64,000 nucleotides of DNA from Enhydrobacter aerosaccus (lineage in GTDB: Bacteria > Pseudomonadota > Alphaproteobacteria > Reyranellales > Reyranellaceae). The position numbers and the translations under genes are program-made. Position 1 is the stretch's first letter. Each line of letters opens with the position of its first letter. The stretch lies in assembly GCF_900167455.1 (NCBI RefSeq), contig NZ_FUWJ01000003.1, positions 248,001 through 312,000 of the forward strand, in the 5' to 3' direction. This document shows, piece after piece, positions 1-64,000 of the stretch. The notes below the pieces were generated by a model. The model searched no databases. It was given only the letters and a program-made list of their open reading frames with translations, and was not told the DNA's origin.

Positions 1-96
1 CATCTCGGAGGGCTCGACGGCGAAAGCGGGGGCGAGGACGGGAAGGGCAAGGAGCAGCATCAGACAGGCGCCGACAAATGCCCTTGGCAGTCGCAT
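1..96 (-). CDS. ccmH: Cytochrome c maturation protein CcmH, N-terminal part (cut by window edge)
   Basis: Only the first 32 codons lie in the window. They encode a typical signal peptide (basic start, long Leu/Ala/Val core, then a PAFA cleavage region) followed by VEPSEM, which matches the mature N-terminus expected of CcmH, the periplasmic membrane-anchored thiol reductase that acts on apocytochrome c before haem ligation. The CxxC motif would lie beyond the edge. It is the last visible gene of the ccm operon, downstream of ccmG. The call rests on position and on the short signal and post-signal sequence. Confidence 0.7.
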   Translation of the reverse strand, partial: MRLPRAFVGACLMLLLALPVLAPAFAVEPSEM

Positions 97-102
97 CCTT
101 CC

Positions 103-158
103 GGTGTCCTCCCGAGGCCGAAGGCCGAGGGATCCCTCGCTTCGCTCGGGATGACACC
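103..158. repeat. 56-bp palindromic intergenic repeat, copy 1
   Basis: An imperfect inverted repeat whose ends are GGTGTC and GACACC and whose centre is GAGGGATCCCTCGCT. It fills much of the ccmG-ccmH gap. A second copy of equal length with the same core lies at 2978-3033 in the ccmE-ccmF gap. Read through, it encodes RGIPRFARDD-like peptides that have no coding meaning. It looks like a dispersed palindromic unit of the REP/BIME kind. Confidence 0.75.
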
Positions 159-200
159 GATTGTGTCCCGGCCGACGTGGCAGTCCGCGGCCACCGACCA

Positions 201-743
201 TCACGAACCCGCCTTGAGGAGCGGCATGATGCGCTCGTTGACGTCCTTCTCGAGGAGGGGGGCGCGGAAGTGCAGGCGGACGATGCCCTGGGCATCGATC
301 AGGAAGGTCTCGGGCACGCCGGACAGGCCCCAGTCGAGCGCCATCTTGCCATCGAGATCGTAGCCCACCTGGGCGAAGGGATTGCCCAGCCGCTCCAGCC
401 AGGCGCGCGCCTCCTCCGGCTTGTTCTTCCAGGCGATGCCGATGATGGTGATGCCGTCGCGCTTGGCCAGCCGCTCCAGCAGGGGATGCTCGGCCAGGCA
501 CGGCGTGCACCAGCTGGCGAAGAAGTTCACCAGCACCGGCTTGCCGCTGTGCAGCAGCGCGTCGGTAAGCGCGGGCTGGCCCGGCAGCAGCGCCGGCGCC
601 GCCAGCCGGGGCGCCGGACGGCCGACCATCACCGAGCCGATCGAGGCCGGATCGCGGCCCGACAGCAGCGACCAGCCGAAGAAGCCGGCCAGGATGGCCA
701 GCGTCAGCAGCGGCAGGAGATAGAGCAGACGGTTCGATTTCAT
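201..743 (-). CDS. ccmG: CcmG/DsbE periplasmic thiol:disulfide oxidoreductase
   Basis: A 180-residue protein with one N-terminal membrane anchor (about residues 7-27) and a periplasmic thioredoxin fold. The active-site motif WCTPC is at residues 78-82, inside the usual NFFASWCTPC context. The cis-proline region SGVPETFLID lies near residues 140-150, as in the family. CcmG keeps apocytochrome c haem-binding cysteines reduced, together with CcmH. It follows ccmF in the same orientation, but is separated from it by about 190 bp holding two strong hairpin repeats. Confidence 0.95.
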   Translation of the reverse strand: MKSNRLLYLLPLLTLAILAGFFGWSLLSGRDPASIGSVMVGRPAPRLAAPALLPGQPALTDALLHSGKPVLVNFFASWCTPCLAEHPLLERLAKRDGITIIGIAWKNKPEEARAWLERLGNPFAQVGYDLDGKMALDWGLSGVPETFLIDAQGIVRLHFRAPLLEKDVNERIMPLLKAGS

Positions 744-754
744 GGGAGCGTTCG

Positions 755-816
755 GAGGAGCGCGCCACTCCCGTGGCGCTCATGAGAAGAGGCGCCACTG
801 GAGTGGCGCGCTCCTC
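755..816. repeat. Palindromic hairpin element (C/G-paired version)
   Basis: Outer arms GAGGAGCGCGCCACTC (755-770) and GAGTGGCGCGCTCCTC (801-816) are perfect reverse complements. Inner GTGGCGC and GCGCCAC segments pair as well, so the transcript could fold into a long stem. It lies between ccmF and ccmG. A related element follows at 846-918. Confidence 0.8.
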
Positions 817-845
817 TGAAGAAAATCTTGGCTGCGTTCATGGCT

Positions 846-918
846 GGGGGCGCGACTCCAGTCGCGCGATCATGCGACGATGAGAGAAGAAGACGCGCGA
901 CTGGAGTCGCGCGCCCCC
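846..918. repeat. Palindromic hairpin element, related to the previous one
   Basis: The left arm (846-868) reads GGGGGCGCGACTCCAGTCGC and continues CGCG-like. The right arm (894-918) is its reverse complement apart from a 2-nt insertion. The core is the same as in the 755-816 element (GCSACTCCAGTSGC), but the C-G pair flanking ACTCC is swapped to G-C on both arms, so pairing is kept. It ends about 20 bp from the ccmF stop codon. Confidence 0.8.
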
Positions 919-936
919 GGCGAAACCCCTCAGCGC

Positions 937-2913
937 TCATTCGGCGGCCTGCAGGACGGCGCGCGAGCGCTTGGGGGCGCCGATGCGCAGGCGGCGGTCG
1001 CTCAGGGAGACGAAGCCACCGAAGGCGCACAGCGCCGCGCCGAGCCAGATCCAAGGCGCGAGCGGATTGTAGTAGAGGCGCACGGTCCAGCCCTTCTGGG
1101 CATCGCCCTCGCCCAGCGTCGCATAGACGTCGCGCAGCAGGTTGGAGTGGATCGAGGTCTCGGCCACCTCGCGGCGCTGGACCAGGAACAGGCGGCGCTC
1201 CGGCGTCAGCACCGTCACGGTCTGGCCGTCGCGGGAGAGCGTGAGGGCGGCGCGCTCGGCCTCATAGTTCGGGCCGCGCACCGGCTCGACCTTGGAGAGC
1301 GTAACCTGCCAGCCGGCGAACTCGGCCTGGTCGCCGATCCGGAAGGTGCGGATCAGCTCGACGTTCCACGCGGCGGTCGCCACCGCGCCCAGCACGACGA
1401 CGCCCAGCGACGCGTGCGCGATCGTCATGCCGATGCTGGCGCGCGGCGTGGCGAGCAGGCGGCGCCGGGTCTCGCTCCAGGAAACGCGGCCGAGCTTCAC
1501 GCGATCGGCGAGCTCGTAGAGGCTGCCCAGGATCAGCCAGATGCCGAAGCCGAAGGCGATCGCGGCCAGCGCCGCATGGCGGTCGATGACGGTGGCCGCC
1601 AGGATCATGGCGATCACGGCGATCGCGAAGGCGGAGCGCAGCTTCACCAGCGCCGGTCCCAGTTCGGCGCGCTTCCAGCCGAGATAGGGGCCGACGCAGA
1701 GGGCGGCGAACAGCGCGAAGGAGATCGGCACGAAGGTGGCGTTGAAGAAGGGCGGGCCGACCGAGACCTTGGCGCCGCTGACGAGATCGAGGAACAGCGG
1801 GTAGAGCGTGCCCAGCAGCACGGTGGCGCACAGCGTGCAGAGCAGCAGGTTGTTCAGGATCAGCCCGCCCTCGCGGCTGATCGGCTGGAACAGGCCGCCC
1901 CCCTGAAGGCTGGGCGCGCGCCAGGCATAGAGCGCCAGTGCGCCGCCGGTGACAGCGAGCAGGAAGCCGAGGATGAACATGCCGCGCGCCGGATCCTGCG
2001 CGAAGGCATGGACCGAGGTCAGCACGCCCGAACGGACCAGGAAGGTGCCGAGCAGCGACAGCGAGAAGGCGAGGATGGCAAGCAGCACCGTCCAGCTCTT
2101 CAGTGCGTCGCGCTTCTCCACCACGATGGCGGAGTGCAGCAGCGCGGTGCCGGCCAGCCACGGCATCAGCGAGGCGTTCTCGACCGGATCCCAGAACCAG
2201 AAGCCGCCCCAGCCGAGGATGTAATAGGACCACCAGCTGCCGAGCGTGATGCCGAGCGTGAGGAAGCACCACGCCGCCAGCGTCCACGGCCGCACCCAGC
2301 GCGCCCAGGCGGCGTCGACGCGGCCTTCGAGCAGCGCCGCCAGCGCGAAGGCATAGGTGACCGAGAAGCCGACATAGCCGAGATAGAGCAGCGGCGGATG
2401 GAAGGCGAGGCCGGGATCCTGCAGCAGCGGGTTCATGCCGTTGCCGTCGGCGGGTGCCGGACTCAGGCGCAGGAAGGGATTCGACGTGAACAGGATGAAG
2501 GCGAGGAAGCCGACGCCGATCCAGGCCTGGAAGCCGAGCACGCGCGCGCGCAGCGTGTCGGGCAGGGTCTCGCCGAACAGCGCGACCGCCGCGCCGAACA
2601 GCGCCAGGATCAGCACCCAGAGCATCATCGATCCCTCGTGATTGCCCCAGACGCCGCTGATCTTGTAGAGCAGCGGCTTCGCCGAATGCGAGTTGGCGAC
2701 CACCGTGGCGACGGAGAAATCCGACGCGACATAGGCCTGCATCAGGGCGGCGAAGGACAGCACGATCAGGAACGCCTGCGTCAGCGCCGCCATGCGGCCG
2801 AGCTCCATCAGCCGGATGTCGCCGCGCGCCGCGCCGACGAACGGCAACGTCGCCTGCACCAGCGCCACCGCCAGCGCCAGGATCAAGGCGAAGTGGCCTA
2901 GCTCCGGGATCAT
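937..2913 (-). CDS. ccmF: CcmF haem lyase subunit
   Basis: A 658-residue polytopic membrane protein of the usual CcmF length. The WWD haem-handling signature GWGGFWFWDPVENAS is at about residues 234-248, with family segments such as NSHSAKPLLYK and LLQDPGLAFHPPLLYLGY before it. CcmF with CcmH attaches haem from holo-CcmE to apocytochrome c. The start chosen is the ATG at 2913 (MIPELGHFALILAL), which matches the usual CcmF N-terminus. A longer in-frame reading to 3030 passes through the palindromic repeat and is rejected. Confidence 0.97.
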   Translation of the reverse strand: MIPELGHFALILALAVALVQATLPFVGAARGDIRLMELGRMAALTQAFLIVLSFAALMQAYVASDFSVATVVANSHSAKPLLYKISGVWGNHEGSMMLWVLILALFGAAVALFGETLPDTLRARVLGFQAWIGVGFLAFILFTSNPFLRLSPAPADGNGMNPLLQDPGLAFHPPLLYLGYVGFSVTYAFALAALLEGRVDAAWARWVRPWTLAAWCFLTLGITLGSWWSYYILGWGGFWFWDPVENASLMPWLAGTALLHSAIVVEKRDALKSWTVLLAILAFSLSLLGTFLVRSGVLTSVHAFAQDPARGMFILGFLLAVTGGALALYAWRAPSLQGGGLFQPISREGGLILNNLLLCTLCATVLLGTLYPLFLDLVSGAKVSVGPPFFNATFVPISFALFAALCVGPYLGWKRAELGPALVKLRSAFAIAVIAMILAATVIDRHAALAAIAFGFGIWLILGSLYELADRVKLGRVSWSETRRRLLATPRASIGMTIAHASLGVVVLGAVATAAWNVELIRTFRIGDQAEFAGWQVTLSKVEPVRGPNYEAERAALTLSRDGQTVTVLTPERRLFLVQRREVAETSIHSNLLRDVYATLGEGDAQKGWTVRLYYNPLAPWIWLGAALCAFGGFVSLSDRRLRIGAPKRSRAVLQAAE

Positions 2914-2977
2914 GCGGCGCCCGCAGCGTGCGACGTGAACGAAGGTCGCCGACCAATAGCGCTCACCCCTGGCAATG

Positions 2978-3033
2978 ACCGTGTCATCCCGAGCATAGCG
3001 AGGGATCCCTCGCTGCGCTCGGGATGACACGGT
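2978..3033. repeat. 56-bp palindromic intergenic repeat, copy 2
   Basis: A near-perfect palindrome with ends ACCGTGTCATCCCGAG and CTCGGGATGACACGGT and centre GAGGGATCCCTCGCT. It is the same length and has the same core as 103-158. It lies between ccmE and ccmF in the ccm operon. Confidence 0.8.
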
Positions 3034-3064
3034 GCGTATGGTGAACGGCCTTCGCTTCGCGCTA

Positions 3065-3529
3065 TCACTTCTTTGTCCCTTCGCCTTCCTGCCACCGCCC
3101 CGACTCCTTCAGCGCCTTGGCCACCTCCGGCGGCATGTATTTCTCGTCGTGCTTGGCCAGCACCTCGCGCGCCATGAACACGCCGTCACGATCGAGTGCG
3201 CCTTCGGCGATCACGCCCTGTCCCTCGCGGAACAGGTCGGGCAGGATGCCGCGATAGACCACTTCGAGGCTCCGATTGAGATCGGTGATGCGGAAGCGCA
3301 CCTCGCTGCCCTCCTTGCGCACGCTGCCCTCCTCGACCAGCCCGCCGAGGCGGAAGCGCCGCTCCGGCGGCACATGCTTCTCGGCAAGCTGGCTGGGCGA
3401 ATAGAAGAAGACGATATTGTCGCTCAGCGCCGACAAAACGAGGGCGGCCGCCGCGCCCAAAACGCACAGCGAGCCGATCAGCAGCCACAGCCGCTTTCGC
3501 TTCGGCGTCATCTTGCGCTTCGGGGTCAT
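3065..3529 (-). CDS. ccmE: CcmE haem chaperone
   Basis: A 154-residue protein with one N-terminal membrane anchor (about residues 13-33) and an OB-fold periplasmic domain. The covalent haem-binding histidine is His127 in VLAKHDEKYMPPEV, with the conserved Tyr131 after it. CcmE receives haem from CcmC and carries it to CcmF. The N-terminus begins with a duplicated MTPKRK hexapeptide, so the ATG at codon 7 is an alternative start. It lies 4 bp after ccmD. Confidence 0.96.
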   Translation of the reverse strand: MTPKRKMTPKRKRLWLLIGSLCVLGAAAALVLSALSDNIVFFYSPSQLAEKHVPPERRFRLGGLVEEGSVRKEGSEVRFRITDLNRSLEVVYRGILPDLFREGQGVIAEGALDRDGVFMAREVLAKHDEKYMPPEVAKALKESGRWQEGEGTKK

Positions 3530-3533
3530 GGCT

Positions 3534-3704
3534 TCACCGCCGGCGATCGAGCCCGCGGGCGGCAAGCGCGCGGCGCACGCGGCGGCGCTGTGCCACCGAG
3601 ATCAGCGCCAGGCCGCCCAGCGCAATCAGCCCCGCGGCATAGGCGCTCCAGATGAAGCCGCCATAGCCGCCCATCGCGAAGAAGCCCGTGGAAAGCAGGA
3701 TCAT
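3534..3704 (-). CDS. ccmD: CcmD small haem-exporter subunit
   Basis: A 56-residue protein with one membrane segment (GGFIWSAYAAGLIALGGLAL) followed by a strongly basic tail rich in Arg. This is the usual size and layout of CcmD, which stabilises the CcmA-B-C complex and helps release haem-loaded CcmE. Its ATG overlaps the TGA of the upstream SGNH hydrolase (ATGA at 3701-3704) and it ends 4 bp before ccmE, so it sits tightly in the operon. Confidence 0.88.
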   Translation of the reverse strand: MILLSTGFFAMGGYGGFIWSAYAAGLIALGGLALISVAQRRRVRRALAARGLDRRR

Positions 3705-4771
3705 GGATCGTGGGATAGCCCACTTGGCCGGGGCGCGGAAGCCGAGGCCGAGCGGCGGTTTGTCCCGATTTGCGTCAAAATATAGTCGGCGATCTTGATA
3801 TGGGTCATGGGATTGGGATGGCCATCCTCCCGACCCACGACATAGCGCAGCTGGTCGTCGCGGTAGTCGGGTATGACGCGCTGCACCGGATCGACAGCGA
3901 TGCCGGCCGCGGTCAGCGCCTCCTCCATCTGCGCGACGCGCTTGTCGTCGACCATGGTCCAGACCAGCACATGGAACCGCGCCTTGGGCGCGATGCGGGC
4001 GATCTCGCGCGCCGAATCGATCAGGATGGCGGCGGTCAGCGACGCCTCCTCGCGCGTGCCATAGCCATCGATGCCATAGACCAGCCGTCGCCAGCCCAGG
4101 AAGCCCTCGTCGAGATCGGGCAGCGGCGTGGGCGGCGGCGTGTCGAAATTGCCGTCGCGGACCGGCCGGCCATCGCCGCCGAGACGGAAGCGCGGGCCAT
4201 GCGGATCCCATGGCGCCAACCGTCCCGTCACGCGGCCGAGATGCTCGATGATGAAGAAGTAATAGACATCGGTCGGCGTGCAGGTCAGCGCCTTCTGGAA
4301 GCGGCCCGATTGCAGGCCAGCCAGCATCTGGTGGGGCCCCGAACCGCCGATGCCGAAATTGTAGACCGCGATCTTGCCCTTGCCGCGCTCGGCAAGTTGC
4401 GAGGCGTAGGTTTCGGTGTCGTTGACACCGATGCCGAAAGTATTCGAATCGCCGAACAGCAGGACACAGGCCTCTGGATCGGTCGAATTCCGCGGCATGG
4501 CGCGAAAGCCGTTGCCGTCGATGCCGTAGGTGACGTCGTAGACGACCTTGCCCGGCACCACCCGCCGCGCGGTGATGCGCTGGTTGGGCTTGGGCAGATA
4601 GCCGACATCGTCGAACAGGTCGTAGGTCTCGAGCTTGCTGATCGTGCCTTCGAGATTGGTGTCGGCGCCCGGTACCGGCTGCAGGTTGCGATAGATCAGG
4701 AACGCGGCCACGGCGACGGCGACCGCGCCCAGATTGATCCCGACGAAGAGCCAGCGTCCGCGCTTGTCCAT
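3701..4771 (-). CDS. Membrane-anchored SGNH/GDSL-type hydrolase inside the ccm operon
   Basis: A 356-residue protein with one N-terminal transmembrane segment (about residues 8-27) and a probably periplasmic SGNH-hydrolase domain. Block I is LLFGDSNTFGIG with nucleophile Ser109. A glycine block GIGGSGPHQ follows at 140-148. The C-terminal DGHPNPMTH supplies Asp316 and His318. Such enzymes are esterases, acyl- or acetyl-transfer hydrolases, often acting on envelope glycans or lipids; the substrate cannot be read here. It lies between ccmC (9 bp upstream) and ccmD (ATGA overlap), so it is very probably co-translated with the cytochrome c maturation proteins although it is not a known Ccm component. 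Confidence 0.85.
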   Translation of the reverse strand: MDKRGRWLFVGINLGAVAVAVAAFLIYRNLQPVPGADTNLEGTISKLETYDLFDDVGYLPKPNQRITARRVVPGKVVYDVTYGIDGNGFRAMPRNSTDPEACVLLFGDSNTFGIGVNDTETYASQLAERGKGKIAVYNFGIGGSGPHQMLAGLQSGRFQKALTCTPTDVYYFFIIEHLGRVTGRLAPWDPHGPRFRLGGDGRPVRDGNFDTPPPTPLPDLDEGFLGWRRLVYGIDGYGTREEASLTAAILIDSAREIARIAPKARFHVLVWTMVDDKRVAQMEEALTAAGIAVDPVQRVIPDYRDDQLRYVVGREDGHPNPMTHIKIADYILTQIGTNRRSASASAPRPSGLSHDP

Positions 4772-4780
4772 GGCGATGCG

Positions 4781-5500
4781 CTAGTCCTGGTTCTCGGCGA
4801 TCTCAAGGCGGCGGCGGTCGATCTCGGTCTCGGTGCGCAGCAGCACCAGCGTCACGAACAGGAGCGCCAGCGCCCCCATCATCCAGAACAGCGGCCATAG
4901 CAGCGAGGGATCGATCGACGGGCCGCCCATGCGCATGATCGAGGCCGGCTGGTGCAGCGTGTTCCACCAGTCGACCGAGAACTTGATGATCGGCACGTTG
5001 ATGGCGCCGACGATGGCGAGGATGGCGGCGGCGCGGTCGCCGCGCTCCGAATCGTCATAGGCGCGGCTGAGCGCGATGTGACCGAGATAGAGGAAGAACA
5101 GCAGCAGGAACGAGGTCAGGCGCGCATCCCACACCCAATAGGTGCCCCACATCGGCCGGCCCCACAGCGAGCCCGTAATCAGGCAGACCGCGGCATAGGT
5201 CGCTCCGACCGGCGCCGTCGCCCGCGCCATCAGCGCGGCCAGCGGATGGCGCCAGACCAGCAGCGAGGCGCCCAGCGCCGCGAGCAGCAGGTAGCCGCCC
5301 ATGGCCAGCGACGCCGTCGGCACATGCAGGAACATGATCCGCACCGTGTCGCCCTGCTGGTAGTCGGGCGGCGCCACCACCAGGCCCCAGTAGAGCCCGA
5401 TTGCCAGCGCCAACGCCGTCACGATCGACAGAGCCGGCAACACGCGTTGGCTGAAGCGCCGGAAGCGGGCCGGATTGGCGAGGAAATGGAGGTCGGCCAT
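4781..5500 (-). CDS. ccmC: CcmC haem-delivery membrane protein
   Basis: A 239-residue protein with six hydrophobic segments and the tryptophan-rich WWD motif at residues 113-125 (WGRPMWGTYWVWD). The flanking periplasmic histidines expected for haem ligation are visible (FLHVPTA near residue 59; NTLHQPASI near residue 183). CcmC loads haem onto CcmE and works with the CcmAB ABC unit. The length is normal for the family. Confidence 0.97.
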   Translation of the reverse strand: MADLHFLANPARFRRFSQRVLPALSIVTALALAIGLYWGLVVAPPDYQQGDTVRIMFLHVPTASLAMGGYLLLAALGASLLVWRHPLAALMARATAPVGATYAAVCLITGSLWGRPMWGTYWVWDARLTSFLLLFFLYLGHIALSRAYDDSERGDRAAAILAIVGAINVPIIKFSVDWWNTLHQPASIMRMGGPSIDPSLLWPLFWMMGALALLFVTLVLLRTETEIDRRRLEIAENQD

Positions 5501-5537
5501 GGTTGAGGCTTTCTATCCTTCGTGAGGCATGGCCTGT

Positions 5538-6203
5538 CTACTCGCCCGCCTGCCGCAGGGCAGCGGCGATCGCCCAAGGCAGCGTGGCCAGCGACACCAG
5601 GGCCAGCGCCCCCAGGATCGCAAGGTGCACGACGAAGCTTTCGCCCGTGGCGGTGGCCTCGATGGCCGAAGCCCCGAAGATCAAGGTGGGCACGCAGAGC
5701 GGCAGCGCCAACAGGGCCAGCAGCGCACCGCCGCGGCGGGCGCCCAGCGTCAAGGCGGCAGCAAGTCCGCCGATCAGCGATAGTGTCGGTGTGCCGACCA
5801 GGAGCGTGAGGGCCAGCACCATCAGACTGCGATCGTCGAGCCCGAACGCGACCCCCAGGAACGGGGCAAGCACGGCGAGCGGCAAGCCGGTCACGACCCA
5901 GTGCGCCGCGCATTTGGCCAGCGCCGCGAGCTCGAGCGGCCAGGGCGCCAGCAGCAGCAGGTCGAGCGAGCCGTCCTCGTAGTCCGATGCGAACAGCCTA
6001 TCGAGCGACAGCAGCGAGGCGAACAGCGCCGCGCACCACAGGATGCCGGCGGCGATCCGCGCCAGCAGGTTGGTCTCCGGGCCAATGCCGAGCGGGAACA
6101 GCACCGTCGCCACGACGAAGAAGGCCAGCACCACTGCCACATCGCCGGGCCGCCGCCAGACCAGCCGCAGATCGCGCAGGAAGAGTGCCGTGAAGCCGGT
6201 CAT
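5538..6203 (-). CDS. ccmB: CcmB haem-exporter permease subunit
   Basis: A 221-residue membrane protein of the CcmB family. It opens with LFLRDLRLVWRRPGD and has the internal motif YEDGSLDLLLLAPWPLELAA, both typical of CcmB, followed by several long hydrophobic segments. It forms the ABC complex with CcmA that drives release of holo-CcmE from CcmC and CcmD. Its start overlaps the ccmA stop by 4 bp (6200-6203). Confidence 0.95.
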   Translation of the reverse strand: MTGFTALFLRDLRLVWRRPGDVAVVLAFFVVATVLFPLGIGPETNLLARIAAGILWCAALFASLLSLDRLFASDYEDGSLDLLLLAPWPLELAALAKCAAHWVVTGLPLAVLAPFLGVAFGLDDRSLMVLALTLLVGTPTLSLIGGLAAALTLGARRGGALLALLALPLCVPTLIFGASAIEATATGESFVVHLAILGALALVSLATLPWAIAAALRQAGE

Positions 6204-6811
6204 GACATGTCCAGCACGCGCGCGCCGGCAAGCGGTGCATGGGTGGCGGCGATGGCGAGCCCGCCGGCCGCAAGATGGGCGGCAAGGGCAGTCTGCAGCG
6301 CTTCTCTCGCGGCGGCGTCGAGCGCATTCAGGGGTTCATCGAGCAACCAGGTCGTCGCCCGGGACGCCGCCACCCGAGCGAGAGCCGCGCGGCGACGCTG
6401 GCCTGCCGACAGCGTTCGCACCGGACGCTGGGCGAGTTTGGCAAGGCCGAAGGCCGTCAGGGCGATGTCGAGGTCTGCAGCCTCCGCCTGGCCGCGTAGA
6501 CGCTGGGCGACGGCAATGTTCTCCGCCACGGTCAGATCCCCCTTCAACCCTTCCAGATGCCCGAGCCAGGCCAGTTCTCCACGCCAGCCTTCCCGATCGT
6601 CGCTAACATCCTGGCCGCGCCAGCGGATACTGCCCTTGTCCGCCGGCACCAGCAGGGCGAGCGCCCGCAGCAGCGTGGTCTTGCCGCTGCCATTGCGGCC
6701 GGTCAGCGCCAGCAATTCGCCGGCGTTCAGGGTGAAGGAGAGAGCGTCGAACACGCGCCGACCGCCACGGCGGCAGGAAAGGCCCGAAACTTCGAGAAGG
6801 GCGATCGTCAT
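6200..6811 (-). CDS. ccmA: CcmA ATP-binding subunit
   Basis: A 203-residue ABC ATPase. Walker A is GRNGSGKTT (38-46), the signature is LSAGQ (134-138) and Walker B is TWLLDEP (154-160), all intact. It is the first gene of the minus-strand ccm operon. An intrinsic-terminator-like hairpin lies only about 40 bp upstream of its start (6848-6892), so its promoter is either very close or read through that structure. Confidence 0.95.
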   Translation of the reverse strand: MTIALLEVSGLSCRRGGRRVFDALSFTLNAGELLALTGRNGSGKTTLLRALALLVPADKGSIRWRGQDVSDDREGWRGELAWLGHLEGLKGDLTVAENIAVAQRLRGQAEAADLDIALTAFGLAKLAQRPVRTLSAGQRRRAALARVAASRATTWLLDEPLNALDAAAREALQTALAAHLAAGGLAIAATHAPLAGARVLDMS

Positions 6812-6847
6812 GCGCCGCCGTTCCTACCATGGCAGCCGAGACATGCC

Positions 6848-6892
6848 GGAAAGAAAATGGCCGCCCTCTCGGGGGAGAATGAGAGGGCGGCC
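6848..6892 (-). terminator. Intrinsic terminator or attenuator upstream of ccmA
   Basis: A perfect 12-bp stem (GGCCGCCCTCTC at 6859-6870 with GAGAGGGCGGCC at 6881-6892) with a 10-nt loop. Read on the minus strand it is followed at once by ATTTTCTTT, the usual layout of a Rho-independent terminator. On the plus strand no T-run follows. It lies between any upstream minus-strand transcript and ccmA. Confidence 0.7.
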
Positions 6893-6965
6893 GAACGCCT
6901 CCGAGGAGGCTGAACGTGGCTTTGGGGGGACCACGTTCGGGGGAGATACAGCCCGAAGATGGAAA
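6848..6965 (-). ncRNA. Candidate small RNA or structured leader with C-rich loops
   Basis: Three stem-loops follow one another: 6859-6892 (12 bp), 6897-6910 (GCCTC/GAGGC) and 6912-6938 (GAACGTGG/CCACGTTC). On the minus strand the loops or adjacent single strands carry C-rich tracts (TTCTCCCCC, TCCCCCC, ATCTCCCCC) and the last stem ends in a T-run. C-rich anti-Shine-Dalgarno loops before an intrinsic terminator are typical of alphaproteobacterial regulatory RNAs. It could also be an attenuator for ccmA. Read in the plus direction, it could belong to the leader of the decarboxylase gene. No gene is seen in 6812-7275. Confidence 0.35.
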
Positions 6966-7003
6966 CCCCCGATGGCCGTCGCTAGACCCAAATGGGGCGG
7001 AAC

Positions 7004-7021
7004 TGTGATTTTTTAATCACA
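7004..7021. promoter_or_regulatory. Perfect inverted repeat, possible operator in divergent intergenic region
   Basis: TGTGATT-TTTT-AATCACA is a perfect 7-bp inverted repeat in the only AT-rich part of the 465-bp gap between ccmA and the decarboxylase gene. A weak -10-like element (TGCTGTATGGT) follows on the plus strand. Its half-site resembles Crp/Fnr-type TGTGA, but the 4-bp spacing is not the usual one. No target protein can be named. Confidence 0.35.
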
Positions 7022-7275
7022 CTCCGTGCTGTATGGTTATTCTGGGATTTGGCCGCGCGATCAACGCGATGCAGGCTTTGGCGAGATACGGGGTCAACGC
7101 AAGAGCCGCCACCCGGCATTCAGCCCCTCTGCAACTCCAGCGCACCGCACGGTCGGGCGGGTCATTCCTGGCAAAGTTCTGCGGCCAAACGTGCCTGCTC
7201 CTCAATGCGGGCTCGACAGTCACCGTGCTGTCATGCAACGCGCCGACATGTCTGTTTGAACGACCGGGGGCGCCC

Positions 7276-9633
7276 ATGGACTATTTTCGCCGATTCACCT
7301 TTCTGTTCGCGATGCCGGCCTTCGAGCCGGACAATCTCGAAGGCGTCCGCTTCAACCAGATCGTGGACGAGATCGAGCGTTCGGGCTTCGAGGTCGTCAA
7401 GGCACGCAAGATCGAGGATGCCGAGATCGCGGTCCAGACGGATGCCGCCATCGGCTGCATGGTGGTCGACTGGGGCAAGAGGGGCCTGGAGGGCAAGACG
7501 GCCGCCTTGATCAACCTCATGCGCCGCCGCGGCCTCGACTTCCCGATCGTCTTGCTGATCCGGCGCAAGCGGTTCGAGGACCTGCCGGTCGAGGTTCTCG
7601 ACTTCATCGACGGCTATGTCTTCCTGTCGGAGGAAACGCCCGCCTTCATCGCCAAGAACCTCATCAGCCGCCTCAAGAAGTACGCCGACACGCTCAAGAC
7701 CCCGTTCTTCGGCACGTTGGTCGACTATGCCGAACAGGGCAACCAGCTGTGGACCTGTCCCGGCCACAATGGCGGCGTGTTCTACAGCCGCAGCCCGATC
7801 GGGCGCGTCTTCATGGAACATCTCGGCGAGGCCGTGTTCCGCGACGATCTCGACAATTCGGTGCTCGATCTCGGCGATTTGCTGACCCATGAAGGGCCGG
7901 CGCTCGCCGCCCAGAAGGAGGCAGCCAAGATCTTCGGGGCGGAAAAGACCTACTTCGTCCTCAACGGAACCTCGACCTCCAACAAGATCGCGCTCGGAGC
8001 CCTGGTGACCGATGGCGACCTGGTGCTGTTCGATCGCAACAACCACAAGGCGGCGCATCACGGCGCCCTGCTGATCAGCGGCGGTATTCCGGTCTATGTA
8101 CCGACGGCCCGGAATTCCTGGGGCCTGATCGGGCCGATGCGGTGGGACGCGCTGGAGGAAGAGGCGCTGCGCGAGCAGATCCGCACCCATCCGCTGGTCA
8201 AGGATCCGGAAGCCTGGCGCAAGCCGCGGCCGTTCCGCGTCGCCGTGATCGAGCAATGCACCTACGACGGCAGCATCCACAACGCCGACATGATCCTGCG
8301 ACGCATCGGCCATCTCTGCGACTACATCCTGTTCGACGAAGCCTGGGCGGGCTTCATGAAGTTCCATCCGCTCTACGCCGGGCGGTTCGCCATGGGTCTC
8401 GCGGAGCTTGGCCCCGACGCGCCGGGCATCGTCGCCACCCAGTCGACGCACAAGCAGCTCGCCAGCTTCTCGCAGGCCTCGCAGATCCACGTCAAAGACC
8501 GGCATATCACCGGCCAGAAGCGCCGCGTCGAGCATCGTCGCTTCAACGAGAGCTTTATGCAGTACGCGTCGACCTCTCCCTTCTACCCGCTGTTCGCCTC
8601 GCTCGATGTCGGCGCGCAGATGATGAAGGGTCGCTCGGGCGAGGTGCTGTGGGATGACACGATCCGGCTCGGCATCGAGCTGCGCAAGAAGATCCGCGCG
8701 ATCCGACGCGAGTTCGAGGAGAAGGAGACACGCCCCGAGCGGCGCTGGTTCTTCGACCCGTTCGTGCCCGATCGCATAGCCATCCCCGACGTCGCGCGAG
8801 ACGGCGCCGTGCACGACGTCGCCTGGGAGACAGTGAGCACCGACCAGCTGGCCACCGATCCCTCCTACTGGCAGCTCGCGCCGGGCGCCGCGTGGCATGG
8901 CTTCCCCGACATGGAGCCGGGCTTCGCCATGACCGATCCGAACAAGCTGACGCTGCTCACGCCCGGCTTCGATCGCGCCACTGGGACCTACGCCGAGCAC
9001 GGCATTCCCGCCCCGGTCGTGGCGCAGTTCCTGCGCGAGAACCGCATCGTGGCGGAGAAGAACGACCTCAATTCGCTGCTGTTCCTGCTTACGCCCGGCG
9101 TCGAGGCCAGCAAGGCCGGCACCTTGGTCAGCGGGCTGGTCGCCTTCAAGAAGCTGCACGACGACAACGCGCCGCTCGAGGAGGCGATTCCCGAGTTCTG
9201 CCGGCGACGACCGGCCCGCTATGCCGGCGTGAGGCTGCGCGATCTCTGCGCCGACATGCACCGCTTCTTCCGCAACGCCGATGTCAGTGCCCTGCAGGCG
9301 AAGCAGTTCTCGTCCCTTCATCTTCCGGAGATTGCGATGTCGCCGCACGACGCGGCGCGCTGCCTGGTGCGCAACGACGTCGACTACCTGCCGCTCGACG
9401 CCATTGTCGGCCGTATCGCGACGACGCCGTTCGTCGTCTATCCCCCCGGCATCGCCACGATCGTGCCGGGCGAGCGCCTGACCGAACGGGCCAAGCCCAT
9501 GATCGATTACCTCAAGATGTTCGAGGCGAGCTTCAATACCTTCCCCGGCTTCGAGGTCGAGATCCAGGGCGTCTACCGCGAGGTCGATGCCGACGGCCGG
9601 GTCCGGCTTTACACTTATATGGTCTCCGAATAG
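7276..9633 (+). CDS. Orn/Lys/Arg decarboxylase (PLP fold type I)
   Basis: A 785-residue protein of the bacterial amino-acid decarboxylase family (SpeC/LdcC/AdiA type). It has an N-terminal receiver-like wing domain (about residues 1-130), a PLP-dependent aspartate-aminotransferase-fold core and a C-terminal domain. The PLP lysine is Lys393 in TQSTHKQLASFSQ, and Asp354 in LFDEAWAGF should bind the pyridine nitrogen. The substrate (ornithine, lysine or arginine) cannot be decided by eye. The start chosen is the ATG at 7276 (MDYFRRFTF), as the longer reading to 7033 has no domain similarity. The acetyltransferase gene follows after 9 bp, suggesting an operon for making and modifying polyamines. 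Confidence 0.93.
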   Translation: MDYFRRFTFLFAMPAFEPDNLEGVRFNQIVDEIERSGFEVVKARKIEDAEIAVQTDAAIGCMVVDWGKRGLEGKTAALINLMRRRGLDFPIVLLIRRKRFEDLPVEVLDFIDGYVFLSEETPAFIAKNLISRLKKYADTLKTPFFGTLVDYAEQGNQLWTCPGHNGGVFYSRSPIGRVFMEHLGEAVFRDDLDNSVLDLGDLLTHEGPALAAQKEAAKIFGAEKTYFVLNGTSTSNKIALGALVTDGDLVLFDRNNHKAAHHGALLISGGIPVYVPTARNSWGLIGPMRWDALEEEALREQIRTHPLVKDPEAWRKPRPFRVAVIEQCTYDGSIHNADMILRRIGHLCDYILFDEAWAGFMKFHPLYAGRFAMGLAELGPDAPGIVATQSTHKQLASFSQASQIHVKDRHITGQKRRVEHRRFNESFMQYASTSPFYPLFASLDVGAQMMKGRSGEVLWDDTIRLGIELRKKIRAIRREFEEKETRPERRWFFDPFVPDRIAIPDVARDGAVHDVAWETVSTDQLATDPSYWQLAPGAAWHGFPDMEPGFAMTDPNKLTLLTPGFDRATGTYAEHGIPAPVVAQFLRENRIVAEKNDLNSLLFLLTPGVEASKAGTLVSGLVAFKKLHDDNAPLEEAIPEFCRRRPARYAGVRLRDLCADMHRFFRNADVSALQAKQFSSLHLPEIAMSPHDAARCLVRNDVDYLPLDAIVGRIATTPFVVYPPGIATIVPGERLTERAKPMIDYLKMFEASFNTFPGFEVEIQGVYREVDADGRVRLYTYMVSE

Positions 9634-9642
9634 AGCTTCCGC

Positions 9643-10218
9643 ATGGAAGCCAAGCCAGAGATGGAGAGCGAGCGACCCATCTTCATTCGCCCGTCACGCG
9701 ACACCGATATCGACGCCATGCTGTCGATATACCGGCGTCACATCCGGCGAGGCGTCGAAGAGGGAGCCGAAGAAAGCGGGATGCCGGAGCCCGACGATCT
9801 GCGCGAACGGCGCAAGAACATGCGCAATCGTCGACTTCCACATCTGGTGGCGGCGCAGGGCGAGGAAGTCCTGGGCTACGCCTACGCCGTCCTGTTCCGC
9901 AAACGGCCAGCCTACCGCTACACCGCCAAGCACTCGATCTACGTCCACCATGAGCATCTTGGCCGCGGGATCGGCGGCCTACTGCTGCAGGGGCTGGTCG
10001 ATGCCTGTGCCGCCGCCGGGTTCCGGCAGATGATCGGCTACATCGATGCCGACAATGCCGCGTCGCTCGGCCTTCATGAGCGGTTCGGCTTCACCAGGGT
10101 CGGTTACCTGCCGGCCGTCGCCTATCGCTACGGTCATTGGGCCGACAGCGTCATGGTGCAGCGGCCTCTCGGACCGGGATCCACGACTCCACCGCCGCCA
10201 CCTCCCATCATCCGCTAG
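9643..10218 (+). CDS. GNAT-family N-acetyltransferase
   Basis: A 191-residue protein whose domain covers about residues 12-175. The acetyl-CoA pyrophosphate-binding motif is HLGRGIGGLL (105-114), and the DADNAASLGLHERFGFTRVGY segment is typical of phosphinothricin-type GNAT enzymes. The C-terminus is proline-rich. It follows the decarboxylase with a 9-bp gap, so a polyamine or amino acid is a reasonable substrate guess, but the sequence does not show it. An ATG at codon 7 is an alternative start. Confidence 0.88.
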   Translation: MEAKPEMESERPIFIRPSRDTDIDAMLSIYRRHIRRGVEEGAEESGMPEPDDLRERRKNMRNRRLPHLVAAQGEEVLGYAYAVLFRKRPAYRYTAKHSIYVHHEHLGRGIGGLLLQGLVDACAAAGFRQMIGYIDADNAASLGLHERFGFTRVGYLPAVAYRYGHWADSVMVQRPLGPGSTTPPPPPPIIR

Positions 10219-10252
10219 CCAACATCAGCTCGGCCTTTGGCCTTCCTGCAGA

Positions 10253-11434
10253 TCAGGCGTACGGATCGGCGGCGTCGCGCATGCCGTCACCCATGAACTG
10301 GTAGGCCAGGATCACCAGGATCACCGGCACCACCGGGAACATCAGCCACCAGTTCACCGCCACCACGTTGATGTCGGTGGCCTCGTTCAGCAGCACGCCC
10401 CAGGAGGTGATCGGCGGCCGAAGCCCCAGTCCGAGGAAGCTCAGCGCGGTCTCGGCCAGGATCATGGAGGGGATGGACAGGGTCGCCGAGGCGATCAGAT
10501 GGCTCATGAAGCCGGGCAGCAGATGCCGGCCGATGATGCGGGCGGGCTTTGCCCCCATCATCTGAGCCGCGAGTGCGTAATCCTCCTCGCGCAGCGACAG
10601 CAGCTTGGAGCGCACCGCACGGCCGAGGCTCGGCCAGTCGAGCAGGGCCAGGATGAGCGTGATGCCGAAATAGATCAGCAGCGGCGACCACGTCACCGGT
10701 AGCGCGGCCGACAAGGCGAGCCACAGCGGCAGATGGGGGAAGCTCTTCAGGATCTCGGTCACGCGCTGCACCACGAGATCGACCCAGCCGCCGTAATAGC
10801 CAGCGAGGCCACCCAGGACGAGGGCGAGCGTGAATGACAGCACGATGCCGATGATGCCGATGGTGAGCGAGATGCGGGCCGCGTAGACGATGCGGCTCAG
10901 CATGTCGCGGCCGAGTCGATCGGTCCCCAGCAGGAAGAAGCTGCCATTCTCGGGTGGGCAGACGAAGTGGAATGTTCCCTCGACCAGGCCCCAGAACTCG
11001 TAGCGCTCGCCGGAGCAGAAAAACCGCAGCTTCTGCGGCTGGGAATGGTCGGGTTGGTAGACACGCTGCAGCGTGTCCATGTCGCGACCGATCTTCAGGC
11101 CATAGACGAACGGCCCCATGAACTTGCCGTCATGGAACAGATGCACGCCCTGGGGCGGCGCGAAGATATACTTGGCGTGCCGGGTATGAAGATCGTAGGG
11201 CGCGATCCATTCGCAGATCACGATCGACAGATACATCAGCGCCAGGAACGCCGCCGAGATGACCGCCGGCCGATGGCGGCGGAAGCGCCACCACATCAGC
11301 TTCCACTGGCCGGCCATGTAGTACTTTTCCTGCTCCGGCGTCAGCTTGTCGGCGACGTACGGATCCCAGGGCTCCCGGCTGACGAAATGCTGGCTCGTGG
11401 AACGCGTAGCCGGCGTGGATGTGGTGTCTGTCAT
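10253..11434 (-). CDS. Peptide-type ABC importer permease (DppC/OppC family)
   Basis: A 393-residue membrane protein. It has an OppC-type N-terminal membrane helix (about residues 57-78), an extended extracytoplasmic stretch (about 80-165), then the permease core from LLGTDRLGRDMLSRI (169-183). The cytoplasmic EAA-like loop is in EEDYALAAQMMGAKPARII. The long loop makes it larger than the usual 300 residues. It is the last gene of the minus-strand series, 7 bp after the DppB-like permease. No substrate-binding protein is encoded nearby. Confidence 0.93.
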   Translation of the reverse strand: MTDTTSTPATRSTSQHFVSREPWDPYVADKLTPEQEKYYMAGQWKLMWWRFRRHRPAVISAAFLALMYLSIVICEWIAPYDLHTRHAKYIFAPPQGVHLFHDGKFMGPFVYGLKIGRDMDTLQRVYQPDHSQPQKLRFFCSGERYEFWGLVEGTFHFVCPPENGSFFLLGTDRLGRDMLSRIVYAARISLTIGIIGIVLSFTLALVLGGLAGYYGGWVDLVVQRVTEILKSFPHLPLWLALSAALPVTWSPLLIYFGITLILALLDWPSLGRAVRSKLLSLREEDYALAAQMMGAKPARIIGRHLLPGFMSHLIASATLSIPSMILAETALSFLGLGLRPPITSWGVLLNEATDINVVAVNWWLMFPVVPVILVILAYQFMGDGMRDAADPYA

Positions 11435-11441
11435 GGCCGCC

Positions 11442-12440
11442 TCACTTCTCGCCTGCCGCGCCGAAGCGGATGCGCGGGTCGAGCGCCGCCAGCAGAAGGT
11501 CGGAGATCAGCATGCCGATCACCGTCAGCACCGCGACGAACAGCAGGAAGGTCGCGGCAAGGTTGACGTCCTGCGTCTTGAGCGCGTTCAGCAGCATCGG
11601 ACCCATGGTCGGCAACGACAGCACGACCGAGACGATCACCGATCCCGACACGACCTCGGGCAGAAGATGGCCGATATCCGCGACGAACGGATTGATGGCG
11701 TGGCGCAGCGGATATTTCACCAGCAGCTTGAAGGGCGACAGGCCCTTGGCGCGGCCGGTGACGACATACTGCTTCTGCAGCTCGTCCAGGAGGTTGGCGC
11801 GCAGCCGGCGGATCATGCCGGCCGTCCCGGATGTGCCGATTACGATCGTCGGGATCACGAGATGCTTGGCGACGGAGACGAACTTGTCCCACGACATCGG
11901 CTTCTCGATGAATTCGGGATCCATCAGGCCGCCGATCGACACGCCGAAATAGACCTTGCCCACATAGAGCAGCACCAGAGCCAGCAGGAAGTTCGGGATC
12001 GCCAGGCCGAGGAAACCAACGAAGGAAGCCGCGTAATCGCCGAACTTGTATTGGTGCGTCGCGGCGTAGACGCCGATGACGAACGATACGGTCCAGATGA
12101 AGATGATGGTGCAGCTTTCCATCACGATCGTGAGCATGAGGCGCTCGCCGATCAGATCCTTGACCGGAACGGTGTCCTGGCAGGACAGGCCGAAATCCCA
12201 GCGGAACACACCGCCGATCCAGTGGAAGAAGCGATACCAGACGGAATGATCGAGCCCGTAGAGGGCCCGCAGCTCGTCCGCGCGCGCAAGCGCATTGGCG
12301 TCGCCGCGCGACAGCAACTCGTCGATCTGCGACGTCACGCAGTCACCGGGCGGCATGTTGATGATCATGTAGACGATCAGGCTGATGACAAAGAGGGTTG
12401 GGATCATCAGCAGCAATCGGCGGGCGACGTAGTTCAGCAT
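11442..12440 (-). CDS. Peptide-type ABC importer permease (DppB/OppB family)
   Basis: A 332-residue membrane protein starting MLNYVARRLLLMIPTLFVIS, a classic DppB/OppB N-terminus. The family EAA-loop region TGRAKGLSPFKLLVKYPLRHA is near the C-terminal third. A two-cysteine periplasmic loop (GDCVTSQ, LSCQDTV) may form a disulfide. It starts 3 bp after the ATPase gene stop. The ATG at 12440 is chosen over a longer upstream reading on family grounds. Confidence 0.94.
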   Translation of the reverse strand: MLNYVARRLLLMIPTLFVISLIVYMIINMPPGDCVTSQIDELLSRGDANALARADELRALYGLDHSVWYRFFHWIGGVFRWDFGLSCQDTVPVKDLIGERLMLTIVMESCTIIFIWTVSFVIGVYAATHQYKFGDYAASFVGFLGLAIPNFLLALVLLYVGKVYFGVSIGGLMDPEFIEKPMSWDKFVSVAKHLVIPTIVIGTSGTAGMIRRLRANLLDELQKQYVVTGRAKGLSPFKLLVKYPLRHAINPFVADIGHLLPEVVSGSVIVSVVLSLPTMGPMLLNALKTQDVNLAATFLLFVAVLTVIGMLISDLLLAALDPRIRFGAAGEK

Positions 12441-12442
12441 GG

Positions 12443-14377
12443 TCAGGCCGCCTCCCTCGTCATGCGGACATAATGGCCGGGCTCGACCTCGGTCCAATAG
12501 AGCGGAGCGGTGCCGGTGTCGGTGAAGGGCGCTGGCCACTGCTTCGGATCGGAGGCCTTGCCTTCCATCAGCGCCCGCAGGTCGAGCCGCTGGTTAGGGT
12601 CGGGGATCGGGACCGCCGAGACAAGGGCCCGGGTGTAGGGATGCATCGGCTTGCGGAACAGTTCGCCCGCGGGCGCCAGCTCGACCAGCCGCCCGGCGCA
12701 CATCACCGCGATCCGGTCGGCGATATAGTCCACCACCGCCAGATTGTGGCTGATGAACAGGTAAGTGAGGCCGAGCTTCTTCTGCAGATCCTTGAGCAGA
12801 TTCAGGATCTGGGCCTGGATCGACACGTCCAGGGCCGAAACGGGCTCGTCGCAGATCACCATGTCGGGGCGCAGTGCCAGGGCGCGGGCGATGCCGATTC
12901 TCTGGCGCTGGCCGCCCGAGAAGGAGTGCGGGTAACGGCTGAGCTGCCGGCGATCGAGGCCGACCAGCTCCATCAGCTCGCCCACCATCTCGCGCCGATA
13001 GGCGTCGTCCCCAACCCTATGGATCACCAGCGGCTCGACCAGGATGTCGTAAACCGTCATGCGCGGATTGAGCGAGCCGAACGGGTCCTGGAAGATGAAC
13101 TGCAGCTTGGTGCGGAAGCGGGCGAGATCGTCACCCTCCAGCATCAAGACGTCGGTCTTGCGGCCCCAGTCGTCGAAGATCACCCGGCCGGCGCCTTCGT
13201 TGGGATCGGCGGAGACGCCGCGCATCAGCATCTTGCTGAGTGTGGTCTTGCCGCAGCCCGACTCGCCCACGAGTCCCAGACACTCGCCGCGCATCACGTC
13301 GAAGCTCACATCGTTCACGGCGCGCACGACCCGTGTCGCACCACCGCCCAGCAGCTGCTCCAGCAAGGTGTCGGCCTTGCGAATCTTGAAGGTCTTGCTG
13401 AGATGGCGGACCTTGAGAACCGGTGCCTTCGGGTTGAAGGTCGGGAGCGGCTTGGTTTCCGGCTTCTGCTGCAGCAGATGGCCGGTCGTCGCCTTGATTT
13501 CGCGAATGGGCGCGAGCCGCTCGTCCGGTTTCATGTCGAAGCGCGGCACGGCGTGCAACAAGGCCTTGAGATAGGGATGCTGCGGATCTCTGTAGATGTC
13601 GCGCAGGCCGCCCGCTTCCACCACCTTGCCGCGATACATGACCACGACATCATCGGCGACATTGGCGACCACGCCCAGATCGTGCGTGATCATCAGGAGC
13701 GCCATACCCAGTTCCTTCTGCAGATCCTTCATCAGACGCAGGATCTGGGCCTGGATGGTGACGTCGAGCGCGGTCGTGGGCTCGTCCGCGATCAGCAAGG
13801 CGGGACGGCACACCAGCGCCATGGCGATCATCGCGCGCTGGCGCAGCCCCCCGGACAGCTCGAACGGGTAGGTCCGCAATGCGCGCTTGGGATCGGGGAA
13901 ACCCACCATGCGCAGCATGGAAATGGTGATCTCGTCGATCTCGGCCCGGCTCAGCCGGCGCGACCGCCCTCCGCTGTCGCTATGCTGGCCGTGCAGCTCC
14001 ACGGCTTCGCCGATCTGATCTCCCACCGTGTGGAGCGCCGACAGCGACGTCATGGGCTCCTGGAAAATGATGGAGATCTCACCGCCGCAGATCTCGCGCA
14101 TCTCCGGTCCGTGCCGGTCGAGCTTGGCGATATCGACGACCGGCGATGCGTCGCGCGGATCCTTGAACAGGATCGAGCCGGAAGTGATCTTCGCCGGTCG
14201 AGGCAGCAGTCCCATGATGGCCTGGCTGCAGACCGACTTGCCTGATCCGGATTCGCCAACCAGTGCGACGGTACCGCCCGGCGGCATGGCGAACGAGACG
14301 TTGTCGACCGCCCGGACGATGCCCTCGTGCACGCCGAACTCGACCGTCAGGTTCTCTACTCGCAGCAGATCCTTCAT
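12443..14377 (-). CDS. Fused DppD-DppF-type ABC transporter ATPase
   Basis: A 644-residue protein with two complete peptide-transporter ATPase domains. Domain 1 has Walker A GESGSGKS (41-48), signature LSGG (174-177) and Walker B LLIADEP (194-200). Domain 2 has Walker A GESGCGKT (371-378), signature FSGGQ (486-490) and Walker B MVICDEP (506-512). Each is followed by the oligopeptide-type C-terminal extension ([24 protein letters not shown]). Its ATG overlaps the TGA of the preceding small membrane protein gene (ATGA, 14374-14377), joining the transporter to the glycan-gene series. Confidence 0.95.
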
Positions 14378-14880
14378 ACTGTCTCTTCCTGGCCTGCCAC
14401 GGAGATTCCCATCGACCTGAGATTGACGCGTGTTGCGTGACTGAGTTCGAGTTCGCAAGCTTCCGCCGCCTGCGCGGCACGTTCGACGATATCGTAAAAT
14501 CCATCGAGGGAGGAATCGATCTTCACGGTCCGTGCACCGGCAGATCGGATCACAAGCTGCATCCAGCCGCCCGACCTGTCCCGCTTGGTCGAATAGTAGG
14601 CGAGCTTCATGCGGTCGAGGCGCCCCCACTCGATCAAGCTGCCCCATGGACCGTCCGCTGCCAACGTGTCGCCGCTCAGCACGTAGCGCGTTTTCTGACG
14701 CAGCAGCGTGCGCACGCAGAAGAGAGCGAAGACGACGAAGCCGGACGCCAGAATCAAGCCGATCCATCGCTCGACCGGCAACAGCAACAGCGGCAACCCG
14801 CACAGCAGGCAGCCGCCGACAGCCCGTATGTAATCAGCCCACAGCGAATGGCGCGGATAGCTCAGCACCAACGAGTTCAA
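14374..14880 (-). CDS. Small membrane protein of unknown function (TTG start)
   Basis: About 168 residues with two adjacent hydrophobic segments near residues 20-60 and a soluble C-terminal half resembling a short PH-like or bacterial membrane-flanked domain. I do not recognise the family. The start is placed at TTG 14880: a strong GGGAGG sits 7 nt upstream, and the TTG overlaps the TGA of the deacetylase gene (TTGA). The stop in turn overlaps the ATG of the ABC ATPase. It is therefore translationally coupled on both sides and bridges the glycan genes and the peptide importer. Confidence 0.7.
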   Translation of the reverse strand: MNSLVLSYPRHSLWADYIRAVGGCLLCGLPLLLLPVERWIGLILASGFVVFALFCVRTLLRQKTRYVLSGDTLAADGPWGSLIEWGRLDRMKLAYYSTKRDRSGGWMQLVIRSAGARTVKIDSSLDGFYDIVERAAQAAEACELELSHATRVNLRSMGISVAGQEETV

Positions 14881-15638
14881 AGGCGCGCCTCCCGTGACGC
14901 GAAAATTTTCCGCGCCGTGCGCAGCTCGACGCCCGACGTCATTCTTGCCCTTCCCATCAAGGACCTTAGGAAATCCCAACCCCTCCCGTCCATCGCAAGA
15001 TGATGACTGAGGATGCCTACGGGCTCGCGCGAATTTCGCGCTGCCGCCAGCGCGCGGACGAGATCGGCCAAGGCCCTTTCCTCACCGACAAAGCCACGCC
15101 CGCCTTTCCAGTCGATCAGGTCGACATGTGCATTGACCTGGAGCAATCCGCGGACCGGTTCGGCACGGCGTCGATCGCCGAAGGTCGACAGGCCGACGAA
15201 GCCGATTTCCGGCAGAGTCGGCACCAGCCCCGGGGCGACCCGGTTCCACGGCGGCACCAGCACGGCCAGGGCACGCCCGGCAAAAAGTCTCTCCAGGGCG
15301 AGCCGTCCCGTTCCGAGTTCGCCCAGCACCTGCATGGCGGGTCGATGCGGACCCAATTCGCTCTTCTTGTCGGAATCGGGGGCGTGATTGGTGTGGGCGT
15401 AGCCATGCTGCAATATGTCGATCTCGGCTTCGTCCGACAGCCGGGCCGCCAACGCCGGTGTTGCCGCCGCCGGAACGACGGCCAATGCCAGCGGTACCTC
15501 GGTCTCTTGACGGAGAGCCAACAACCGATCGAGAGCAGGACTGAGGTCGACGGCATCATCGTCTCGCCACCACAGCACCGCCGTCTGCCCGCCGTCACGC
15601 CAGCGGGCGATCTCGTCGTCGAACGCTTGCCAAGTCAT
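14877..15638 (-). CDS. Polysaccharide deacetylase-family protein
   Basis: A 253-residue NodB-fold protein without a signal peptide. The catalytic/metal aspartates appear as WWRDDDAV (Asp26-28), the metal histidines as HGYAH (His78, His82), and the PPWNR motif is near residue 130. A late LSHHLAMD supplies the distal histidine. Such enzymes remove N- or O-acetyl groups from glycans. It is coupled by ATGA to the upstream glycosyltransferase (15635-15638) and by TTGA to the downstream membrane protein. With no export signal, it probably acts on a cytoplasmic glycan or glycolipid intermediate. Confidence 0.87.
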   Translation of the reverse strand: MTWQAFDDEIARWRDGGQTAVLWWRDDDAVDLSPALDRLLALRQETEVPLALAVVPAAATPALAARLSDEAEIDILQHGYAHTNHAPDSDKKSELGPHRPAMQVLGELGTGRLALERLFAGRALAVLVPPWNRVAPGLVPTLPEIGFVGLSTFGDRRRAEPVRGLLQVNAHVDLIDWKGGRGFVGEERALADLVRALAAARNSREPVGILSHHLAMDGRGWDFLRSLMGRARMTSGVELRTARKIFASREARL

Positions 15639-16768
15639 GACAGTTTCTGCCGCAAAAGCCGCACGGTCGCCTCCGCGCCACTCACATCACAAGGGGCAAA
15701 GCTTCGGATCGACGGCCCGTCAAGCGCGTTGGCAATGGCCTCGGCAAGGCGTTCCCCGGACAGCTGCTCGGCGGGCACGACCGCCACGGCGCCGCGCTCG
15801 GCCAGCAGGCGTGCCCGATCGCCTTGCTCTGTCTCGCGATCACTCGAAAAGGGAACGAGAACGGCGCGATCGGCATAGCGCAGGATGTCGATCACCGTGT
15901 TGTAACCGGCCTGGGAGATCGACAGGCTGGCATTCGACAGCAACGTCGTAAAATCGGCCCGGGCCGGCTCCACGATGATGCCATCCTCCTGCCGCAACGA
16001 CAGAAGCTCGGCCTCGGGCAGGTTGCCGCCAACGAGAAGACGCCAACGACGATTAGCCAGACGACTCAAGGGGCGGGCCGCTATCGCGGCCTTGAGCAAC
16101 GGGCCACCGACCGCGCCTCCCCCGACCGATACAATCACTTCGCCTTTCCCCGCATCGTCCGTTTTAGGCGGCGTGGCCGGGGACGCCACATAGCCGGTAT
16201 AGACGGCGCGCGCGGCAATCTGCTCCCATCCGACGAAACTCGCGGCAAAATTCGCCATGGCGGGATCCGCATGGATCAGCACCAGATCGAAGTCGGCCAG
16301 GGTCTCGATGGTTTGGGTGACGCGCGCGGGGGAGGCCGTACGGCGCACGACGTCGCGGACCGAGGAAACGATCAGCGGTCGCGGCCGCAAGTCACGTGCT
16401 GCTTCGAGGAGCGGCACCAGCTCGAAGCGCAACTGCGTGCGCCCGAACGGAAACTGCTCGGTGATGACCACAGAGGGTGTTTCCGCTTGCAGGAGGGAAA
16501 CCAGTTCCCGGGCGCGCGCCACGCGAAAGGCCTCGTCGAGCGGCGATCCGTCCAGCCGCGCCAATTCGCGCAGAGTGGCATCCCGAGCCCGAACGGGCGG
16601 AAGCTGATGCAAGCGCGCGGGCCCGAGATCGAGCGGGATCGGCGCGCCGCCAGAGACGAGCAGCACATCGAAGCCGTCTTCGGCCAAGGCACGCGCAACG
16701 ATCGCGGCGCGCCGCAGGTGACCGATGCCAAGCAGGTGCTGGACGTAGAAGAAGACCCGGCGGGTCAT
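15635..16768 (-). CDS. MurG/GT28-like glycosyltransferase
   Basis: A 377-residue GT-B-type protein. It begins VFFYVQHLLGIGHLRRA, a nucleotide-sugar GT N-terminus with the GxGH loop. The C-terminal half has VSVGGGAVGGPLL and SISQAGYNTVIDILRYADRAVLVPF, the donor-binding signature of GT28-like enzymes. It is similar in layout to the protein at 19840-21114. The start chosen is the ATG at 16768, which overlaps the phosphatase stop (ATGA). Acceptor and sugar are unknown. Confidence 0.85.
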   Translation of the reverse strand: MTRRVFFYVQHLLGIGHLRRAAIVARALAEDGFDVLLVSGGAPIPLDLGPARLHQLPPVRARDATLRELARLDGSPLDEAFRVARARELVSLLQAETPSVVITEQFPFGRTQLRFELVPLLEAARDLRPRPLIVSSVRDVVRRTASPARVTQTIETLADFDLVLIHADPAMANFAASFVGWEQIAARAVYTGYVASPATPPKTDDAGKGEVIVSVGGGAVGGPLLKAAIAARPLSRLANRRWRLLVGGNLPEAELLSLRQEDGIIVEPARADFTTLLSNASLSISQAGYNTVIDILRYADRAVLVPFSSDRETEQGDRARLLAERGAVAVVPAEQLSGERLAEAIANALDGPSIRSFAPCDVSGAEATVRLLRQKLS

Positions 16769-17364
16769 GCGCGATCCATGTCGACGTTGGCCTGTTCGAG
16801 AGTCACATGGCCATCGCGATGGGCCCGGAACAGATGAAGCTTCTGCCAATCGAGCTTTATCGGCTGCCGTCCGGTCATGTCCCAGCCCGTGGCGAGGGCG
16901 AGAAAGGCGCGGATGACGGCCTTGTGCGAGACTGCCAGCGCCGGCTCGCTGCTTGCGGCTATATCCGATGCCCACTCGCCGAGCCGGGCCATGACTGTTC
17001 GCGGCGACTCGCCCCCCGGAGGTTCGAAATCGAGCCCGCGGCCCTCGGCATCGATGAAAGTCGCCCCCAGTGTCATACGCAGCTCGGCGACCGTGCGCCC
17101 TTCCCAGGCTCCAAAGCTCATCTCACGCAAACGCGGATCGACGACCGGTACGGCGGAGGGCTGGAGCAGTTCGGCCGTACGGCGGGCGCGTGCGAGCGGA
17201 CTGCAAAAGCGCCTCCAGCCGTGTATTGGCGATGGAAGCGTCCAGGACGCCGCGATCGCTTCGCCCTCGGCGCTAAGCGGCACATCCGTCATACCCTGCA
17301 GGCGTCGGCCTTCGTTCCACGTTGTCGGGGCATGACGAAGGACGGCAAACAAGATCCCTCTCAT
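16765..17364 (-). CDS. Histidine phosphatase superfamily protein
   Basis: A 199-residue protein of the phosphoglycerate-mutase-like / CobC type. The catalytic RHAPTTWN is at residues 10-17 (nucleophile His11), the substrate arginine is in SPLARARRT, and the second histidine is in LAVSHKAVIRAF. Overlaps of 4 bp on both sides place it between glycosyltransferases, so it may dephosphorylate a sugar phosphate or nucleotide-sugar precursor rather than act in central metabolism. That role is inferred from position only. Confidence 0.87.
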   Translation of the reverse strand: MRGILFAVLRHAPTTWNEGRRLQGMTDVPLSAEGEAIAASWTLPSPIHGWRRFCSPLARARRTAELLQPSAVPVVDPRLREMSFGAWEGRTVAELRMTLGATFIDAEGRGLDFEPPGGESPRTVMARLGEWASDIAASSEPALAVSHKAVIRAFLALATGWDMTGRQPIKLDWQKLHLFRAHRDGHVTLEQANVDMDRA

Positions 17365-18467
17365 CGCACCAACTCCAGCGCAGCGGCGAGTCTGTGCGCC
17401 GCTGCCTTCTCATCGTGGTGCTGCAGAGCCCGGCGTGCCGCTCCAGCGGCAAGACGAGTGCGCTCGCCGGGATCATCGAGCAGGCGCGCGACTGCGGAAG
17501 CGAAGGCCGCGGCATCCCCGACCGGGGTCAGCAGACCGGAAATTCCATCGGCCACAACAGCGGGCACGCCGCCCGTCCGACCAGCCACGACCGGCAAGCC
17601 GGCGGCCTGGGCCTCGATAAAGGCCATGCCATAGGCTTCGTTGACGGCGGGCCACAGGTAAAGGTCGGCGGCGGCGTACAGCGCCGGCAACTGCGCATGC
17701 GGAACGGCGCCAGCGAACCGGACGCGCGCCCCGAACGGCGCCATCAACGCCTCGACCTCTCGGCGAGCCCCGCCATCGCCAACCAGCAGAGCCTGCCACG
17801 GCCGATCGCTCAGCCAAGAAAAGGCCTGCGCCAGCACGCGATAGGAATCGAGCTTGTCGCGCGGCCGCATCATGGCGACGGTCAGCAGGAGCGGCGGCTC
17901 GTTCTTCGAGCGTATCGTCGCCGCGGCGCGGTAGGGCGTCGTATCGATGAAGGGCGGCAGCAAGATCTGGTGTACGCCTGGTTGTAGCCGGGACCTGATG
18001 CCGGGCACATCTCGCGGATTTAGGGTCAGCACGAGATCGGCAGCGGCTAAGCTCCGCTCCACGGCGCGATGGCCAAGACGGGTGGCGCCCTGCGCCCGAC
18101 GAACCGAATGAGAGGCCTCGGCGATCACGTAGGGAATGCCAAGGGCCCGCGTCACCAGCGGCCCCAGCCAGTCCGGCTTGCGGTACCAGCAGTGATAGGT
18201 AAACCACAGATCGAAGCGTTCGGGATGGCGAGGTGGAAGCGATCGCCATCGAGTCACGAGACGCATCGCCTGGGCGCGAGCGCGCCGCTCGAGATCGAGA
18301 TGGGCCTCGGGATCCGGAATGCCGGGGGCGACGCGACTGCCCAGCGGCGCGACCAGCCGGTGACCCAACCGCCGCAGCAACCGCGCCAATCCTTTCGCCA
18401 TCTCGCGATCGCCCGAGGCAATGGGGCTATCGGGCGGTTTCAGCGGCGTGTGGAACAGCACGCGCAT
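17361..18467 (-). CDS. GT4-family glycosyltransferase
   Basis: A 368-residue GT-B retaining glycosyltransferase. The N-terminal half starts RVLFHTPLKPPDSPIASGDR. The C-terminal half holds the GT4 signature AVNEAYGMAFIEAQAAGLPVVAG, with the EX7E pair, and a conserved LLVGDGG. There is no membrane segment or signal. Its stop overlaps the phosphatase start by 4 bp; the preceding gene is 64 bp away. Confidence 0.9.
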   Translation of the reverse strand: MRVLFHTPLKPPDSPIASGDREMAKGLARLLRRLGHRLVAPLGSRVAPGIPDPEAHLDLERRARAQAMRLVTRWRSLPPRHPERFDLWFTYHCWYRKPDWLGPLVTRALGIPYVIAEASHSVRRAQGATRLGHRAVERSLAAADLVLTLNPRDVPGIRSRLQPGVHQILLPPFIDTTPYRAAATIRSKNEPPLLLTVAMMRPRDKLDSYRVLAQAFSWLSDRPWQALLVGDGGARREVEALMAPFGARVRFAGAVPHAQLPALYAAADLYLWPAVNEAYGMAFIEAQAAGLPVVAGRTGGVPAVVADGISGLLTPVGDAAAFASAVARLLDDPGERTRLAAGAARRALQHHDEKAAAHRLAAALELVR

Positions 18468-18531
18468 AGCGCCCTCTCCGGCTATCGTCTTCGTCCGGCT
18501 CGAAAAAGCCGCGCAGGATCACGCGACATCC

Positions 18532-19824
18532 CTACTCCGCCGCGCGCGCCTCGGGAATCTCGATCTGGGGCGTGAGGTCGGCATGGGCCGGCAGTGCCAG
18601 AGAGCGCGCGATCCAGTCCACGCCCGCCTCGTAGGAAAAGCGGGTCCGCACCACTTCGTTGGCGCGCATGCCAAACCGAGCGCGCAGATCGGGATCGCGA
18701 GCAAGCTTCTCCAGTCCGGCGGCCAGCTGATCGGGAGCAGCCGGATCGGCCATCAGGCCGTTGTCGCCGTCGGTGATGAACTCGCCGATCGCGGCCGAGC
18801 GCGTCGACAGGATGGCCATGCGCTGATAGCCGGCCTCCTGCAGGACGTTGGGCATGCCCTCGCGATCGCCATCGTCGGCCGTCTTGCTCGCCAGCACGAA
18901 GATATCGGCGCGCTGATAGGCGGCGAAGACTTCGGCCTGGGGACGCGCGCCATGCCACACGCAACGGTCGCCAATGCCGAGCTGCTCGGCCATATGCTCG
19001 AAGGAATCGCCCAGCACGCCCGCACCGATATGTTCGAAGCGCCAGTTGATATCCTTGGGCAGCATGGCGAGCGCCGCCAGCAGATCGTCATAACCCTTCT
19101 TCGCGACCCGGCGACCAACCGACAGGATCACAACGGGATCCTTCGGATCGGACCCATCGCGCCGCGACCGCTGGGCTGGCGGCATCGGCAAGTTGGCTAG
19201 ATCGAGACCATGATACACGAGGCGCAGGCGCGTCTGATCGGACACCAGCTCCTTGAGTCGGCCCAGGGCATATTGGGTGCAAGTGATCAGCCAATCGATA
19301 TCGGCGAGCTTGGCCCGCAGCTCCCACTCCTGGCTGGTCCAGATATCCTTAGCATGGGCCGAGGCGCTCCAGGGCAGGCCGCGCATGATCGCGGCATAGC
19401 GCGTCGCCGAGGCCGGCGTATGGATGAAGTGGGCATACATGCGCTTGATACCCGCCGGCATCTCGGCGGCCAGCACCAGGCCCTGGCCGAACCGCCTTAT
19501 CCGGTTGGGCGTGCGATCGCGCACCAGATCGTGCAGGAAGCGGGCACGCGCGGCGCGATAGCCGGGCAGCTTGCGCGCCTTCCACCATGCGCGCAGGACA
19601 CGCAGCGGATCGTTCTTCAAGTATTCCGGCAGATAAACGATCGGCGCCTTCACGCGCGCATGAACCGGGTGAATGGCCGGATCGGTCGGCAGGCGCAGCG
19701 AGTAGATGACCAGCTTGAGTCCGCGCGCCTCCAGTCCCGCCATTTCCTGCGCGATGAAGGTCTCCGACAGACGCGGCCAACACTTCACTACGACCGCGAT
19801 CTGCGCGTCATTTCCATCTGTCAT
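18532..19824 (-). CDS. GT4-family glycosyltransferase
   Basis: A 430-residue glycosyltransferase of the colanic-acid/exopolysaccharide type. It opens VVVKCWPRLSETFIAQEM, a known N-terminal pattern of this group, and has VYHGLDL, SVGRRVAKKGYDDLL and the late REGMPNVLQEAGYQRMAIL segment that carries the GT4 EX7E motif. It lies 15 bp after the GT28-like gene in the same series. Sugar and acceptor are unknown. Confidence 0.91.
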   Translation of the reverse strand: MTDGNDAQIAVVVKCWPRLSETFIAQEMAGLEARGLKLVIYSLRLPTDPAIHPVHARVKAPIVYLPEYLKNDPLRVLRAWWKARKLPGYRAARARFLHDLVRDRTPNRIRRFGQGLVLAAEMPAGIKRMYAHFIHTPASATRYAAIMRGLPWSASAHAKDIWTSQEWELRAKLADIDWLITCTQYALGRLKELVSDQTRLRLVYHGLDLANLPMPPAQRSRRDGSDPKDPVVILSVGRRVAKKGYDDLLAALAMLPKDINWRFEHIGAGVLGDSFEHMAEQLGIGDRCVWHGARPQAEVFAAYQRADIFVLASKTADDGDREGMPNVLQEAGYQRMAILSTRSAAIGEFITDGDNGLMADPAAPDQLAAGLEKLARDPDLRARFGMRANEVVRTRFSYEAGVDWIARSLALPAHADLTPQIEIPEARAAE

Positions 19825-19839
19825 GAAACACCGATTGTT

Positions 19840-21114
19840 CTAGAGCTTGCTGCGCGCCGCCAAGCCATCGGATGCCGGAGTAGTCGGCGATGGCGTTTCG
19901 GGCGCGTCGACCGGCGCCGGCCCACGATGCGGCCGGGCGAGCTGCTTGGCGACGAGACGCCACACATTACCGAGGCCGTCGAGCAGCCCGGGCACGATGA
20001 CGTCGCTCGGCAAGCCCTGCTGCGGGAGTTGCCGGAGCGCCGTCGCCATAACGTGTGGATCGCGTCCCTTCCCGGGATCGAGCATCTCGACAAGGCCGAG
20101 ATTGCGCGCCGCCCGGGCGCGGATGAACTGCTCGAGCCTGGGCCGCGTGCGGGGCACGATGATGGCCCGCTTGTCGAAGGACAGTATCTCGCAGAACGTG
20201 TTGTAGCCGCCCATCGCCACGACGCCCGCCGCCCGCTGCATCAGGACACCCAGGTGGCTGGTAAAGGTGAGGGTGCGGATGTTGGGGAACCTGGCGGCCC
20301 GTTCCTTGAAGGCTTCGCGCGCCGTGGCCGACATGAACGGGCCGAACACGATCACCGCGCCATAAGGAATGTTCGGATCGGTCTCGTAGGCGGATACGAC
20401 CCAATCCACCAGATCTTCGCCGTCGCCGCCGCCGCCGGGCGTGACCAGGATGAACGGACCGTTGATCTCCTCGACTTCGTGCGGGATGTCCGCATGCAGC
20501 GGCAGATCGCGGCGCAAATAGCCTGTGTAGATGGTCTTGTGGCGGACCGATGGCGGCAATTCGAGCCCGGCCAGGGGCTTGTTTATCTGCGGCAGTCCAT
20601 AGGCCCAGATCTCGTCGTAGAGATCACGCAGGGCCGGCATCACGTTCTTGCGCTGCCATTCGACCGCGAGCTGGGCTGGATCGTCCACCACGTCGCGCAG
20701 ACCGTAGATCAGAGGCGTGCCGCGACCCTTCAGCAGCTCCAGGGTCGGCACCACCTCGCCGCGCAGGCCCAGCGGCTCCTTGTCGACGATGAACAGGTCC
20801 GGCCGATAGATATCGGCCGTGTCACGGATGATGCGAGTGCGAATCTCCAGCGTATGGTCGGCACCAACCCTCAGATTGGCGGCGTCATATTCGCCGGTTA
20901 TCTGCTTCACCATGCCCGGGATACGCACGAAATCGATGCCCGAACGGAACTCGTAGGACCCGATCACGGGCGATCCCGATATGATCAGGACCGAGATCGA
21001 GTTGTCGGCCTCGACGATGGCATTGGCGATCGTGCGGCAGCGGCTGACATGGCCGAGGCCGTAAGAGTCGTGACTGTAGAGCAGCACACGCTTTGACCGG
21101 CTGCTGGCGGGCAT
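19840..21114 (-). CDS. MurG/GT28-like glycosyltransferase, first gene of the glycan series
   Basis: A 424-residue GT-B protein starting RVLLYSHDSYGLGHVSRCR. Its C-terminal donor site includes LVTPGGGGDGEDL and AMGGYNTFCEILSFDKRAIIVPR. It is a distant paralogue of the 15635-16768 protein in layout and motifs. It is the first gene of the minus-strand set and is divergent, across 172 bp, from the ABC exporter-like gene at 21287, so a shared control region is likely. The C-terminal 30 residues are Pro/Ala-rich. Confidence 0.87.
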   Translation of the reverse strand: MPASSRSKRVLLYSHDSYGLGHVSRCRTIANAIVEADNSISVLIISGSPVIGSYEFRSGIDFVRIPGMVKQITGEYDAANLRVGADHTLEIRTRIIRDTADIYRPDLFIVDKEPLGLRGEVVPTLELLKGRGTPLIYGLRDVVDDPAQLAVEWQRKNVMPALRDLYDEIWAYGLPQINKPLAGLELPPSVRHKTIYTGYLRRDLPLHADIPHEVEEINGPFILVTPGGGGDGEDLVDWVVSAYETDPNIPYGAVIVFGPFMSATAREAFKERAARFPNIRTLTFTSHLGVLMQRAAGVVAMGGYNTFCEILSFDKRAIIVPRTRPRLEQFIRARAARNLGLVEMLDPGKGRDPHVMATALRQLPQQGLPSDVIVPGLLDGLGNVWRLVAKQLARPHRGPAPVDAPETPSPTTPASDGLAARSKL

Positions 21115-21286
21115 ACGACGCGATCTCCCCCGTGGCCGTTGCGCGTTTGCCCCGACCGGATTTCCGTCCGACTATGCCATAAGCGGAGGCCAGCGCGAAC
21201 CCCCACCGCCCGGTTCAAAAATATCGAATGTAATCAATGGACTGATCGAATATACGTGTTACAGGGCGATTGCACCTCGGGGCTCG

Positions 21287-24001
21287 ATGCAGCGCAACCT
21301 CTTCTCATATATCTGGCGGCACAGCAGGCCCGAGCAGCTGGTCATTCTGGGTCTCGTGGTTCTGGCCCAGGTCTTCTATTTCCTGTCGCTCAGCGTGCCG
21401 AAGTCGATCGTCAACAACGGCATCACCGGCATTGCCTTCAAAGCGGCAGCGGACGTTCGCATCCTGAGGATCGACATCCCCCTGCCGGATTTCCTAGGGG
21501 GCACGATACGCCTGCTCAACGGCTTCCGGGTCGATCAGCTCCAGTATCTCGTGGTCATGAGCTTCGTCTTCCTGGTCGCGGTGATCATCAACAGCGAGTT
21601 CAAGAAGACGATCAACACCCAGAAGGGCCGGATGGGCGAGCGCATGCTGCGGCGCATGCGCTTCGAGCTCTACGATCGCATCCTGCGCTTCCCGCCGGCG
21701 CATTTTCGCAAGGTCAAGCAGGCCGAGCTGGCGACCATGATCAAGGACGAGGTCGAGCCCTTGGGCGGCTTCATCGGCGACGCCTTCGTGCAGCCGATGT
21801 TCCTAGGCGGTCAGGCACTGACGGCGATCGCCTTCATCATGATGCAGAACCTGCTTCTCAGCCTCGTGGTGATCGCCCTGCTGGGGGTGCAGATGGTGAT
21901 CGTGCCACGCCTGCGCAAACCAGTCCTGGTGCTCGGGCGGCAACGGCAAATTTCAGCCCGCCTGCTCGCCGGCCGCATTGCCGAGACCGCCGACGGCGTG
22001 AGCGAGATCCATGTCCACGGTGCATCGAACTACGAGCGCGCCGATATCTCCGAGCGCCTCGGCCATATCTTCAAGATCCGGTTCGATCTCTACAACAAGA
22101 AGTTCGTCGCCAAGTTCTGGAACAACATCCTGTCCCAGGCGACGCCGTTCGCGATCTACTTGCTGGGTGGCTACTTCGCGATCACCGGCAAGATGGATGT
22201 CGGCGCGGTCGTCGGCGTCCTGCTCGCCTACAAGGACCTGCCGTCGCCGATCAAGGAGCTGATCGATTGGGATCAGCAGCGTCAGGACGTGCAGATCAAG
22301 TACGAGCAGGTGATCGACCAGTTCCAACCCGAAGGCATGATGCCGCCGGAACTGCAGGCCTTGCCCGACGGACCGCCGCCATCTCTCGGCCACGAATTCG
22401 TCCTGTCCAGCGTGACGGTGTCCGACGACGGCCGGGTCAAGCAGCTCGACTCCGTCAATTTGACCCTGGCCACGGATACCAGGCTGGCGGTGATCGGTGC
22501 GGCGAGTTCCGGCAAGGACGTGCTGGGCCAGGTGCTCGGCCGCCTGACCTTGCCGAGCAGCGGATCGATACGGATCGACGGTCAGGACTTCTTCCAGATT
22601 CCCGAATACGTCCTTGGTTCACGGGCCGGCTATATCGGCCAAGAGACTTATCTCTTCCCGCTGTCGGTGCGTGACAATCTGCTGTTCGGCCTCAAGCATC
22701 GCCCGGTGAAGCCCGCGACCTACGACGAGGAAACGCGAGCGGTTCGCGAGGCTTTCTGGCGCGAGACGGCGCGAGCCGGCAATCCGGTGCTCGATCCCAA
22801 TGCCGACTGGATCGATTACGAACTCGCGGGCGCCACCGGTCCGGCCGATCTGCTGCCGCGCGTCGTCGATGTCCTCAAGCAGGTCGAGTTCGACGAGGAG
22901 ATATATTCGCTGGGCTTACGTGGCGCGATCGACGGCATGCGCCGCCCGGACCTCGCCGAGAAGATTCTGGCCGCCCGCAAGGCGCTGCATGGCCGCCTGC
23001 AGGATCCGGGATATGCGGGTCTGATCGAGCCCTTCAACGCCGACAAGTACAACAAGAACCTGTCGGTGGCGGAGAACCTGCTGTTCGGCACGCCGGTCGG
23101 CCGGGAGTTCGACGGCGACAATCTGGCCGCCAATGCCTACATGCTGTCGGTCCTGAAGGATACGGGTTTGGACCAGGATTTGCTCCGCATGGGCCTTTCC
23201 ATCGCGGAAACCATGGTCGAACTCTTCTCCGGCCTGTCGCCCGACAACCCGCTGTTCGAGCAATACAGCTTCATCTCCGCCGACGAACTGCCCAATGTCC
23301 GCCTGCTGCTGCAAAGACTGGGCGGCAAGGGCGTCGAGGCCGTGCCCGAGGCCGATCGGCCGAGGCTGATGACGCTCCCGCTGCGCTACATCGAGGCACG
23401 CCACCGCTTGGGTCTGATCGATGCGGCCATGGAGGAGCGGCTGCTGGCAGCCCGCCGCGAGTTTGCCGCCCACCTGCCGGACAGCCTGCGCGGCGCGGTC
23501 GAGTTCTACGATTTTGCCCGCTACAACAGCGCCGCCACCGTGCAGGACAATGTGCTGTTTGGCCGTCTCGTCTATGGCCAGGCCCAGGCCGAGGCCCGGA
23601 TCGTCACTCTGATCACCACGGTCCTCACCGAACTCAGTCTGCGCGATTCGGTGATCGAGGTCGGGCTGGAGTACAATGTCGGCGTCGCCGGCAAGCGGCT
23701 CCCCGCGACCCAGCGCCAGAAACTCGGAATCGCCCGCGCCCTGATCAAGCGACCACAATTTCTGGTAGTGAACGAAGCTGTGGCAGTGTTCGACGGACGT
23801 ACCCAGGATCGCATTCGCGATAATATCCTGGCGGCAACGAAAGACGGTCGGGGCGTGGTCTGGATCGCGAATCGACCGAGCCAGGCGGAAAAGTTCGACC
23901 GGGTTCTGGTGATGCAGGGAGGTCGGATCGTCGCCCACGGCGCGCCGGAAGAGCTCAAGTCGAAAGGCGGGCTCTATTGCGAGCTCGTCCAACAGGCCTA
24001 G
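21287..24001 (+). CDS. ABC exporter-like protein with non-canonical nucleotide-binding domain
   Basis: A 904-residue half-transporter-like protein. Residues 1-330 form a type IV ABC membrane domain (hydrophobic segments near 18-38, 88-103, 170-205 and 283-315). The nucleotide-binding part starts near 370, but each key motif deviates: Walker A is GAASSGKD (404-411, Asp for Ser/Thr), the signature position reads LPATQRQK (805-812), Walker B is FLVVNEA (825-831, Asn for Asp), and the switch histidine is Asn862. Between Q-loop (Gln452) and signature lies about 330 residues instead of about 90, with an internal duplication at 558-601 and 717-759. ATP hydrolysis is doubtful. It is followed by a cNMP-binding and a methyltransferase gene and is divergent from glycosyltransferases. 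Confidence 0.85.
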   Translation: MQRNLFSYIWRHSRPEQLVILGLVVLAQVFYFLSLSVPKSIVNNGITGIAFKAAADVRILRIDIPLPDFLGGTIRLLNGFRVDQLQYLVVMSFVFLVAVIINSEFKKTINTQKGRMGERMLRRMRFELYDRILRFPPAHFRKVKQAELATMIKDEVEPLGGFIGDAFVQPMFLGGQALTAIAFIMMQNLLLSLVVIALLGVQMVIVPRLRKPVLVLGRQRQISARLLAGRIAETADGVSEIHVHGASNYERADISERLGHIFKIRFDLYNKKFVAKFWNNILSQATPFAIYLLGGYFAITGKMDVGAVVGVLLAYKDLPSPIKELIDWDQQRQDVQIKYEQVIDQFQPEGMMPPELQALPDGPPPSLGHEFVLSSVTVSDDGRVKQLDSVNLTLATDTRLAVIGAASSGKDVLGQVLGRLTLPSSGSIRIDGQDFFQIPEYVLGSRAGYIGQETYLFPLSVRDNLLFGLKHRPVKPATYDEETRAVREAFWRETARAGNPVLDPNADWIDYELAGATGPADLLPRVVDVLKQVEFDEEIYSLGLRGAIDGMRRPDLAEKILAARKALHGRLQDPGYAGLIEPFNADKYNKNLSVAENLLFGTPVGREFDGDNLAANAYMLSVLKDTGLDQDLLRMGLSIAETMVELFSGLSPDNPLFEQYSFISADELPNVRLLLQRLGGKGVEAVPEADRPRLMTLPLRYIEARHRLGLIDAAMEERLLAARREFAAHLPDSLRGAVEFYDFARYNSAATVQDNVLFGRLVYGQAQAEARIVTLITTVLTELSLRDSVIEVGLEYNVGVAGKRLPATQRQKLGIARALIKRPQFLVVNEAVAVFDGRTQDRIRDNILAATKDGRGVVWIANRPSQAEKFDRVLVMQGGRIVAHGAPEELKSKGGLYCELVQQA

Positions 24002-24050
24002 CGGGCAACAGGCAAAGTGGGGCGTTGGGAAGCGGGGTCAGGAGGATACG

Positions 24051-24500
24051 ATGAACCTCAACGAGGAAGTGGAGATTCTCAAGGGTGTGCCACTCTTCTC
24101 CAAGGTCGAACCGGCCAAACTCAAGCTGATCGCCTTCACGGGCGAACGAATGCACTACGCCGAAGGCCAGGAGCTGTTCCATCAGGGGGATGTGGGCGAC
24201 GCCATGTATGTCATTCTGGGCGGCACGGCCGATGTGCTGCTGGAAACGCCCGGTGGCCAGATCCGGGTCGCCGAGTTAAGGAGGAACAGTTTCGTCGGCG
24301 ATATCGCCATCCTGTGCGACGTGCCGCGTACCGCGACCATCCGTGCGCGCGAGCCGTTGACGACCTTGAAGATCTCCAAGGATATGTTCTATCGACTGGT
24401 CTCGGAATTCCCACAGATGGCGATCGAGATGATGCGCGAGCTGGCGCACCGCCTCGAGGACACGAATCAGAAACTTCGCGCCGCCACCAAAGCCGCCTGA
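24051..24500 (+). CDS. Stand-alone cyclic-nucleotide-binding domain protein
   Basis: A 149-residue protein made of one Crp-type cyclic-nucleotide-binding domain (about residues 10-125), with no helix-turn-helix and no enzyme domain. The phosphate-binding cassette is NSFVGDIAILCDVPRTATIRA, keeping the Arg but with Asp where Glu is usual. An AGGAGG Shine-Dalgarno is 6 nt upstream. It lies 49 bp after the ABC gene and 10 bp before the methyltransferase gene. It is likely a small regulatory or docking partner of the transporter; this is inference. Confidence 0.88.
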   Translation: MNLNEEVEILKGVPLFSKVEPAKLKLIAFTGERMHYAEGQELFHQGDVGDAMYVILGGTADVLLETPGGQIRVAELRRNSFVGDIAILCDVPRTATIRAREPLTTLKISKDMFYRLVSEFPQMAIEMMRELAHRLEDTNQKLRAATKAA

Positions 24501-24510
24501 ACGATCCTCC

Positions 24511-24999
24511 ATGAGCCGCCTCGACAGTTTCATCGCGCGCATGAAAGCGCAGCGCGACTGCCTGAACTTCCTCCAGCCCGAGATCGATCGCCTGCCCGGT
24601 CCCATTTTCGAAGTCGGCCTCGGCAATGGCCGAACCTACGATCACCTGCGCACGCTCTTTCCCGGCCGCGACATCTACGTGTTCGAACGGCAGGTCGCCG
24701 CCCATCCCGACTGTATCCCGCCGGAGGACCATCTCTTTCTCGGCGAAGCACGCGAGTCCATTCCACGCGCAGCGGCCCGTCTGGGTGCTACCGCAGCATT
24801 GATCCATACCGACCTGGGCACCGGAGATCATGCTGCCAACGTGGCCATGGGCGAATGGCTCGGCCCGGCGCTTGACGCACTCGCGGCTTCCGGCGGCTAT
24901 GTGCTCGCCAACCAGTCTCTCAAGGTGCCGCGGTGGGAGCGCTTGCCCGAGCCGCCGGGCGTTCCTGCGGATCGCTATTTCCTCTACCGGGTTCGTTAA
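24511..24999 (+). CDS. Class I SAM-dependent methyltransferase-like protein
   Basis: A 162-residue protein with motif I FEVGLGNGRTYDHL (residues 33-46), an acidic YVFERQV motif II and a DLGTGDH segment, consistent with a short Rossmann methyltransferase. It is shorter than most family members (200-250 residues). It follows the cNMP-binding gene by 10 bp. Its stop codon overlaps the convergent GlsB-like gene stop (TTAA, 24996-24999). The substrate is unknown. Confidence 0.75.
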   Translation: MSRLDSFIARMKAQRDCLNFLQPEIDRLPGPIFEVGLGNGRTYDHLRTLFPGRDIYVFERQVAAHPDCIPPEDHLFLGEARESIPRAAARLGATAALIHTDLGTGDHAANVAMGEWLGPALDALAASGGYVLANQSLKVPRWERLPEPPGVPADRYFLYRVR

Positions 25000-25241
25000 C
25001 GGCCGCTGAACAGGCGGGCGAGGACGATCAGCACGATCGCGCCGAAGACCGAGCCGATGAAACCGGCAGTCTCGCCGGCATGATAGAAGCCGAGCGCCTG
25101 GCCGCCATAGGTCGCGAGCACCGAACCAGCGATACCAATGACGATGGTCACCAGGATGCCCTGGGGTGTCGGTCCGGGCGTTAGCAGCCGTGCGATCAGG
25201 CCGATCAGCAGACCGATCAGAAGGATTCCGAGGAACGTCAT
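24996..25241 (-). CDS. GlsB/YeaQ/YmgE-family membrane protein
   Basis: An 81-residue protein with three hydrophobic segments and Gly-rich stretches (IVIGIAGSVLATYGGQALG, GFIGSVFGAIVLIVLARLF), typical of the so-called transglycosylase-associated (GlsB/YeaQ) family. These are small inner-membrane stress-linked proteins without a proven enzyme function. Convergent with the methyltransferase gene. Confidence 0.85.
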   Translation of the reverse strand: MTFLGILLIGLLIGLIARLLTPGPTPQGILVTIVIGIAGSVLATYGGQALGFYHAGETAGFIGSVFGAIVLIVLARLFSGR

Positions 25242-25280
25242 CTTTCGCCCTTTTCAAAAGCGGTGCCGGACCGCGAACGA

Positions 25281-26102
25281 TCAGACATCGAACGTCGCCA
25301 GTACGGGCACATGGTCGGAAGCCTGCTCCCAATCGCGCATGTCGACATCGATATGATGGCTGCGGATCGCCGACGACAAGGCCGGCGTCGCCAGAATATG
25401 GTCCAGCCGGCGTCCGCGGTTGGACTTGCGCCAATCGGTATTGCGATAGCTCCACCACGAATAGAGCTTCTCGTTCTCCGGTACGAAGCGTCGCGGCACG
25501 TCGATCCAATCCATGGCCGCCATCATGTTGCCGAACAGCTCCACTTCCATGGGCGTGTGCGACACGATCTTGAGGAGCTGCTTGTGGCTCCAGACGTCAT
25601 GTTCGAGCGGCGCCACATTGAGATCGCCGACCGCGATCCGACGCAGTCCCTTGCGCATTCGCGGCTTGGGCCGCCGTTCGGCGAACCACTCGGCCATCTC
25701 CCGGTAGAACTCGAGCTTGTGCGCGAACTTGTCGTTGACGCCGGGATCGGGAATGTCGCCGCCGGCGGGAATGTAGAGATTGTCGATCAGGATCGGATCG
25801 TTGCCGGTATCGAGAGCCGCCTCGATATGACGGCAGTCCTCCTTGCCGCACCGGTGATGGATCTTGGTCGCGGTGAACGGCACCTTCGACAGGATGGCGA
25901 CGCCGTTGTAGGACTTCATCCCCTGTATCAGCCGGTGCTTGTAGCCCAGCGCCTCGAAGGCCTGATGCGGAAAGAATTCGTCCGGACATTTGGTCTCCTG
26001 CAGGCAAAGCACATCCGGCTTGCGGAGCTTCAGAAACCGTTCGACGTTGCCGATGCGCAGGCGCACCGAATTGATGTTCCAGGTGGCGATGGTGAGACTC
26101 AT
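25281..26102 (-). CDS. xth: Exodeoxyribonuclease III
   Basis: A 273-residue endonuclease/exonuclease/phosphatase-fold protein. It starts SLTIATWNINSVRLR and carries LCLQETK (metal Glu), NLYIPAGGD, VGDLNVAP (Asp-Asn) and a C-terminal SDHVPVLATF (Asp-His catalytic pair). It repairs abasic sites and removes 3' blocking groups. The start chosen is the ATG at 26102; an in-frame TTG three codons upstream is possible. It is divergent from the zinc peptidase across 35 bp. Confidence 0.95.
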   Translation of the reverse strand: MSLTIATWNINSVRLRIGNVERFLKLRKPDVLCLQETKCPDEFFPHQAFEALGYKHRLIQGMKSYNGVAILSKVPFTATKIHHRCGKEDCRHIEAALDTGNDPILIDNLYIPAGGDIPDPGVNDKFAHKLEFYREMAEWFAERRPKPRMRKGLRRIAVGDLNVAPLEHDVWSHKQLLKIVSHTPMEVELFGNMMAAMDWIDVPRRFVPENEKLYSWWSYRNTDWRKSNRGRRLDHILATPALSSAIRSHHIDVDMRDWEQASDHVPVLATFDV

Positions 26103-26137
26103 CGCCGCCAATATAGGTAGATGACGGAGACGCTGCC

Positions 26138-27061
26138 ATGCGGATGGATGGCGATGAGAGCGGCAATATTGAAGACCGCCGGGGTGATGGCGGGTTCGGG
26201 GGAGGCCTGGGCGGCGGCTTCGGCGGACCGGGCATTCCGATTCCGATCGGAAGCGGCCTGTTCAAGGGCGGATTCGGCCTGATCGCAATCGTCGTCATCG
26301 GGCTGATCCTGGGCATAGATCCGATTTCGCTGCTGGGCGGATTGTCCGGCGGCGGCACTTATGTCCAGGCGCCGAGCCCGTCCCGCACCGCCTCGCGGCC
26401 GGCAACGGACGCGGACCCGGAGGTGAAATTCGTCTCCCGCGTCCTCAAGAGCACCGAAGATGTCTGGGGCGATCTGTTCCAGCAGATTGGCCGCCAGTAT
26501 CGACAGCCACGCCTCGTGCTCTATCGCGACGCCACCCAGACCGCCTGCGGCACGGGCCAAGCCGCAATGGGACCGTTCTATTGCCCCGGGGATCAGCGCG
26601 TTTATCTCGATCTTTCCTTCTTCGATGAACTGGCCAGCCGCTTCCGGTCTCCCGGCCAGTTCCCGCAGGCCTATGTGATCGCCCACGAGATCGGCCACCA
26701 CGTGCAGAACCTGCTGGGCATCACCGGCAAGGTCGCCCGCGTGCAGGACGGTATGAGCCGGCGCGACGCCAACGCCATGTCGGTCCGGGTCGAATTGCAG
26801 GCGGACTGTCTGGCGGGCGTATGGGCGAGCCACGCGAACCAGGAGCGCGGCGGCCGGATGATCGACGAGCAGGATATCGATCAGGCACTCGCGGCCGCGA
26901 CCGCCATTGGCGACGATCGCCTGCAACGACAGACGCAGGGTCGGGTCGTGCCCGACAGCTTCACGCACGGAACCAGCGCCCAGCGTGTCCGCTGGTTCAA
27001 GCGCGGCCTGGAGAGCGGGGACATGAATCGCTGCGACACCTTCAGGGCGCAGCAGCTCTGA
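26138..27061 (+). CDS. Neutral zinc metallopeptidase (YpfJ family)
   Basis: A 307-residue membrane-anchored protein. It has a Gly-rich N-terminus (residues 18-45), a membrane segment (about 47-60), then a metallopeptidase domain with YVIAHEIGHHVQNLLG (zinc HExxH) and the downstream RVELQADCLAGVWA segment carrying the third ligand Glu. Two cysteine pairs (ACGTG...YCPGD; DC, RCD) may form disulfides. The active domain is probably periplasmic. A hairpin follows the gene. Confidence 0.92.
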   Translation: MRMDGDESGNIEDRRGDGGFGGGLGGGFGGPGIPIPIGSGLFKGGFGLIAIVVIGLILGIDPISLLGGLSGGGTYVQAPSPSRTASRPATDADPEVKFVSRVLKSTEDVWGDLFQQIGRQYRQPRLVLYRDATQTACGTGQAAMGPFYCPGDQRVYLDLSFFDELASRFRSPGQFPQAYVIAHEIGHHVQNLLGITGKVARVQDGMSRRDANAMSVRVELQADCLAGVWASHANQERGGRMIDEQDIDQALAAATAIGDDRLQRQTQGRVVPDSFTHGTSAQRVRWFKRGLESGDMNRCDTFRAQQL

Positions 27062-27065
27062 CGGA

Positions 27066-27086
27066 CCGCGAGCCGGCGGCTCGCGG
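27066..27086. terminator. Hairpin between convergent genes
   Basis: CCGCGAGCC-GGC-GGCTCGCGG is a perfect 9-bp stem with a 3-nt loop, placed in the 37-bp gap between the convergent zinc peptidase and FAH-family genes. There is no T-run on either side, so termination in both directions is plausible but unproved. Confidence 0.4.
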
Positions 27087-27098
27087 CCCAATAAGCGG

Positions 27099-27800
27099 TC
27101 AGACGAGCGTGCAGGTGACCGTGCCGCAGCCTTCGACGAAGCCGGCCAGCGTATCGCCCTTGACCACGGCGGCCACGCCATCGGGCGTGCCGCTATAGAT
27201 CAGGTCGCCAGCGGCAAGCGTTACCAAGCCGGACAGATAGGAGATCGTCTCCGGCACGCTCCAGATGAGTGCGTTGAGGTCGGACTTCTGGCGTGTCTTG
27301 CCGTTCACATCGAGCTGGATCGTGCCCTTGGACAAATGCCCGATCCGGCTCGCCGGATAGATTTCGCCGATCGGCGCCGATTGGTCGAAGCCCTTGCCCA
27401 TGTCCCAGGGACGGCCCATGTCCTTGGCCTGGTTCTGCAGGTCGCGGCGGGTCATGTCGAGGCCGCAGGCATAGCCGAAGACATGGTCGAGGGCCTTGTC
27501 GACCGGGATGTCGGCACCGCCGGATTTCATGGCAACGACAAGCTCCATCTCATGATGGAGGTTCTTGGTGGCCGGCGGATAGGCGACCTTGGTCGGGTTC
27601 TTCGGGTCGGCGCAAATCACGATGGCATCGGCCGGCTTGGTGAAGAAGAAGGGCGGTTCGCGGTCGGGGTCATGGCCCATCTCTCGAGCATGGGCAGCAT
27701 AGTTGCGGCCGACACAAAAGATGCGGCGGACGGGAAACAGATCGCTGGTGCCGTGGACCGGGACGCCAACGGTCGGCGGCGGCGGCAGAACGTAAGCCAT
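27099..27800 (-). CDS. Fumarylacetoacetate hydrolase-family protein
   Basis: A 233-residue FAH-fold protein. The start of the catalytic domain is [16 protein letters not shown]; the metal-binding acidic residues are in [11 protein letters not shown] and [14 protein letters not shown], and the conserved [11 protein letters not shown] lies near the C-terminus. Length and the N-terminal pattern fit fumarylpyruvate or acylpyruvate hydrolases acting in aromatic ring-cleavage pathways, but the gene stands alone and the substrate is not certain. Confidence 0.9.
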
Positions 27801-27852
27801 AACTTTCTCCCTCGAAGGCGTGCCTTTATGAAGGCGGCAGGAGCGCGATTCA

Positions 27853-28476
27853 ATGTCAGATGCCGATGATTTGACCCAGACCCTTGTCGTTCAGGCCGAT
27901 TCCGCCGATTCCGCGCTCGCCTGGGCGACGCTCGGAAGCCACCGCTGGCGCTGCGTGCTCGGGGCAGGCGGGGTCCGCGAGGACAAGGTCGAAGGCGATG
28001 CCGCCACGCCGGCCGGAATATTCCCGTTACGGCGGATCTATTTTCGCAACGACCGGCTGGTGCTGCCCAAGGTTCGCCTGCCGGCCCGCGCCATCACAGA
28101 GCATGACGGCTGGTGCGACGATCCGAGGGCGCCCTCCTACAACCGCCTGGTTCGCATTCCCAACGAGTGGAGCCACGAGAAGATGTGGCGCGAAGACGGG
28201 CTCTACGATCTCGTTGTCGTGGTCGGCTATAACGACGACCCGCCGGAAGGCGAGTGGGGCAGCGCGATCTTCCTCCATATCGCGCGCCCGGATCTGAGCC
28301 CGACCCGCGGCTGCGTCGCCTTCGGGCGGGACGACCTCCTGGAAATCGTCCCCCTGATCAGTCCCGAGACCAGGTTGCGCGTCCTGTCATTGCCGAAGGC
28401 GGAAACCGCGCTGTCCCCCGTCAACGGCGACGAGGACATGAAGCAGTTCGAGGATTTCGACGAAAGGGACTGGTAG
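27853..28476 (+). CDS. L,D-transpeptidase (YkuD) family protein
   Basis: A 207-residue protein with a YkuD-type catalytic segment [18 protein letters not shown]: the His and Cys (GCV) are the catalytic pair, with Ser/Thr-Arg-Gly-Cys spacing as in the family. There is no signal peptide, which is unusual for a cell-wall cross-linking enzyme, but this short variant is common in alphaproteobacteria. The tail (EDFDERDW) is acidic. The gene stands alone, convergent with hrcA. Confidence 0.85.
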
Positions 28477-28519
28477 CTGTCCAAGACGGCGAGGCTGGGC
28501 CTAGCCGAGATGTTGTGGG

Positions 28520-29623
28520 CTAACCGACCATCCGGCCGATGGTGCGGGCGGTGTAGTCGACCAGCGGGATGATGCGGGCATAGTTCAGCCGCGTCGGGCC
28601 GATCACGCCGATGGCTCCCAGGATCCGCTCCTGCGAATCGCGAAATGGCGCCACCACCATCGAGCAGCCGGTGTTGGCGAACATGGGGTTATCGGCGCCA
28701 ATGAAGATCTGGACGCCCGCAGCACCGTTGGCCAGTTCGAGCAGGCGCGCGAAGCTTTCGCCCCGCTCGAGCGCATCGAACAGCAACCTGACCCGCTCCA
28801 GATCGGCGATCGCCGTGATGTCCTCGAGCAGCCGCGCCTGGCCGCGCACGATGAGCGCTCCGCCCGGCTCGCCGGCCCAGGTCGCCAGGCCCGACTCGAT
28901 CACCCGGGCGGTCAGGTCATCCAGTTCGGCCCGCTTCAGCCGCAGATCCTCGAGGATCAGCCGGCGCGCTTCCTCGAAGGTGCGGCCACTCAGGCGCGAA
29001 TTAAGATAGTTGCTGGCCTCGGCCAGCGCGGATGCGGGCATGCCGGGTGGCGTATCGATCAGGCGATTCTCGACCTGGCCGGACTGCGTGACGGTCACCA
29101 CCAGGGCGCGGCCCGGTCCAAGATTGACGAATTCGATGTGCTTGAGGGGCTGTTCGGTCTTGGGTGCCATGACGACACTGGCACAGCGCGACAGGCCGGA
29201 CAGCAGGCTCGTTGCCTGCTCGAGCGCTTCATTCATGCTGCGGCCGACTGCGGCGCAGCGCGCCTCGATGCTTTCCCGCTCTTGCTCGGAGATGTTACCG
29301 ACCTCGAGCAGGCCGTTGACGAACAGGCGCAATCCCGCCTCCGTCGGCAGTCGGCCCGCCGATGTATGCGGGGCGTACAACAGCCCGAGATCCTGCAGGT
29401 CCGCCATGATGTTGCGTATGGTGGCGGGAGACAGCGTTTCGGTGATCCGGCGGGTCAAGGCCCGCGAACCGACCGGCTCGCCTGTCTCGACGTAGCTCTC
29501 GACCACCAGGCGCAGCACTTCGCGCGCCCGTTCATTCAGTTCCGCGACCGAGGTCGCCGGACGCTGGACCGGGCTGGCGTCCGCAATGACACCGCCCGGC
29601 AATCCGAGACGCTGGATAGTCAT
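28520..29623 (-). CDS. hrcA: Heat-inducible transcription repressor HrcA
   Basis: A 367-residue HrcA. The N-terminal winged helix has VVESYVETGEPVGSRALTRR and LSPATIRNIMADLQDLGLLYAPHTSAGRLPT, both hallmark sequences, followed by the GAF-like dimer domain. HrcA represses groE or dnaK class genes through the CIRCE operator. I see no CIRCE-like inverted repeat near it, and no grpE follows: the next gene is convergent. Confidence 0.97.
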   Translation of the reverse strand: MTIQRLGLPGGVIADASPVQRPATSVAELNERAREVLRLVVESYVETGEPVGSRALTRRITETLSPATIRNIMADLQDLGLLYAPHTSAGRLPTEAGLRLFVNGLLEVGNISEQERESIEARCAAVGRSMNEALEQATSLLSGLSRCASVVMAPKTEQPLKHIEFVNLGPGRALVVTVTQSGQVENRLIDTPPGMPASALAEASNYLNSRLSGRTFEEARRLILEDLRLKRAELDDLTARVIESGLATWAGEPGGALIVRGQARLLEDITAIADLERVRLLFDALERGESFARLLELANGAAGVQIFIGADNPMFANTGCSMVVAPFRDSQERILGAIGVIGPTRLNYARIIPLVDYTARTIGRMVG

Positions 29624-29680
29624 GGAAAAAATGTAGGTAGGCCCGCCAGTCCGGTCAACGCGGGCAATTCTCGCTCCGCT

Positions 29681-29704
29681 GCCCGTTTCCGTGTAGAAAC
29701 GGGC
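29681..29704. promoter_or_regulatory. Perfect 9-bp hairpin touching a start codon
   Basis: GCCCGTTTC-CGTGTA-GAAACGGGC ends 1 nt before the GTG proposed as the start of the small membrane protein at 29706. It occupies the place of a Shine-Dalgarno sequence, which is absent. It may control translation, act as an operator in the hrcA divergent region, or mean that the true start is further in. Confidence 0.4.
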
Positions 29705-29705
29705 C

Positions 29706-30038
29706 GTGCTGCTGCGCGGTTATCGATTTGAACATCCCAAGACCGAACGATCTGTCGTCGTCCACGGTCTGTCCTATATCTGGGCCGGGCTGTTCGGGGC
29801 GGCTTATGTCCGCTGGGTCGGTTACGGCAGCGTCCTGCAGGCGGTGGCCATCAATCTCGCCTTCGCCGTGGGGACAGTCCTGTTTCTGGGCATTACGTCC
29901 TATATCGCCCCCCTTCAGCAATTCCTGGCACTGGTCGTCGGCCTGCCCGCCATCGTGGTCGTTCAGGGAATGATGATGGTCTCCCTGATCAAGACCGGCT
30001 TCCGCCGCCGCGGCTGGATGATCCGCTCGCACGACTGA
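29706..30038 (+). CDS. Small membrane protein of unknown function
   Basis: About 110 residues with three hydrophobic segments (near residues 20-40, 44-65 and 72-95) and a basic C-terminus (KTGFRRRGWMIRSHD). I do not recognise the family. The start is uncertain: GTG at 29706 directly follows a strong hairpin and has no ribosome binding site. It lies between hrcA (divergent) and rph (same strand, 77 bp downstream). Confidence 0.6.
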   Translation: MLLRGYRFEHPKTERSVVVHGLSYIWAGLFGAAYVRWVGYGSVLQAVAINLAFAVGTVLFLGITSYIAPLQQFLALVVGLPAIVVVQGMMMVSLIKTGFRRRGWMIRSHD

Positions 30039-30114
30039 TTGAACGGAAACCCGAGAACTTGTTCCCACCGCCGGCTTTGGTCATAAGCCCTGTCGCATTG
30101 TAGGAGAGTCACCC

Positions 30115-30834
30115 ATGCGCCCTTCCGGCCGCGCGCCCGACCAGCTTCGCAAGATTTCCCTTGAGCCTGGCTTTTCCCGCCATGCTGAAGGCTCCTGTCT
30201 CGTGAAGTTCGGCGATACCCATGTCCTGTGCACCGCCTCGGTCGACGAGAAGGTGCCGCCCTGGATGCGCAATACTGGGCGGGGGTGGGTGACGGCCGAA
30301 TACGGGATGCTACCCCGCTCGACCCACACCCGCAGCGATCGCGAAGCGGCCCGCGGCAAGCAGTCCGGACGAACCCAGGAAATCCAGCGGCTGATCGGCC
30401 GGTCCCTGCGCGCCGTCGTCAATCTGACCGCCATGGGTGAGCGTCAGATCAACATCGACTGCGACGTTCTTCAGGCCGATGGCGGTACGCGTACGGCCAG
30501 CATCACCGGGTCCTGGGTGGCGCTGCACTTCGCCTTCGAATGGCTGATCAAGCAAGGCAAACTGACGGCCAATCCCATGACGGGCCAGGTGGCCGCTGTT
30601 TCGTGCGGGCTGTGGCAGGGAACGCCGGTCCTGGATCTCGATTATCCGGAGGACTCCCAGGCTGCGGCGGATGCCAATTTCGTTCTGACTGGAGCCGGCG
30701 GCATCGTCGAGGTTCAGGGCACGGCCGAACAGGAGCCGTTCAGCGAAGCGCAATTCCACGAGCTGCTGGCGCTGGCAAAGAAGGGCATCGGCGAACTCAC
30801 GCAGCTGCAGCGGCTTGCGATCGGAAAGGCCTGA
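30115..30834 (+). CDS. rph: Ribonuclease PH
   Basis: A 239-residue phosphorolytic 3'-5' exoribonuclease that trims tRNA 3' ends. Family sequences seen are [13 protein letters not shown] at the start, [12 protein letters not shown], the phosphate-binding [20 protein letters not shown] and [25 protein letters not shown] ribosome binding site precedes the ATG. Its TGA shares one nucleotide with the rdgB start. Confidence 0.98.
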
Positions 30835-31448
30835 TGGCCCGGCATTTCTCCCTCCCCAAGCTGGTCGTGGCGACCCACAATCGGGGTAAGGCGGGCGAGA
30901 TCCGCGCCATGCTCCATCCTTTTGGGGTGGAGATCGTGTCGGCCGGCGAACTCGGCCTGTCGGCGCCGGAGGAAACCGGCACGACCTTCGAAGAGAACGC
31001 GACCCTCAAAGCCCTGGCGGCGGTACAAGCCAGCGGTCTGCCGGCCCTCGCCGACGATTCCGGTCTGAGCGTCCACGCATTGGGTGGCCAACCGGGTGTG
31101 TACACGGCCGATTGGGAAGGACCGACGCGCGATCCGATGGTCGGTATGAAACGCATCCAGGAGGAATTCGCCAAGCGGCGCGTCGCCGATACGGAGACCG
31201 CCCGGACCGCGACCTTTCACTGCGTTTTGGCTCTCGCCTGGCCTGACCAGCATGTCGAGCTGGTCCATGGCACCCTCGACGGCACGATCATTTGGCCGCC
31301 GCGCGGCCTGGGCGGTCACGGCTACGACCCCTGTTTCCAGCCCGTTGGGATGAAGCGCACGACGGCGCAGATGACCGACGACGAAAAGAACGCGATCAGC
31401 CATCGGGGTCGGGCTTTCAAGATGCTTGTCGAGGCCTGCTTTCGATGA
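30834..31448 (+). CDS. rdgB: dITP/XTP pyrophosphatase (RdgB/HAM1)
   Basis: A 204-residue house-cleaning nucleotide pyrophosphatase. It has the VVATHNRGKAGEI substrate loop, TTFEENATLKA, the ALADDSGLSV metal site, GGHGYDPCFQP and a late ISHRGRAF. It removes deaminated purine nucleotides. It overlaps rph (1 nt) and hemW (ATGA), giving the conserved alphaproteobacterial rph-rdgB-hemW order. Confidence 0.97.
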   Translation: MARHFSLPKLVVATHNRGKAGEIRAMLHPFGVEIVSAGELGLSAPEETGTTFEENATLKALAAVQASGLPALADDSGLSVHALGGQPGVYTADWEGPTRDPMVGMKRIQEEFAKRRVADTETARTATFHCVLALAWPDQHVELVHGTLDGTIIWPPRGLGGHGYDPCFQPVGMKRTTAQMTDDEKNAISHRGRAFKMLVEACFR

Positions 31449-32599
31449 GCTCCCCGCCGCTGGGCGTCTACGTTCATTGGCCGTTCTGCAAGTCAAAGTG
31501 CCCTTATTGCGATTTCAACAGCCATGTGCGGGAGGCGATCGAGCAGACGCGCTGGCGAGCCGCTCTCCTGACGGAACTCGAGCACGCCGCCCGCGAAGCG
31601 CCGGATCGCGAGGTGCAGACCATTTTCTTCGGCGGCGGCACGCCCTCGCTGATGGAACCGGCAACGGTGGCCGCCCTGATCGACCGCGTTCGGCAGTTGT
31701 GGGATCTCGCTCCTGATATCGAGGTCACGCTGGAGGCGAATCCGACCTCGGTGGAAGCGGGAAACTTCGCAGCCTTGGCCCAGGCGGGCGTCAACCGCGT
31801 ATCGCTGGGAGTCCAGGCGCTCGATCCGGAGGCGCTCCGCTTCTTGGGGCGGCAGCATTCGGTCGATGAGGCCGTAGCCGCGCTCACGACAGCGCGACGC
31901 CACTTCCCGCGCTTCTCCTTCGACCTGATCTACGCCCGTCCCGGCCAGACGGCGCAAGCCTGGGCTCAAGAGCTGGAGCGCGCCCTGACGCTGGCTGGAG
32001 ACCATATGTCCGTCTATCAGCTCACCATCGAGCGCGGCACGCGCTTCTTCATCGATCACGCGCGGGGCAGCTTCGCCTTGCCCGACGAAGACGCGGCCGC
32101 ACAGATGTTCGAGGAGACGCAGGCCCGTCTCCATGCAGCCGGACTGCCGGCCTACGAGATCTCAAATCATGCCCGCCCGGACGCCGCATGCCGCCATAAT
32201 TTGATCTATTGGCGCTATCAGGATTACGTCGGTATCGGGCCGGGTGCCCATGGACGCTTTGCCGCCGGGAACGCCAAGCGGGCGACCCGGCGCACGAGCG
32301 GCCCAGAGGCCTGGTTGGAAGCGGTGGAGCGGTCAGGTCATGGAACCGCGGAAGTGACGGATATAATCGGGCGAGATCGCGTGGAGGAAGCGTTGATGAT
32401 GGGGCTGCGACTGGTCGAGGGAATCGACCGCGGCACCTTTGCGACAATGGCCGGTCTCGATCCCGTCGAGGCGCTGGGCGAAGCCCGGCTCACTCCCCTG
32501 GTCGAAGCCGGATTCCTCGAGGTCGATGCCATCCGTCTGCGAGCGACTGCGGCCGGCCGGCAGCGCCTCAATGCCGTTCTCGGGCGGTTGATCTCATGA
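31445..32599 (+). CDS. hemW: Radical SAM haem chaperone HemW
   Basis: A 384-residue radical SAM protein. The [4Fe-4S] motif CKSKCPYC is at residues 15-22, with the GGGTPSL SAM-binding motif after it and the HemN-type C-terminal domain (YWRYQDYVGIGPGAHGR, VEEALMMGLRLVEGID). The CxxxCxxC is followed by Asp-Phe rather than the HemN CxFC pattern, so it is HemW (haem insertion) rather than coproporphyrinogen dehydrogenase. ATGA overlaps on both sides join it to rdgB and to the binding-protein gene. Confidence 0.93.
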   Translation: MSSPPLGVYVHWPFCKSKCPYCDFNSHVREAIEQTRWRAALLTELEHAAREAPDREVQTIFFGGGTPSLMEPATVAALIDRVRQLWDLAPDIEVTLEANPTSVEAGNFAALAQAGVNRVSLGVQALDPEALRFLGRQHSVDEAVAALTTARRHFPRFSFDLIYARPGQTAQAWAQELERALTLAGDHMSVYQLTIERGTRFFIDHARGSFALPDEDAAAQMFEETQARLHAAGLPAYEISNHARPDAACRHNLIYWRYQDYVGIGPGAHGRFAAGNAKRATRRTSGPEAWLEAVERSGHGTAEVTDIIGRDRVEEALMMGLRLVEGIDRGTFATMAGLDPVEALGEARLTPLVEAGFLEVDAIRLRATAAGRQRLNAVLGRLIS

Positions 32600-33453
32600 A
32601 GCGTCTGGTATTGGCCGCCCTCGGCCTGGTCATGCTGGCAAGCGGCTCGATGGCCCAAACCGCCAAGCCGGCCACGAAGCAGCCCGTTCCCCAGACCAAG
32701 CCGGCAGCCCAGGCAAAGCCGGCAGCGCCGAAATCGCCGTTCCCCGCGCCGGCCTTCAAGCTGACGATCGCGACCTGGGGCAGTTATCCGCCGTTCAACT
32801 ATCTCGATCGCAAAGGCCTGCCCGCCGGCTTCGAGATGGATCTGGCCCAGGAGATCTGCCAGCGCATGAAGGCGGAGTGCGAATTCGTCGCCGCCAAATG
32901 GGACGATCTGATACCGGGGCTGGTGGAAAAGAAATTCGATATCGTCATGGCCTCTCTCGAAGTGACGCCGGAGAGGCGCCGGCGGCTTGGAATGTCGCGT
33001 CGCTACTACCTCTCTCCGGGCGCGTTCATCGCCGCCAAGGGTGCCCCCTTTGACGGCCCGCCGTCACTCCTGCGCAACAAGCGTATCGGCGTCCAGAAGG
33101 ATTCGACGCATGCCGATTGGGTCGACAAGAGCTTCCGGCGCTCGGCGCAGATCAAACGGTACGCGTCGGTCGCCGACGAGCTGCAGGCTCTCGCCAATGG
33201 CGAGGTGGATGCGGTGTTTGGCGACAAGGCGCAGCTCTGGCTCTGGTCGCAGAAGCCGGAGGGTCAGTGCTGCGAACTCGTCGGGCAGGACATCAAGGAT
33301 GCGCCGACGCTAGGCATCGGCGTCGCCGCCGGCATACGGCGCGAAGATGTGAAGCTGCGGGAGGCATTCAACAAGGCGCTCAGCGAGATGATTGGCGACG
33401 GCACCTACAAGAAGCTGAACGCCAAGTACTTTCCCTTCTCGCTCAACGGATGA
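32596..33453 (+). CDS. Amino-acid-type ABC transporter substrate-binding protein
   Basis: A 285-residue secreted protein. It has a Sec signal peptide (residues 1-20, ending SMA), then an Ala/Pro/Lys/Gln-rich linker (about 21-50), then a SBP_bac_3 domain (TIATWGSYPPFNYLDRKGLPAGFEMDLAQEI and DIVMASLEVTPERR). It would bind an amino acid or similar small cation in the periplasm. There is no permease or ATPase gene beside it. The start ATG overlaps the hemW stop (ATGA), which is an unusual operon partner. Confidence 0.92.
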   Translation: MKRLVLAALGLVMLASGSMAQTAKPATKQPVPQTKPAAQAKPAAPKSPFPAPAFKLTIATWGSYPPFNYLDRKGLPAGFEMDLAQEICQRMKAECEFVAAKWDDLIPGLVEKKFDIVMASLEVTPERRRRLGMSRRYYLSPGAFIAAKGAPFDGPPSLLRNKRIGVQKDSTHADWVDKSFRRSAQIKRYASVADELQALANGEVDAVFGDKAQLWLWSQKPEGQCCELVGQDIKDAPTLGIGVAAGIRREDVKLREAFNKALSEMIGDGTYKKLNAKYFPFSLNG

Positions 33454-33462
33454 GCCCAGCTT

Positions 33463-34140
33463 TCAGGCGGCGTTGATCGCAGAAAAGGCCTCATAGGCAT
33501 CCTCTACCAGGCTCACATGGTGAATCATCGCGGCGTGTGCGGCCACAGCGTCGCCGGCGAGGATCGCACGGACCACCGCTTCATGTTCCTGGTTCGAGCG
33601 GGTCAATCGCCCTTCCATCCGGAACTGGGCCCGACGGAAGGGGCCGAGACGCCGCCGCAATCCGAGCGTGAACTCGGCCAGTGGCGCGTTGTGCGCCCCG
33701 GCATAGATCGCCGAATGAAAGGCGTTGTTGGCATCTGAATATGCGTCGGGATCGCCCGCCGCGGCCAGCGTCGTCATGGCCTCGTGGCGCGCCTGCAGCC
33801 GTCGCCGATCGATCGGCGTCATGCTCATCGCGGCGAGCCGGGCGCAGGTTGCTTCCATCTCGGCCATGGCGACGAACAGGCTCTCGAGTTCCTCCGGCGT
33901 CGCCTTGGAGACGACCGCTCCCTTTCGGGGCCGCATGTCGATCAGCCCGCTCATGGCGAGCTGCCGCAGCGCTTCGCGCACCGGCGTGCGCGACACGCCA
34001 TGCTGCTGAGCGAGAGAGATTTCATCCAGGCGCGATCCCGGAGCCAAGGCACCGTTCAGAATTCCATCTGCAATCGCCGAGGCCAGCTTCTCGGTCAGGG
34101 TCGGATTTTCGGCCTGCATGTCCGGGCGGAGGATCTTCAT
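33463..34140 (-). CDS. GntR-family regulator (FadR/FCD subgroup)
   Basis: A 225-residue regulator with an N-terminal winged HTH (SLAQQHGVSRTPVREALRQLAMSGLI, about residues 38-65) and an all-helical FCD effector domain. It is divergent from the BMP-type importer operon and very probably controls it. The start chosen is the ATG at 34140 (MKILRPDMQ), because the longer reading would run through the AT-rich promoter/operator region. A second ATG at 34119 is possible. Confidence 0.9.
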   Translation of the reverse strand: MKILRPDMQAENPTLTEKLASAIADGILNGALAPGSRLDEISLAQQHGVSRTPVREALRQLAMSGLIDMRPRKGAVVSKATPEELESLFVAMAEMEATCARLAAMSMTPIDRRRLQARHEAMTTLAAAGDPDAYSDANNAFHSAIYAGAHNAPLAEFTLGLRRRLGPFRRAQFRMEGRLTRSNQEHEAVVRAILAGDAVAAHAAMIHHVSLVEDAYEAFSAINAA

Positions 34141-34179
34141 GGAGGTGCTGCATGCATTAAGAGGGCCAAACACCGCAAC

Positions 34180-34209
34180 TTGCATTATATATGCCCAAAA
34201 AGAATGCAA
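34180..34209. promoter_or_regulatory. Inverted repeat with -10-like element upstream of the GntR gene
   Basis: TTGCAT and ATGCAA face each other across 18 bp. Inside lies GCATTATATATGC, and on the minus strand TATAAT forms a good -10 box for the regulator gene. The TTGCAT half-site recurs at 34220-34225, so this may be a second binding site of the same GntR protein. Confidence 0.45.
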
Positions 34210-34216
34210 ACAGCGG

Positions 34217-34232
34217 AAATTGCATACAATTT
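34217..34232. promoter_or_regulatory. Probable GntR-family operator
   Basis: AAATTG-CATA-CAATTT is a perfect 6-bp inverted repeat with a 4-bp centre. It resembles the ATTGTATACAAT-type operators of FadR-subgroup GntR regulators. It lies in the 285-bp gap between the divergent regulator and importer operon, where autoregulation and operon control could be combined. Confidence 0.6.
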
Positions 34233-34424
34233 GGCGCTCATTAATGCACGCCACGAGATCCGAAAGGATTACCCAACGCGCAGCCCTGCCCACGGAATCC
34301 AGCGCAATTGCCCAGCTTTTTCGCAAGAACCAGCGGAAAGGCCGACTTTTCAGCGGATGGCACAGCCCTTGCGACCATCTTTACGGCCGCCACTGGCCGG
34401 GTTCAGGAACGCGGGGGAATAATC

Positions 34425-35537
34425 ATGATCGACAAGTTCGCTATCGGCCGACGGACCCTGTTGGCCAGCAGCGCGAGCGCGGTGGCTCTAGGTCTCGCCG
34501 GAACGGCTCATGCGCAGAAGCCACTTGTGATCGGTTTCATCTATGTCGGGCCGCGTGACGACTACGGTTACAACCAGGCCCATGCCGAGGCGGCAGCCGT
34601 CCTGAAGAAGATGCCAGGCGTGAAGATCGTCGAGGAAGAAAAAGTACCCGAGACGGTCGCGGTCGAGAAGACGATGGAAAGCATGATCAACCTCGACGGG
34701 GCCACGCTGCTGTTCCCGACGTCGTTCGGATACTTCGACCCGTACATGCTGAAGGAAGCCACCAAGAACCCGAAGATCCAGTTCCGGCATTGCGGCGGCC
34801 TGTGGCAGGAAGGCAAGCATCCCGTCAATACGGGCAGTTACTTCGGGTACATCGACGAATGCCAGTATCTGAACGGCATCGTCGCCGGCGCCACGAGCAA
34901 GAGCGGCAAGCTCGGCTTCGTCGCCGCCAAGCCGATCCCGCAGGTCTTGCGCAACATCAACGCCTTCACGCTGGGCGCCCAATCCATCAATCCCAAGATC
35001 AGCACGCAGGTGATCTTCACCGGCGATTGGTCGATGCCGGTCAAGGAAGCCGAGGCGACCAACAGCATGATCGCCCAAGGCGTCGATGTCGTGACCTGCC
35101 ATGTCGACTCGCCCAAGGTCGTGGTCGAGACGGCCGAGCGCGCCGGCATCTATACCTGCGGTTACCACACCAACCAGGCCAAGCTCGCCCCCAAGGGCTA
35201 CCTGACGGGCGCAGAGTGGAACTGGGAGCGTGTCTATACCGGCTTCGTCGAGGCGATGAAGGCCGGCAAGGCCCCCGCCAATTTCGTGCGCGGCGGCCTG
35301 AAGGAAGGCTTCGTGCGCACCTCGGCCTATGGCCCCGCGGTGTCGGACGCGGCCAAGGCCAAAGCCGACGCCGTGAAGCTCGAAATGCTGAACGGCAATT
35401 TCGTGATCTTCAAAGGTCCGCTCAAGGACAACAAGGGCAACACCGTCATCACCGCCGGCACAAGCCAGATCCAGACCGACCCGGCGCTGGAGAGCATGAA
35501 CTATCTGGTCGAGGGCGTCGTCGGTTCGACCTCGTAG
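34425..35537 (+). CDS. BMP-family ABC transporter substrate-binding protein
   Basis: A 370-residue secreted protein of the BMP/PnrA-like family. The N-terminus has an arginine pair (IGRRTLLASSASAVALG) and ends AHA, so export may be by Tat. Family sequences are IGFIYVGPRDDYGYNQAHAEA, FPTSFGYFD and GFVAAKPIPQVLRNINAFTLGAQSINP. Such proteins bind nucleosides, purines or related N-heterocycles. It is the first gene of the operon under the divergent GntR regulator. The start is the ATG at 34425. Confidence 0.93.
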   Translation: MIDKFAIGRRTLLASSASAVALGLAGTAHAQKPLVIGFIYVGPRDDYGYNQAHAEAAAVLKKMPGVKIVEEEKVPETVAVEKTMESMINLDGATLLFPTSFGYFDPYMLKEATKNPKIQFRHCGGLWQEGKHPVNTGSYFGYIDECQYLNGIVAGATSKSGKLGFVAAKPIPQVLRNINAFTLGAQSINPKISTQVIFTGDWSMPVKEAEATNSMIAQGVDVVTCHVDSPKVVVETAERAGIYTCGYHTNQAKLAPKGYLTGAEWNWERVYTGFVEAMKAGKAPANFVRGGLKEGFVRTSAYGPAVSDAAKAKADAVKLEMLNGNFVIFKGPLKDNKGNTVITAGTSQIQTDPALESMNYLVEGVVGSTS

Positions 35538-35604
35538 ACGAACGAGCCCGGCACGATCTTTTCCCGACCAAACGGAACATGATCGCCAAGGCGTCGGAGG
35601 GGTG

Positions 35605-36726
35605 ATGAGTCCGAAGGATCAAGTCGCGCTTGAATCCCCTCCAGCTGCGCTCGTGACGGCGCCGGCTTCATCGTCGGCGCGCGACAACATGCGGGCGATC
35701 CTGGAGAGGATTGCGGTCCCCGCGCTGGCCTTGCTGGCATCGGCCGTCATATTTGGCCTGCTGCTGGCGATCTATGCCGGCGTCGATCCGCTCGAGGCTT
35801 TTGCGCTGATGTACCAGGGTGCCTTCGGCACCTGGTTCTCTTGGCAAAACACGCTGACGCGAGCGGCGCCGCTGATACTCACCGCGCTTTGTACCGCTCT
35901 GCCGGCCCGGCTGGGGCTGGTCATCATCGGCAACGAGGGGGCGCTGGTGCTGGGCGGCGTTGCGGCTGCAGCGGCAGGCGTCGCCGTCTCGGCAGCGTCT
36001 CCCCTGGTCGTGCAGCTGACCATGATCGTCGCCGGCATGCTGGCCGGCGGGCTGTGGATCGCCTTTGCCGGTGCGCTGCGCCAGTATCGCGGCGTCAACG
36101 AGACGATCTCGAGCCTGCTGCTTACGTATATCGCGATCGCCCTTATGAATCATTTCGTGGAAGGGCCGCTGCGCGATCCGGAGAGCCTCAACAAACCCTC
36201 CACCCGGGCGATCGGCGACATCAACATGATCGGCACCATTCCCGGCATGGACGTGCATTGGGGCCTGGCGTTCGGGATCGTCGCCTGCATCGCCGTCTTC
36301 CTGTTCCAGCGCTTCACCACCTGGGGCTTCGCCATGGAGGTGATCGGCGGCAATCCCAAGACCGCGCGCATGATGGGCCTGAATGTCGGCCGTTACGTCC
36401 TGCTCGCCTGTGGCGCCGGCGGCGCGGCGGCCGGACTGGCCGGCACCGTTGAAGTGGCAGCCGTGATGGGACGCGCCAACGCCTCGCTCGCCGTCGGCTA
36501 CGGCTATTCGGGAATCCTGGTTTCGTTTCTCGCGCGTCACAATCCGTTGGCGATCATACCCGTTGCGGTGCTGCTGGGAGGGATCAGCGCCAGCGGTGGC
36601 CTGCTGCAACGCCGGCTGGACTTGCCCGATGCGGCGGTCGTGGTGCTGCAGGGCATCATCTTCGTCGTGATCCTGGCCAGCGAGACGCTCTACGGGCGCC
36701 TGCTGCCGCGGCGCCAGGGGAGCTGA
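35605..36726 (+). CDS. BMP-type ABC importer permease 1
   Basis: A 373-residue permease of the BPD_transp_2 (ribose/nucleoside) type with about nine hydrophobic segments. Family motifs are GNEGALVLGGVAAA, NETISSLLLTYIAIALMNHFVEGPLRDP and VIGGNPKTARMMGLNV. A GGAGG lies 5 nt before the ATG; a GTG one codon upstream is too close to it. It resembles the YufP permease of nucleoside importers. The second permease gene follows by 3 bp. Confidence 0.93.
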   Translation: MSPKDQVALESPPAALVTAPASSSARDNMRAILERIAVPALALLASAVIFGLLLAIYAGVDPLEAFALMYQGAFGTWFSWQNTLTRAAPLILTALCTALPARLGLVIIGNEGALVLGGVAAAAAGVAVSAASPLVVQLTMIVAGMLAGGLWIAFAGALRQYRGVNETISSLLLTYIAIALMNHFVEGPLRDPESLNKPSTRAIGDINMIGTIPGMDVHWGLAFGIVACIAVFLFQRFTTWGFAMEVIGGNPKTARMMGLNVGRYVLLACGAGGAAAGLAGTVEVAAVMGRANASLAVGYGYSGILVSFLARHNPLAIIPVAVLLGGISASGGLLQRRLDLPDAAVVVLQGIIFVVILASETLYGRLLPRRQGS

Positions 36727-36729
36727 GCC

Positions 36730-37728
36730 ATGGATCAGAGCGGCATCGGGCTTTGGGGCGTACCACTGGCCATGCTGGCCGGCGCTATTCGCGTCAGCAC
36801 GCCATTCATCTTCGTAAGCGTCGGGGAATGCCTCACGGAACGATCGGGCCGCATCAATCTCGGCCTCGAGGGCACGCTGGTGATGGGAGCGATGAGTGCC
36901 TATGGCACAGCCCTCGCAAGCGGCTCTCCCTGGCTCGGTGTCGGCGTCGCGGCCCTGGTCGGCCTGCTGCTCGGTGCCCTGCACGCCGGCATCTGCCAAC
37001 TGCCGCGGGTGAACGATATCGCCACCGGCATCGGCCTGATGCTGTTCGCAACCGGCCTCGCCTTCTTTCTCGGCAAACCCTTCATCCAGCCCAAGGCGCC
37101 CAATCTGGGTGCCATCGACCTCGGCTGGTGGAGCAGCATTCCGCAGGTCCGCCAGGCCCTGCAGGTGAATTACCTTTTCGTGCTCGGCATTGCGCTCGCC
37201 TTCGCGCTTGCCTGGGCCCTCAAGACAACGCGCTGGGGTCTTATCGTGCGTCTGGCCGGTGAAAGCGTCGATGCGGCGCTTGCCATCGGAACGCATGTGG
37301 GCCGCGTGCGCATGATCGCCACCGCTGTCGGGGGTTCCTTTGCTGGAATCGGCGGCGCCTTCCTCTCGCTCTATTACCCGGGGAGCTGGAACGAAGGCCT
37401 GTCGAGCGGCCAAGGCCTGATGGCGGTGGCACTGGTCATCTTCGCGCGCTGGGATCCCGTGCGCTGCCTGTGGGCCTCACTGCTGTTCGGCGCGGCGGGC
37501 GCCATCAGCCCGGCGCTCCAATCGGTCGGTGTGACGGAAGGATATTATCTGTTCAGCGCTGCGCCCTATGTTCTCACGCTTGTCCTGATGATCGCCACCT
37601 GCTCGCCCGAGCGCAGCCTGCGCGGCGCTCCCGGCGAACTTGGCGCCGTACGCCAGAAGGAAATGCGTCAATGGCCCGGAAGCATGTCAACTCGCGCCCC
37701 TATCCCTGGCCCTGGAACGGCGACCTGA
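36730..37728 (+). CDS. BMP-type ABC importer permease 2
   Basis: A 332-residue permease like YufQ. Motifs seen: [20 protein letters not shown] and [34 protein letters not shown]. Its last 58 bp overlap the following hydrolase gene in another frame, and the C-terminal tail (from about residue 312) is hydrophilic and unusual, so the overlap looks like a later extension of one of the two genes. Confidence 0.92.
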
Positions 37729-38354
37729 GGCCAGAGAACACGGCGTTGATCGTCATCGACATGCAGACAGACTTCTGTGGCGTGGGCGGCTATGTCGACA
37801 AGATGGGCTACGATCTGTCGCTCACGCGAGCGCCCATCGAGCCGATCCGCACCTTGCTGGCAGCCAGTCGACAGGCGGGCTGGCATATCTTCCACACTCG
37901 CGAAGGCCATCGCCCGGATCTTTCCGATCTGCCGGCCAACAAGCGCTGGCGCTCGCAACAGATCGGCGCCGGCATCGGCGAACCGGGACCGTGCGGCCGC
38001 ATTCTGGTACGGGGCGAACCGGGCTGGGAGATCATCCCGGAGCTTGCGCCGGCGAAAGGCGAGCCGGTGATCGACAAGCCGGGCAAGGGTTCCTTCTGCG
38101 CCACCGACCTCGAACTGATGTTGCGCACGCGCGGCATCGACAATCTCGTCCTCACCGGCATCACCACCGACGTCTGCGTGCACACGACCATGCGCGAAGC
38201 CAATGATCGCGGCTTCGAGTGCTTGATCCTCGAGGATTGCACCGGCGCCACCGACATGGGCAACCACCTGGCGGCGCTCAAGATGGTGCAGATGCAGGGC
38301 GGCGTTTTCGGCGCCGTCGCCAGATCCACAGACGTGATCGAGGCGATCGCATGA
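37671..38354 (+). CDS. Isochorismatase-family cysteine hydrolase 1 (RutB/biuret-hydrolase-like)
   Basis: A 227-residue cysteine hydrolase. The catalytic triad is visible: Asp30 in [10 protein letters not shown], a Lys in DKPGKGSF (136 or 139), and nucleophile Cys169 in [15 protein letters not shown], after a cis-peptide LTGITTD. The [18 protein letters not shown] region resembles ureidoacrylate amidohydrolase RutB and biuret hydrolases, which cleave N-carbamoyl bonds. It starts inside the end of the permease gene and overlaps the ATPase gene by ATGA. Confidence 0.9.
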
Positions 38355-39895
38355 CGGCGATCGGCGTAGCGCATTTCCCCCCGCACGAGGGCGCGCCCTC
38401 GCTCGAACTGCTGGGCTTCTGCAAGCGCTTCGGCAGCCTGATGGCGCTCGACGACGTGTCGGTGAAAGTGAAGGCGGGCGCCTTCCATGCCTTGTTGGGA
38501 GAGAATGGCGCCGGCAAGAGCACGCTCGTGAAGTGCGCGATGGGCTATTACGCCGCCGATCAGGGTCAGATCCTCCTGAACGGTCGCGAGGTCGAAATCC
38601 ATCGTCCGCGGCAGGCGCACGAATTGGGACTCGGCATGGTCTATCAGCACTTCACGCTGGTGCCGAACATGACCGTGCTCGAGAACTTCGTCCTGTCGCG
38701 GGACCAGCTGCCGGCGGTGATCGACTGGAGCGCCGAGCGGCGCGCCCTCAAGACATTCTTCGAGACCACGCCCTTTACCGTACCGCTCGATACCCCTGTT
38801 GCAGACCTCGCCGCCGGCCAGAAGCAGAAGGGCGAGATCCTGCGCCAGCTCTACCTTAAGCGAAACCTCCTGATCCTCGACGAGCCGACGTCGGTGCTGA
38901 CACCCGACGAAGCCGACGAGGTGTTGTCGACGCTGAAGGAGCTGACCGACGCGAAGCAGATCACGATCATCACCATCACCCACAAGTTCCGGGAGGTGAA
39001 CGCCTTCTGCGATACCGTCACCGTCCTGCGGCGTGGCAAGCTTATTGACACCAAGCCCACGGCCGAGCTCGACAACGACATGATGGCGGAGATGATGGTC
39101 GGGCGGCGGGAGAACCGCACCGTCGTCGAGCGCAACGTAAGAGAACCGGGCAAACCGGTGCTGCAGGTCGAGGGGCTTTGCGTCGCCGACAATGTCGGCC
39201 AGCGTGCGGTGGAGCAGCTCACACTCGACGTGCGCGCCGGTGAGATCGTCGGCATTGCCGGCGTCTCGGGGAACGGTCAGCGCGAACTGGTCGAGACGCT
39301 GGCCGGCCAACGCCATGCCGAATCGGGCCGCGTTCTCGTTCACGGGGAACTCTATAGGGCGACCCGACCGGAGATGATCCGGCACAAGATCGCCTGCCTG
39401 CCCGAGGAACCGTTGCGCAACGCCTGCGTCGCCGAGATGTCGGTGGCGGAGAACATGGCCCTGCGGTCGTTCGATCAGCCGCCGGCATCGCCGGACGGCA
39501 TTCGCCTGCGACGCAGCCCGATGCGCGCCGCCGCGCGCAAGCTGATCGACGCCTATCGCGTGAAGACCCCGGGTCCGGACGCACCGATCAAGGGCCTGTC
39601 GGGTGGCAACGTCCAGCGCGCGGTGCTGGCGCGTGAATTGTCGAGTGAGGGCGATCTGTTGATCGTGGCCAATCCCTGCTTCGGCCTCGACTTCGCCGCC
39701 GTTGCCGAGATCCGCGGCCGGATCGTTCAAGCGCGCAACCGCGGGGCCGCCGTTCTATTGGTGAGCGAAGACCTCGACGAAATCCTGCAGCTTTCGGATC
39801 GCATCGTTGTCATGTTCGACGGCAAGCTCGCGTTCGAAGCGATGGCAGCCCAGGCGGAAATCGGCGCCATCGGGCGTGCCATGGCCGGACACTGA
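38351..39895 (+). CDS. BMP-type ABC importer ATPase (two-domain)
   Basis: A 514-residue fused ATPase like YufO/RbsA. Domain 1 has Walker A GENGAGKS (50-57), [15 protein letters not shown] as signature and [11 protein letters not shown] as Walker B. Domain 2 has the degenerate [10 protein letters not shown] in place of Walker A and VANPCFGLD in place of Walker B, normal for this group, with an intact [14 protein letters not shown]. It completes the importer with the two permeases and the binding protein. Confidence 0.94.
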
Positions 39896-39900
39896 TCGCC

Positions 39901-40566
39901 ATGAAGACCATCGCCGCCCAGCCCTTCGATTTCAGGTTCGATCCGGCGCACACCGCCTTGATCGTGATCGACATGCAACGCGACTTCATAGAGCCTGGAG
40001 GCTTCGGCGCCACACTCGGCAACGATGTCAGTCTGCTCAAGAAGATCGTGCCCACGGTCGCGCGGTTGCTGGCCGCGTTTCGGGGTGCCGGTCTGCCGAT
40101 CATCCACACTCGGGAGTGCCACAGGTCCGACCTGTCCGATTGCCCGCCGGCCAAGCGCAACCGGGGTAACCCCAGCCTTCGCATCGGCGATCCCGGCCCC
40201 ATGGGCAGGATACTGATCGCGGGAGAGCCGGGCGCTGATATCGTGCCTGAACTCGCCGCCCGAGCCGGCGAGATCGTGCTCGACAAGCCCGGCAAGGGAG
40301 CCTTCTACGGCACGCCGCTGTCTTCGATCCTGGCCGACCAGGGAATCACGCATCTCGTCTTGGCCGGCGTGACGACCGAGGTCTGCGTGCAGACGACGAT
40401 GCGTGAAGCCAACGATCGCGGTTTCGAGTGCCTGCTCGCCGAGGATGCGACGGAAAGCTATTTTCCGGAGTTCAAGAAGGCCACGCTCGACATGATCCGG
40501 GCGCAGGGCGCCATCGTCGGGTGGACGGCCACCGTCGGCCAGATCGAGAAGGCGCTTCGGCCTTAG
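39901..40566 (+). CDS. Isochorismatase-family cysteine hydrolase 2
   Basis: A 221-residue paralogue of the hydrolase at 37671-38354. The triad is Asp24 (VIDMQRDF), Lys129 (LDKPGKGAF) and Cys162 ([15 protein letters not shown]). It begins 5 bp after the ATPase gene. Two diverged hydrolases flanking the ATPase suggest two successive amide or ureido cleavages, or two related substrates. Its stop codon overlaps that of the convergent hspQ gene (40563-40566). Confidence 0.9.
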
Positions 40567-40934
40567 TGCAGGGTCCGGTCGCGCGAAACGTACTGGCCGC
40601 GCTTTAGTTCCTTGAAGAAGTGCGGCACCTGCGGATGGGAAACAGGCTTGCCGCTGTCGTCGGCCAGAAGGTTTTGTTCCGAAACGTAGGCGACGTAGGT
40701 CGTCTGCGCATTCTCCGCCAGCAGATGATAAAATGGCTGGTCTCGCCTTGGGCGGAGATTTTCCGGGATCGATGCCAGCCATTCCTCGGTGTTGGCGAAG
40801 ACGGGGTCGACATCGAAGATCACGCCTCTGAAGGGGTAGAGGCGATGCTTCACCACCTGGCCGATAGCGAACTTGGCCGTGCGCATCGGAGGCTGGGCAA
40901 TCGCGGTTAGGGCAGTCGGGTTAGCAATTTCCAT
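40563..40934 (-). CDS. hspQ: Heat shock protein HspQ (hemimethylated-DNA-binding YccV-like)
   Basis: About 123 residues. The core [34 protein letters not shown] followed by QPFYHLLAE and [12 protein letters not shown] is the full HspQ/YccV domain. In enterobacteria HspQ is a small heat-shock protein that enhances Lon proteolysis. The start is set at the ATG 40934; the ATG at 40886 would give the usual short N-terminus and is equally possible. Confidence 0.9.
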
Positions 40935-41122
40935 GACGAAATTATTGCTCCGAACGGGACCGCAGGCAACGCACCTGCATGGGATGAATTCGACCGGAAC
41001 GAGCAAAAACCACCCGGCCAGCCGGTGAGCCTCTCCGGCTTCTACGCAAAATCGCGGCCAAATCGTGCACCGATCGTTCGACCTATCGGACAGTTCGACC
41101 GCAAATTGCACCCCTCAAGTAG

Positions 41123-42046
41123 ATGGCGGCGTTGGTTGACGGAGGCCGTAACCCTGTGGACTCTGGCGGAGGGGTTATCTATCCGGGAATTGTGGCGTTG
41201 GCCGATGGTTTGAAAGTCCGTTTCTGGGGCGTGCGAGGATCTATCGCCTGCCCCGGACCCGAATACGCCCGCTATGGCGGCAATACGCCGTGTCTAGAGG
41301 TCATGGCTGGAGGCCGGCGGTTGATATTCGACGCCGGCACGGGGATTCGCGAGCTCGGGTTGGAACTGGCGCGTCAGGCGCCGCTGGATATCGATATCTA
41401 CTTTACGCATACCCATCTCGATCACCTGGCCGGACTGACGTTCTTTGCCCCGCTATTCGACAAGCGCAATTCCATCCGGATGTGGGCGGGCCACCTCGAA
41501 GGGCCCCATACGCTGAAGACAGTGGTCAAGAGCCTGATGCAGGCGCCGCTGTACCCCGTATCGCTCGAGGCTTTCCAAGCCACGATCACTTTTCGCGAGT
41601 TCGACTGCGGCGCCGTGCTGTCATGTGGCGACATCTCCCTTCGGACCGGCATCCTCAACCATCCTAACGGGGCGACGGGTTATCGCGTCGACCACAAGGG
41701 GAAGTCGCTGTGCTACATTACGGATACGGAACACCGTCCCGAGGGAATTGACACCGGCATTGTCGACCTTTGCCGCGGTGCCGATCTCATGATCTACGAC
41801 TCGACCTTCACGGATGCCGAATATCCCCGATATCGCGGATGGGGACACTCAACGTGGCAGGAAGGCGTTCGGGTCGCAGACGCGGCCCAGGTCGGCACCC
41901 TGGTGATCTTCCATCACGATCCAAATCATGACGATGCGTTCATGGATGCGGTTGCCCGCGACGCCGCCCTGCTCCGCCCCGGCACGACCGCGAACGGGTT
42001 GCCTCGCGTGATCGTCGCCCATGAGGGGCTGATTCTCAGCCCGTGA
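41123..42046 (+). CDS. Metallo-beta-lactamase-fold hydrolase (PhnP/RNase Z-like)
   Basis: A protein of up to 307 residues. The metal site THTHLDH is at about residues 95-101, with later ligands in GILNHPNGATGY, CYITDTEH, YDSTF and the HHDP segment. The domain starts at KVRFWGVRGSIACPG, so the first 25-30 codons may not be translated; GTG at 41192 is an alternative start. It resembles cyclic-phosphodiesterase-like or PqsE/PhnP-like MBL proteins. Its stop overlaps the next gene start (GTGA), which leads to a nucleotide cyclase gene. Confidence 0.88.
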   Translation: MAALVDGGRNPVDSGGGVIYPGIVALADGLKVRFWGVRGSIACPGPEYARYGGNTPCLEVMAGGRRLIFDAGTGIRELGLELARQAPLDIDIYFTHTHLDHLAGLTFFAPLFDKRNSIRMWAGHLEGPHTLKTVVKSLMQAPLYPVSLEAFQATITFREFDCGAVLSCGDISLRTGILNHPNGATGYRVDHKGKSLCYITDTEHRPEGIDTGIVDLCRGADLMIYDSTFTDAEYPRYRGWGHSTWQEGVRVADAAQVGTLVIFHHDPNHDDAFMDAVARDAALLRPGTTANGLPRVIVAHEGLILSP

Positions 42047-42879
42047 CCAGCGCCACCACTCTCCGCGGTCGATGGCGGCGTCTGGCCCTCGGCCTGCCCA
42101 CCATCCTGGGCCTCCCTCCGCGCGGTTGGTTCATTCCCCACCGCTATGCGCCGCTGCTGCCGCCGCCAGGCGCTCAGCCGTCTTATGCCACTGTCGAAGC
42201 GCTCTTCGAGCGCCAGAACAAGGCGTTCACGGCGACGATAGATCTGATCGACACCCATGCGGATGCATTGCTTGGCCTCAACGGGCTACTCGATCAGGCC
42301 TGGTTTCCCGCGCTCGACGCGGCGGTCGCCTATACTCTGGTGCGGGCGCGCAAGCCCATTCATATCGTCGAGGTCGGCTCGGGTCACTCGACTCGTATCC
42401 TGTCACGTGCCCACTGCGGCGTCGGCGAGATCCTCGCCATCGACCCGGCTCCGCGGGCCGATATTGCGGGACTGCCAGGTGTCCAGGTCGTGCCCACAAC
42501 GCTTCAGAATGCCTCGCTGGAGCTGTTCGACCGCCTCGGCGCCGGTGACATGCTGTTCATCGATTCGAGCCACATCCTGATGCCTGGCAGCGATGTCGAT
42601 CTGCTGCTCAATCGTGTGCTGCCACGGCTGCCGTCCGGCGTTCTGGTGCATATCCACGACATTTTTCTGCCCTTTGACTATCCGTCAAAATGGGGATGGC
42701 GGAACTACAACGAGCAGCAAGGGGTCGTGCCGCTGCTGACGACAGGCGCCTACACACCGCTGTTCTCCAGTGTCTGGGCGGAACGCCGGCTCGGTGACCG
42801 GCTGGCGCGCTCGGTCGTCCCGCGCCTGCCGCGTCCGACGGAGGCGATGGCAACGAGCCTCTGGCTCGAGAAGCGCTGA
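42043..42879 (+). CDS. Class I SAM-dependent methyltransferase (Methyltransf_24-like)
   Basis: A 278-residue protein. Motif I is IHIVEVGSGHSTRIL, motif II is ILAIDPAP and the acidic core is DMLFIDSSHI. The C-terminal part has VLVHIHDIFLPFDYP, typical of the group often found in glycan and cephalosporin-hydroxylase-like clusters. GTG start overlapping the stop of the MBL gene; its own stop shares one base with the cyclase ATG. The substrate is unknown. Confidence 0.82.
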   Translation: MTSATTLRGRWRRLALGLPTILGLPPRGWFIPHRYAPLLPPPGAQPSYATVEALFERQNKAFTATIDLIDTHADALLGLNGLLDQAWFPALDAAVAYTLVRARKPIHIVEVGSGHSTRILSRAHCGVGEILAIDPAPRADIAGLPGVQVVPTTLQNASLELFDRLGAGDMLFIDSSHILMPGSDVDLLLNRVLPRLPSGVLVHIHDIFLPFDYPSKWGWRNYNEQQGVVPLLTTGAYTPLFSSVWAERRLGDRLARSVVPRLPRPTEAMATSLWLEKR

Positions 42880-44231
42880 TGTGGCGCGCGCTGCGGTCGT
42901 GGTTGTTTGATAGCGACGGGACCCAGAAGCTTCCCGAACGCGTACAGGCTGCGATCCAGCACCAACAGGAACGCAGCGAAATCCTGATTGCCTGGATCCA
43001 GTTGGCCATCGTGGCGCTCGTCGCGACCGTCTACGAATCCACGTCGATGCCCGCCGGCGTCGTGCAGGACGACTATTCCTTCGAGACCCAGGTCTTCGCC
43101 ATTTATGGCGCGTTCTGCATTATCCGGCTGGGACTCGCCTATGCGCGGCGCCTGCGTCCGTGGATGCTCTATGTTGCCGTCATCGCCGATGTCGGCCTGC
43201 TGATGGGGCTGATCTATTCCTTTCACTACAAGTACGCGCAGCCGGCGGTCTTCTATCTGAAGGTCCCGACGCTTCTTTACGTCTTCCTCCTGATCGCCCT
43301 GCGCACGCTCCGATTCGAGGCCCGGTTCGTCATCTTCACCGGACTGGTTGCCGTAGCGGGCTGGATTGCCCTCATTTTGTATGCGTTGGGCGGCCGCGGC
43401 GGGCCGGCCAACCCGACCGACGATTTCGTCGAATACATGACCTCCAACGCGTTCCTGCTGCATGCCGAGGTCGACAAGATCATTGCCATTCTTCTCACGA
43501 CCGCCGTGCTTGCAGTGTCCATCTCGCGAGCGCGTCAGTTGCTTGTCCGCGCCGTCAGCGAGGGCGCGGCGGCCCGCGACTTGTCGCGCTTCTTCGATCC
43601 CGGCGTAGCAACGCGCATTCGCACCGCCGCGATGACGGTCAAAGCGGGCGAAGGCGAACTGCGCGATGCCACGATCCTCACCGTCGATCTCCGAGGCTTC
43701 ACGCATCTCTCGGCAGAGCTTGCGCCGGACGATGTGATGAAACTTCTGCAGGACTACCAGGCGCGACTCTGTCCTCATATCGTCGGCAATGGCGGCAGCA
43801 TCGACAAGTTCCTGGGCGACGGCATCCTTGCCTCGTTCGGCGCCGTGGCTCCCTCGTCGACAGCAGCAGCGGATGCTCTTCGGGCAGTGGATGCGATCAT
43901 CGATGCCGCCGATCATTGGAACAGCGAGCGCGACCTCTCCGGGCTCGCACCGCTTGTTGTCGGCCTGGCGGTCTCGTCCGGGCCCGTCTTGTTCGGGGCT
44001 GTCGGCGACGGCGAACGGCTTGAATTCACAGTGATCGGCGACACCGTCAATTTTACGTCGAAACTGGAAAAGCAGAACAAGGACGAGGGAACACGAGCCC
44101 TGACGGACGCTCGCACCTATGCGCTCGCCCAGAACCAAGGCTACATTTCACAAACCAAGCGGGAAAACCGACCAGGACGCCGCGTCGCCGGCGTACCGGA
44201 ATTGGTCGATATTGTGGTGCTGGCCGCATAG
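42879..44231 (+). CDS. Membrane-bound class III adenylate/guanylate cyclase
   Basis: A 450-residue protein with about six N-terminal membrane helices (residues 35-215) and a class III cyclase domain (about 260-445). Metal aspartates are Asp270 (LTVDLRGFTHLS) and Asp314 (DKFLGDGILASFG). The transition-state arginine normally found in VNxAxRLE is a lysine here (Lys395 in GDTVNFTSKLE), and the Asn391 is kept. Activity may be altered. It could supply a cyclic nucleotide to cNMP-binding proteins in this genome. Confidence 0.92.
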   Translation: MWRALRSWLFDSDGTQKLPERVQAAIQHQQERSEILIAWIQLAIVALVATVYESTSMPAGVVQDDYSFETQVFAIYGAFCIIRLGLAYARRLRPWMLYVAVIADVGLLMGLIYSFHYKYAQPAVFYLKVPTLLYVFLLIALRTLRFEARFVIFTGLVAVAGWIALILYALGGRGGPANPTDDFVEYMTSNAFLLHAEVDKIIAILLTTAVLAVSISRARQLLVRAVSEGAAARDLSRFFDPGVATRIRTAAMTVKAGEGELRDATILTVDLRGFTHLSAELAPDDVMKLLQDYQARLCPHIVGNGGSIDKFLGDGILASFGAVAPSSTAAADALRAVDAIIDAADHWNSERDLSGLAPLVVGLAVSSGPVLFGAVGDGERLEFTVIGDTVNFTSKLEKQNKDEGTRALTDARTYALAQNQGYISQTKRENRPGRRVAGVPELVDIVVLAA

Positions 44232-44328
44232 GAACGGCATAGGCGACACCTCCCGTTGCCTTGCCCTTTCCCCATTCGGGGCCTATGTAATTTGCGGTGA
44301 GTTGAGGACGGGTTGGCGGAGCGCCTTC

Positions 44329-45054
44329 GTGGGCAACAACTACGATATCATTCTGATTGCATTGGTGGCGGTGTTCCTGATCCTGCGCCTGCGCGCGGTA
44401 TTGGGAAAACGGACAGGCAACGAACGGCCGCCGGCACGCGATCCATTCACGCCGCCGGCACCTCCGCCGGCGCCATCCAGCAAGACACCGCGCATCGGAG
44501 ATGCGCCGATCGGCAACGACAACGTGGTGCCGATGCCGGGCACGTTGCGGCCGTCGAACGCCACGAGCGGGCCCGGCGGCATCCGCGCCACGGTTCTGCC
44601 GAGCGCCTCGGCGGGAGTCGCGGCGATCCGCACGGCCGATTCACAGTTCGACCCGACGATGTTCGTACAAGGCGCGCGCGCGGCATTCACGACCATCGTC
44701 GAAGCTTTCGCCAAGGGTGATACGCCGGCGCTGCGCCCATTGCTCGATCCACCGACATTCGCCAGCTTCGAGGGAGCCATTCGCGGGCGCAACGAGCGCC
44801 GCGAGAAAGCGGAGACGACATTGATTGGCTTCGAGGCCTCCGATATCTCGTCTGCCGAACTGCAGGGATCCCAGGCTCTGGTGACGGTTCGCTTCGTCAC
44901 TGAACAAATCAATGTCGTCCGTAATGCCGAAGGTCAGATCGCCGACGGCAATCCGAACGAGGTCCAAAAGGTCGTCGACCTGTGGACGTTCCGCCGCGAT
45001 ACCAAGTCGAGCGATCCCAACTGGGTTTTGATCAAGACCGAGAGCGAAGGCTAG
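44329..45054 (+). CDS. Tim44-like domain membrane-anchored protein
   Basis: A 241-residue protein with an N-terminal membrane anchor (NNYDIILIALVAVFLILRL), a Pro-rich linker (about residues 40-100), then a Tim44-like domain (FTTIVEAFAKGDTPALRPLL to VVDLWTFRRD). The GTG start at 44329 directly precedes the anchor and has a GGCGGAG element upstream. In alphaproteobacteria this gene (TimA) is regularly next to mltA, as here (16 bp gap). Confidence 0.9.
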   Translation: MGNNYDIILIALVAVFLILRLRAVLGKRTGNERPPARDPFTPPAPPPAPSSKTPRIGDAPIGNDNVVPMPGTLRPSNATSGPGGIRATVLPSASAGVAAIRTADSQFDPTMFVQGARAAFTTIVEAFAKGDTPALRPLLDPPTFASFEGAIRGRNERREKAETTLIGFEASDISSAELQGSQALVTVRFVTEQINVVRNAEGQIADGNPNEVQKVVDLWTFRRDTKSSDPNWVLIKTESEG

Positions 45055-45070
45055 GGGAGGCAGTTACCGC

Positions 45071-46174
45071 ATGCGCTGGAGCGTTCTGTCCGGCGGCGCA
45101 GCCTTGCTGGCCGTCGCCGGTCTTCTGTCTGCATGCGCTGGCGGCCTGGGAGGAGCGACCACGCCCAAGGTCGCGATGGCGCCCATCTCCTTCAATGAAA
45201 TTCCGGGTTGGTCCGACGACAAGCACGCCGAGGCTTTGGCTGCCTTCAAGAATTCCTGTCCCAAGCTCACGACGTCGGGCGATACGCGGATCGTCACGGA
45301 CGGCGGCGAAAAGGTCATCACGCAGGGAGAGTGGGGGCAGATCTGCGGGCAGGCGAACACGGTCAAAACCGGCGATGAACGCGGCGCCCGGCGCTTCTTC
45401 GAAGACAATTTCCGCCCGCTCGTCGTGCAGACGACAGGCAGCTTCACCGGTTATTTCGAGCCCGAGCTGCGCGGCAGCCGCGCGCCGTCTCGTCTGTTCA
45501 CCGTGCCGGTTTATCGACGCCCGCCGGATCTGACCGACCAGCCGTATTACACCCGCGCGGAAATCGAGCAGGGCGCACTGAAAGGCAAAGGCCTGGAGAT
45601 CGTCTGGGTGCAGGATCCTGTCGCCCTTTACGAGGTACAGGTGCAAGGCTCGGGACGCGTCCATCTCGCCGAAGGCGGAACGCTGAGTCTGGGCTTCGAC
45701 GGCTCGAACAACCGCCCCTACACGGCCCTCAGCACGGTCCTTTCCGATATGGGCGTGATGAAGCGGGAAAATGCCACCTGGCCAGCCATTCGCGATTGGC
45801 TGAAGCGGCATCCGCAGCAGGGGCGCGACGTGATGCGCAAGAACGAGCGCTACATCTTCTTCAAGGATACGCGGCTGACGTCGGCCAGCGGATCGGAGGG
45901 CGTGACGTTGACGGCCCAGCGCAGCCTTGCCGTCGATACCACCTTCACGCCTTACGGCACGCCGATCTGGATCGATACGGCTCGGCCCGTGGCGGGCAAG
46001 GCTGGTGCCACGGAGCCCTATCGGAGGCTGATGATCGCGCAGGATAGCGGCACGGCCATCAAGGGCCCGGCGCGGGGCGACGTCTTCTTCGGCTCGACAC
46101 CTCAGGCGGCGGACTGGGCCGGACGCATGGTCAGCAACGGCAAGGCCATCGTCCTGATACCAAACAAGGGCTGA
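45071..46174 (+). CDS. mltA: Membrane-bound lytic murein transglycosylase A
   Basis: A 367-residue lipoprotein. The signal ends LLSAC, giving lipidation on Cys22. The MltA domain includes GYFEPELRGSR, VQDPVALYEVQVQGSGRVHLAEGG and the 3D domain with the catalytic Asp in LMIAQDSGTAIKGPARGDVFFG. It cleaves peptidoglycan with formation of 1,6-anhydro ends. The length is normal. It is convergent with mntH after 17 bp; the Smr-domain gene often found after mltA in this class is absent. Confidence 0.95.
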   Translation: MRWSVLSGGAALLAVAGLLSACAGGLGGATTPKVAMAPISFNEIPGWSDDKHAEALAAFKNSCPKLTTSGDTRIVTDGGEKVITQGEWGQICGQANTVKTGDERGARRFFEDNFRPLVVQTTGSFTGYFEPELRGSRAPSRLFTVPVYRRPPDLTDQPYYTRAEIEQGALKGKGLEIVWVQDPVALYEVQVQGSGRVHLAEGGTLSLGFDGSNNRPYTALSTVLSDMGVMKRENATWPAIRDWLKRHPQQGRDVMRKNERYIFFKDTRLTSASGSEGVTLTAQRSLAVDTTFTPYGTPIWIDTARPVAGKAGATEPYRRLMIAQDSGTAIKGPARGDVFFGSTPQAADWAGRMVSNGKAIVLIPNKG

Positions 46175-46191
46175 CGGACCGTCGCGCCCCC

Positions 46192-47571
46192 TCAGGTAAA
46201 GATCCTGGCCACAAGCCAGATATTCGCTGCGGTGATAACGCCAAAGACAATCCAGCCGCCCAGCGTCAACCAGAGCGGACTCGCGAAGCGGCCCATGATC
46301 CCGCGATCGGCGGTAAAGCGCAGAAGCGGAAAAATGGCGAACGGGAGCTGGGCCGACAGCACGACCTGCGAGACGACGAGCAGTTGGCCGACGGCGTCGT
46401 CGCCAAGAATCAGGATTCCGGCGAGGGCGGGAACAAGCGCGAGACCGCGCGTGATCAGGCGCCGTTGCCAGCATGGTATCCAGACATTCAGGAAACCCTC
46501 GAGAACCACCTGACCGGCAACCGTGCCGGTGAAAGTTGCGCTTTGGCCGGAAGCGAGAAGAGCGATACCGAACAAAGGCGCTGCAATGGCCGCTCCGGTG
46601 ATCGGCTCGAGCAGGCGGTAGGCGTCCTGGATGTCCGTCACGCCGGTGTGGCCTGCGGCGTGGAACGTCGATGCGGCCACGATCAGAATGGCGGCGTTCA
46701 CAAGCGCAGCCATCAGCAAAGCGCCCACGATGTCGATCGTCTCGTAACGGAGAGCGTCCCGCTTTCCGGCAACGTCAGGACGCACCAGGCGGGTCTGCAC
46801 GATCGACGAGTGCAAATATAGATTATGCGGCATCACCGTCGCGCCCAGGATGCCCACTGCGAGGTAGAGAGCGCCGGGCTCCTGGAGCAAGGCAAAGGAA
46901 GGAACAAGGCCTGAGGCGATCTCCTGTCCATTGGGCCGGCTGATCGCCAGTTCCAACGCGAAGCAAATGCCGATCGTGACGACCAGGCCCAGGATGATGG
47001 CCTCGATCTGGCGAAACCCCTGTCCTTTCAGGCCAAGGACCACGACCGTATCGAGGATGGTCGCCAGGATGCCCAGCCAGAGCGGCAGGCCGAACAGAAG
47101 CTTGATCGCCAGGGCGCTGCCGAGGACTTCAGCGACGTCCGTCGCGATAATCGCGAGCTCGGCCAGCAGCCATAGAAAGCGCGCCGCGGCCGGGCTGTAA
47201 CGCTCTCTCACCATCTGGGCGAGATCACGGCCTGCGGCGATGCCCAGTCGCATGCTCAGGATCTGCAAAAGGATGGCGGCAAGGCTCGTCAGGACGACAA
47301 CGAACAACAGGCCATATCCGTAGCGTGAGCCTGCCTCGATGTCCGTGGCCCAGTTCCCGGGATCCATATAGCCCACGGAAACGAGAAGGCCGGGACCGGC
47401 GAAACGCAGCAGTTTCTGGAGGACCGGCAGACCAAGCGGCACCACGATCGTGCCACGCACTTCGGGAGGGCAGAATGGAGCTGTGGCCGAACGAGGCAGG
47501 GACAAGCGCAGCGCGCTGACCCCCGCGGCCGCGCGAGACCACAATGATGGCTTGTCCGCTGAAGCTCGCAT
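46192..47571 (-). CDS. mntH: Nramp-family divalent metal transporter
   Basis: A 459-residue protein with eleven hydrophobic segments. The metal-site motifs are intact: GYMDPGNWATDIEAGSRYG in helix 1 and GATVMPHNLYLHSSIVQTR in helix 6. It imports Mn(II) or Fe(II) with protons. It has an N-terminal extension of about 50 residues rich in Ser/Arg/Pro, so the true start may be further in. The gene is divergent from lutA across 146 bp that hold an Irr-box-like palindrome. Confidence 0.93.
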   Translation of the reverse strand: MRASADKPSLWSRAAAGVSALRLSLPRSATAPFCPPEVRGTIVVPLGLPVLQKLLRFAGPGLLVSVGYMDPGNWATDIEAGSRYGYGLLFVVVLTSLAAILLQILSMRLGIAAGRDLAQMVRERYSPAAARFLWLLAELAIIATDVAEVLGSALAIKLLFGLPLWLGILATILDTVVVLGLKGQGFRQIEAIILGLVVTIGICFALELAISRPNGQEIASGLVPSFALLQEPGALYLAVGILGATVMPHNLYLHSSIVQTRLVRPDVAGKRDALRYETIDIVGALLMAALVNAAILIVAASTFHAAGHTGVTDIQDAYRLLEPITGAAIAAPLFGIALLASGQSATFTGTVAGQVVLEGFLNVWIPCWQRRLITRGLALVPALAGILILGDDAVGQLLVVSQVVLSAQLPFAIFPLLRFTADRGIMGRFASPLWLTLGGWIVFGVITAANIWLVARIFT

Positions 47572-47691
47572 GACCGTGTCAGATCACGGACGCAGTCCGT
47601 CGACCCGGCGGGCCGGCAGGTGTGCCATCTTCGTTGGTCAGGACAGACTTCTCGGACATCGGGTCGCTCCGGATCGAGTATGGTATATTAT

Positions 47692-47708
47692 ATTAGAATT
47701 ATTCTAAA
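47692..47708. promoter_or_regulatory. Irr-box/ICE-like operator between mntH and lutABC
   Basis: ATTAGAATTATTCTAAA contains the perfect 15-bp palindrome TTAGAAT-T-ATTCTAA and differs at one end position from the TTTAGAANNNTTCTAAA-type iron control element bound by Irr in alphaproteobacteria. It sits in the only AT-rich patch of the gap, over TATATTATAT, which could be a -10 element for the lut genes, and 10 bp before the lutA TTG. Irr control is inferred from the motif. Confidence 0.65.
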
Positions 47709-47717
47709 CAAGGCCCG

Positions 47718-48563
47718 TTGCGTACCATTTTGGCCGCTGCCATGGTGACCAGCGTGTCCGCCCTGTCCTCCGAGCGATCCGCTCCCCCGCGCCGCGTGGC
47801 GCTGTTCGTGACCTGTCTGGTCGATTTGTTCAGGCCGGCTGTGGCCTTCGCCGCCGTGAAGCTTCTCGAAGAGGCCGGCTGCACCGTGGAAGTGCCGCCG
47901 CTGCAAGTCTGTTGCGGTCAGCCGGCCTATAATTCGGGCGACCGCGCCACGACACGCGCCATCGCCCAACAGGTGATCGAAACGTTCGAAGGCTTCGAAG
48001 CCGTGGTCGTTCCGTCGGGCTCGTGCGGCGGGATGTTGTCGCACCATTACCCGACCTTGTTCGAGGACGACGCGGTCATGAAGGCGAAGGCGGAAAGCCT
48101 CGCCGGCCGCAGCTACGAGCTCATGTCGTTCCTGGTCGATGTGCTCGGAGTGCGCACGGTCTCGGCCCACTACGACGGTGCGGTGACCTATCACGATTCA
48201 TGCTCCGGCCTGCGTGAACTGGGAGTGAAGGGCCAGCCCCGGCAACTTCTCGCGTCGGTTCAGGGGCTGCGCCTACGCGAGATGAAGACACCGGAGGTTT
48301 GCTGTGGGTTTGGCGGCACCTTCTGCGTGAAATATCCGGAGATCTCCAACGCCATGGTGAGCGAAAAGGCGGCGGATATCGCGGCCACGGGGGCCGATAC
48401 CGTTCTCGCCGGCGATCTTGGTTGCTTGATGAACATGGCCGGCAAGCTGCAGCGGGAAGGCAGCCCGATCCAGGTTCGGCATGTTGCCGAGGTCTTGGCC
48501 GACATGGGCGATATCGCACCGATCGGCGAAGCGGAGCGCGGCAGGCCGGAGGGCAAACGCTGA
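47718..48563 (+). CDS. lutA: LutA/YkgE-type lactate oxidation subunit (CCG domain)
   Basis: A 281-residue protein with two cysteine-rich CCG domains: VCCGQPAYNSGD and VCCGFGGTFCVKYPEIS, each preceded by the conserved SGSCGGML or YHDSCSGLRELG segment. It is a subunit of the LutABC L-lactate dehydrogenase that carries Fe-S clusters. The start is uncertain: TTG at 47718 has a weak AAGG upstream, and ATG at 47742 is an alternative. It shares one base with the lutB start. Confidence 0.92.
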   Translation: MRTILAAAMVTSVSALSSERSAPPRRVALFVTCLVDLFRPAVAFAAVKLLEEAGCTVEVPPLQVCCGQPAYNSGDRATTRAIAQQVIETFEGFEAVVVPSGSCGGMLSHHYPTLFEDDAVMKAKAESLAGRSYELMSFLVDVLGVRTVSAHYDGAVTYHDSCSGLRELGVKGQPRQLLASVQGLRLREMKTPEVCCGFGGTFCVKYPEISNAMVSEKAADIAATGADTVLAGDLGCLMNMAGKLQREGSPIQVRHVAEVLADMGDIAPIGEAERGRPEGKR

Positions 48564-49996
48564 TGCAGTCGACCGCCCACGATTTCAAGGAGAATGTCGG
48601 CACCGCTCTTGCCGATCCCAATCTCCAGGATTCACTTGCCAAGCTGAAGGTCGGATTCTCCGAACGACGACGCCAGGCAGCCGAGCGTCTGCCCGAATTC
48701 GAAGCGTTGCGCGATCGCGCTCGGGACATCAAGAATCATGCGCTCGCCAATCTCGATTTCTACCTTGAGGAATTCGAGCGCAAAGTAACGGCGCTGGGCG
48801 GCCACGTTCATTGGGCGCCGACGGCCGCCGATGCACGCCAGATCATCGGCGATCTTTGCAAGAGCGCCGGCGCCCGCACGGTCGCCAAGTCGAAATCGAT
48901 GGTCGCGGAAGAGATCGCGCTCAACGAACACCTGGAGGGTTTGGGGATCGCGCCGATCGAGACCGATCTTGGCGAGTACATCATCCAACTTCGCCACGAG
49001 CCGCCGAGCCATATCATTGCGCCCGCGGTTCATTTGACGAAGGACCAGGTCGCCGACACGTTCCTCGAACATCACGCGCCGCTCGGCTTCACCAAGCGAC
49101 TGACCGAGCGCAACGATCTGGTCGCCGAGGCGCGCTACGTTCTGCGCCAGAAATTCCTCGAGGCCGATGTCGGTTTGACGGGCGCCAACTTCCTTGTGGC
49201 CGAGACGGGATCGTCGATGCTTGTCACCAACGAGGGCAACGCCGATCTTTCGAACACGCTGCCCAGGATGCACATCGTCCTCGCCAGCATCGAGAAGGTG
49301 ATTCCCACGCTGGAAGACGCGGCCGTTCTGTTGCGTGTATTGGCGCGCTCGGCGACGGGTCAGGAGTCATCCGCTTATACGACCCTCAATACCGGCCCCA
49401 GGCGCGACAGCGATCTGGACGGACCGTCTCAGTATCATGTGGTCTTGCTCGACAATGGGCGTTCGTCCGTTCTCGGCACCGAGATGCAGGACATGCTGCG
49501 CTGTATCCGCTGCGGGGCCTGCATGAACCATTGCCCGGTCTACGGTGCCATTGGGGGTCATGCCTATGGCTGGGTCTATCCGGGGCCGATCGGCGCCGTG
49601 CTGACGCCGCAATTGATCGGCGTCGACGAGGCGGGCGACCTGCCCAATGCATCGACCTTCTGCGGTCGATGCGAGAGCGTGTGCCCCGTACGCATTCCCC
49701 TGCCCGGCCTGATGCGGCACTGGCGCGAACGCGAATTCGAGCGGCATCTGACGCCGCGAGCGGTCCGTCAGGGACTGGCGCTCTGGTCCTTCCTGGCGCG
49801 GCGACCCAAGCTCTATCGCCGCGTGACGCAGGTGGCCAATAGGATGTTGGCGCTGTTCGGCCGGGCCGATGGTCGTTATCGGAAGCTGCCCCTCGCCGGC
49901 GGTTGGACACAATTCCGCGACTTCCCGGCACCGCCGGCGGGCGGCACCTTCCATGCCCAGTGGGCACGCCATGGCGGCGCGCGCGTCAGACCATGA
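48563..49996 (+). CDS. lutB: LutB iron-sulfur lactate oxidation subunit
   Basis: A 477-residue protein. It has an N-terminal LUD domain (TVAKSKSMVAEEIALNEHLE, GLTGANFLVAETGS) and two [4Fe-4S] motifs: CIRCGACMNHCPVYG and CGRCESVCPVRIPLP. The C-terminal part follows the LutB pattern (WREREFERHLTPR). With LutA and LutC it oxidises L-lactate to pyruvate. ATGA overlap with lutC. Confidence 0.95.
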   Translation: MQSTAHDFKENVGTALADPNLQDSLAKLKVGFSERRRQAAERLPEFEALRDRARDIKNHALANLDFYLEEFERKVTALGGHVHWAPTAADARQIIGDLCKSAGARTVAKSKSMVAEEIALNEHLEGLGIAPIETDLGEYIIQLRHEPPSHIIAPAVHLTKDQVADTFLEHHAPLGFTKRLTERNDLVAEARYVLRQKFLEADVGLTGANFLVAETGSSMLVTNEGNADLSNTLPRMHIVLASIEKVIPTLEDAAVLLRVLARSATGQESSAYTTLNTGPRRDSDLDGPSQYHVVLLDNGRSSVLGTEMQDMLRCIRCGACMNHCPVYGAIGGHAYGWVYPGPIGAVLTPQLIGVDEAGDLPNASTFCGRCESVCPVRIPLPGLMRHWREREFERHLTPRAVRQGLALWSFLARRPKLYRRVTQVANRMLALFGRADGRYRKLPLAGGWTQFRDFPAPPAGGTFHAQWARHGGARVRP

Positions 49997-50679
49997 GCGA
50001 CACGACGAACAGCGCCCGGGCGCAGATCCTCAATGGCATCCGCCGGTCACTCCGGCGTGGCGAACTCGGCGGGCAGCAACGCCAGGCTGTAGAGCAGCGC
50101 CTGGCAACGCCGGAGCGCGGACCCATCGTAGCGCGGGCGCAGCTTCCCCAGGCCGAGAAGGTCGCGCTGTTCTGCCAATGGGCTGAGGTGAACAACGCGA
50201 CTGTGGCGCGCGTCGAACCGCGCGACGTGCCAGCCGAGGTAGCCTCCTATCTCGCCCGCAACAACCTTCCCGCCGAGGCGGCGGTGGCGCCCTCGCCCCT
50301 TCTCGGGGGGTACGACTGGGAAAGTCAGAAATTGCTGGTGCTCCGCAGAGGGCGTGCCGAAGGGTCAGACCAAGTTTCCATTACCGGCGCTTTCGCCGGC
50401 ATTGCCGAAACCGGCACGCTGGTGATGGCGTCGGGACCGGACCATCCCGTGTCGCTCAATCTGCTACCGGACACGCATATCGTCGTATTGCGCGAAAGCG
50501 ATGTCGTCAGCGGCTACGAAGAAGTCTGGGCTAAGCTGCGTGATCGATATGGCAAGAACAACATGCCGCGCACTGTGAACACGATCACCGGGCCATCGCG
50601 CACTGGCGATATCGAGCAGGCGATGGAACTCGGCGCCCACGGTCCGCGACGACTCCATATCCTGGTGGTGCGCGATTGA
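49993..50679 (+). CDS. lutC: LutC lactate oxidation subunit (LUD domain)
   Basis: A 228-residue LUD-domain protein. It has the late family motif VSITGAFAGIAETGTLVMASGPDHPVSLNLLPDTH in several parts, then RTVNTITGPSRTGDIEQAMELGAHGP, which is near invariant in LutC. It completes the lutABC operon and overlaps the next methyltransferase gene by TTGA. Confidence 0.94.
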   Translation: MSDTTNSARAQILNGIRRSLRRGELGGQQRQAVEQRLATPERGPIVARAQLPQAEKVALFCQWAEVNNATVARVEPRDVPAEVASYLARNNLPAEAAVAPSPLLGGYDWESQKLLVLRRGRAEGSDQVSITGAFAGIAETGTLVMASGPDHPVSLNLLPDTHIVVLRESDVVSGYEEVWAKLRDRYGKNNMPRTVNTITGPSRTGDIEQAMELGAHGPRRLHILVVRD

Positions 50680-51500
50680 AGGCGCCGGCCGATGCCGCTC
50701 CTTCCGATCGGTCCGCCGACCATCGGGGCGAGTTGCATGTGGTCGGAACAAGCGTGGCACGCGAGGTGGAGCGAGTCCTCGAGCTCCTCGGCCAAGCGGT
50801 TGGACGGGGCGGCCCCCGCGTCCTGCAGATCGGGGCACGCACGTCGGTGTCCGATCGCAACGAGCTCAATTGGCGAGCCCTACTCCATAAGCGGTTCGGC
50901 GATGGGTTGGAGTTCATTGGCGTGGATCTGGTCTCGGGGAGCAATGTCGACCGGATCCTGGATATCTGCAGCACACCGATCGCGCTGCGACGCGTGCTTG
51001 GCGAGCAACCGTTCGACCTCGTGATCTGCTGCCATGTCCTCGAGCATACGCGGGCACCGATACGGGCGGCGCGGAACATCGAATCGATGCTGAAGCCGGG
51101 CGGGCTCGCCTACGTGTCCACGCCGTGGTCGCAGGCGTTTCATGCCGCTCCGGATGACTACTGGCGGTTCTCCGTCCGCGGTCTCGCCTTGATGTTCGAG
51201 CGACTGGAAATCCTGACGGCGTTCTACAGTGGCGGAGATGTCGGACTCGATGTCGCCTATCGCGTCGAACGGAATGGCCACCCGCAGCTGGACGCCCGGG
51301 CCGGCGCGGTCGAGCAGGGCTTGTTCCAGGTCGTCCTCGACCACAAGGACAATCGCGATGTGCTCTCGCGGCAGGCCACGGAGCGCCTGCCCGTGTCGCG
51401 TACCTATCTCCCGACGTTGTTCGTAAACATACTGGGCCGTCGCGGTGGGGCAGGACCGGTCGGCCGACGGCGCAAGGTTACTTCTCCGAAAACCAGATGA
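50676..51500 (+). CDS. Class I SAM-dependent methyltransferase, coupled to lutC
   Basis: A 274-residue protein of the Methyltransf_11-like group. Motif I region is PRVLQIGARTSVSDRNELNW, followed by FIGVDLVSG, DLVICCHVLEHTRAP and MLKPGGLAYVSTPWS. The TTG start overlaps the lutC TGA. Its last 23 bp overlap, on the other strand, the remnant at 51478-51690. It has no known role in lactate use; the substrate may be a lipid, sugar or quinone precursor. Confidence 0.85.
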   Translation: MKAPADAAPSDRSADHRGELHVVGTSVAREVERVLELLGQAVGRGGPRVLQIGARTSVSDRNELNWRALLHKRFGDGLEFIGVDLVSGSNVDRILDICSTPIALRRVLGEQPFDLVICCHVLEHTRAPIRAARNIESMLKPGGLAYVSTPWSQAFHAAPDDYWRFSVRGLALMFERLEILTAFYSGGDVGLDVAYRVERNGHPQLDARAGAVEQGLFQVVLDHKDNRDVLSRQATERLPVSRTYLPTLFVNILGRRGGAGPVGRRRKVTSPKTR

Positions 51501-51690
51501 GGTACTCCGGCCGGCGCCGCGTCAGCAGTTGACCAATTGCGAACAGGGATCCCGACAGGACGCGCGCTAAGGCGAACCGCTGCGGCCATACAGTTCCGAA
51601 GTGAAACCCACATCCAGGCGGCATGATCAGTACGGGCACTCGACTGCGGCAATAGCGGTAGCCGAGAATGAGCTGCTGCCAACTTTCCGG
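51478..51690 (-). pseudogene. C-terminal remnant of an unrecognised protein
   Basis: Read on the minus strand, about 70 codons end in a TAA at 51478-51480 and encode a protein-like tail: ESWQQLILGYRYCRSRVP, then PPGCGFHFGTVWPQRFALAR, SGSLFAIGQLL and RRRPEYLIWFSEK. The composition (aromatic residues, alternating hydrophobics, a natural-looking C-terminus) is unlike an antisense shadow. No start codon with a ribosome binding site precedes it; its reading frame runs back into the porin terminator. It looks like the 3' end of a gene broken by rearrangement, perhaps a methyltransferase or glycan enzyme. Confidence 0.4.
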
Positions 51691-51701
51691 AGAACTATTG
51701 G

Positions 51702-51735
51702 CGCAAAAAGAAAGAGCGGGCTTTCGCCCGCTCTT
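51702..51735 (-). terminator. Intrinsic terminator of the porin gene
   Basis: On the minus strand AAGAGCGGGC-GAAA-GCCCGCTCTT (51712-51735) forms a perfect 10-bp stem with a GAAA tetraloop, followed by TTTCTTTTTG. It lies 28 bp after the porin stop codon. Confidence 0.92.
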
Positions 51736-51762
51736 CCCAATTCGCTTTGATCCAGTCGAAGA

Positions 51763-53160
51763 CTAGAAGCGGAAGTCCATGCCGAGCAGAGCGGCCCACG
51801 ACTGGCCGGCAACCGCGTTCGACGGGCCGCTCAGGGTGTTGAAGATCGCGCCGCCCATCATCTTGATGCCGGGTCCGAGTGCGTAGTTCGCGCCGACTTC
51901 GATCTTGGAAGCCGTCACCGTGCCGAAGCGAGCCGCGCCAGCCGCGGTGTTGTTGCCGAAGTAGACGGAGCTGCTCGCGGCCTGCTGAATGCTGCAGGAG
52001 CTGGTGGTGCCCTGCGCGCAGTTCACGACGGAACCGATACCGTTACCGTTGTTGTTGGTGGAGATGGTGCCACCGACCGAGAACTGCCACGGACCGGTTT
52101 CATACATCATACCAGCCGAGAAGGCGTTGGTATCGTTGTTCTGACCCGTGTAGTAGTTCGCGCCCAGGCCGTTGTTGTCCCAGATGTACGAACCGCCAAC
52201 GGTGAAGCCGTAGGCGCTGAACTGCAGGCCAGCCGCGAACTGCTTCCAGTTCGTCAGGTTGGCACCGTTGATCAGGTTCGCGCCGGTGATCAGACCGGAG
52301 GTCTGCGGCGTGTAGTTGTTGCTGGGGGTGAAGCCGGCATAGGAGTAACCGACGTAGGCCGCAACCGACACGACACCGAACTTGTTCAGGTAGTTGGCGC
52401 CGATGGCGACAGCGTTGAACCAGGAGTTGTCGTTGGTCGGGCAGCCGTTGGCCGTGGTGGCATCGTTGAAGCCGCAGACGCCGGCGGTGTTGGCGCCCGG
52501 TCCCGGCTGCAGACCCCACATGGAGCCCGTACCGATGTTCATCTTCGGCGTGTAGCTGATACCGACCTGCAGGCCGGCGAAGCGCGGGGTGTAGTAGTTG
52601 ATGCGGTTGACGTCCTGATACTGGGCGTCGAGCGTCATCGCCGAGATGTGGAAGGCAGCCGCGTTGTTCGCGTTAGCCGTCGGGTTCGTCCAGCTGAACG
52701 ACGTGTTGTGCTGCACGAAGCCGAAGCCCAGGAGGGCCGACGGCGTGCCGTAGTACATGATGTACGGAGCGTCGTCCTTGCCGCCCAATTCGACACGGCC
52801 CCAGTCGCCGAAGGCGAACAGGTAGGCTTCGTCGATCTGACGGGTGGCGTTGGTCACACCACCGATGGTGGTGGCAGCAGCCGGGTTCCAGGCTTCGAGT
52901 TCGACGCGCAGACCGATCGAGGTGCCGTTGTCCAGCTTGGTCTGGCCGATGAAGTGAATTTCACCTTCCTGAATGAACTGGATGCCGTTGTACTGCACCG
53001 AGGTGCCGTTCAGGGCGTACGTGCCTTCGATCGCGCCAGCGAGCGCGTAAAATTGGTAGTAGCCGCCAACGCCCATCTTGATGGGGTCGGCTGCCATGGC
53101 GGGGGCGGCTACCAGGCCACCGACGGCCAAGGCAGTCGAGCCTAGCAATAGCTTTTTCAT
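51763..53160 (-). CDS. Outer-membrane porin (Gram-negative porin family)
   Basis: A 465-residue protein with a Sec signal (KKLLLGSTALAVGGLVAAPAMA), then an Asn/Gly/Thr-rich beta-barrel sequence. The C-terminus ends in Phe (LLGMDFRF), the outer-membrane assembly signal. The barrel starts KMGVGGYYQFYALA, typical of alphaproteobacterial trimeric porins. One long loop holds a Cys pair (GVCGFND, NGCPTND) and another holds NCAQGTTSSCS. The start is the second of two adjacent ATGs (53160), with GGGAG 4-5 nt upstream. Codon use looks like that of a highly expressed gene. Confidence 0.93.
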   Translation of the reverse strand: MKKLLLGSTALAVGGLVAAPAMAADPIKMGVGGYYQFYALAGAIEGTYALNGTSVQYNGIQFIQEGEIHFIGQTKLDNGTSIGLRVELEAWNPAAATTIGGVTNATRQIDEAYLFAFGDWGRVELGGKDDAPYIMYYGTPSALLGFGFVQHNTSFSWTNPTANANNAAAFHISAMTLDAQYQDVNRINYYTPRFAGLQVGISYTPKMNIGTGSMWGLQPGPGANTAGVCGFNDATTANGCPTNDNSWFNAVAIGANYLNKFGVVSVAAYVGYSYAGFTPSNNYTPQTSGLITGANLINGANLTNWKQFAAGLQFSAYGFTVGGSYIWDNNGLGANYYTGQNNDTNAFSAGMMYETGPWQFSVGGTISTNNNGNGIGSVVNCAQGTTSSCSIQQAASSSVYFGNNTAAGAARFGTVTASKIEVGANYALGPGIKMMGGAIFNTLSGPSNAVAGQSWAALLGMDFRF

Positions 53161-53582
53161 CATTCTCCCTCTCTCATTGATCAGAGACTGGTACATACCC
53201 AAAGGCCTTTGTCTGACCGACGGATTGCGTGCTTCAGCCACGCGTTTTCCCGCCAATGCGACCGCAGCATAGAAACACACGGCGAAAAGCAGGGTCAAGG
53301 AATGGACGCAGTCGCACCAGAATCTCTCCGAACCTGTGGCGTCTTTGTCACAATTTGAACGACGCCGCGCCGCCGCGGAAGCGTACATTAGAAAAGCCCA
53401 CTAGTGCGTTGATAAAACTAATTAAGTTTCCCAAAGGGACTTTTAGCGAACCGGATGCTGTATTGCTTGCAGTCCCGTCGGGCGACGCCTATGGTCCCGC
53501 GCCGCTTTATCGGGCAGGAAGCGCGCTTAATCGGGTAGGGTTCATGCTATATTTCGCGGCAGGAAGCAGCAGGGGCAGCAGG
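53161..53582. promoter_or_regulatory. Divergent control region of the porin and DUF3576 genes
   Basis: A 422-bp gap without a recognisable gene. The part near 53390-53540 is AT-rich against the background. It holds AAACT-AATTA-AGTTT at 53415-53429, a perfect 5-bp inverted repeat, and CCCAAAGGG just after it. A TAATGT on the minus strand near 53390 could be a porin -10 element. No regulator can be named. Confidence 0.4.
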
Positions 53583-54143
53583 ATGTCGAGCCGGTCATCT
53601 TTCTTTCGCTTTGCGATGGCTGGAGTTGTTGCCTCGCTGGCCGCAGGCTGTGGCGGCGATCCGAGCGCCATCAAGGAGCGCGACCTCGACCGGGGCAAGA
53701 CCGGCAAGATCGATGCGGCCCAGGGTCTTGGCGGTCAGAATCGCGAAACGGGATCCCTGTTCGGCCCGGGCGGCCTGTTCGGCTCCCGATCGGAGAAGAA
53801 GGAGACGGACACAGGCGTGGCGGTCAACGCCTTCCTGTGGCGCGCCTCCCTGGATACGATCAACTTCATTCCGCTCGTCCAGGCCGATCCGTTTGGCGGG
53901 GTTATCATCACGGATTGGTACACGCCGTCGGAGACGCCGAACGAGCGCATGAAGGTCCAGATCACCATCCTCGATCGAGAACTGCGCGCGGACGGTGTGC
54001 GCGTATCGGTGTTCAAACAGCAGATGAACCCGAAGGGCGGCGGATGGCTGGACGCGCCGGTCGATCCGCACACCAATACCGATATCGAGAACGCGATCCT
54101 CACGCGCGCCCGGCAACTCCGAATCGCGCAAGGCGGCAGCTGA
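53583..54143 (+). CDS. DUF3576-domain lipoprotein
   Basis: A 186-residue protein with a lipoprotein signal (FFRFAMAGVVASLAAGC, lipidated Cys about residue 23). The DUF3576 domain follows: VAVNAFLWRASLDTINFIPL, DPFGGVIITDWY and IENAILTRARQLRIAQ. Its function is not known; in alphaproteobacteria it regularly precedes leuS, as here (84 bp). The ATG at 53583 has a CAGCAGG stretch upstream and is chosen over much longer readings that lack similarity. Confidence 0.88.
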   Translation: MSSRSSFFRFAMAGVVASLAAGCGGDPSAIKERDLDRGKTGKIDAAQGLGGQNRETGSLFGPGGLFGSRSEKKETDTGVAVNAFLWRASLDTINFIPLVQADPFGGVIITDWYTPSETPNERMKVQITILDRELRADGVRVSVFKQQMNPKGGGWLDAPVDPHTNTDIENAILTRARQLRIAQGGS

Positions 54144-54227
54144 TCCGGCGTTCGGACGTTCACAAAGCTTGACGCGAGAGGCTGCAGGGGGCATCCGCTG
54201 CGGCCTCTGTCGTTTTGGGAGTGAGCC

Positions 54228-56819
54228 GTGTCGCCGCAGCCGCCGCGCTACAATTTCCGCGAGACCGAAGCCAAGTGGCAGAAGGTCTGGGAGGAGCGCC
54301 AGACGTTCCGGGCCGTAATGGATGCGTCCCGACCCAAGTATTACGTGCTGGAAATGTTCCCCTATCCGTCGGGGCGCATTCACATGGGCCACGTCCGCAA
54401 CTACACCCAGGGCGACGTGATCGCGCGATACAAGCGCGCTAAGGGGTTCAACGTCCTCCATCCGATGGGATGGGACGCGTTCGGCCTGCCCGCCGAGAAC
54501 GCGGCGATGGAAAAAAAGGTCCATCCCAAGAAATGGACCTACGAAAACATCGCCACCATGAAGGCGCAGCTCAAGTCGATGGGCCTGTCGCTGGACTGGA
54601 GCCGAGAGCTCGCGACCTGCGACCCATCCTACTATCGCCACCAGCAGAAGATGTTCCTCGACTTCTGGAAGGCCGGGCTAGCCTACCGCAAGGAGGCCTG
54701 GGTCAACTGGGATCCCGTCGACAATACGGTGCTTGCTAACGAGCAGGTGATCGAGGGCAGGGGCTGGCGCACCGGCGCTCTCGTCGAGCGACGCAAGCTC
54801 ACCCAGTGGAACCTCAAGATCACCCATTTCGCCGACGAGCTGCTGAGTCGCCTCGATACGCTCGACCGCTGGCCCGAGAAGGTGCGCCTGATGCAGGCCA
54901 ACTGGATCGGCAAGAGCCGCGGCGCCCGCGTCTTCTGGGAGCTCACCGATCCGGCCGGCGCCGACCGCGGCAAGCTCGAGATCTTCACCACCAGGCCCGA
55001 CACGCTCTACGGCGCGTCATTCATGGCGCTGTCAGTCGATCATCCTCGCGTCGCCGAGCTGGCGCAGAACGATCCGGGTCTGCAACACTTCATCGCCGAT
55101 TGCCGCAAGACCGGCACGGCCGCGGCCGAACTCGAAACGGCGGAGAAGCAGGGCTACAAGCTGCCGCTGCTCGCCCAGCATCCGCTGGTTCCGGGACGTA
55201 CTGTGCCCGTCTATGCCGCCAACTTCGTCCTGATGGAATACGGCACAGGCGCCATCTTCGGCTGTCCGGGCCACGACGAGCGCGACCACGAGTTCGCCAC
55301 CAAGTACGGCTTGCCGATCATTCCGGTGGTGATGCCGAAGGACGCCGATGCCAAGAGCTTCAGCGTCGTCGACGCGCCGTTCGTCGAGGACGGCGTCATC
55401 ATCAATTCGGATTTCCTGAACGGCCTCGAGGTCGAGGACGCCAAGGCCCGGGTGATTGCCCGGCTCGAGGAAATGGGCGTCGGCAAGGGCACGATCCAGT
55501 ACCGGCTGCGCGACTGGCTGGTCTCGCGTCAGCGCTACTGGGGTTGTCCCATCCCGGCAATCCATTGCGACAAGTGCGGCGTGGTGCCGGTGCCGGAAAA
55601 GGATCTGCCGGTGAAGTTGCCGGACGACGTGACCTTCGATCGCCCCGGCAATCCGCTCGATCGTCATCCGACCTGGAAGCACGTCACCTGCCCCTCCTGC
55701 GGCGGAGAGGCGCGCCGCGAGACCGACACGTTCGACACGTTCATCGATTCGAGCTGGTATTTCGATCGCTTCACGTCGCCTCATCTGGAGGCGGCGCCGT
55801 TCGACCGGAACGAGAACCACTACTGGATGCCGGTCGATCAATATATCGGCGGTGTCGAACACGCGATCCTGCATCTGCTCTACTCGCGCTTCTGGACCCG
55901 CGCCATGCGCGAAGTGCAGATGACCAGTCGCGACGAGCCGTTCGATGGCCTGTTCACCCAGGGCATGGTGTGCCACGAGACCTATCGCGCGAGCGACGGC
56001 ACCTGGCTGCTGCCGGAGGAGGTCGAGCGGACGAACGGCGGCAAGGTCGTACGCGTCTCCGACAAGAGTCCGGTCGAGGTCGGCCGATCGGAGAAGATGT
56101 CCAAGTCGAAGAAGAACGTCGTCGATCCGGATCAGATCATCCGCGACTACGGCGCCGACACGGCTCGCTGGTTCATGCTGTCGGACAGTCCTCCGGAGCG
56201 CGATCTGGAATGGACCGAGGCCGGCGTCACCGGCGCCTGGCGTTTCCAGCAACGTCTGCATCGCGTCGCCAGTGAGGCGATGGGGCACCTGCCGGCAATC
56301 GATGCGCCGAAGCCCGCCTCCTTCTCGGATGCGGCGACGCAACTGCGCCGCGCCGCGCATCGCACGATCGCGGCGCTTTCGGCCGATATCGAAGCGTTCC
56401 ATTTCAACAAGGCGGTCGCGCGCCTCTACGAGCTGGCAGGCACCATCGGCAACGCGGTCCCCAAGGACGACTCCCACAAATGGGCCGTGCGCGAAGCGCT
56501 CGAGATCTTCGTTCGGCTGATCGGGCCGATGACGCCGCATCTCGCCGAAGAGCTGTGGCAGGCACTGGGCCACAAGACGCTCCTGGCCGAGGAGCCATGG
56601 CCGGTGGCCGAGGAGGCCTTGCTGGTCGACGACACCGTCACGGTGGCCGTGCAGCTCAATGGCAAGCTGCGCAGCACCATCCAGCTGGCCAAGGACGCCC
56701 CCAAGGAGGTCGCCGAACAGGCGGCGCTCGCGCTGCCCGAGATCGTGCGCGGGCTGGATGGCAAGCCTCCCCGGCGCGTCGTCGTCGTCCCCAACCGGAT
56801 CGTCAACGTCGTGCTATAA
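54228..56819 (+). CDS. leuS: Leucyl-tRNA synthetase
   Basis: An 863-residue class I synthetase. The HIGH-type motif is HMGH (52-55) and the KMSKS motif is at residues 623-627. The CP1 editing domain carries [16 protein letters not shown] and the late [19 protein letters not shown], and a zinc-like CDKCGVVPV / CPSCGGEA region is present. It ends [14 protein letters not shown], the usual C-terminus. A GTG start has GGGAG 6 nt upstream. Confidence 0.98.
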
Positions 56820-56826
56820 GCACAGC

Positions 56827-57867
56827 GTGAAGATCGAGCCGCGCCAAGCCGAAGCCTTTCTCAAGAAGCCGGATGCCAAGATCCGGGCTGTCGTCATCTA
56901 TGGCAATGACGACGGCTTGGTGGCCGAGCGCGGCAGTCTGCTCGCCAAGACGGTGTGCGAGGATCTCAAGGATCCGTTCCGGGTCGTCGATATCGGCGGC
57001 GATGTGCTGAAGGCGGACCCGGCCCGGCTGGCCGACGAATTCTCGGCCATGTCCCTGATGGGCGGGCGCCGGGTGATCCGCGTGCGGCCCGCTGGAGAGG
57101 AATCGGTTGCGGCCCTCGAGAACCTGATCGCCGCAGGAGCGGGCGACGCTCTGGTCGTCCTGGAGGCGGGCAACCTGACGCCGCGGTCAAACCTGCGGAC
57201 GCTGGCCGAAACCGAGTCGCTGCTGGCAGCCCTGCCTTGCTACATGGACACCGCGGAAGCGCTGGAGGGCCTGGTCGAGAGCGCGGCCCGCGCCGCCGGT
57301 TTCGCGGTCGATCCAGCCGCCCTCGATTGGATCGTCGACCGACTGGGCGGCGATCGTGGCCAAACGCGCAGCGAGGTGGAAAAGCTCCTGCTCTACAAGA
57401 GCGGAGACGGAAACAGGACGATCACGCTGGAGGATGCCGTCGCCGTGCTCGGCGATACGGCCGCGGTCGGCATCGACGACGTCATCGCAGCCACATTCGA
57501 CGGCGAGATCGTCGCGCTCGACCGGGCGCTGGACCGCGTTTTCGCGGAAGGTGGCAATTCCATCCAGCTGGTGCGCTCGCTCCAACGCCATGCCGACCAG
57601 CTCCATCTCGTCTCGGGCCACGCCAAGGGCGGCAATTTCGAGAGCGCACTCTTCAAGGCCCGTGGCCTGCCGCGCGGCGGACCGGTCCGCCAGCGCTTCG
57701 AGCGGCATCTGCGCGCCTGGCCACTGCCCCGCTTGAGCGCGGCATTGACGACGATCCTCGACGCTGAGATCGACTGCAAGCGCACGGGCATGCCGGACGA
57801 GACCATCGCCCGGCGTCTTTGCCTCCGCCTCGCCCAGGCCGCTCGCCAGGCCAAGGCCCGGCGTTAA
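56827..57867 (+). CDS. holA: DNA polymerase III delta subunit
   Basis: A 346-residue clamp-loader subunit. Family patterns are VVIYGNDDGLVAERG, the FSAMSLMGGRRVIRV segment and LLYKSGDGNRTITLEDA, with the alpha-helical C-terminal third (FAEGGNSIQLVRSLQRHADQL). The GTG start is only 7 bp after leuS. The lptE gene that often lies between leuS and holA in this class is not there. Its TAA overlaps the stop of the convergent glycosyltransferase (TTAA). Confidence 0.93.
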   Translation: MKIEPRQAEAFLKKPDAKIRAVVIYGNDDGLVAERGSLLAKTVCEDLKDPFRVVDIGGDVLKADPARLADEFSAMSLMGGRRVIRVRPAGEESVAALENLIAAGAGDALVVLEAGNLTPRSNLRTLAETESLLAALPCYMDTAEALEGLVESAARAAGFAVDPAALDWIVDRLGGDRGQTRSEVEKLLLYKSGDGNRTITLEDAVAVLGDTAAVGIDDVIAATFDGEIVALDRALDRVFAEGGNSIQLVRSLQRHADQLHLVSGHAKGGNFESALFKARGLPRGGPVRQRFERHLRAWPLPRLSAALTTILDAEIDCKRTGMPDETIARRLCLRLAQAARQAKARR

Positions 57868-59858
57868 GGAAGCGCCGCCACGTCGAAGCCGCTGGGCGCA
57901 TCGCCCCGCAGGCAGCGCTCGTACATCTCGATATAGGCACTCTCGAGATGGCGGCACGTTCTGCCCGTATCGAACAGCGGCGCCTGAGAGCGCTGCGCCT
58001 CCAACCGTCCCTTGGTCTCGGCCAGGAGGTCGGGGGTCGTTGCGAGCTTGAAAGCCAGCGCCTCGTACTCGGCCAGATTGGTGGTGACAAGCTCGGGCAG
58101 CCCGACAGCGTTCAGGAGACTGGCCGCCACGCGCGAGGCGAAGGTATCACCCGTCAAGGTGATCAGCGGCAGTCCGACCCAGAGCGCATCGCTGGCCGTG
58201 GTGTGGGCGTTGCAAGGAAAGGTGTCGAGAAAGAGATCGGCACAGCGATGTCGCGCCAGATGCTGGTCCAGCGGCACCCGCGGCGCGAAGACGAGTCGGT
58301 TCGGTGACACACCACGCTGCTGCGCCTCGCGTCGCACGGCGGCGATGGCAAACGGATTGTCGTCGAGCAGCCACAACACGCTGCCTTCGACGGCGCGCAG
58401 CAGTCGCATCCAGACATCGAAGATTGCCGGCCTGATCTTGTAGCTGTTGTTGAAGGAGCAGAAGACGAAGGCTCTGTCCGGCAGGCCGAGTTCACGGCGC
58501 GACGGGCCTTGTTCGGCGATTGCCCTCTTGTTGTCGTTGACCTGATAGCTGTCGGGCAAGCGCACGATCTTCTCGCTGTAGGCCGGCTCATGCTGCGGCG
58601 GTATGACCTGATGGTCGGCGATAAGGTAGTCGATGAAGGACGTCCCCATCGTCGCCGGGAAGCCCAGATAGAGGACCTGAATCGGCGCCGGCCGATGCGC
58701 CAGGATTCCCGCGCGGTTCAGGGCCGTGTAACCGGCGAGATCGACGGCGATGTCGATGCCTTCCTGATGAAGCAGCTCCGCCACGGCACGATCACCGTGT
58801 TCTCGGACGTCGATGAAGCGGTCGAAGCCTGCCTGCAGGCGGGCCCGCATCGGGCTCTGATCGTCGGGCCCGTAGGAAATGCCGAAGACCTCGAAGTGCG
58901 ACCGGTGATGATGCTCGAACAGGCCCGCTGTCAGGTAAGCGGTCGCATGTTGCCGGAAATCCGGCGAGAGATAAGCAAGGCGAATCCGGTCGCGACGCAC
59001 CGGGCGGCCGGTCACCAGCGGGCGGGGCGAAGGCGGAAAGTCGGCGGCAGCGAAGGCACGCGCGCACAGAAGCTGGTCTGCAGGTACCAAGGAGTAATTG
59101 AAGAAGGTGAACGGTGCATCGGCGCGCTCACCGCGTCTGATGGCGGAAATGATGGCAGCCGCGGCCGCGTCGTAGCCCTGCCACTGACACGCGTTGAGGC
59201 GCGTATCGAACAGCATGCCCGGAAGATAGGGCAGCTGAGGCGCCAGCGTCAGCAGTCGGCCAAAGACGGCTGCGGCCTCGTCGAGGCGTTTCATCTCGCG
59301 CAAGATGCGTCCCTTGTGGTTTAACGCGAGGACGAAATCCGGCATCAGCTGCAGCGCTCGGTCATAGGCCGCAAGAGCCTCGTCGACGCGTCCCAACGCC
59401 TGTAGCGCATTGCCACGGTTGTTGTGCGCCAGGGCAAAATCGGGATTCCGCCGAAGCGCTTCGTCATAGTCGGCCAGCGCTTCCTCGGGACGGTTGAGCG
59501 CCAGCAGCACATTGCCCCGATTGTTCAGGGATTCCGCCGCATCGGGCTCCAGTTCGAGCGCGCGTTGGTGACAGGCCAGAGCTTCGTCGAACCGTTGCAG
59601 CTCCTGCAGCGCGAGGCCGAGATTGGAATGGGCTTCCGGTACCTTCGGGTCGACCGCGATGGCACGCTCGATCCAGTCGGCAGCCTCCGCATGGGCGCCG
59701 CGCTGATAGTGGATCAGACCGGTGAAATGCAGCGCATGAAAATGGGACGGCTGCCCGGCGAGCACCGAACGGTAGCACCGTTCAGCTTCGTCGAGCCGGC
59801 CCTGACGATGAAGCGCGAAGCCTTGCTCGAAGGCCACTGCGGGATCTGCGGTTTCCAT
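57864..59858 (-). CDS. TPR-containing SPINDLY/OGT-type (GT41) glycosyltransferase
   Basis: A 664-residue soluble protein. Residues 1-230 hold about six TPR units (for example AHSNLGLALQELQRFDEALA, SLNNRGNVLLALNRPEEALA). Residues about 290-650 form a GT41 domain with LAYLSPDFRQHATAYLTAGL (catalytic-type His), YLGFPATMGTSFIDYLIAD and CADLFLDTFPCNAHTTASDALW. Such enzymes add GlcNAc or fucose-type sugars to proteins. It lies 42 bp downstream of the encapsulin gene on the same strand, so co-transcription is possible. Confidence 0.92.
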   Translation of the reverse strand: METADPAVAFEQGFALHRQGRLDEAERCYRSVLAGQPSHFHALHFTGLIHYQRGAHAEAADWIERAIAVDPKVPEAHSNLGLALQELQRFDEALACHQRALELEPDAAESLNNRGNVLLALNRPEEALADYDEALRRNPDFALAHNNRGNALQALGRVDEALAAYDRALQLMPDFVLALNHKGRILREMKRLDEAAAVFGRLLTLAPQLPYLPGMLFDTRLNACQWQGYDAAAAAIISAIRRGERADAPFTFFNYSLVPADQLLCARAFAAADFPPSPRPLVTGRPVRRDRIRLAYLSPDFRQHATAYLTAGLFEHHHRSHFEVFGISYGPDDQSPMRARLQAGFDRFIDVREHGDRAVAELLHQEGIDIAVDLAGYTALNRAGILAHRPAPIQVLYLGFPATMGTSFIDYLIADHQVIPPQHEPAYSEKIVRLPDSYQVNDNKRAIAEQGPSRRELGLPDRAFVFCSFNNSYKIRPAIFDVWMRLLRAVEGSVLWLLDDNPFAIAAVRREAQQRGVSPNRLVFAPRVPLDQHLARHRCADLFLDTFPCNAHTTASDALWVGLPLITLTGDTFASRVAASLLNAVGLPELVTTNLAEYEALAFKLATTPDLLAETKGRLEAQRSQAPLFDTGRTCRHLESAYIEMYERCLRGDAPSGFDVAALP

Positions 59859-59900
59859 GGCGCGGACACTAGCCGAAATCCGCCGCCCCGGAAGCCGCTG

Positions 59901-60716
59901 TTACTTCTTGCCCCCTGCGGAGAGCGGCACGGCCGCTTGCTCGGTCAGGACGAGGAAGGTGAAGCTCTCTTCGATATAGAGTCGCACCAGCTCGGTCGTA
60001 TGTTCGAGATAGCCGATGGAGAAATCCTGTCCGACGGTGAGTTCGAAGTCGCCGCCGCGCAGAGAAATCACCAGGCCACCGTCGAGCCCCGGCGCAGGAA
60101 CGATATCGCCTTCCACCAGCCGCTTCACGTGCGTGAGGATCGGATAGCCGCCATCGGTGCGCGCGGCGAGATCCTTGTAAAGCTGTTCGTTCAACACCAC
60201 GGCGAACGGCCCTTCGACGCCGTCATCCCGCAGCCGGGTCAGGGCCGCGGCCACCGCGCCAGGATAGTCGTTGTGACTGGTGCCAAGAGGCACCGTGGCA
60301 GTGCCACTGGCCTGACAGATGCCGGTGATGTGCGCCGCGTCGTAGCCGTGGAAGATCGCGCGGTCCTCGGCGATGGCGATCTGACGGGCCGCCGCCGTCA
60401 CCGCATCGAGATCGGGGTCGCGTGCTCCGCGATCGATGGCATCAAGCTCGGCGCGCGTCATCTCGAACGGAACGCGCAATTCGACCAGCGGCTGGATGCG
60501 CCGCAACCGCGCCTGGACATCCTTGCCGTTGACGGGAGAGGCAATCGGGTCGGCGCGACCCAATTCGACATCCGATGCCTGCCAGCCCAGCGGCCCGCGG
60601 AAATCAACGACGCGGCGCGCGGCCAGCAGGGCCCGCAACGTCCGCTTTGCCTCCTTCTCGATCTCGGCCCAGCCGGCCGGGGTGATGGGAGCGCGTTCGC
60701 GAAAAAGATGGTTCAT
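59901..60716 (-). CDS. Family 1 encapsulin shell protein
   Basis: A 271-residue HK97-fold nanocompartment shell protein. The N-terminus MNHLFRERAPITPAGWAEIE continuing KEAKRTLRALLAARRVVDFRGP is characteristic of encapsulins. Later segments AIAEDRAIFHGYDAAHITGI and DFSIGYLEHTTELVRLYIEESFTF are also typical. The start ATG overlaps the stop of the ferritin-like cargo gene (ATGA, 60713-60716), so shell and cargo are co-translated. The length matches known encapsulins. Confidence 0.95.
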   Translation of the reverse strand: MNHLFRERAPITPAGWAEIEKEAKRTLRALLAARRVVDFRGPLGWQASDVELGRADPIASPVNGKDVQARLRRIQPLVELRVPFEMTRAELDAIDRGARDPDLDAVTAAARQIAIAEDRAIFHGYDAAHITGICQASGTATVPLGTSHNDYPGAVAAALTRLRDDGVEGPFAVVLNEQLYKDLAARTDGGYPILTHVKRLVEGDIVPAPGLDGGLVISLRGGDFELTVGQDFSIGYLEHTTELVRLYIEESFTFLVLTEQAAVPLSAGGKK

Positions 60717-61093
60717 CGACTGGTTCCCCGCAGGCTTCCGATGCCGAGGTCGCCACCGTTGGTGGGCGATGAAGCCTTGTAGCCACCTCCGTGTTCGGCT
60801 TCCACCTCGATCTCCGTAATGGGACTGTCGGTGAAGAGGTAGGTCTTGAAATGCTGCTCGATGGCGGGATCCGTGCGCCGCAGCCATTCCAGCACCATGG
60901 CCGCATGCTCCTTCTCCTCATCGCGATTATGCTCGAGGATTGCGCGGAGTTCGGGATTCGATGTCGCCTTGGCGCGCTGGTTGTACCAGTCGACGGCCTC
61001 CAGTTCCTCCATCACGGAAACGATCGCGCGATGGACGTCGATGACCTCGTCTCCGAGCTTTTCCGGGTCCTCGTGCAGCGTTTCACTTGCCAT
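60713..61093 (-). CDS. Encapsulated ferritin-like protein (EncFtn) with cargo-loading peptide
   Basis: A 126-residue two-helix ferritin-like protein. Helix 1 holds VMEELEAVDWYNQRAKA (Glu29, Glu30, Glu32, Trp36) and helix 2 holds ILEHNRDEEKEHAAMVLEW (Glu59, Glu60, Glu62, His63), the iron-site pattern of EncFtn, which forms its ferroxidase centre at a dimer interface. After a Gly/Ser-rich tail comes GGDLGIGSLRG (113-123), the canonical encapsulin targeting peptide. It oxidises Fe(II) and feeds iron into the shell. It lies just upstream of the encapsulin gene. Confidence 0.95.
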   Translation of the reverse strand: MASETLHEDPEKLGDEVIDVHRAIVSVMEELEAVDWYNQRAKATSNPELRAILEHNRDEEKEHAAMVLEWLRRTDPAIEQHFKTYLFTDSPITEIEVEAEHGGGYKASSPTNGGDLGIGSLRGTSR

Positions 61094-61198
61094 CCGTCCA
61101 CACTCCCACTTGCGGACGAACGCGCGGTCCGGCCGTCGCGGGTTGAACGCGAAATGGAAGACGAAGTTCCCGGCACTGGCCGGGTCGCCCTGATGAAC

Positions 61199-61924
61199 TC
61201 AGTCGTCTGGCGGGACGAACATGTAGCCAGCGCCGCGCACCGTCCGGATGCAGGTAGGTCTTGCCGGATCGACCTCGATCTTGCGGCGAATCCGCAGAAT
61301 TCGAATGTCGATCGCCCGGTCGAATGCCTCCATCTCGCGGTGGCTCGTCGTCTCGAGCAGCCAGTCACGGCTGAGGGGCCGGTTCGGGTTTTCGGCAAAG
61401 AGCTTCAGAAGCTCGAATTCACCGGCCCGCAAGGCGATATCTCCACCGGAAAGGGCGGTCATGCGTCGGGTTGTGAGATCGAGCAGGCATTTGCCCATGC
61501 GCACGCGCGCGCCCGGCGTGGCAGCTTCTGCGCCACCCGCCCGGCGCAGAACCGCCTTCAGCCGGGCCAGCAAGGCCCGCGCCTCGTAGGGTTTGGCGAC
61601 ATAATCGTCGGCGCCGATCTCGAGGCCCGCGACCTGATCGACGGTATCGGCGCTGGCGGTCAGCATGATGATGCCCATCCGACGGCTGCGCTCCCGCAGG
61701 AAGCGGGCGAGGGCAAAGCCATCCTCGCTGCCCGGCAGTTTGAGGTCGAGGATGACGAGAGCCGGTGGATCCTTCTCAACCAGCCTGCGAAGGCCGGCGC
61801 CCGACTCCACCCCGGTGGTCCGAAAGCCGTTTGCCTCCAGGAAATCTACAAGCGTTTCACGCTGGAACTGTTCGTCCTCGACAACAATGACATGGGGACG
61901 AGTATCTCTGGGGCGAATGGCCAT
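61199..61924 (-). CDS. OmpR/PhoB-type response regulator
   Basis: A 241-residue regulator. The receiver domain has phospho-acceptor Asp60 (LVILDLKLPG), acidic Asp17/Glu18 region (IVVEDEQ) and Lys in DDYVAKPYEARALL. The C-terminal winged helix (about 140-235) ends with RAIDIRILRIRRKIE and RTVRGAGYMF. It is divergent from the histidine kinase at 62523, with a small minus-strand gene between, and lies 105 bp upstream of the encapsulated ferritin gene on the same strand. Confidence 0.95.
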   Translation of the reverse strand: MAIRPRDTRPHVIVVEDEQFQRETLVDFLEANGFRTTGVESGAGLRRLVEKDPPALVILDLKLPGSEDGFALARFLRERSRRMGIIMLTASADTVDQVAGLEIGADDYVAKPYEARALLARLKAVLRRAGGAEAATPGARVRMGKCLLDLTTRRMTALSGGDIALRAGEFELLKLFAENPNRPLSRDWLLETTSHREMEAFDRAIDIRILRIRRKIEVDPARPTCIRTVRGAGYMFVPPDD

Positions 61925-61965
61925 CGTCGACCATCCTGCCGGCCGGTGAAGACAAGCTCAAGCAC

Positions 61966-62032
61966 CTCAAACGGCACCCCGGAAGTGGGGCACCGTTTGA
62001 GCACGGTCTGGCACCGGGTGATACCGACCGTG
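61966..62032. promoter_or_regulatory. Two adjacent hairpins upstream of the response regulator
   Basis: Hairpin 1 pairs CTCAAACGG (61966-61974) with CCGTTTGAG (61993-62001), with an inner CCCC/GGGG pair. Hairpin 2 pairs CACGGTC (62002-62008) with GACCGTG (62026-62032) and encloses CACC-G-GGTG. No T-run follows on the minus strand. They may be a terminator for the small gene at 62077, a leader of the regulator gene, or operator sites. Confidence 0.45.
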
Positions 62033-62076
62033 AGCGTCGGGGGGTATGTGAACCGACGCTGTCTTGGCGGGGTCGA

Positions 62077-62328
62077 CTAGGGCTTGCAGTCGACCCGAGA
62101 GGGCCTCGGGAATGCCCCTGAAACCGGCTTGCAGCTCCTCATCATGCTGATTCTGGCGGCTGCCATCGGCGCAGCGACCGATCTGGCCGCCGGCACTACC
62201 CGCCGCTCTTCCGCCGGCGGCATGATCAGCAACGAAGCGATCAGGCCGGCGCTGAGGAGGGTTAGAGCCACCGTAAGCACGTTGAACACGTCCTCCACCA
62301 CGGGGTGCATCAGCAGGCGACCAACCAT
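62077..62328 (-). CDS. Small single-span membrane protein of unknown function
   Basis: An 83-residue protein with one strong membrane segment (VFNVLTVALTLLSAGLIASLLI, about residues 13-34) and a basic, Ala/Pro/Met-rich tail with two cysteines. A very good Shine-Dalgarno (AAGGAG, 7 nt before the ATG) supports a real gene. It lies between the response regulator and the kinase genes, on the regulator strand, so it may be an accessory to that two-component system. I do not recognise a family. Confidence 0.65.
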   Translation of the reverse strand: MVGRLLMHPVVEDVFNVLTVALTLLSAGLIASLLIMPPAEERRVVPAARSVAAPMAAARISMMRSCKPVSGAFPRPSRVDCKP

Positions 62329-62522
62329 CGCTGTCTCCTTACCGACCCGTTGGCGAACCCGTCGCGCCAATCGGTGCAGGGACGTTAGCGATCCGGCGGT
62401 TTCCCGATGATTGCGGAACATGCGGATTTGGTTTCTTGTGTTACGCCAACACGGTCATTGCCCGTCGATGAAACCGACGAAACATCTTTCGTGGTCCGCG
62501 TTACGGCGAGGAAACAGGGCAG

Positions 62523-64000
62523 ATGGACGATAGGCGCGTGATCAAGTCGATCTCTCCGACCCCGACCGCACCCGCCCCACCCGACGATCCACGCATCGAA
62601 CGGGCCATGACCGACAGCCTCATGGCCGGCAATTGGCTGCGGATCCTCGCGCTCGCCATGTGGGGCATCTTTGCCATCGCCTACGGCGGCAGTGTGCCGT
62701 GGTGGATGCTCGCGGCGCCGGCAGCCCTGCATGTGGGCTCGATGATCGGCTTCCTGTGGCTGGCTCATCTCTATCGAGTGAATCCCGAGAGCCGTTCGAT
62801 CGAAGGCTGGCGCCGTTGGTATATCTTCCTCGCCGCCCTGACCGGACTCTCCTACGGCATGGCCGCATTGTTACTGGTGCCGCAGCCGCCGCTGGAACCG
62901 CGCATGCTGGTGGCGGCGACGCTGGCATCGATCGCCGCCCTGCCGCCGGGTCGGACCTTCGAACCGCGCAGCTATGTCCTGCTCGTCTGCGCCGATCTGC
63001 TGTTGCTGGCTGTCGGGTTCCTGTTGAGCGACGATCCGCTCGCCAAGCCAGTGGCGATCGGCGCGATCCTCTATCTCATCGCGCTGCTGCTCCAGAACAG
63101 CGTGCAGCACCGCATGCAACGCAAACAGACCGCGCTTGGCCTCGCGCACGAAGACCTCGCGGCGCTTTACGCACGACGCGAAAAGGAGGCGATGCAGGCG
63201 CGCGCGGTGCTGCAGGCCGTGTTCGACAACATGACCGACGGCGTCCTGCTGTACGAGGCCGACGGCCGCCGCGTGTATCACAACCCGGCGATCACCAAGC
63301 TCTACGATCTATCCGACGTGGCGCTGGAGACCTTGCCCACCTTCGGCGCCCTCGTGCGCTATCGCGCGCAGCGCGGCGATTACGGACCGCCGGCCGACCT
63401 ACAGGGCGGTCTCGATGCCTGGGTGGCCGGGCGCGCCGCGAACTTCCAGCGCACCGAAATTCCCACCGAACGCTGGCGAACGGTCGCGGGCCGAACCGTC
63501 GAGATCACTTATCGACGACTTTCCGACGGCCGCCTTCTCACAATCCACCACGACCTGACCGAGATCGTAGAGCGGGAGGAAAAGCTCACCCTGGCACGCG
63601 CCGAATCCGAGCGCGCCCGGGACGAGGCGGAGGCTGCCAACCACGCCAAATCGACCTTCCTCGCCACGATGAGTCACGAGATGCGGACGCCGATGAACGG
63701 CGTCGTCGGAACAGCCGAGTTGTTGGAACGCGAGCCCCTGAATGATCGGCAGAAGAGGCTGGTCGGCACCGTGCGCAGCTCCGCCACCGCATTGTTGCGC
63801 ATCATCGACGACGTGCTCGACTTCTCGAAGATCGAAGCGGGACGCATGGAGCTCGAGGAGGTTCCCTGTTCGCTGCGCACCGTCATTGGGGGCACGGTGG
63901 AGACGCTTGCGGTCCAGGCCGAGAAGAAGGGCCTGACATTGGCCGCGACGATCGAGCCCGACACCCCCGATGCCCTGCTTGTCGACGTCATGCGCATACG
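62523..64000 (+). CDS. Membrane sensor histidine kinase, N-terminal part (cut by window edge)
   Basis: At least 492 codons, running off the edge. About six membrane helices (residues 35-190) are followed by a coiled-coil stretch, a PAS-like domain (AVFDNMTDGVLLYEADGRRVYHNPAI, about 230-345), a second coiled coil, and a HisKA domain with phospho-accepting His385 in FLATMSHEMRTPMNGV. The start of the ATPase domain follows (KKGLTLAATIEPDTP). The HEMRTPMNGV form is frequent in hybrid kinases, so a C-terminal receiver may lie beyond. Divergent from the response regulator, its likely partner. Confidence 0.9.
   Translation, partial: MDDRRVIKSISPTPTAPAPPDDPRIERAMTDSLMAGNWLRILALAMWGIFAIAYGGSVPWWMLAAPAALHVGSMIGFLWLAHLYRVNPESRSIEGWRRWYIFLAALTGLSYGMAALLLVPQPPLEPRMLVAATLASIAALPPGRTFEPRSYVLLVCADLLLLAVGFLLSDDPLAKPVAIGAILYLIALLLQNSVQHRMQRKQTALGLAHEDLAALYARREKEAMQARAVLQAVFDNMTDGVLLYEADGRRVYHNPAITKLYDLSDVALETLPTFGALVRYRAQRGDYGPPADLQGGLDAWVAGRAANFQRTEIPTERWRTVAGRTVEITYRRLSDGRLLTIHHDLTEIVEREEKLTLARAESERARDEAEAANHAKSTFLATMSHEMRTPMNGVVGTAELLEREPLNDRQKRLVGTVRSSATALLRIIDDVLDFSKIEAGRMELEEVPCSLRTVIGGTVETLAVQAEKKGLTLAATIEPDTPDALLVDVMRI

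Follow-up and report, generated by a model that had tools for sequence, protein, structure and literature searches.

The window, a 64,000-nucleotide stretch of the Enhydrobacter aerosaccus genome, carries on its forward strand a gene for an ABC protein with degenerate nucleotide-binding motifs, a gene for a small cyclic nucleotide-binding (cNMP-binding, CNB) protein that begins 49 bases downstream, and a methyltransferase gene. The principal features are:

21287-24001, + strand: pseudo-ABC half-exporter, 904 aa
21287-22276, + strand: transmembrane domain (TMD), aa 1-330 (PF00664, E=2.9e-12), the most conserved part of the family
22496-22519, + strand: degenerate Walker A GAASSGKD, aa 404-411, with Asp instead of Ser/Thr
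23699-23713, + strand: degenerate signature LPATQ, aa 805-809
23759-23776, + strand: degenerate Walker B FLVVNE, aa 825-830, with Asn829 for Asp and Glu830 retained
23870-23872, + strand: H-switch position, Asn862 (ANRP) in place of His
24051-24500, + strand: stand-alone CNB protein, 149 aa (PF00027, E=5.5e-19)
24511-24999, + strand: Methyltransf_17 SAM methyltransferase, often the third gene (PF12692, E=3.7e-58)

The ABC frame is open over 904 codons with no internal stop, and its product is a type IV (MsbA/TmrAB-like) ABC half-exporter in which a six-helix exporter TMD precedes the nucleotide-binding domain (NBD). Both ABC_membrane (PF00664) and ABC_tran (PF00005) exceeded Pfam gathering cut-offs, in agreement with an earlier note that the membrane domain is kept, and a phmmer search of PDB matched ABCB-type exporters. 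The AF2 model, built from a 34-sequence alignment (mean pLDDT 81.3, pTM 0.73), is that of an exporter half, with pLDDT mostly about 90 in the NBD and below 50 in two TMD stretches. Foldseek matched this model to TmrAB and MsbA (target TM-score about 0.55-0.65).

ATP defines the ABC proteins as a group, and the window protein does not carry the motif set of a functional ABC ATPase (GxxxxGK[ST], LSGGQ, hhhhDE and H-switch). The earlier note placed the altered motifs at 22496-23890, an interval that starts at Gly404 of Walker A and ends at residue 868, slightly beyond the H-switch, and GAASSGKD, LPATQ, VVNE (Asn829) and ANRP (Asn862) were all confirmed as written. Canonical motifs elsewhere in the protein, which that note had named as evidence against its reading, were searched for: no GxxxxGK[ST] or LSGGQ-like motif occurs anywhere else in the 904 residues, inserted sequence included. 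The claim that every motif is altered stands for motifs; extended to every catalytic residue it is too strong because the protein still has the Walker A Gly and Lys410, Q-loop Gln452 and Walker B Glu830.

Homologue alignment shows that the altered motifs are a family-wide trait. Within Alphaproteobacteria, a class-level search at E below 1e-60 detected relatives in 98 of 289 genomes, and a query restricted to the insert region detected them in 131 of 385. A phylum-wide sample of 399 genomes gave 31 matches, all 31 in the same class, and 263 plasmid records, mostly rhizobial, also carry a family member. Motifs were tallied in 60 representatives below 65% identity, drawn from an uneven family sample. 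Canonical states were present at Walker A in 3, at the signature (Ser and Gly) in 2, at Walker B DE in 3, at the His in 15 and at the Gln in 10. No representative is canonical at Walker A, signature, Walker B and His together, and 42 of 60 are canonical at none of them. The Walker A Ser/Thr position is acidic in 41 of 60 (Glu in 23, Asp in 18), and the Walker B Asp is lost in 46 of 59, most often to Asn (28) or Ser (12). Retained residues include the Walker A Lys (34/60), the Walker B Glu (28/59) and the D-loop Asp (52/60). The Lys is missing from the Sinorhizobium meliloti protein (GGTSGGGE) and from Sulfitobacter and Azospirillum members, whose Walker A is unrecognisable in proteins fused to CNB. 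The few near-canonical members (L025, L028 and L145) fall within the family and not at one edge in a tree built without the motif columns; this tree was midpoint-rooted, so the direction of motif change is not proven. Covariation of an acidic Walker A with a neutral Walker B is weak (Fisher P 0.016, uncorrected for phylogeny), and we did not count it in support of a rebuilt metal site.

Pairwise comparison with six close relatives gave dN/dS of 0.07-0.20 overall and 0.02-0.06 from signature to H-switch, indicative of purifying selection. Because the same positions are degenerate family-wide in a gene under such selection, degeneracy exceeds what chance would leave. A pseudogene is ruled out by the open frame, the dN/dS values and conservation in roughly one in three sampled genomes, and the earlier note was right that this is not a broken gene. 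Conservation is highest in the membrane domain: alignment columns vary least in the TMD (mean entropy 1.60 versus about 2.0-2.2 elsewhere), and the window protein is 67% identical in the TMD and 57% in the NBD to its counterpart in a related genus. A canonical exporter (L008) showed the reverse pattern in the same species pair (59% and 64%, respectively), a small control of one pair, since L008 has too narrow a distribution for entropy to be compared across the whole family. One family copy (L131, genome G210) contains two in-frame stops and is possibly decaying or mis-assembled. Genome G154 has three diverged fused ABC-CNB copies (L120, L121 and L124), all with unrecognisable Walker A. The ABC frame on pSymB of S. 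meliloti 1021 (L161, NC_003078.1) is interrupted around residue 135-150 and open in strain 2011 (L158) and other records, which could reflect an error in sequencing or a genuine difference between strains.

The NBD also contains an extra stretch of about 330 aa between Q-loop and signature. Profile comparison of non-overlapping segments resolved three copies of one unit, in which a Q-loop-like strand precedes two helices, 'xxNLLFG' and then 'GL':

22616-22954, + strand: repeat 1, aa 444-556, the native Q-loop GYIGQETYLF plus SVRDNLLFG (hhalign to repeat 2 E=8.5e-7, to repeat 3 E=1.2e-6)
22955-23422, + strand: repeat 2, aa 557-712, GLIEPFNADKYNKNLSVAENLLFG (hhalign to repeat 3 E=2.3e-17)
23423-23695, + strand: repeat 3, aa 713-803, GAVEFYDFARYNSAATVQDNVLFG, running into the signature (hhalign)

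The NLLFG Asn of each copy (residues 464, 597 and 755) ranks with the best-conserved positions in the family. The Q-loop segment native to the NBD is itself repeat 1, so the domain appears to have expanded through duplication of its own helical-subdomain segment. The insert has no homologs among PDB sequences and no Pfam match, and its identity with a known domain was rejected on these grounds. Neither the triplicated insert nor the surface-polysaccharide context described below figured in the earlier note.

The CNB protein has cNMP_binding as its sole Pfam domain, and among homologs of solved structure it comes closest to PKG, PKA-R and bacterial CNG-type domains. It has the PF00027 fold with the phosphate-binding cassette GE..L..PR(T/S)A, in which the window copy substitutes Asp for Glu; across orthologs the pocket Glu is conserved in 50 of 54 and the Arg in 54 of 54. 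At 149 aa, with PF00027 alone and no C-terminal HTH, it is too short for a CRP/FNR transcription factor, and this assignment was rejected. All but 6 full-length ABC loci have a same-strand CNB neighbour or a C-terminal CNB fusion, the latter in 9 retrieved loci as well as in Sulfitobacter and Azospirillum. A strict adjacency count gave 29 exceptions, most of which have CNB in an overlapping long stop-to-stop or truncated frame. Genomes with neither an adjacent nor a fused CNB are G224, G157, G255, G108, G087 and G283; four of these six encode an ortholog (50-63% identical) elsewhere, G108 has no ortholog at all, and the G255 genome is just 63% complete. Three of the corresponding ABC proteins (L162, L163 and L164, from G224, G157 and G255) have relatively canonical NBDs with GKT or DE, and His kept, a possible trade-off between canonical NBD and linked CNB (n=3). 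That the two genes are almost always adjacent, that several lineages fuse CNB to the ABC C-terminus and that the ligand pocket is intact argue for a functional link between the two proteins, which is the part of the earlier suggestion of gating by the adjacent cNMP protein that these data support.

Upstream of the ABC gene, on the reverse strand, lies a cluster of glycan genes followed by genes of an importer:

19840-21114, - strand: GT28-type glycosyltransferase (GT28a; PF04101), divergent, adjoining across families
18532-19824, - strand: GT4 glycosyltransferase (PF00534)
17361-18467, - strand: GT4 glycosyltransferase (PF13692)
16765-17364, - strand: histidine phosphatase (PF00300)
15635-16768, - strand: GT28/MurG-like glycosyltransferase (PF04101), start taken as 16768 (16975 in the open reading frame list)
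14877-15638, - strand: polysaccharide-deacetylase-like protein, itself with no Pfam hit, assigned by homology to the cluster deacetylase
10253-14350, - strand: Opp-type importer, two permeases and a fused DppDF ATPase, 55-62% identical to Rhizobium cluster genes

This GT28-GT4-GT4-phosphatase-GT28-deacetylase cluster adjoins the ABC-CNB pair across families, either divergently, as in the window, or co-directionally. In Sulfitobacter, the six glycan genes run co-directionally straight into the fused ABC-CNB gene. The deacetylase-like gene is a homolog of an annotated polysaccharide deacetylase in the Mesorhizobium cluster and occupies the same place in Sulfitobacter. Importer genes are recurrent in this cluster, in organisms ranging from Reyranella to Rhizobium and Azospirillum. 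Adenylate/guanylate cyclase genes lie inside rhizobial clusters and near several other loci, and are not adjoining in most lineages. Elsewhere in the window, frames at 43638-44090 (+) and 59340-59804 (-) resemble the cyclases of rhizobial clusters (about 30% identity), and 41204-41965 (+) encodes an MBL-fold hydrolase 46% identical to the product of the gene that follows CNB in Mesorhizobium.

Plasmid pSymB of S. meliloti 2011 carries both the ABC ortholog and the CNB gene. In a record with no gene table, gene counting from a glycosyltransferase taken as SMb21265 (PMC10128002) to the LacI gene SMb21272 (PMC11387232) puts ABC near SMb21269 and CNB near SMb21270. This order spoke against MsbA2 (SMb21191), a rejected candidate for the ortholog, and would place the pair inside the PPP (phazolicin-protecting polysaccharide) locus, about SMb21252-SMb21271. 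According to Travin et al. (PMC10128002), nine genes between smb21252 and smb21271 are required for PPP, an uncharacterised surface polysaccharide, and insertions in them lower fitness with phazolicin. Seven of nine PPP genes rise under Myxococcus attack (PMC10315480). The locus is defined by mutant phenotype, and we found no role for an ABC or CNB protein in the part of its description that was read (PMC10128002). The same study reports cyaA as depleted in the phazolicin screen, with only a small MIC change in the cyaA mutant. The link to cAMP in S. meliloti could run via the transcription factor Clr rather than the CNB protein, and cAMP dependence there may be transcriptional.

Motif loss under strong selection, TMD conservation and the CNB partner together find their simplest account in an exporter fold that has turned from ATP hydrolysis to a role under cyclic-nucleotide control in a surface-glycan pathway. 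We lean toward a pseudo-ATPase ABC protein of surface-glycan assembly or export, probably a homodimer, that is controlled by CNB instead of driven by ATP hydrolysis. Such a protein would have ceased to cycle through ATP hydrolysis. With the triplicated Q-loop/helical segment added to it, the NBD would have become a regulatory and coupling module on which the CNB protein docks, and binding of a cyclic nucleotide, most likely cAMP, to CNB would set the state of the TMD or of the surrounding glycan complex. The glycan would be made by the adjacent glycosyltransferase and deacetylase genes, and the ABC protein would assemble it or export it, possibly in lipid-linked form. With the ATP site apparently lost, the TMD under selection and CNB nearly always present, a second messenger may replace ATP as the switch. 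Points against this reading are the Asp at the pocket Glu position of the window CNB, the binding of ppGpp and not cAMP by the CNB of HetC (PMC10986499), and cyclase genes that in most lineages do not adjoin the pair. A more specific proposal, which we advance tentatively, is a cyclic-nucleotide-switched flippase or channel in which cAMP or a similar ligand on docked or fused CNB takes the place of ATP and the triplicated Q-loop segment transmits the signal to surface-glycan export.

Retention of GxxxxGK in the window protein, and of Lys, Glu and D-loop Asp in many relatives, would also fit a protein that still binds ATP with no or very slow hydrolysis, so that ATP-dependent NBD closure persists, as at degenerate sites of MRP1 or CFTR, and CNB serves as a modulator. 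Degenerate sites of known exporters hold ATP tightly (PMC7756269). We regard this alternative as rather unlikely, since most representatives have an acidic residue beside the phosphates where Ser/Thr would coordinate Mg, the signature Ser and Gly are lost, and 26 of 60 representatives, together with S. meliloti, lack the Lys. Because that Lys is gone in S. meliloti, Sulfitobacter and Azospirillum alike, ATP binding is unlikely as a general property of the family; for members lacking the P-loop Lys, their sequences make it very unlikely. Slow turnover is possible in some members, as the window protein keeps Lys, Gln and Glu and a few relatives look nearly canonical. Pseudoenzymes often act as scaffolds or sensors, and lost catalytic motifs, recurring gene-cluster linkage and a CNB partner are what would be expected of a scaffold or sensor for a glycosyltransferase complex with no transport function. 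However, the TMD is the best conserved part of the protein, suggestive of a membrane-embedded function, and we consider a pure scaffold improbable. The least probable arrangement, to which we assign very little weight, is an asymmetric heterodimer with a canonical half-exporter encoded elsewhere. Known degenerate half-exporters do pair with a consensus half (TM287/288, BmrCD and TmrAB), and the genome has many other exporters. Yet Walker A, signature and Walker B are degenerate alike, so both composite sites of such a heterodimer would be damaged, and the conserved partner is CNB, not an ATPase. The earlier idea of pairing with another ATPase also fares poorly at the loci themselves, as a homology scan revealed no second ABC exporter in any family locus examined; the DppDF-type gene, considered as a partner ATPase next door, encodes an Opp-type importer ATPase and was dismissed.

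The family resembles the MsbA and PglK homodimers and the TmrAB halves in TMD fold, TMD-NBD order and NBD core. It differs from them in that no sampled member has a fully canonical nucleotide site, and in adding the repeat insert, the CNB partner and a TMD conserved above the NBD. Degenerate ATP-site motifs are likewise tolerated in working TM287/288, BmrCD, TmrAB, MRP1, CFTR and SUR, but these proteins keep one consensus site, whereas both would be degenerate in a homodimer of this family. A search of openly licensed literature returned no direct match for an ABC exporter lacking both ATP sites. HetC-type peptidase exporters offer a precedent, as their CNB domain is part of an ABC exporter that depends on it for function (PMC10986499). 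HetC differs in requiring an ATPase catalytic residue, in having a C39 peptidase domain and in an N-terminal CNB that binds ppGpp, not cAMP (PMC10986499). With no peptidase domain in the window protein, and CNB separate or C-terminal, we rejected classification of the family as HetC-like cNMP exporters.

If the favored reading holds, the family would constitute a natural experiment on what an exporter fold does without hydrolysis and with rewired ligand control of its NBD. A direct cAMP effector that acts outside transcription would also have a candidate in Alphaproteobacteria, encoded at a locus that is linked, in a nitrogen-fixing symbiont, to tolerance of antimicrobial peptides.
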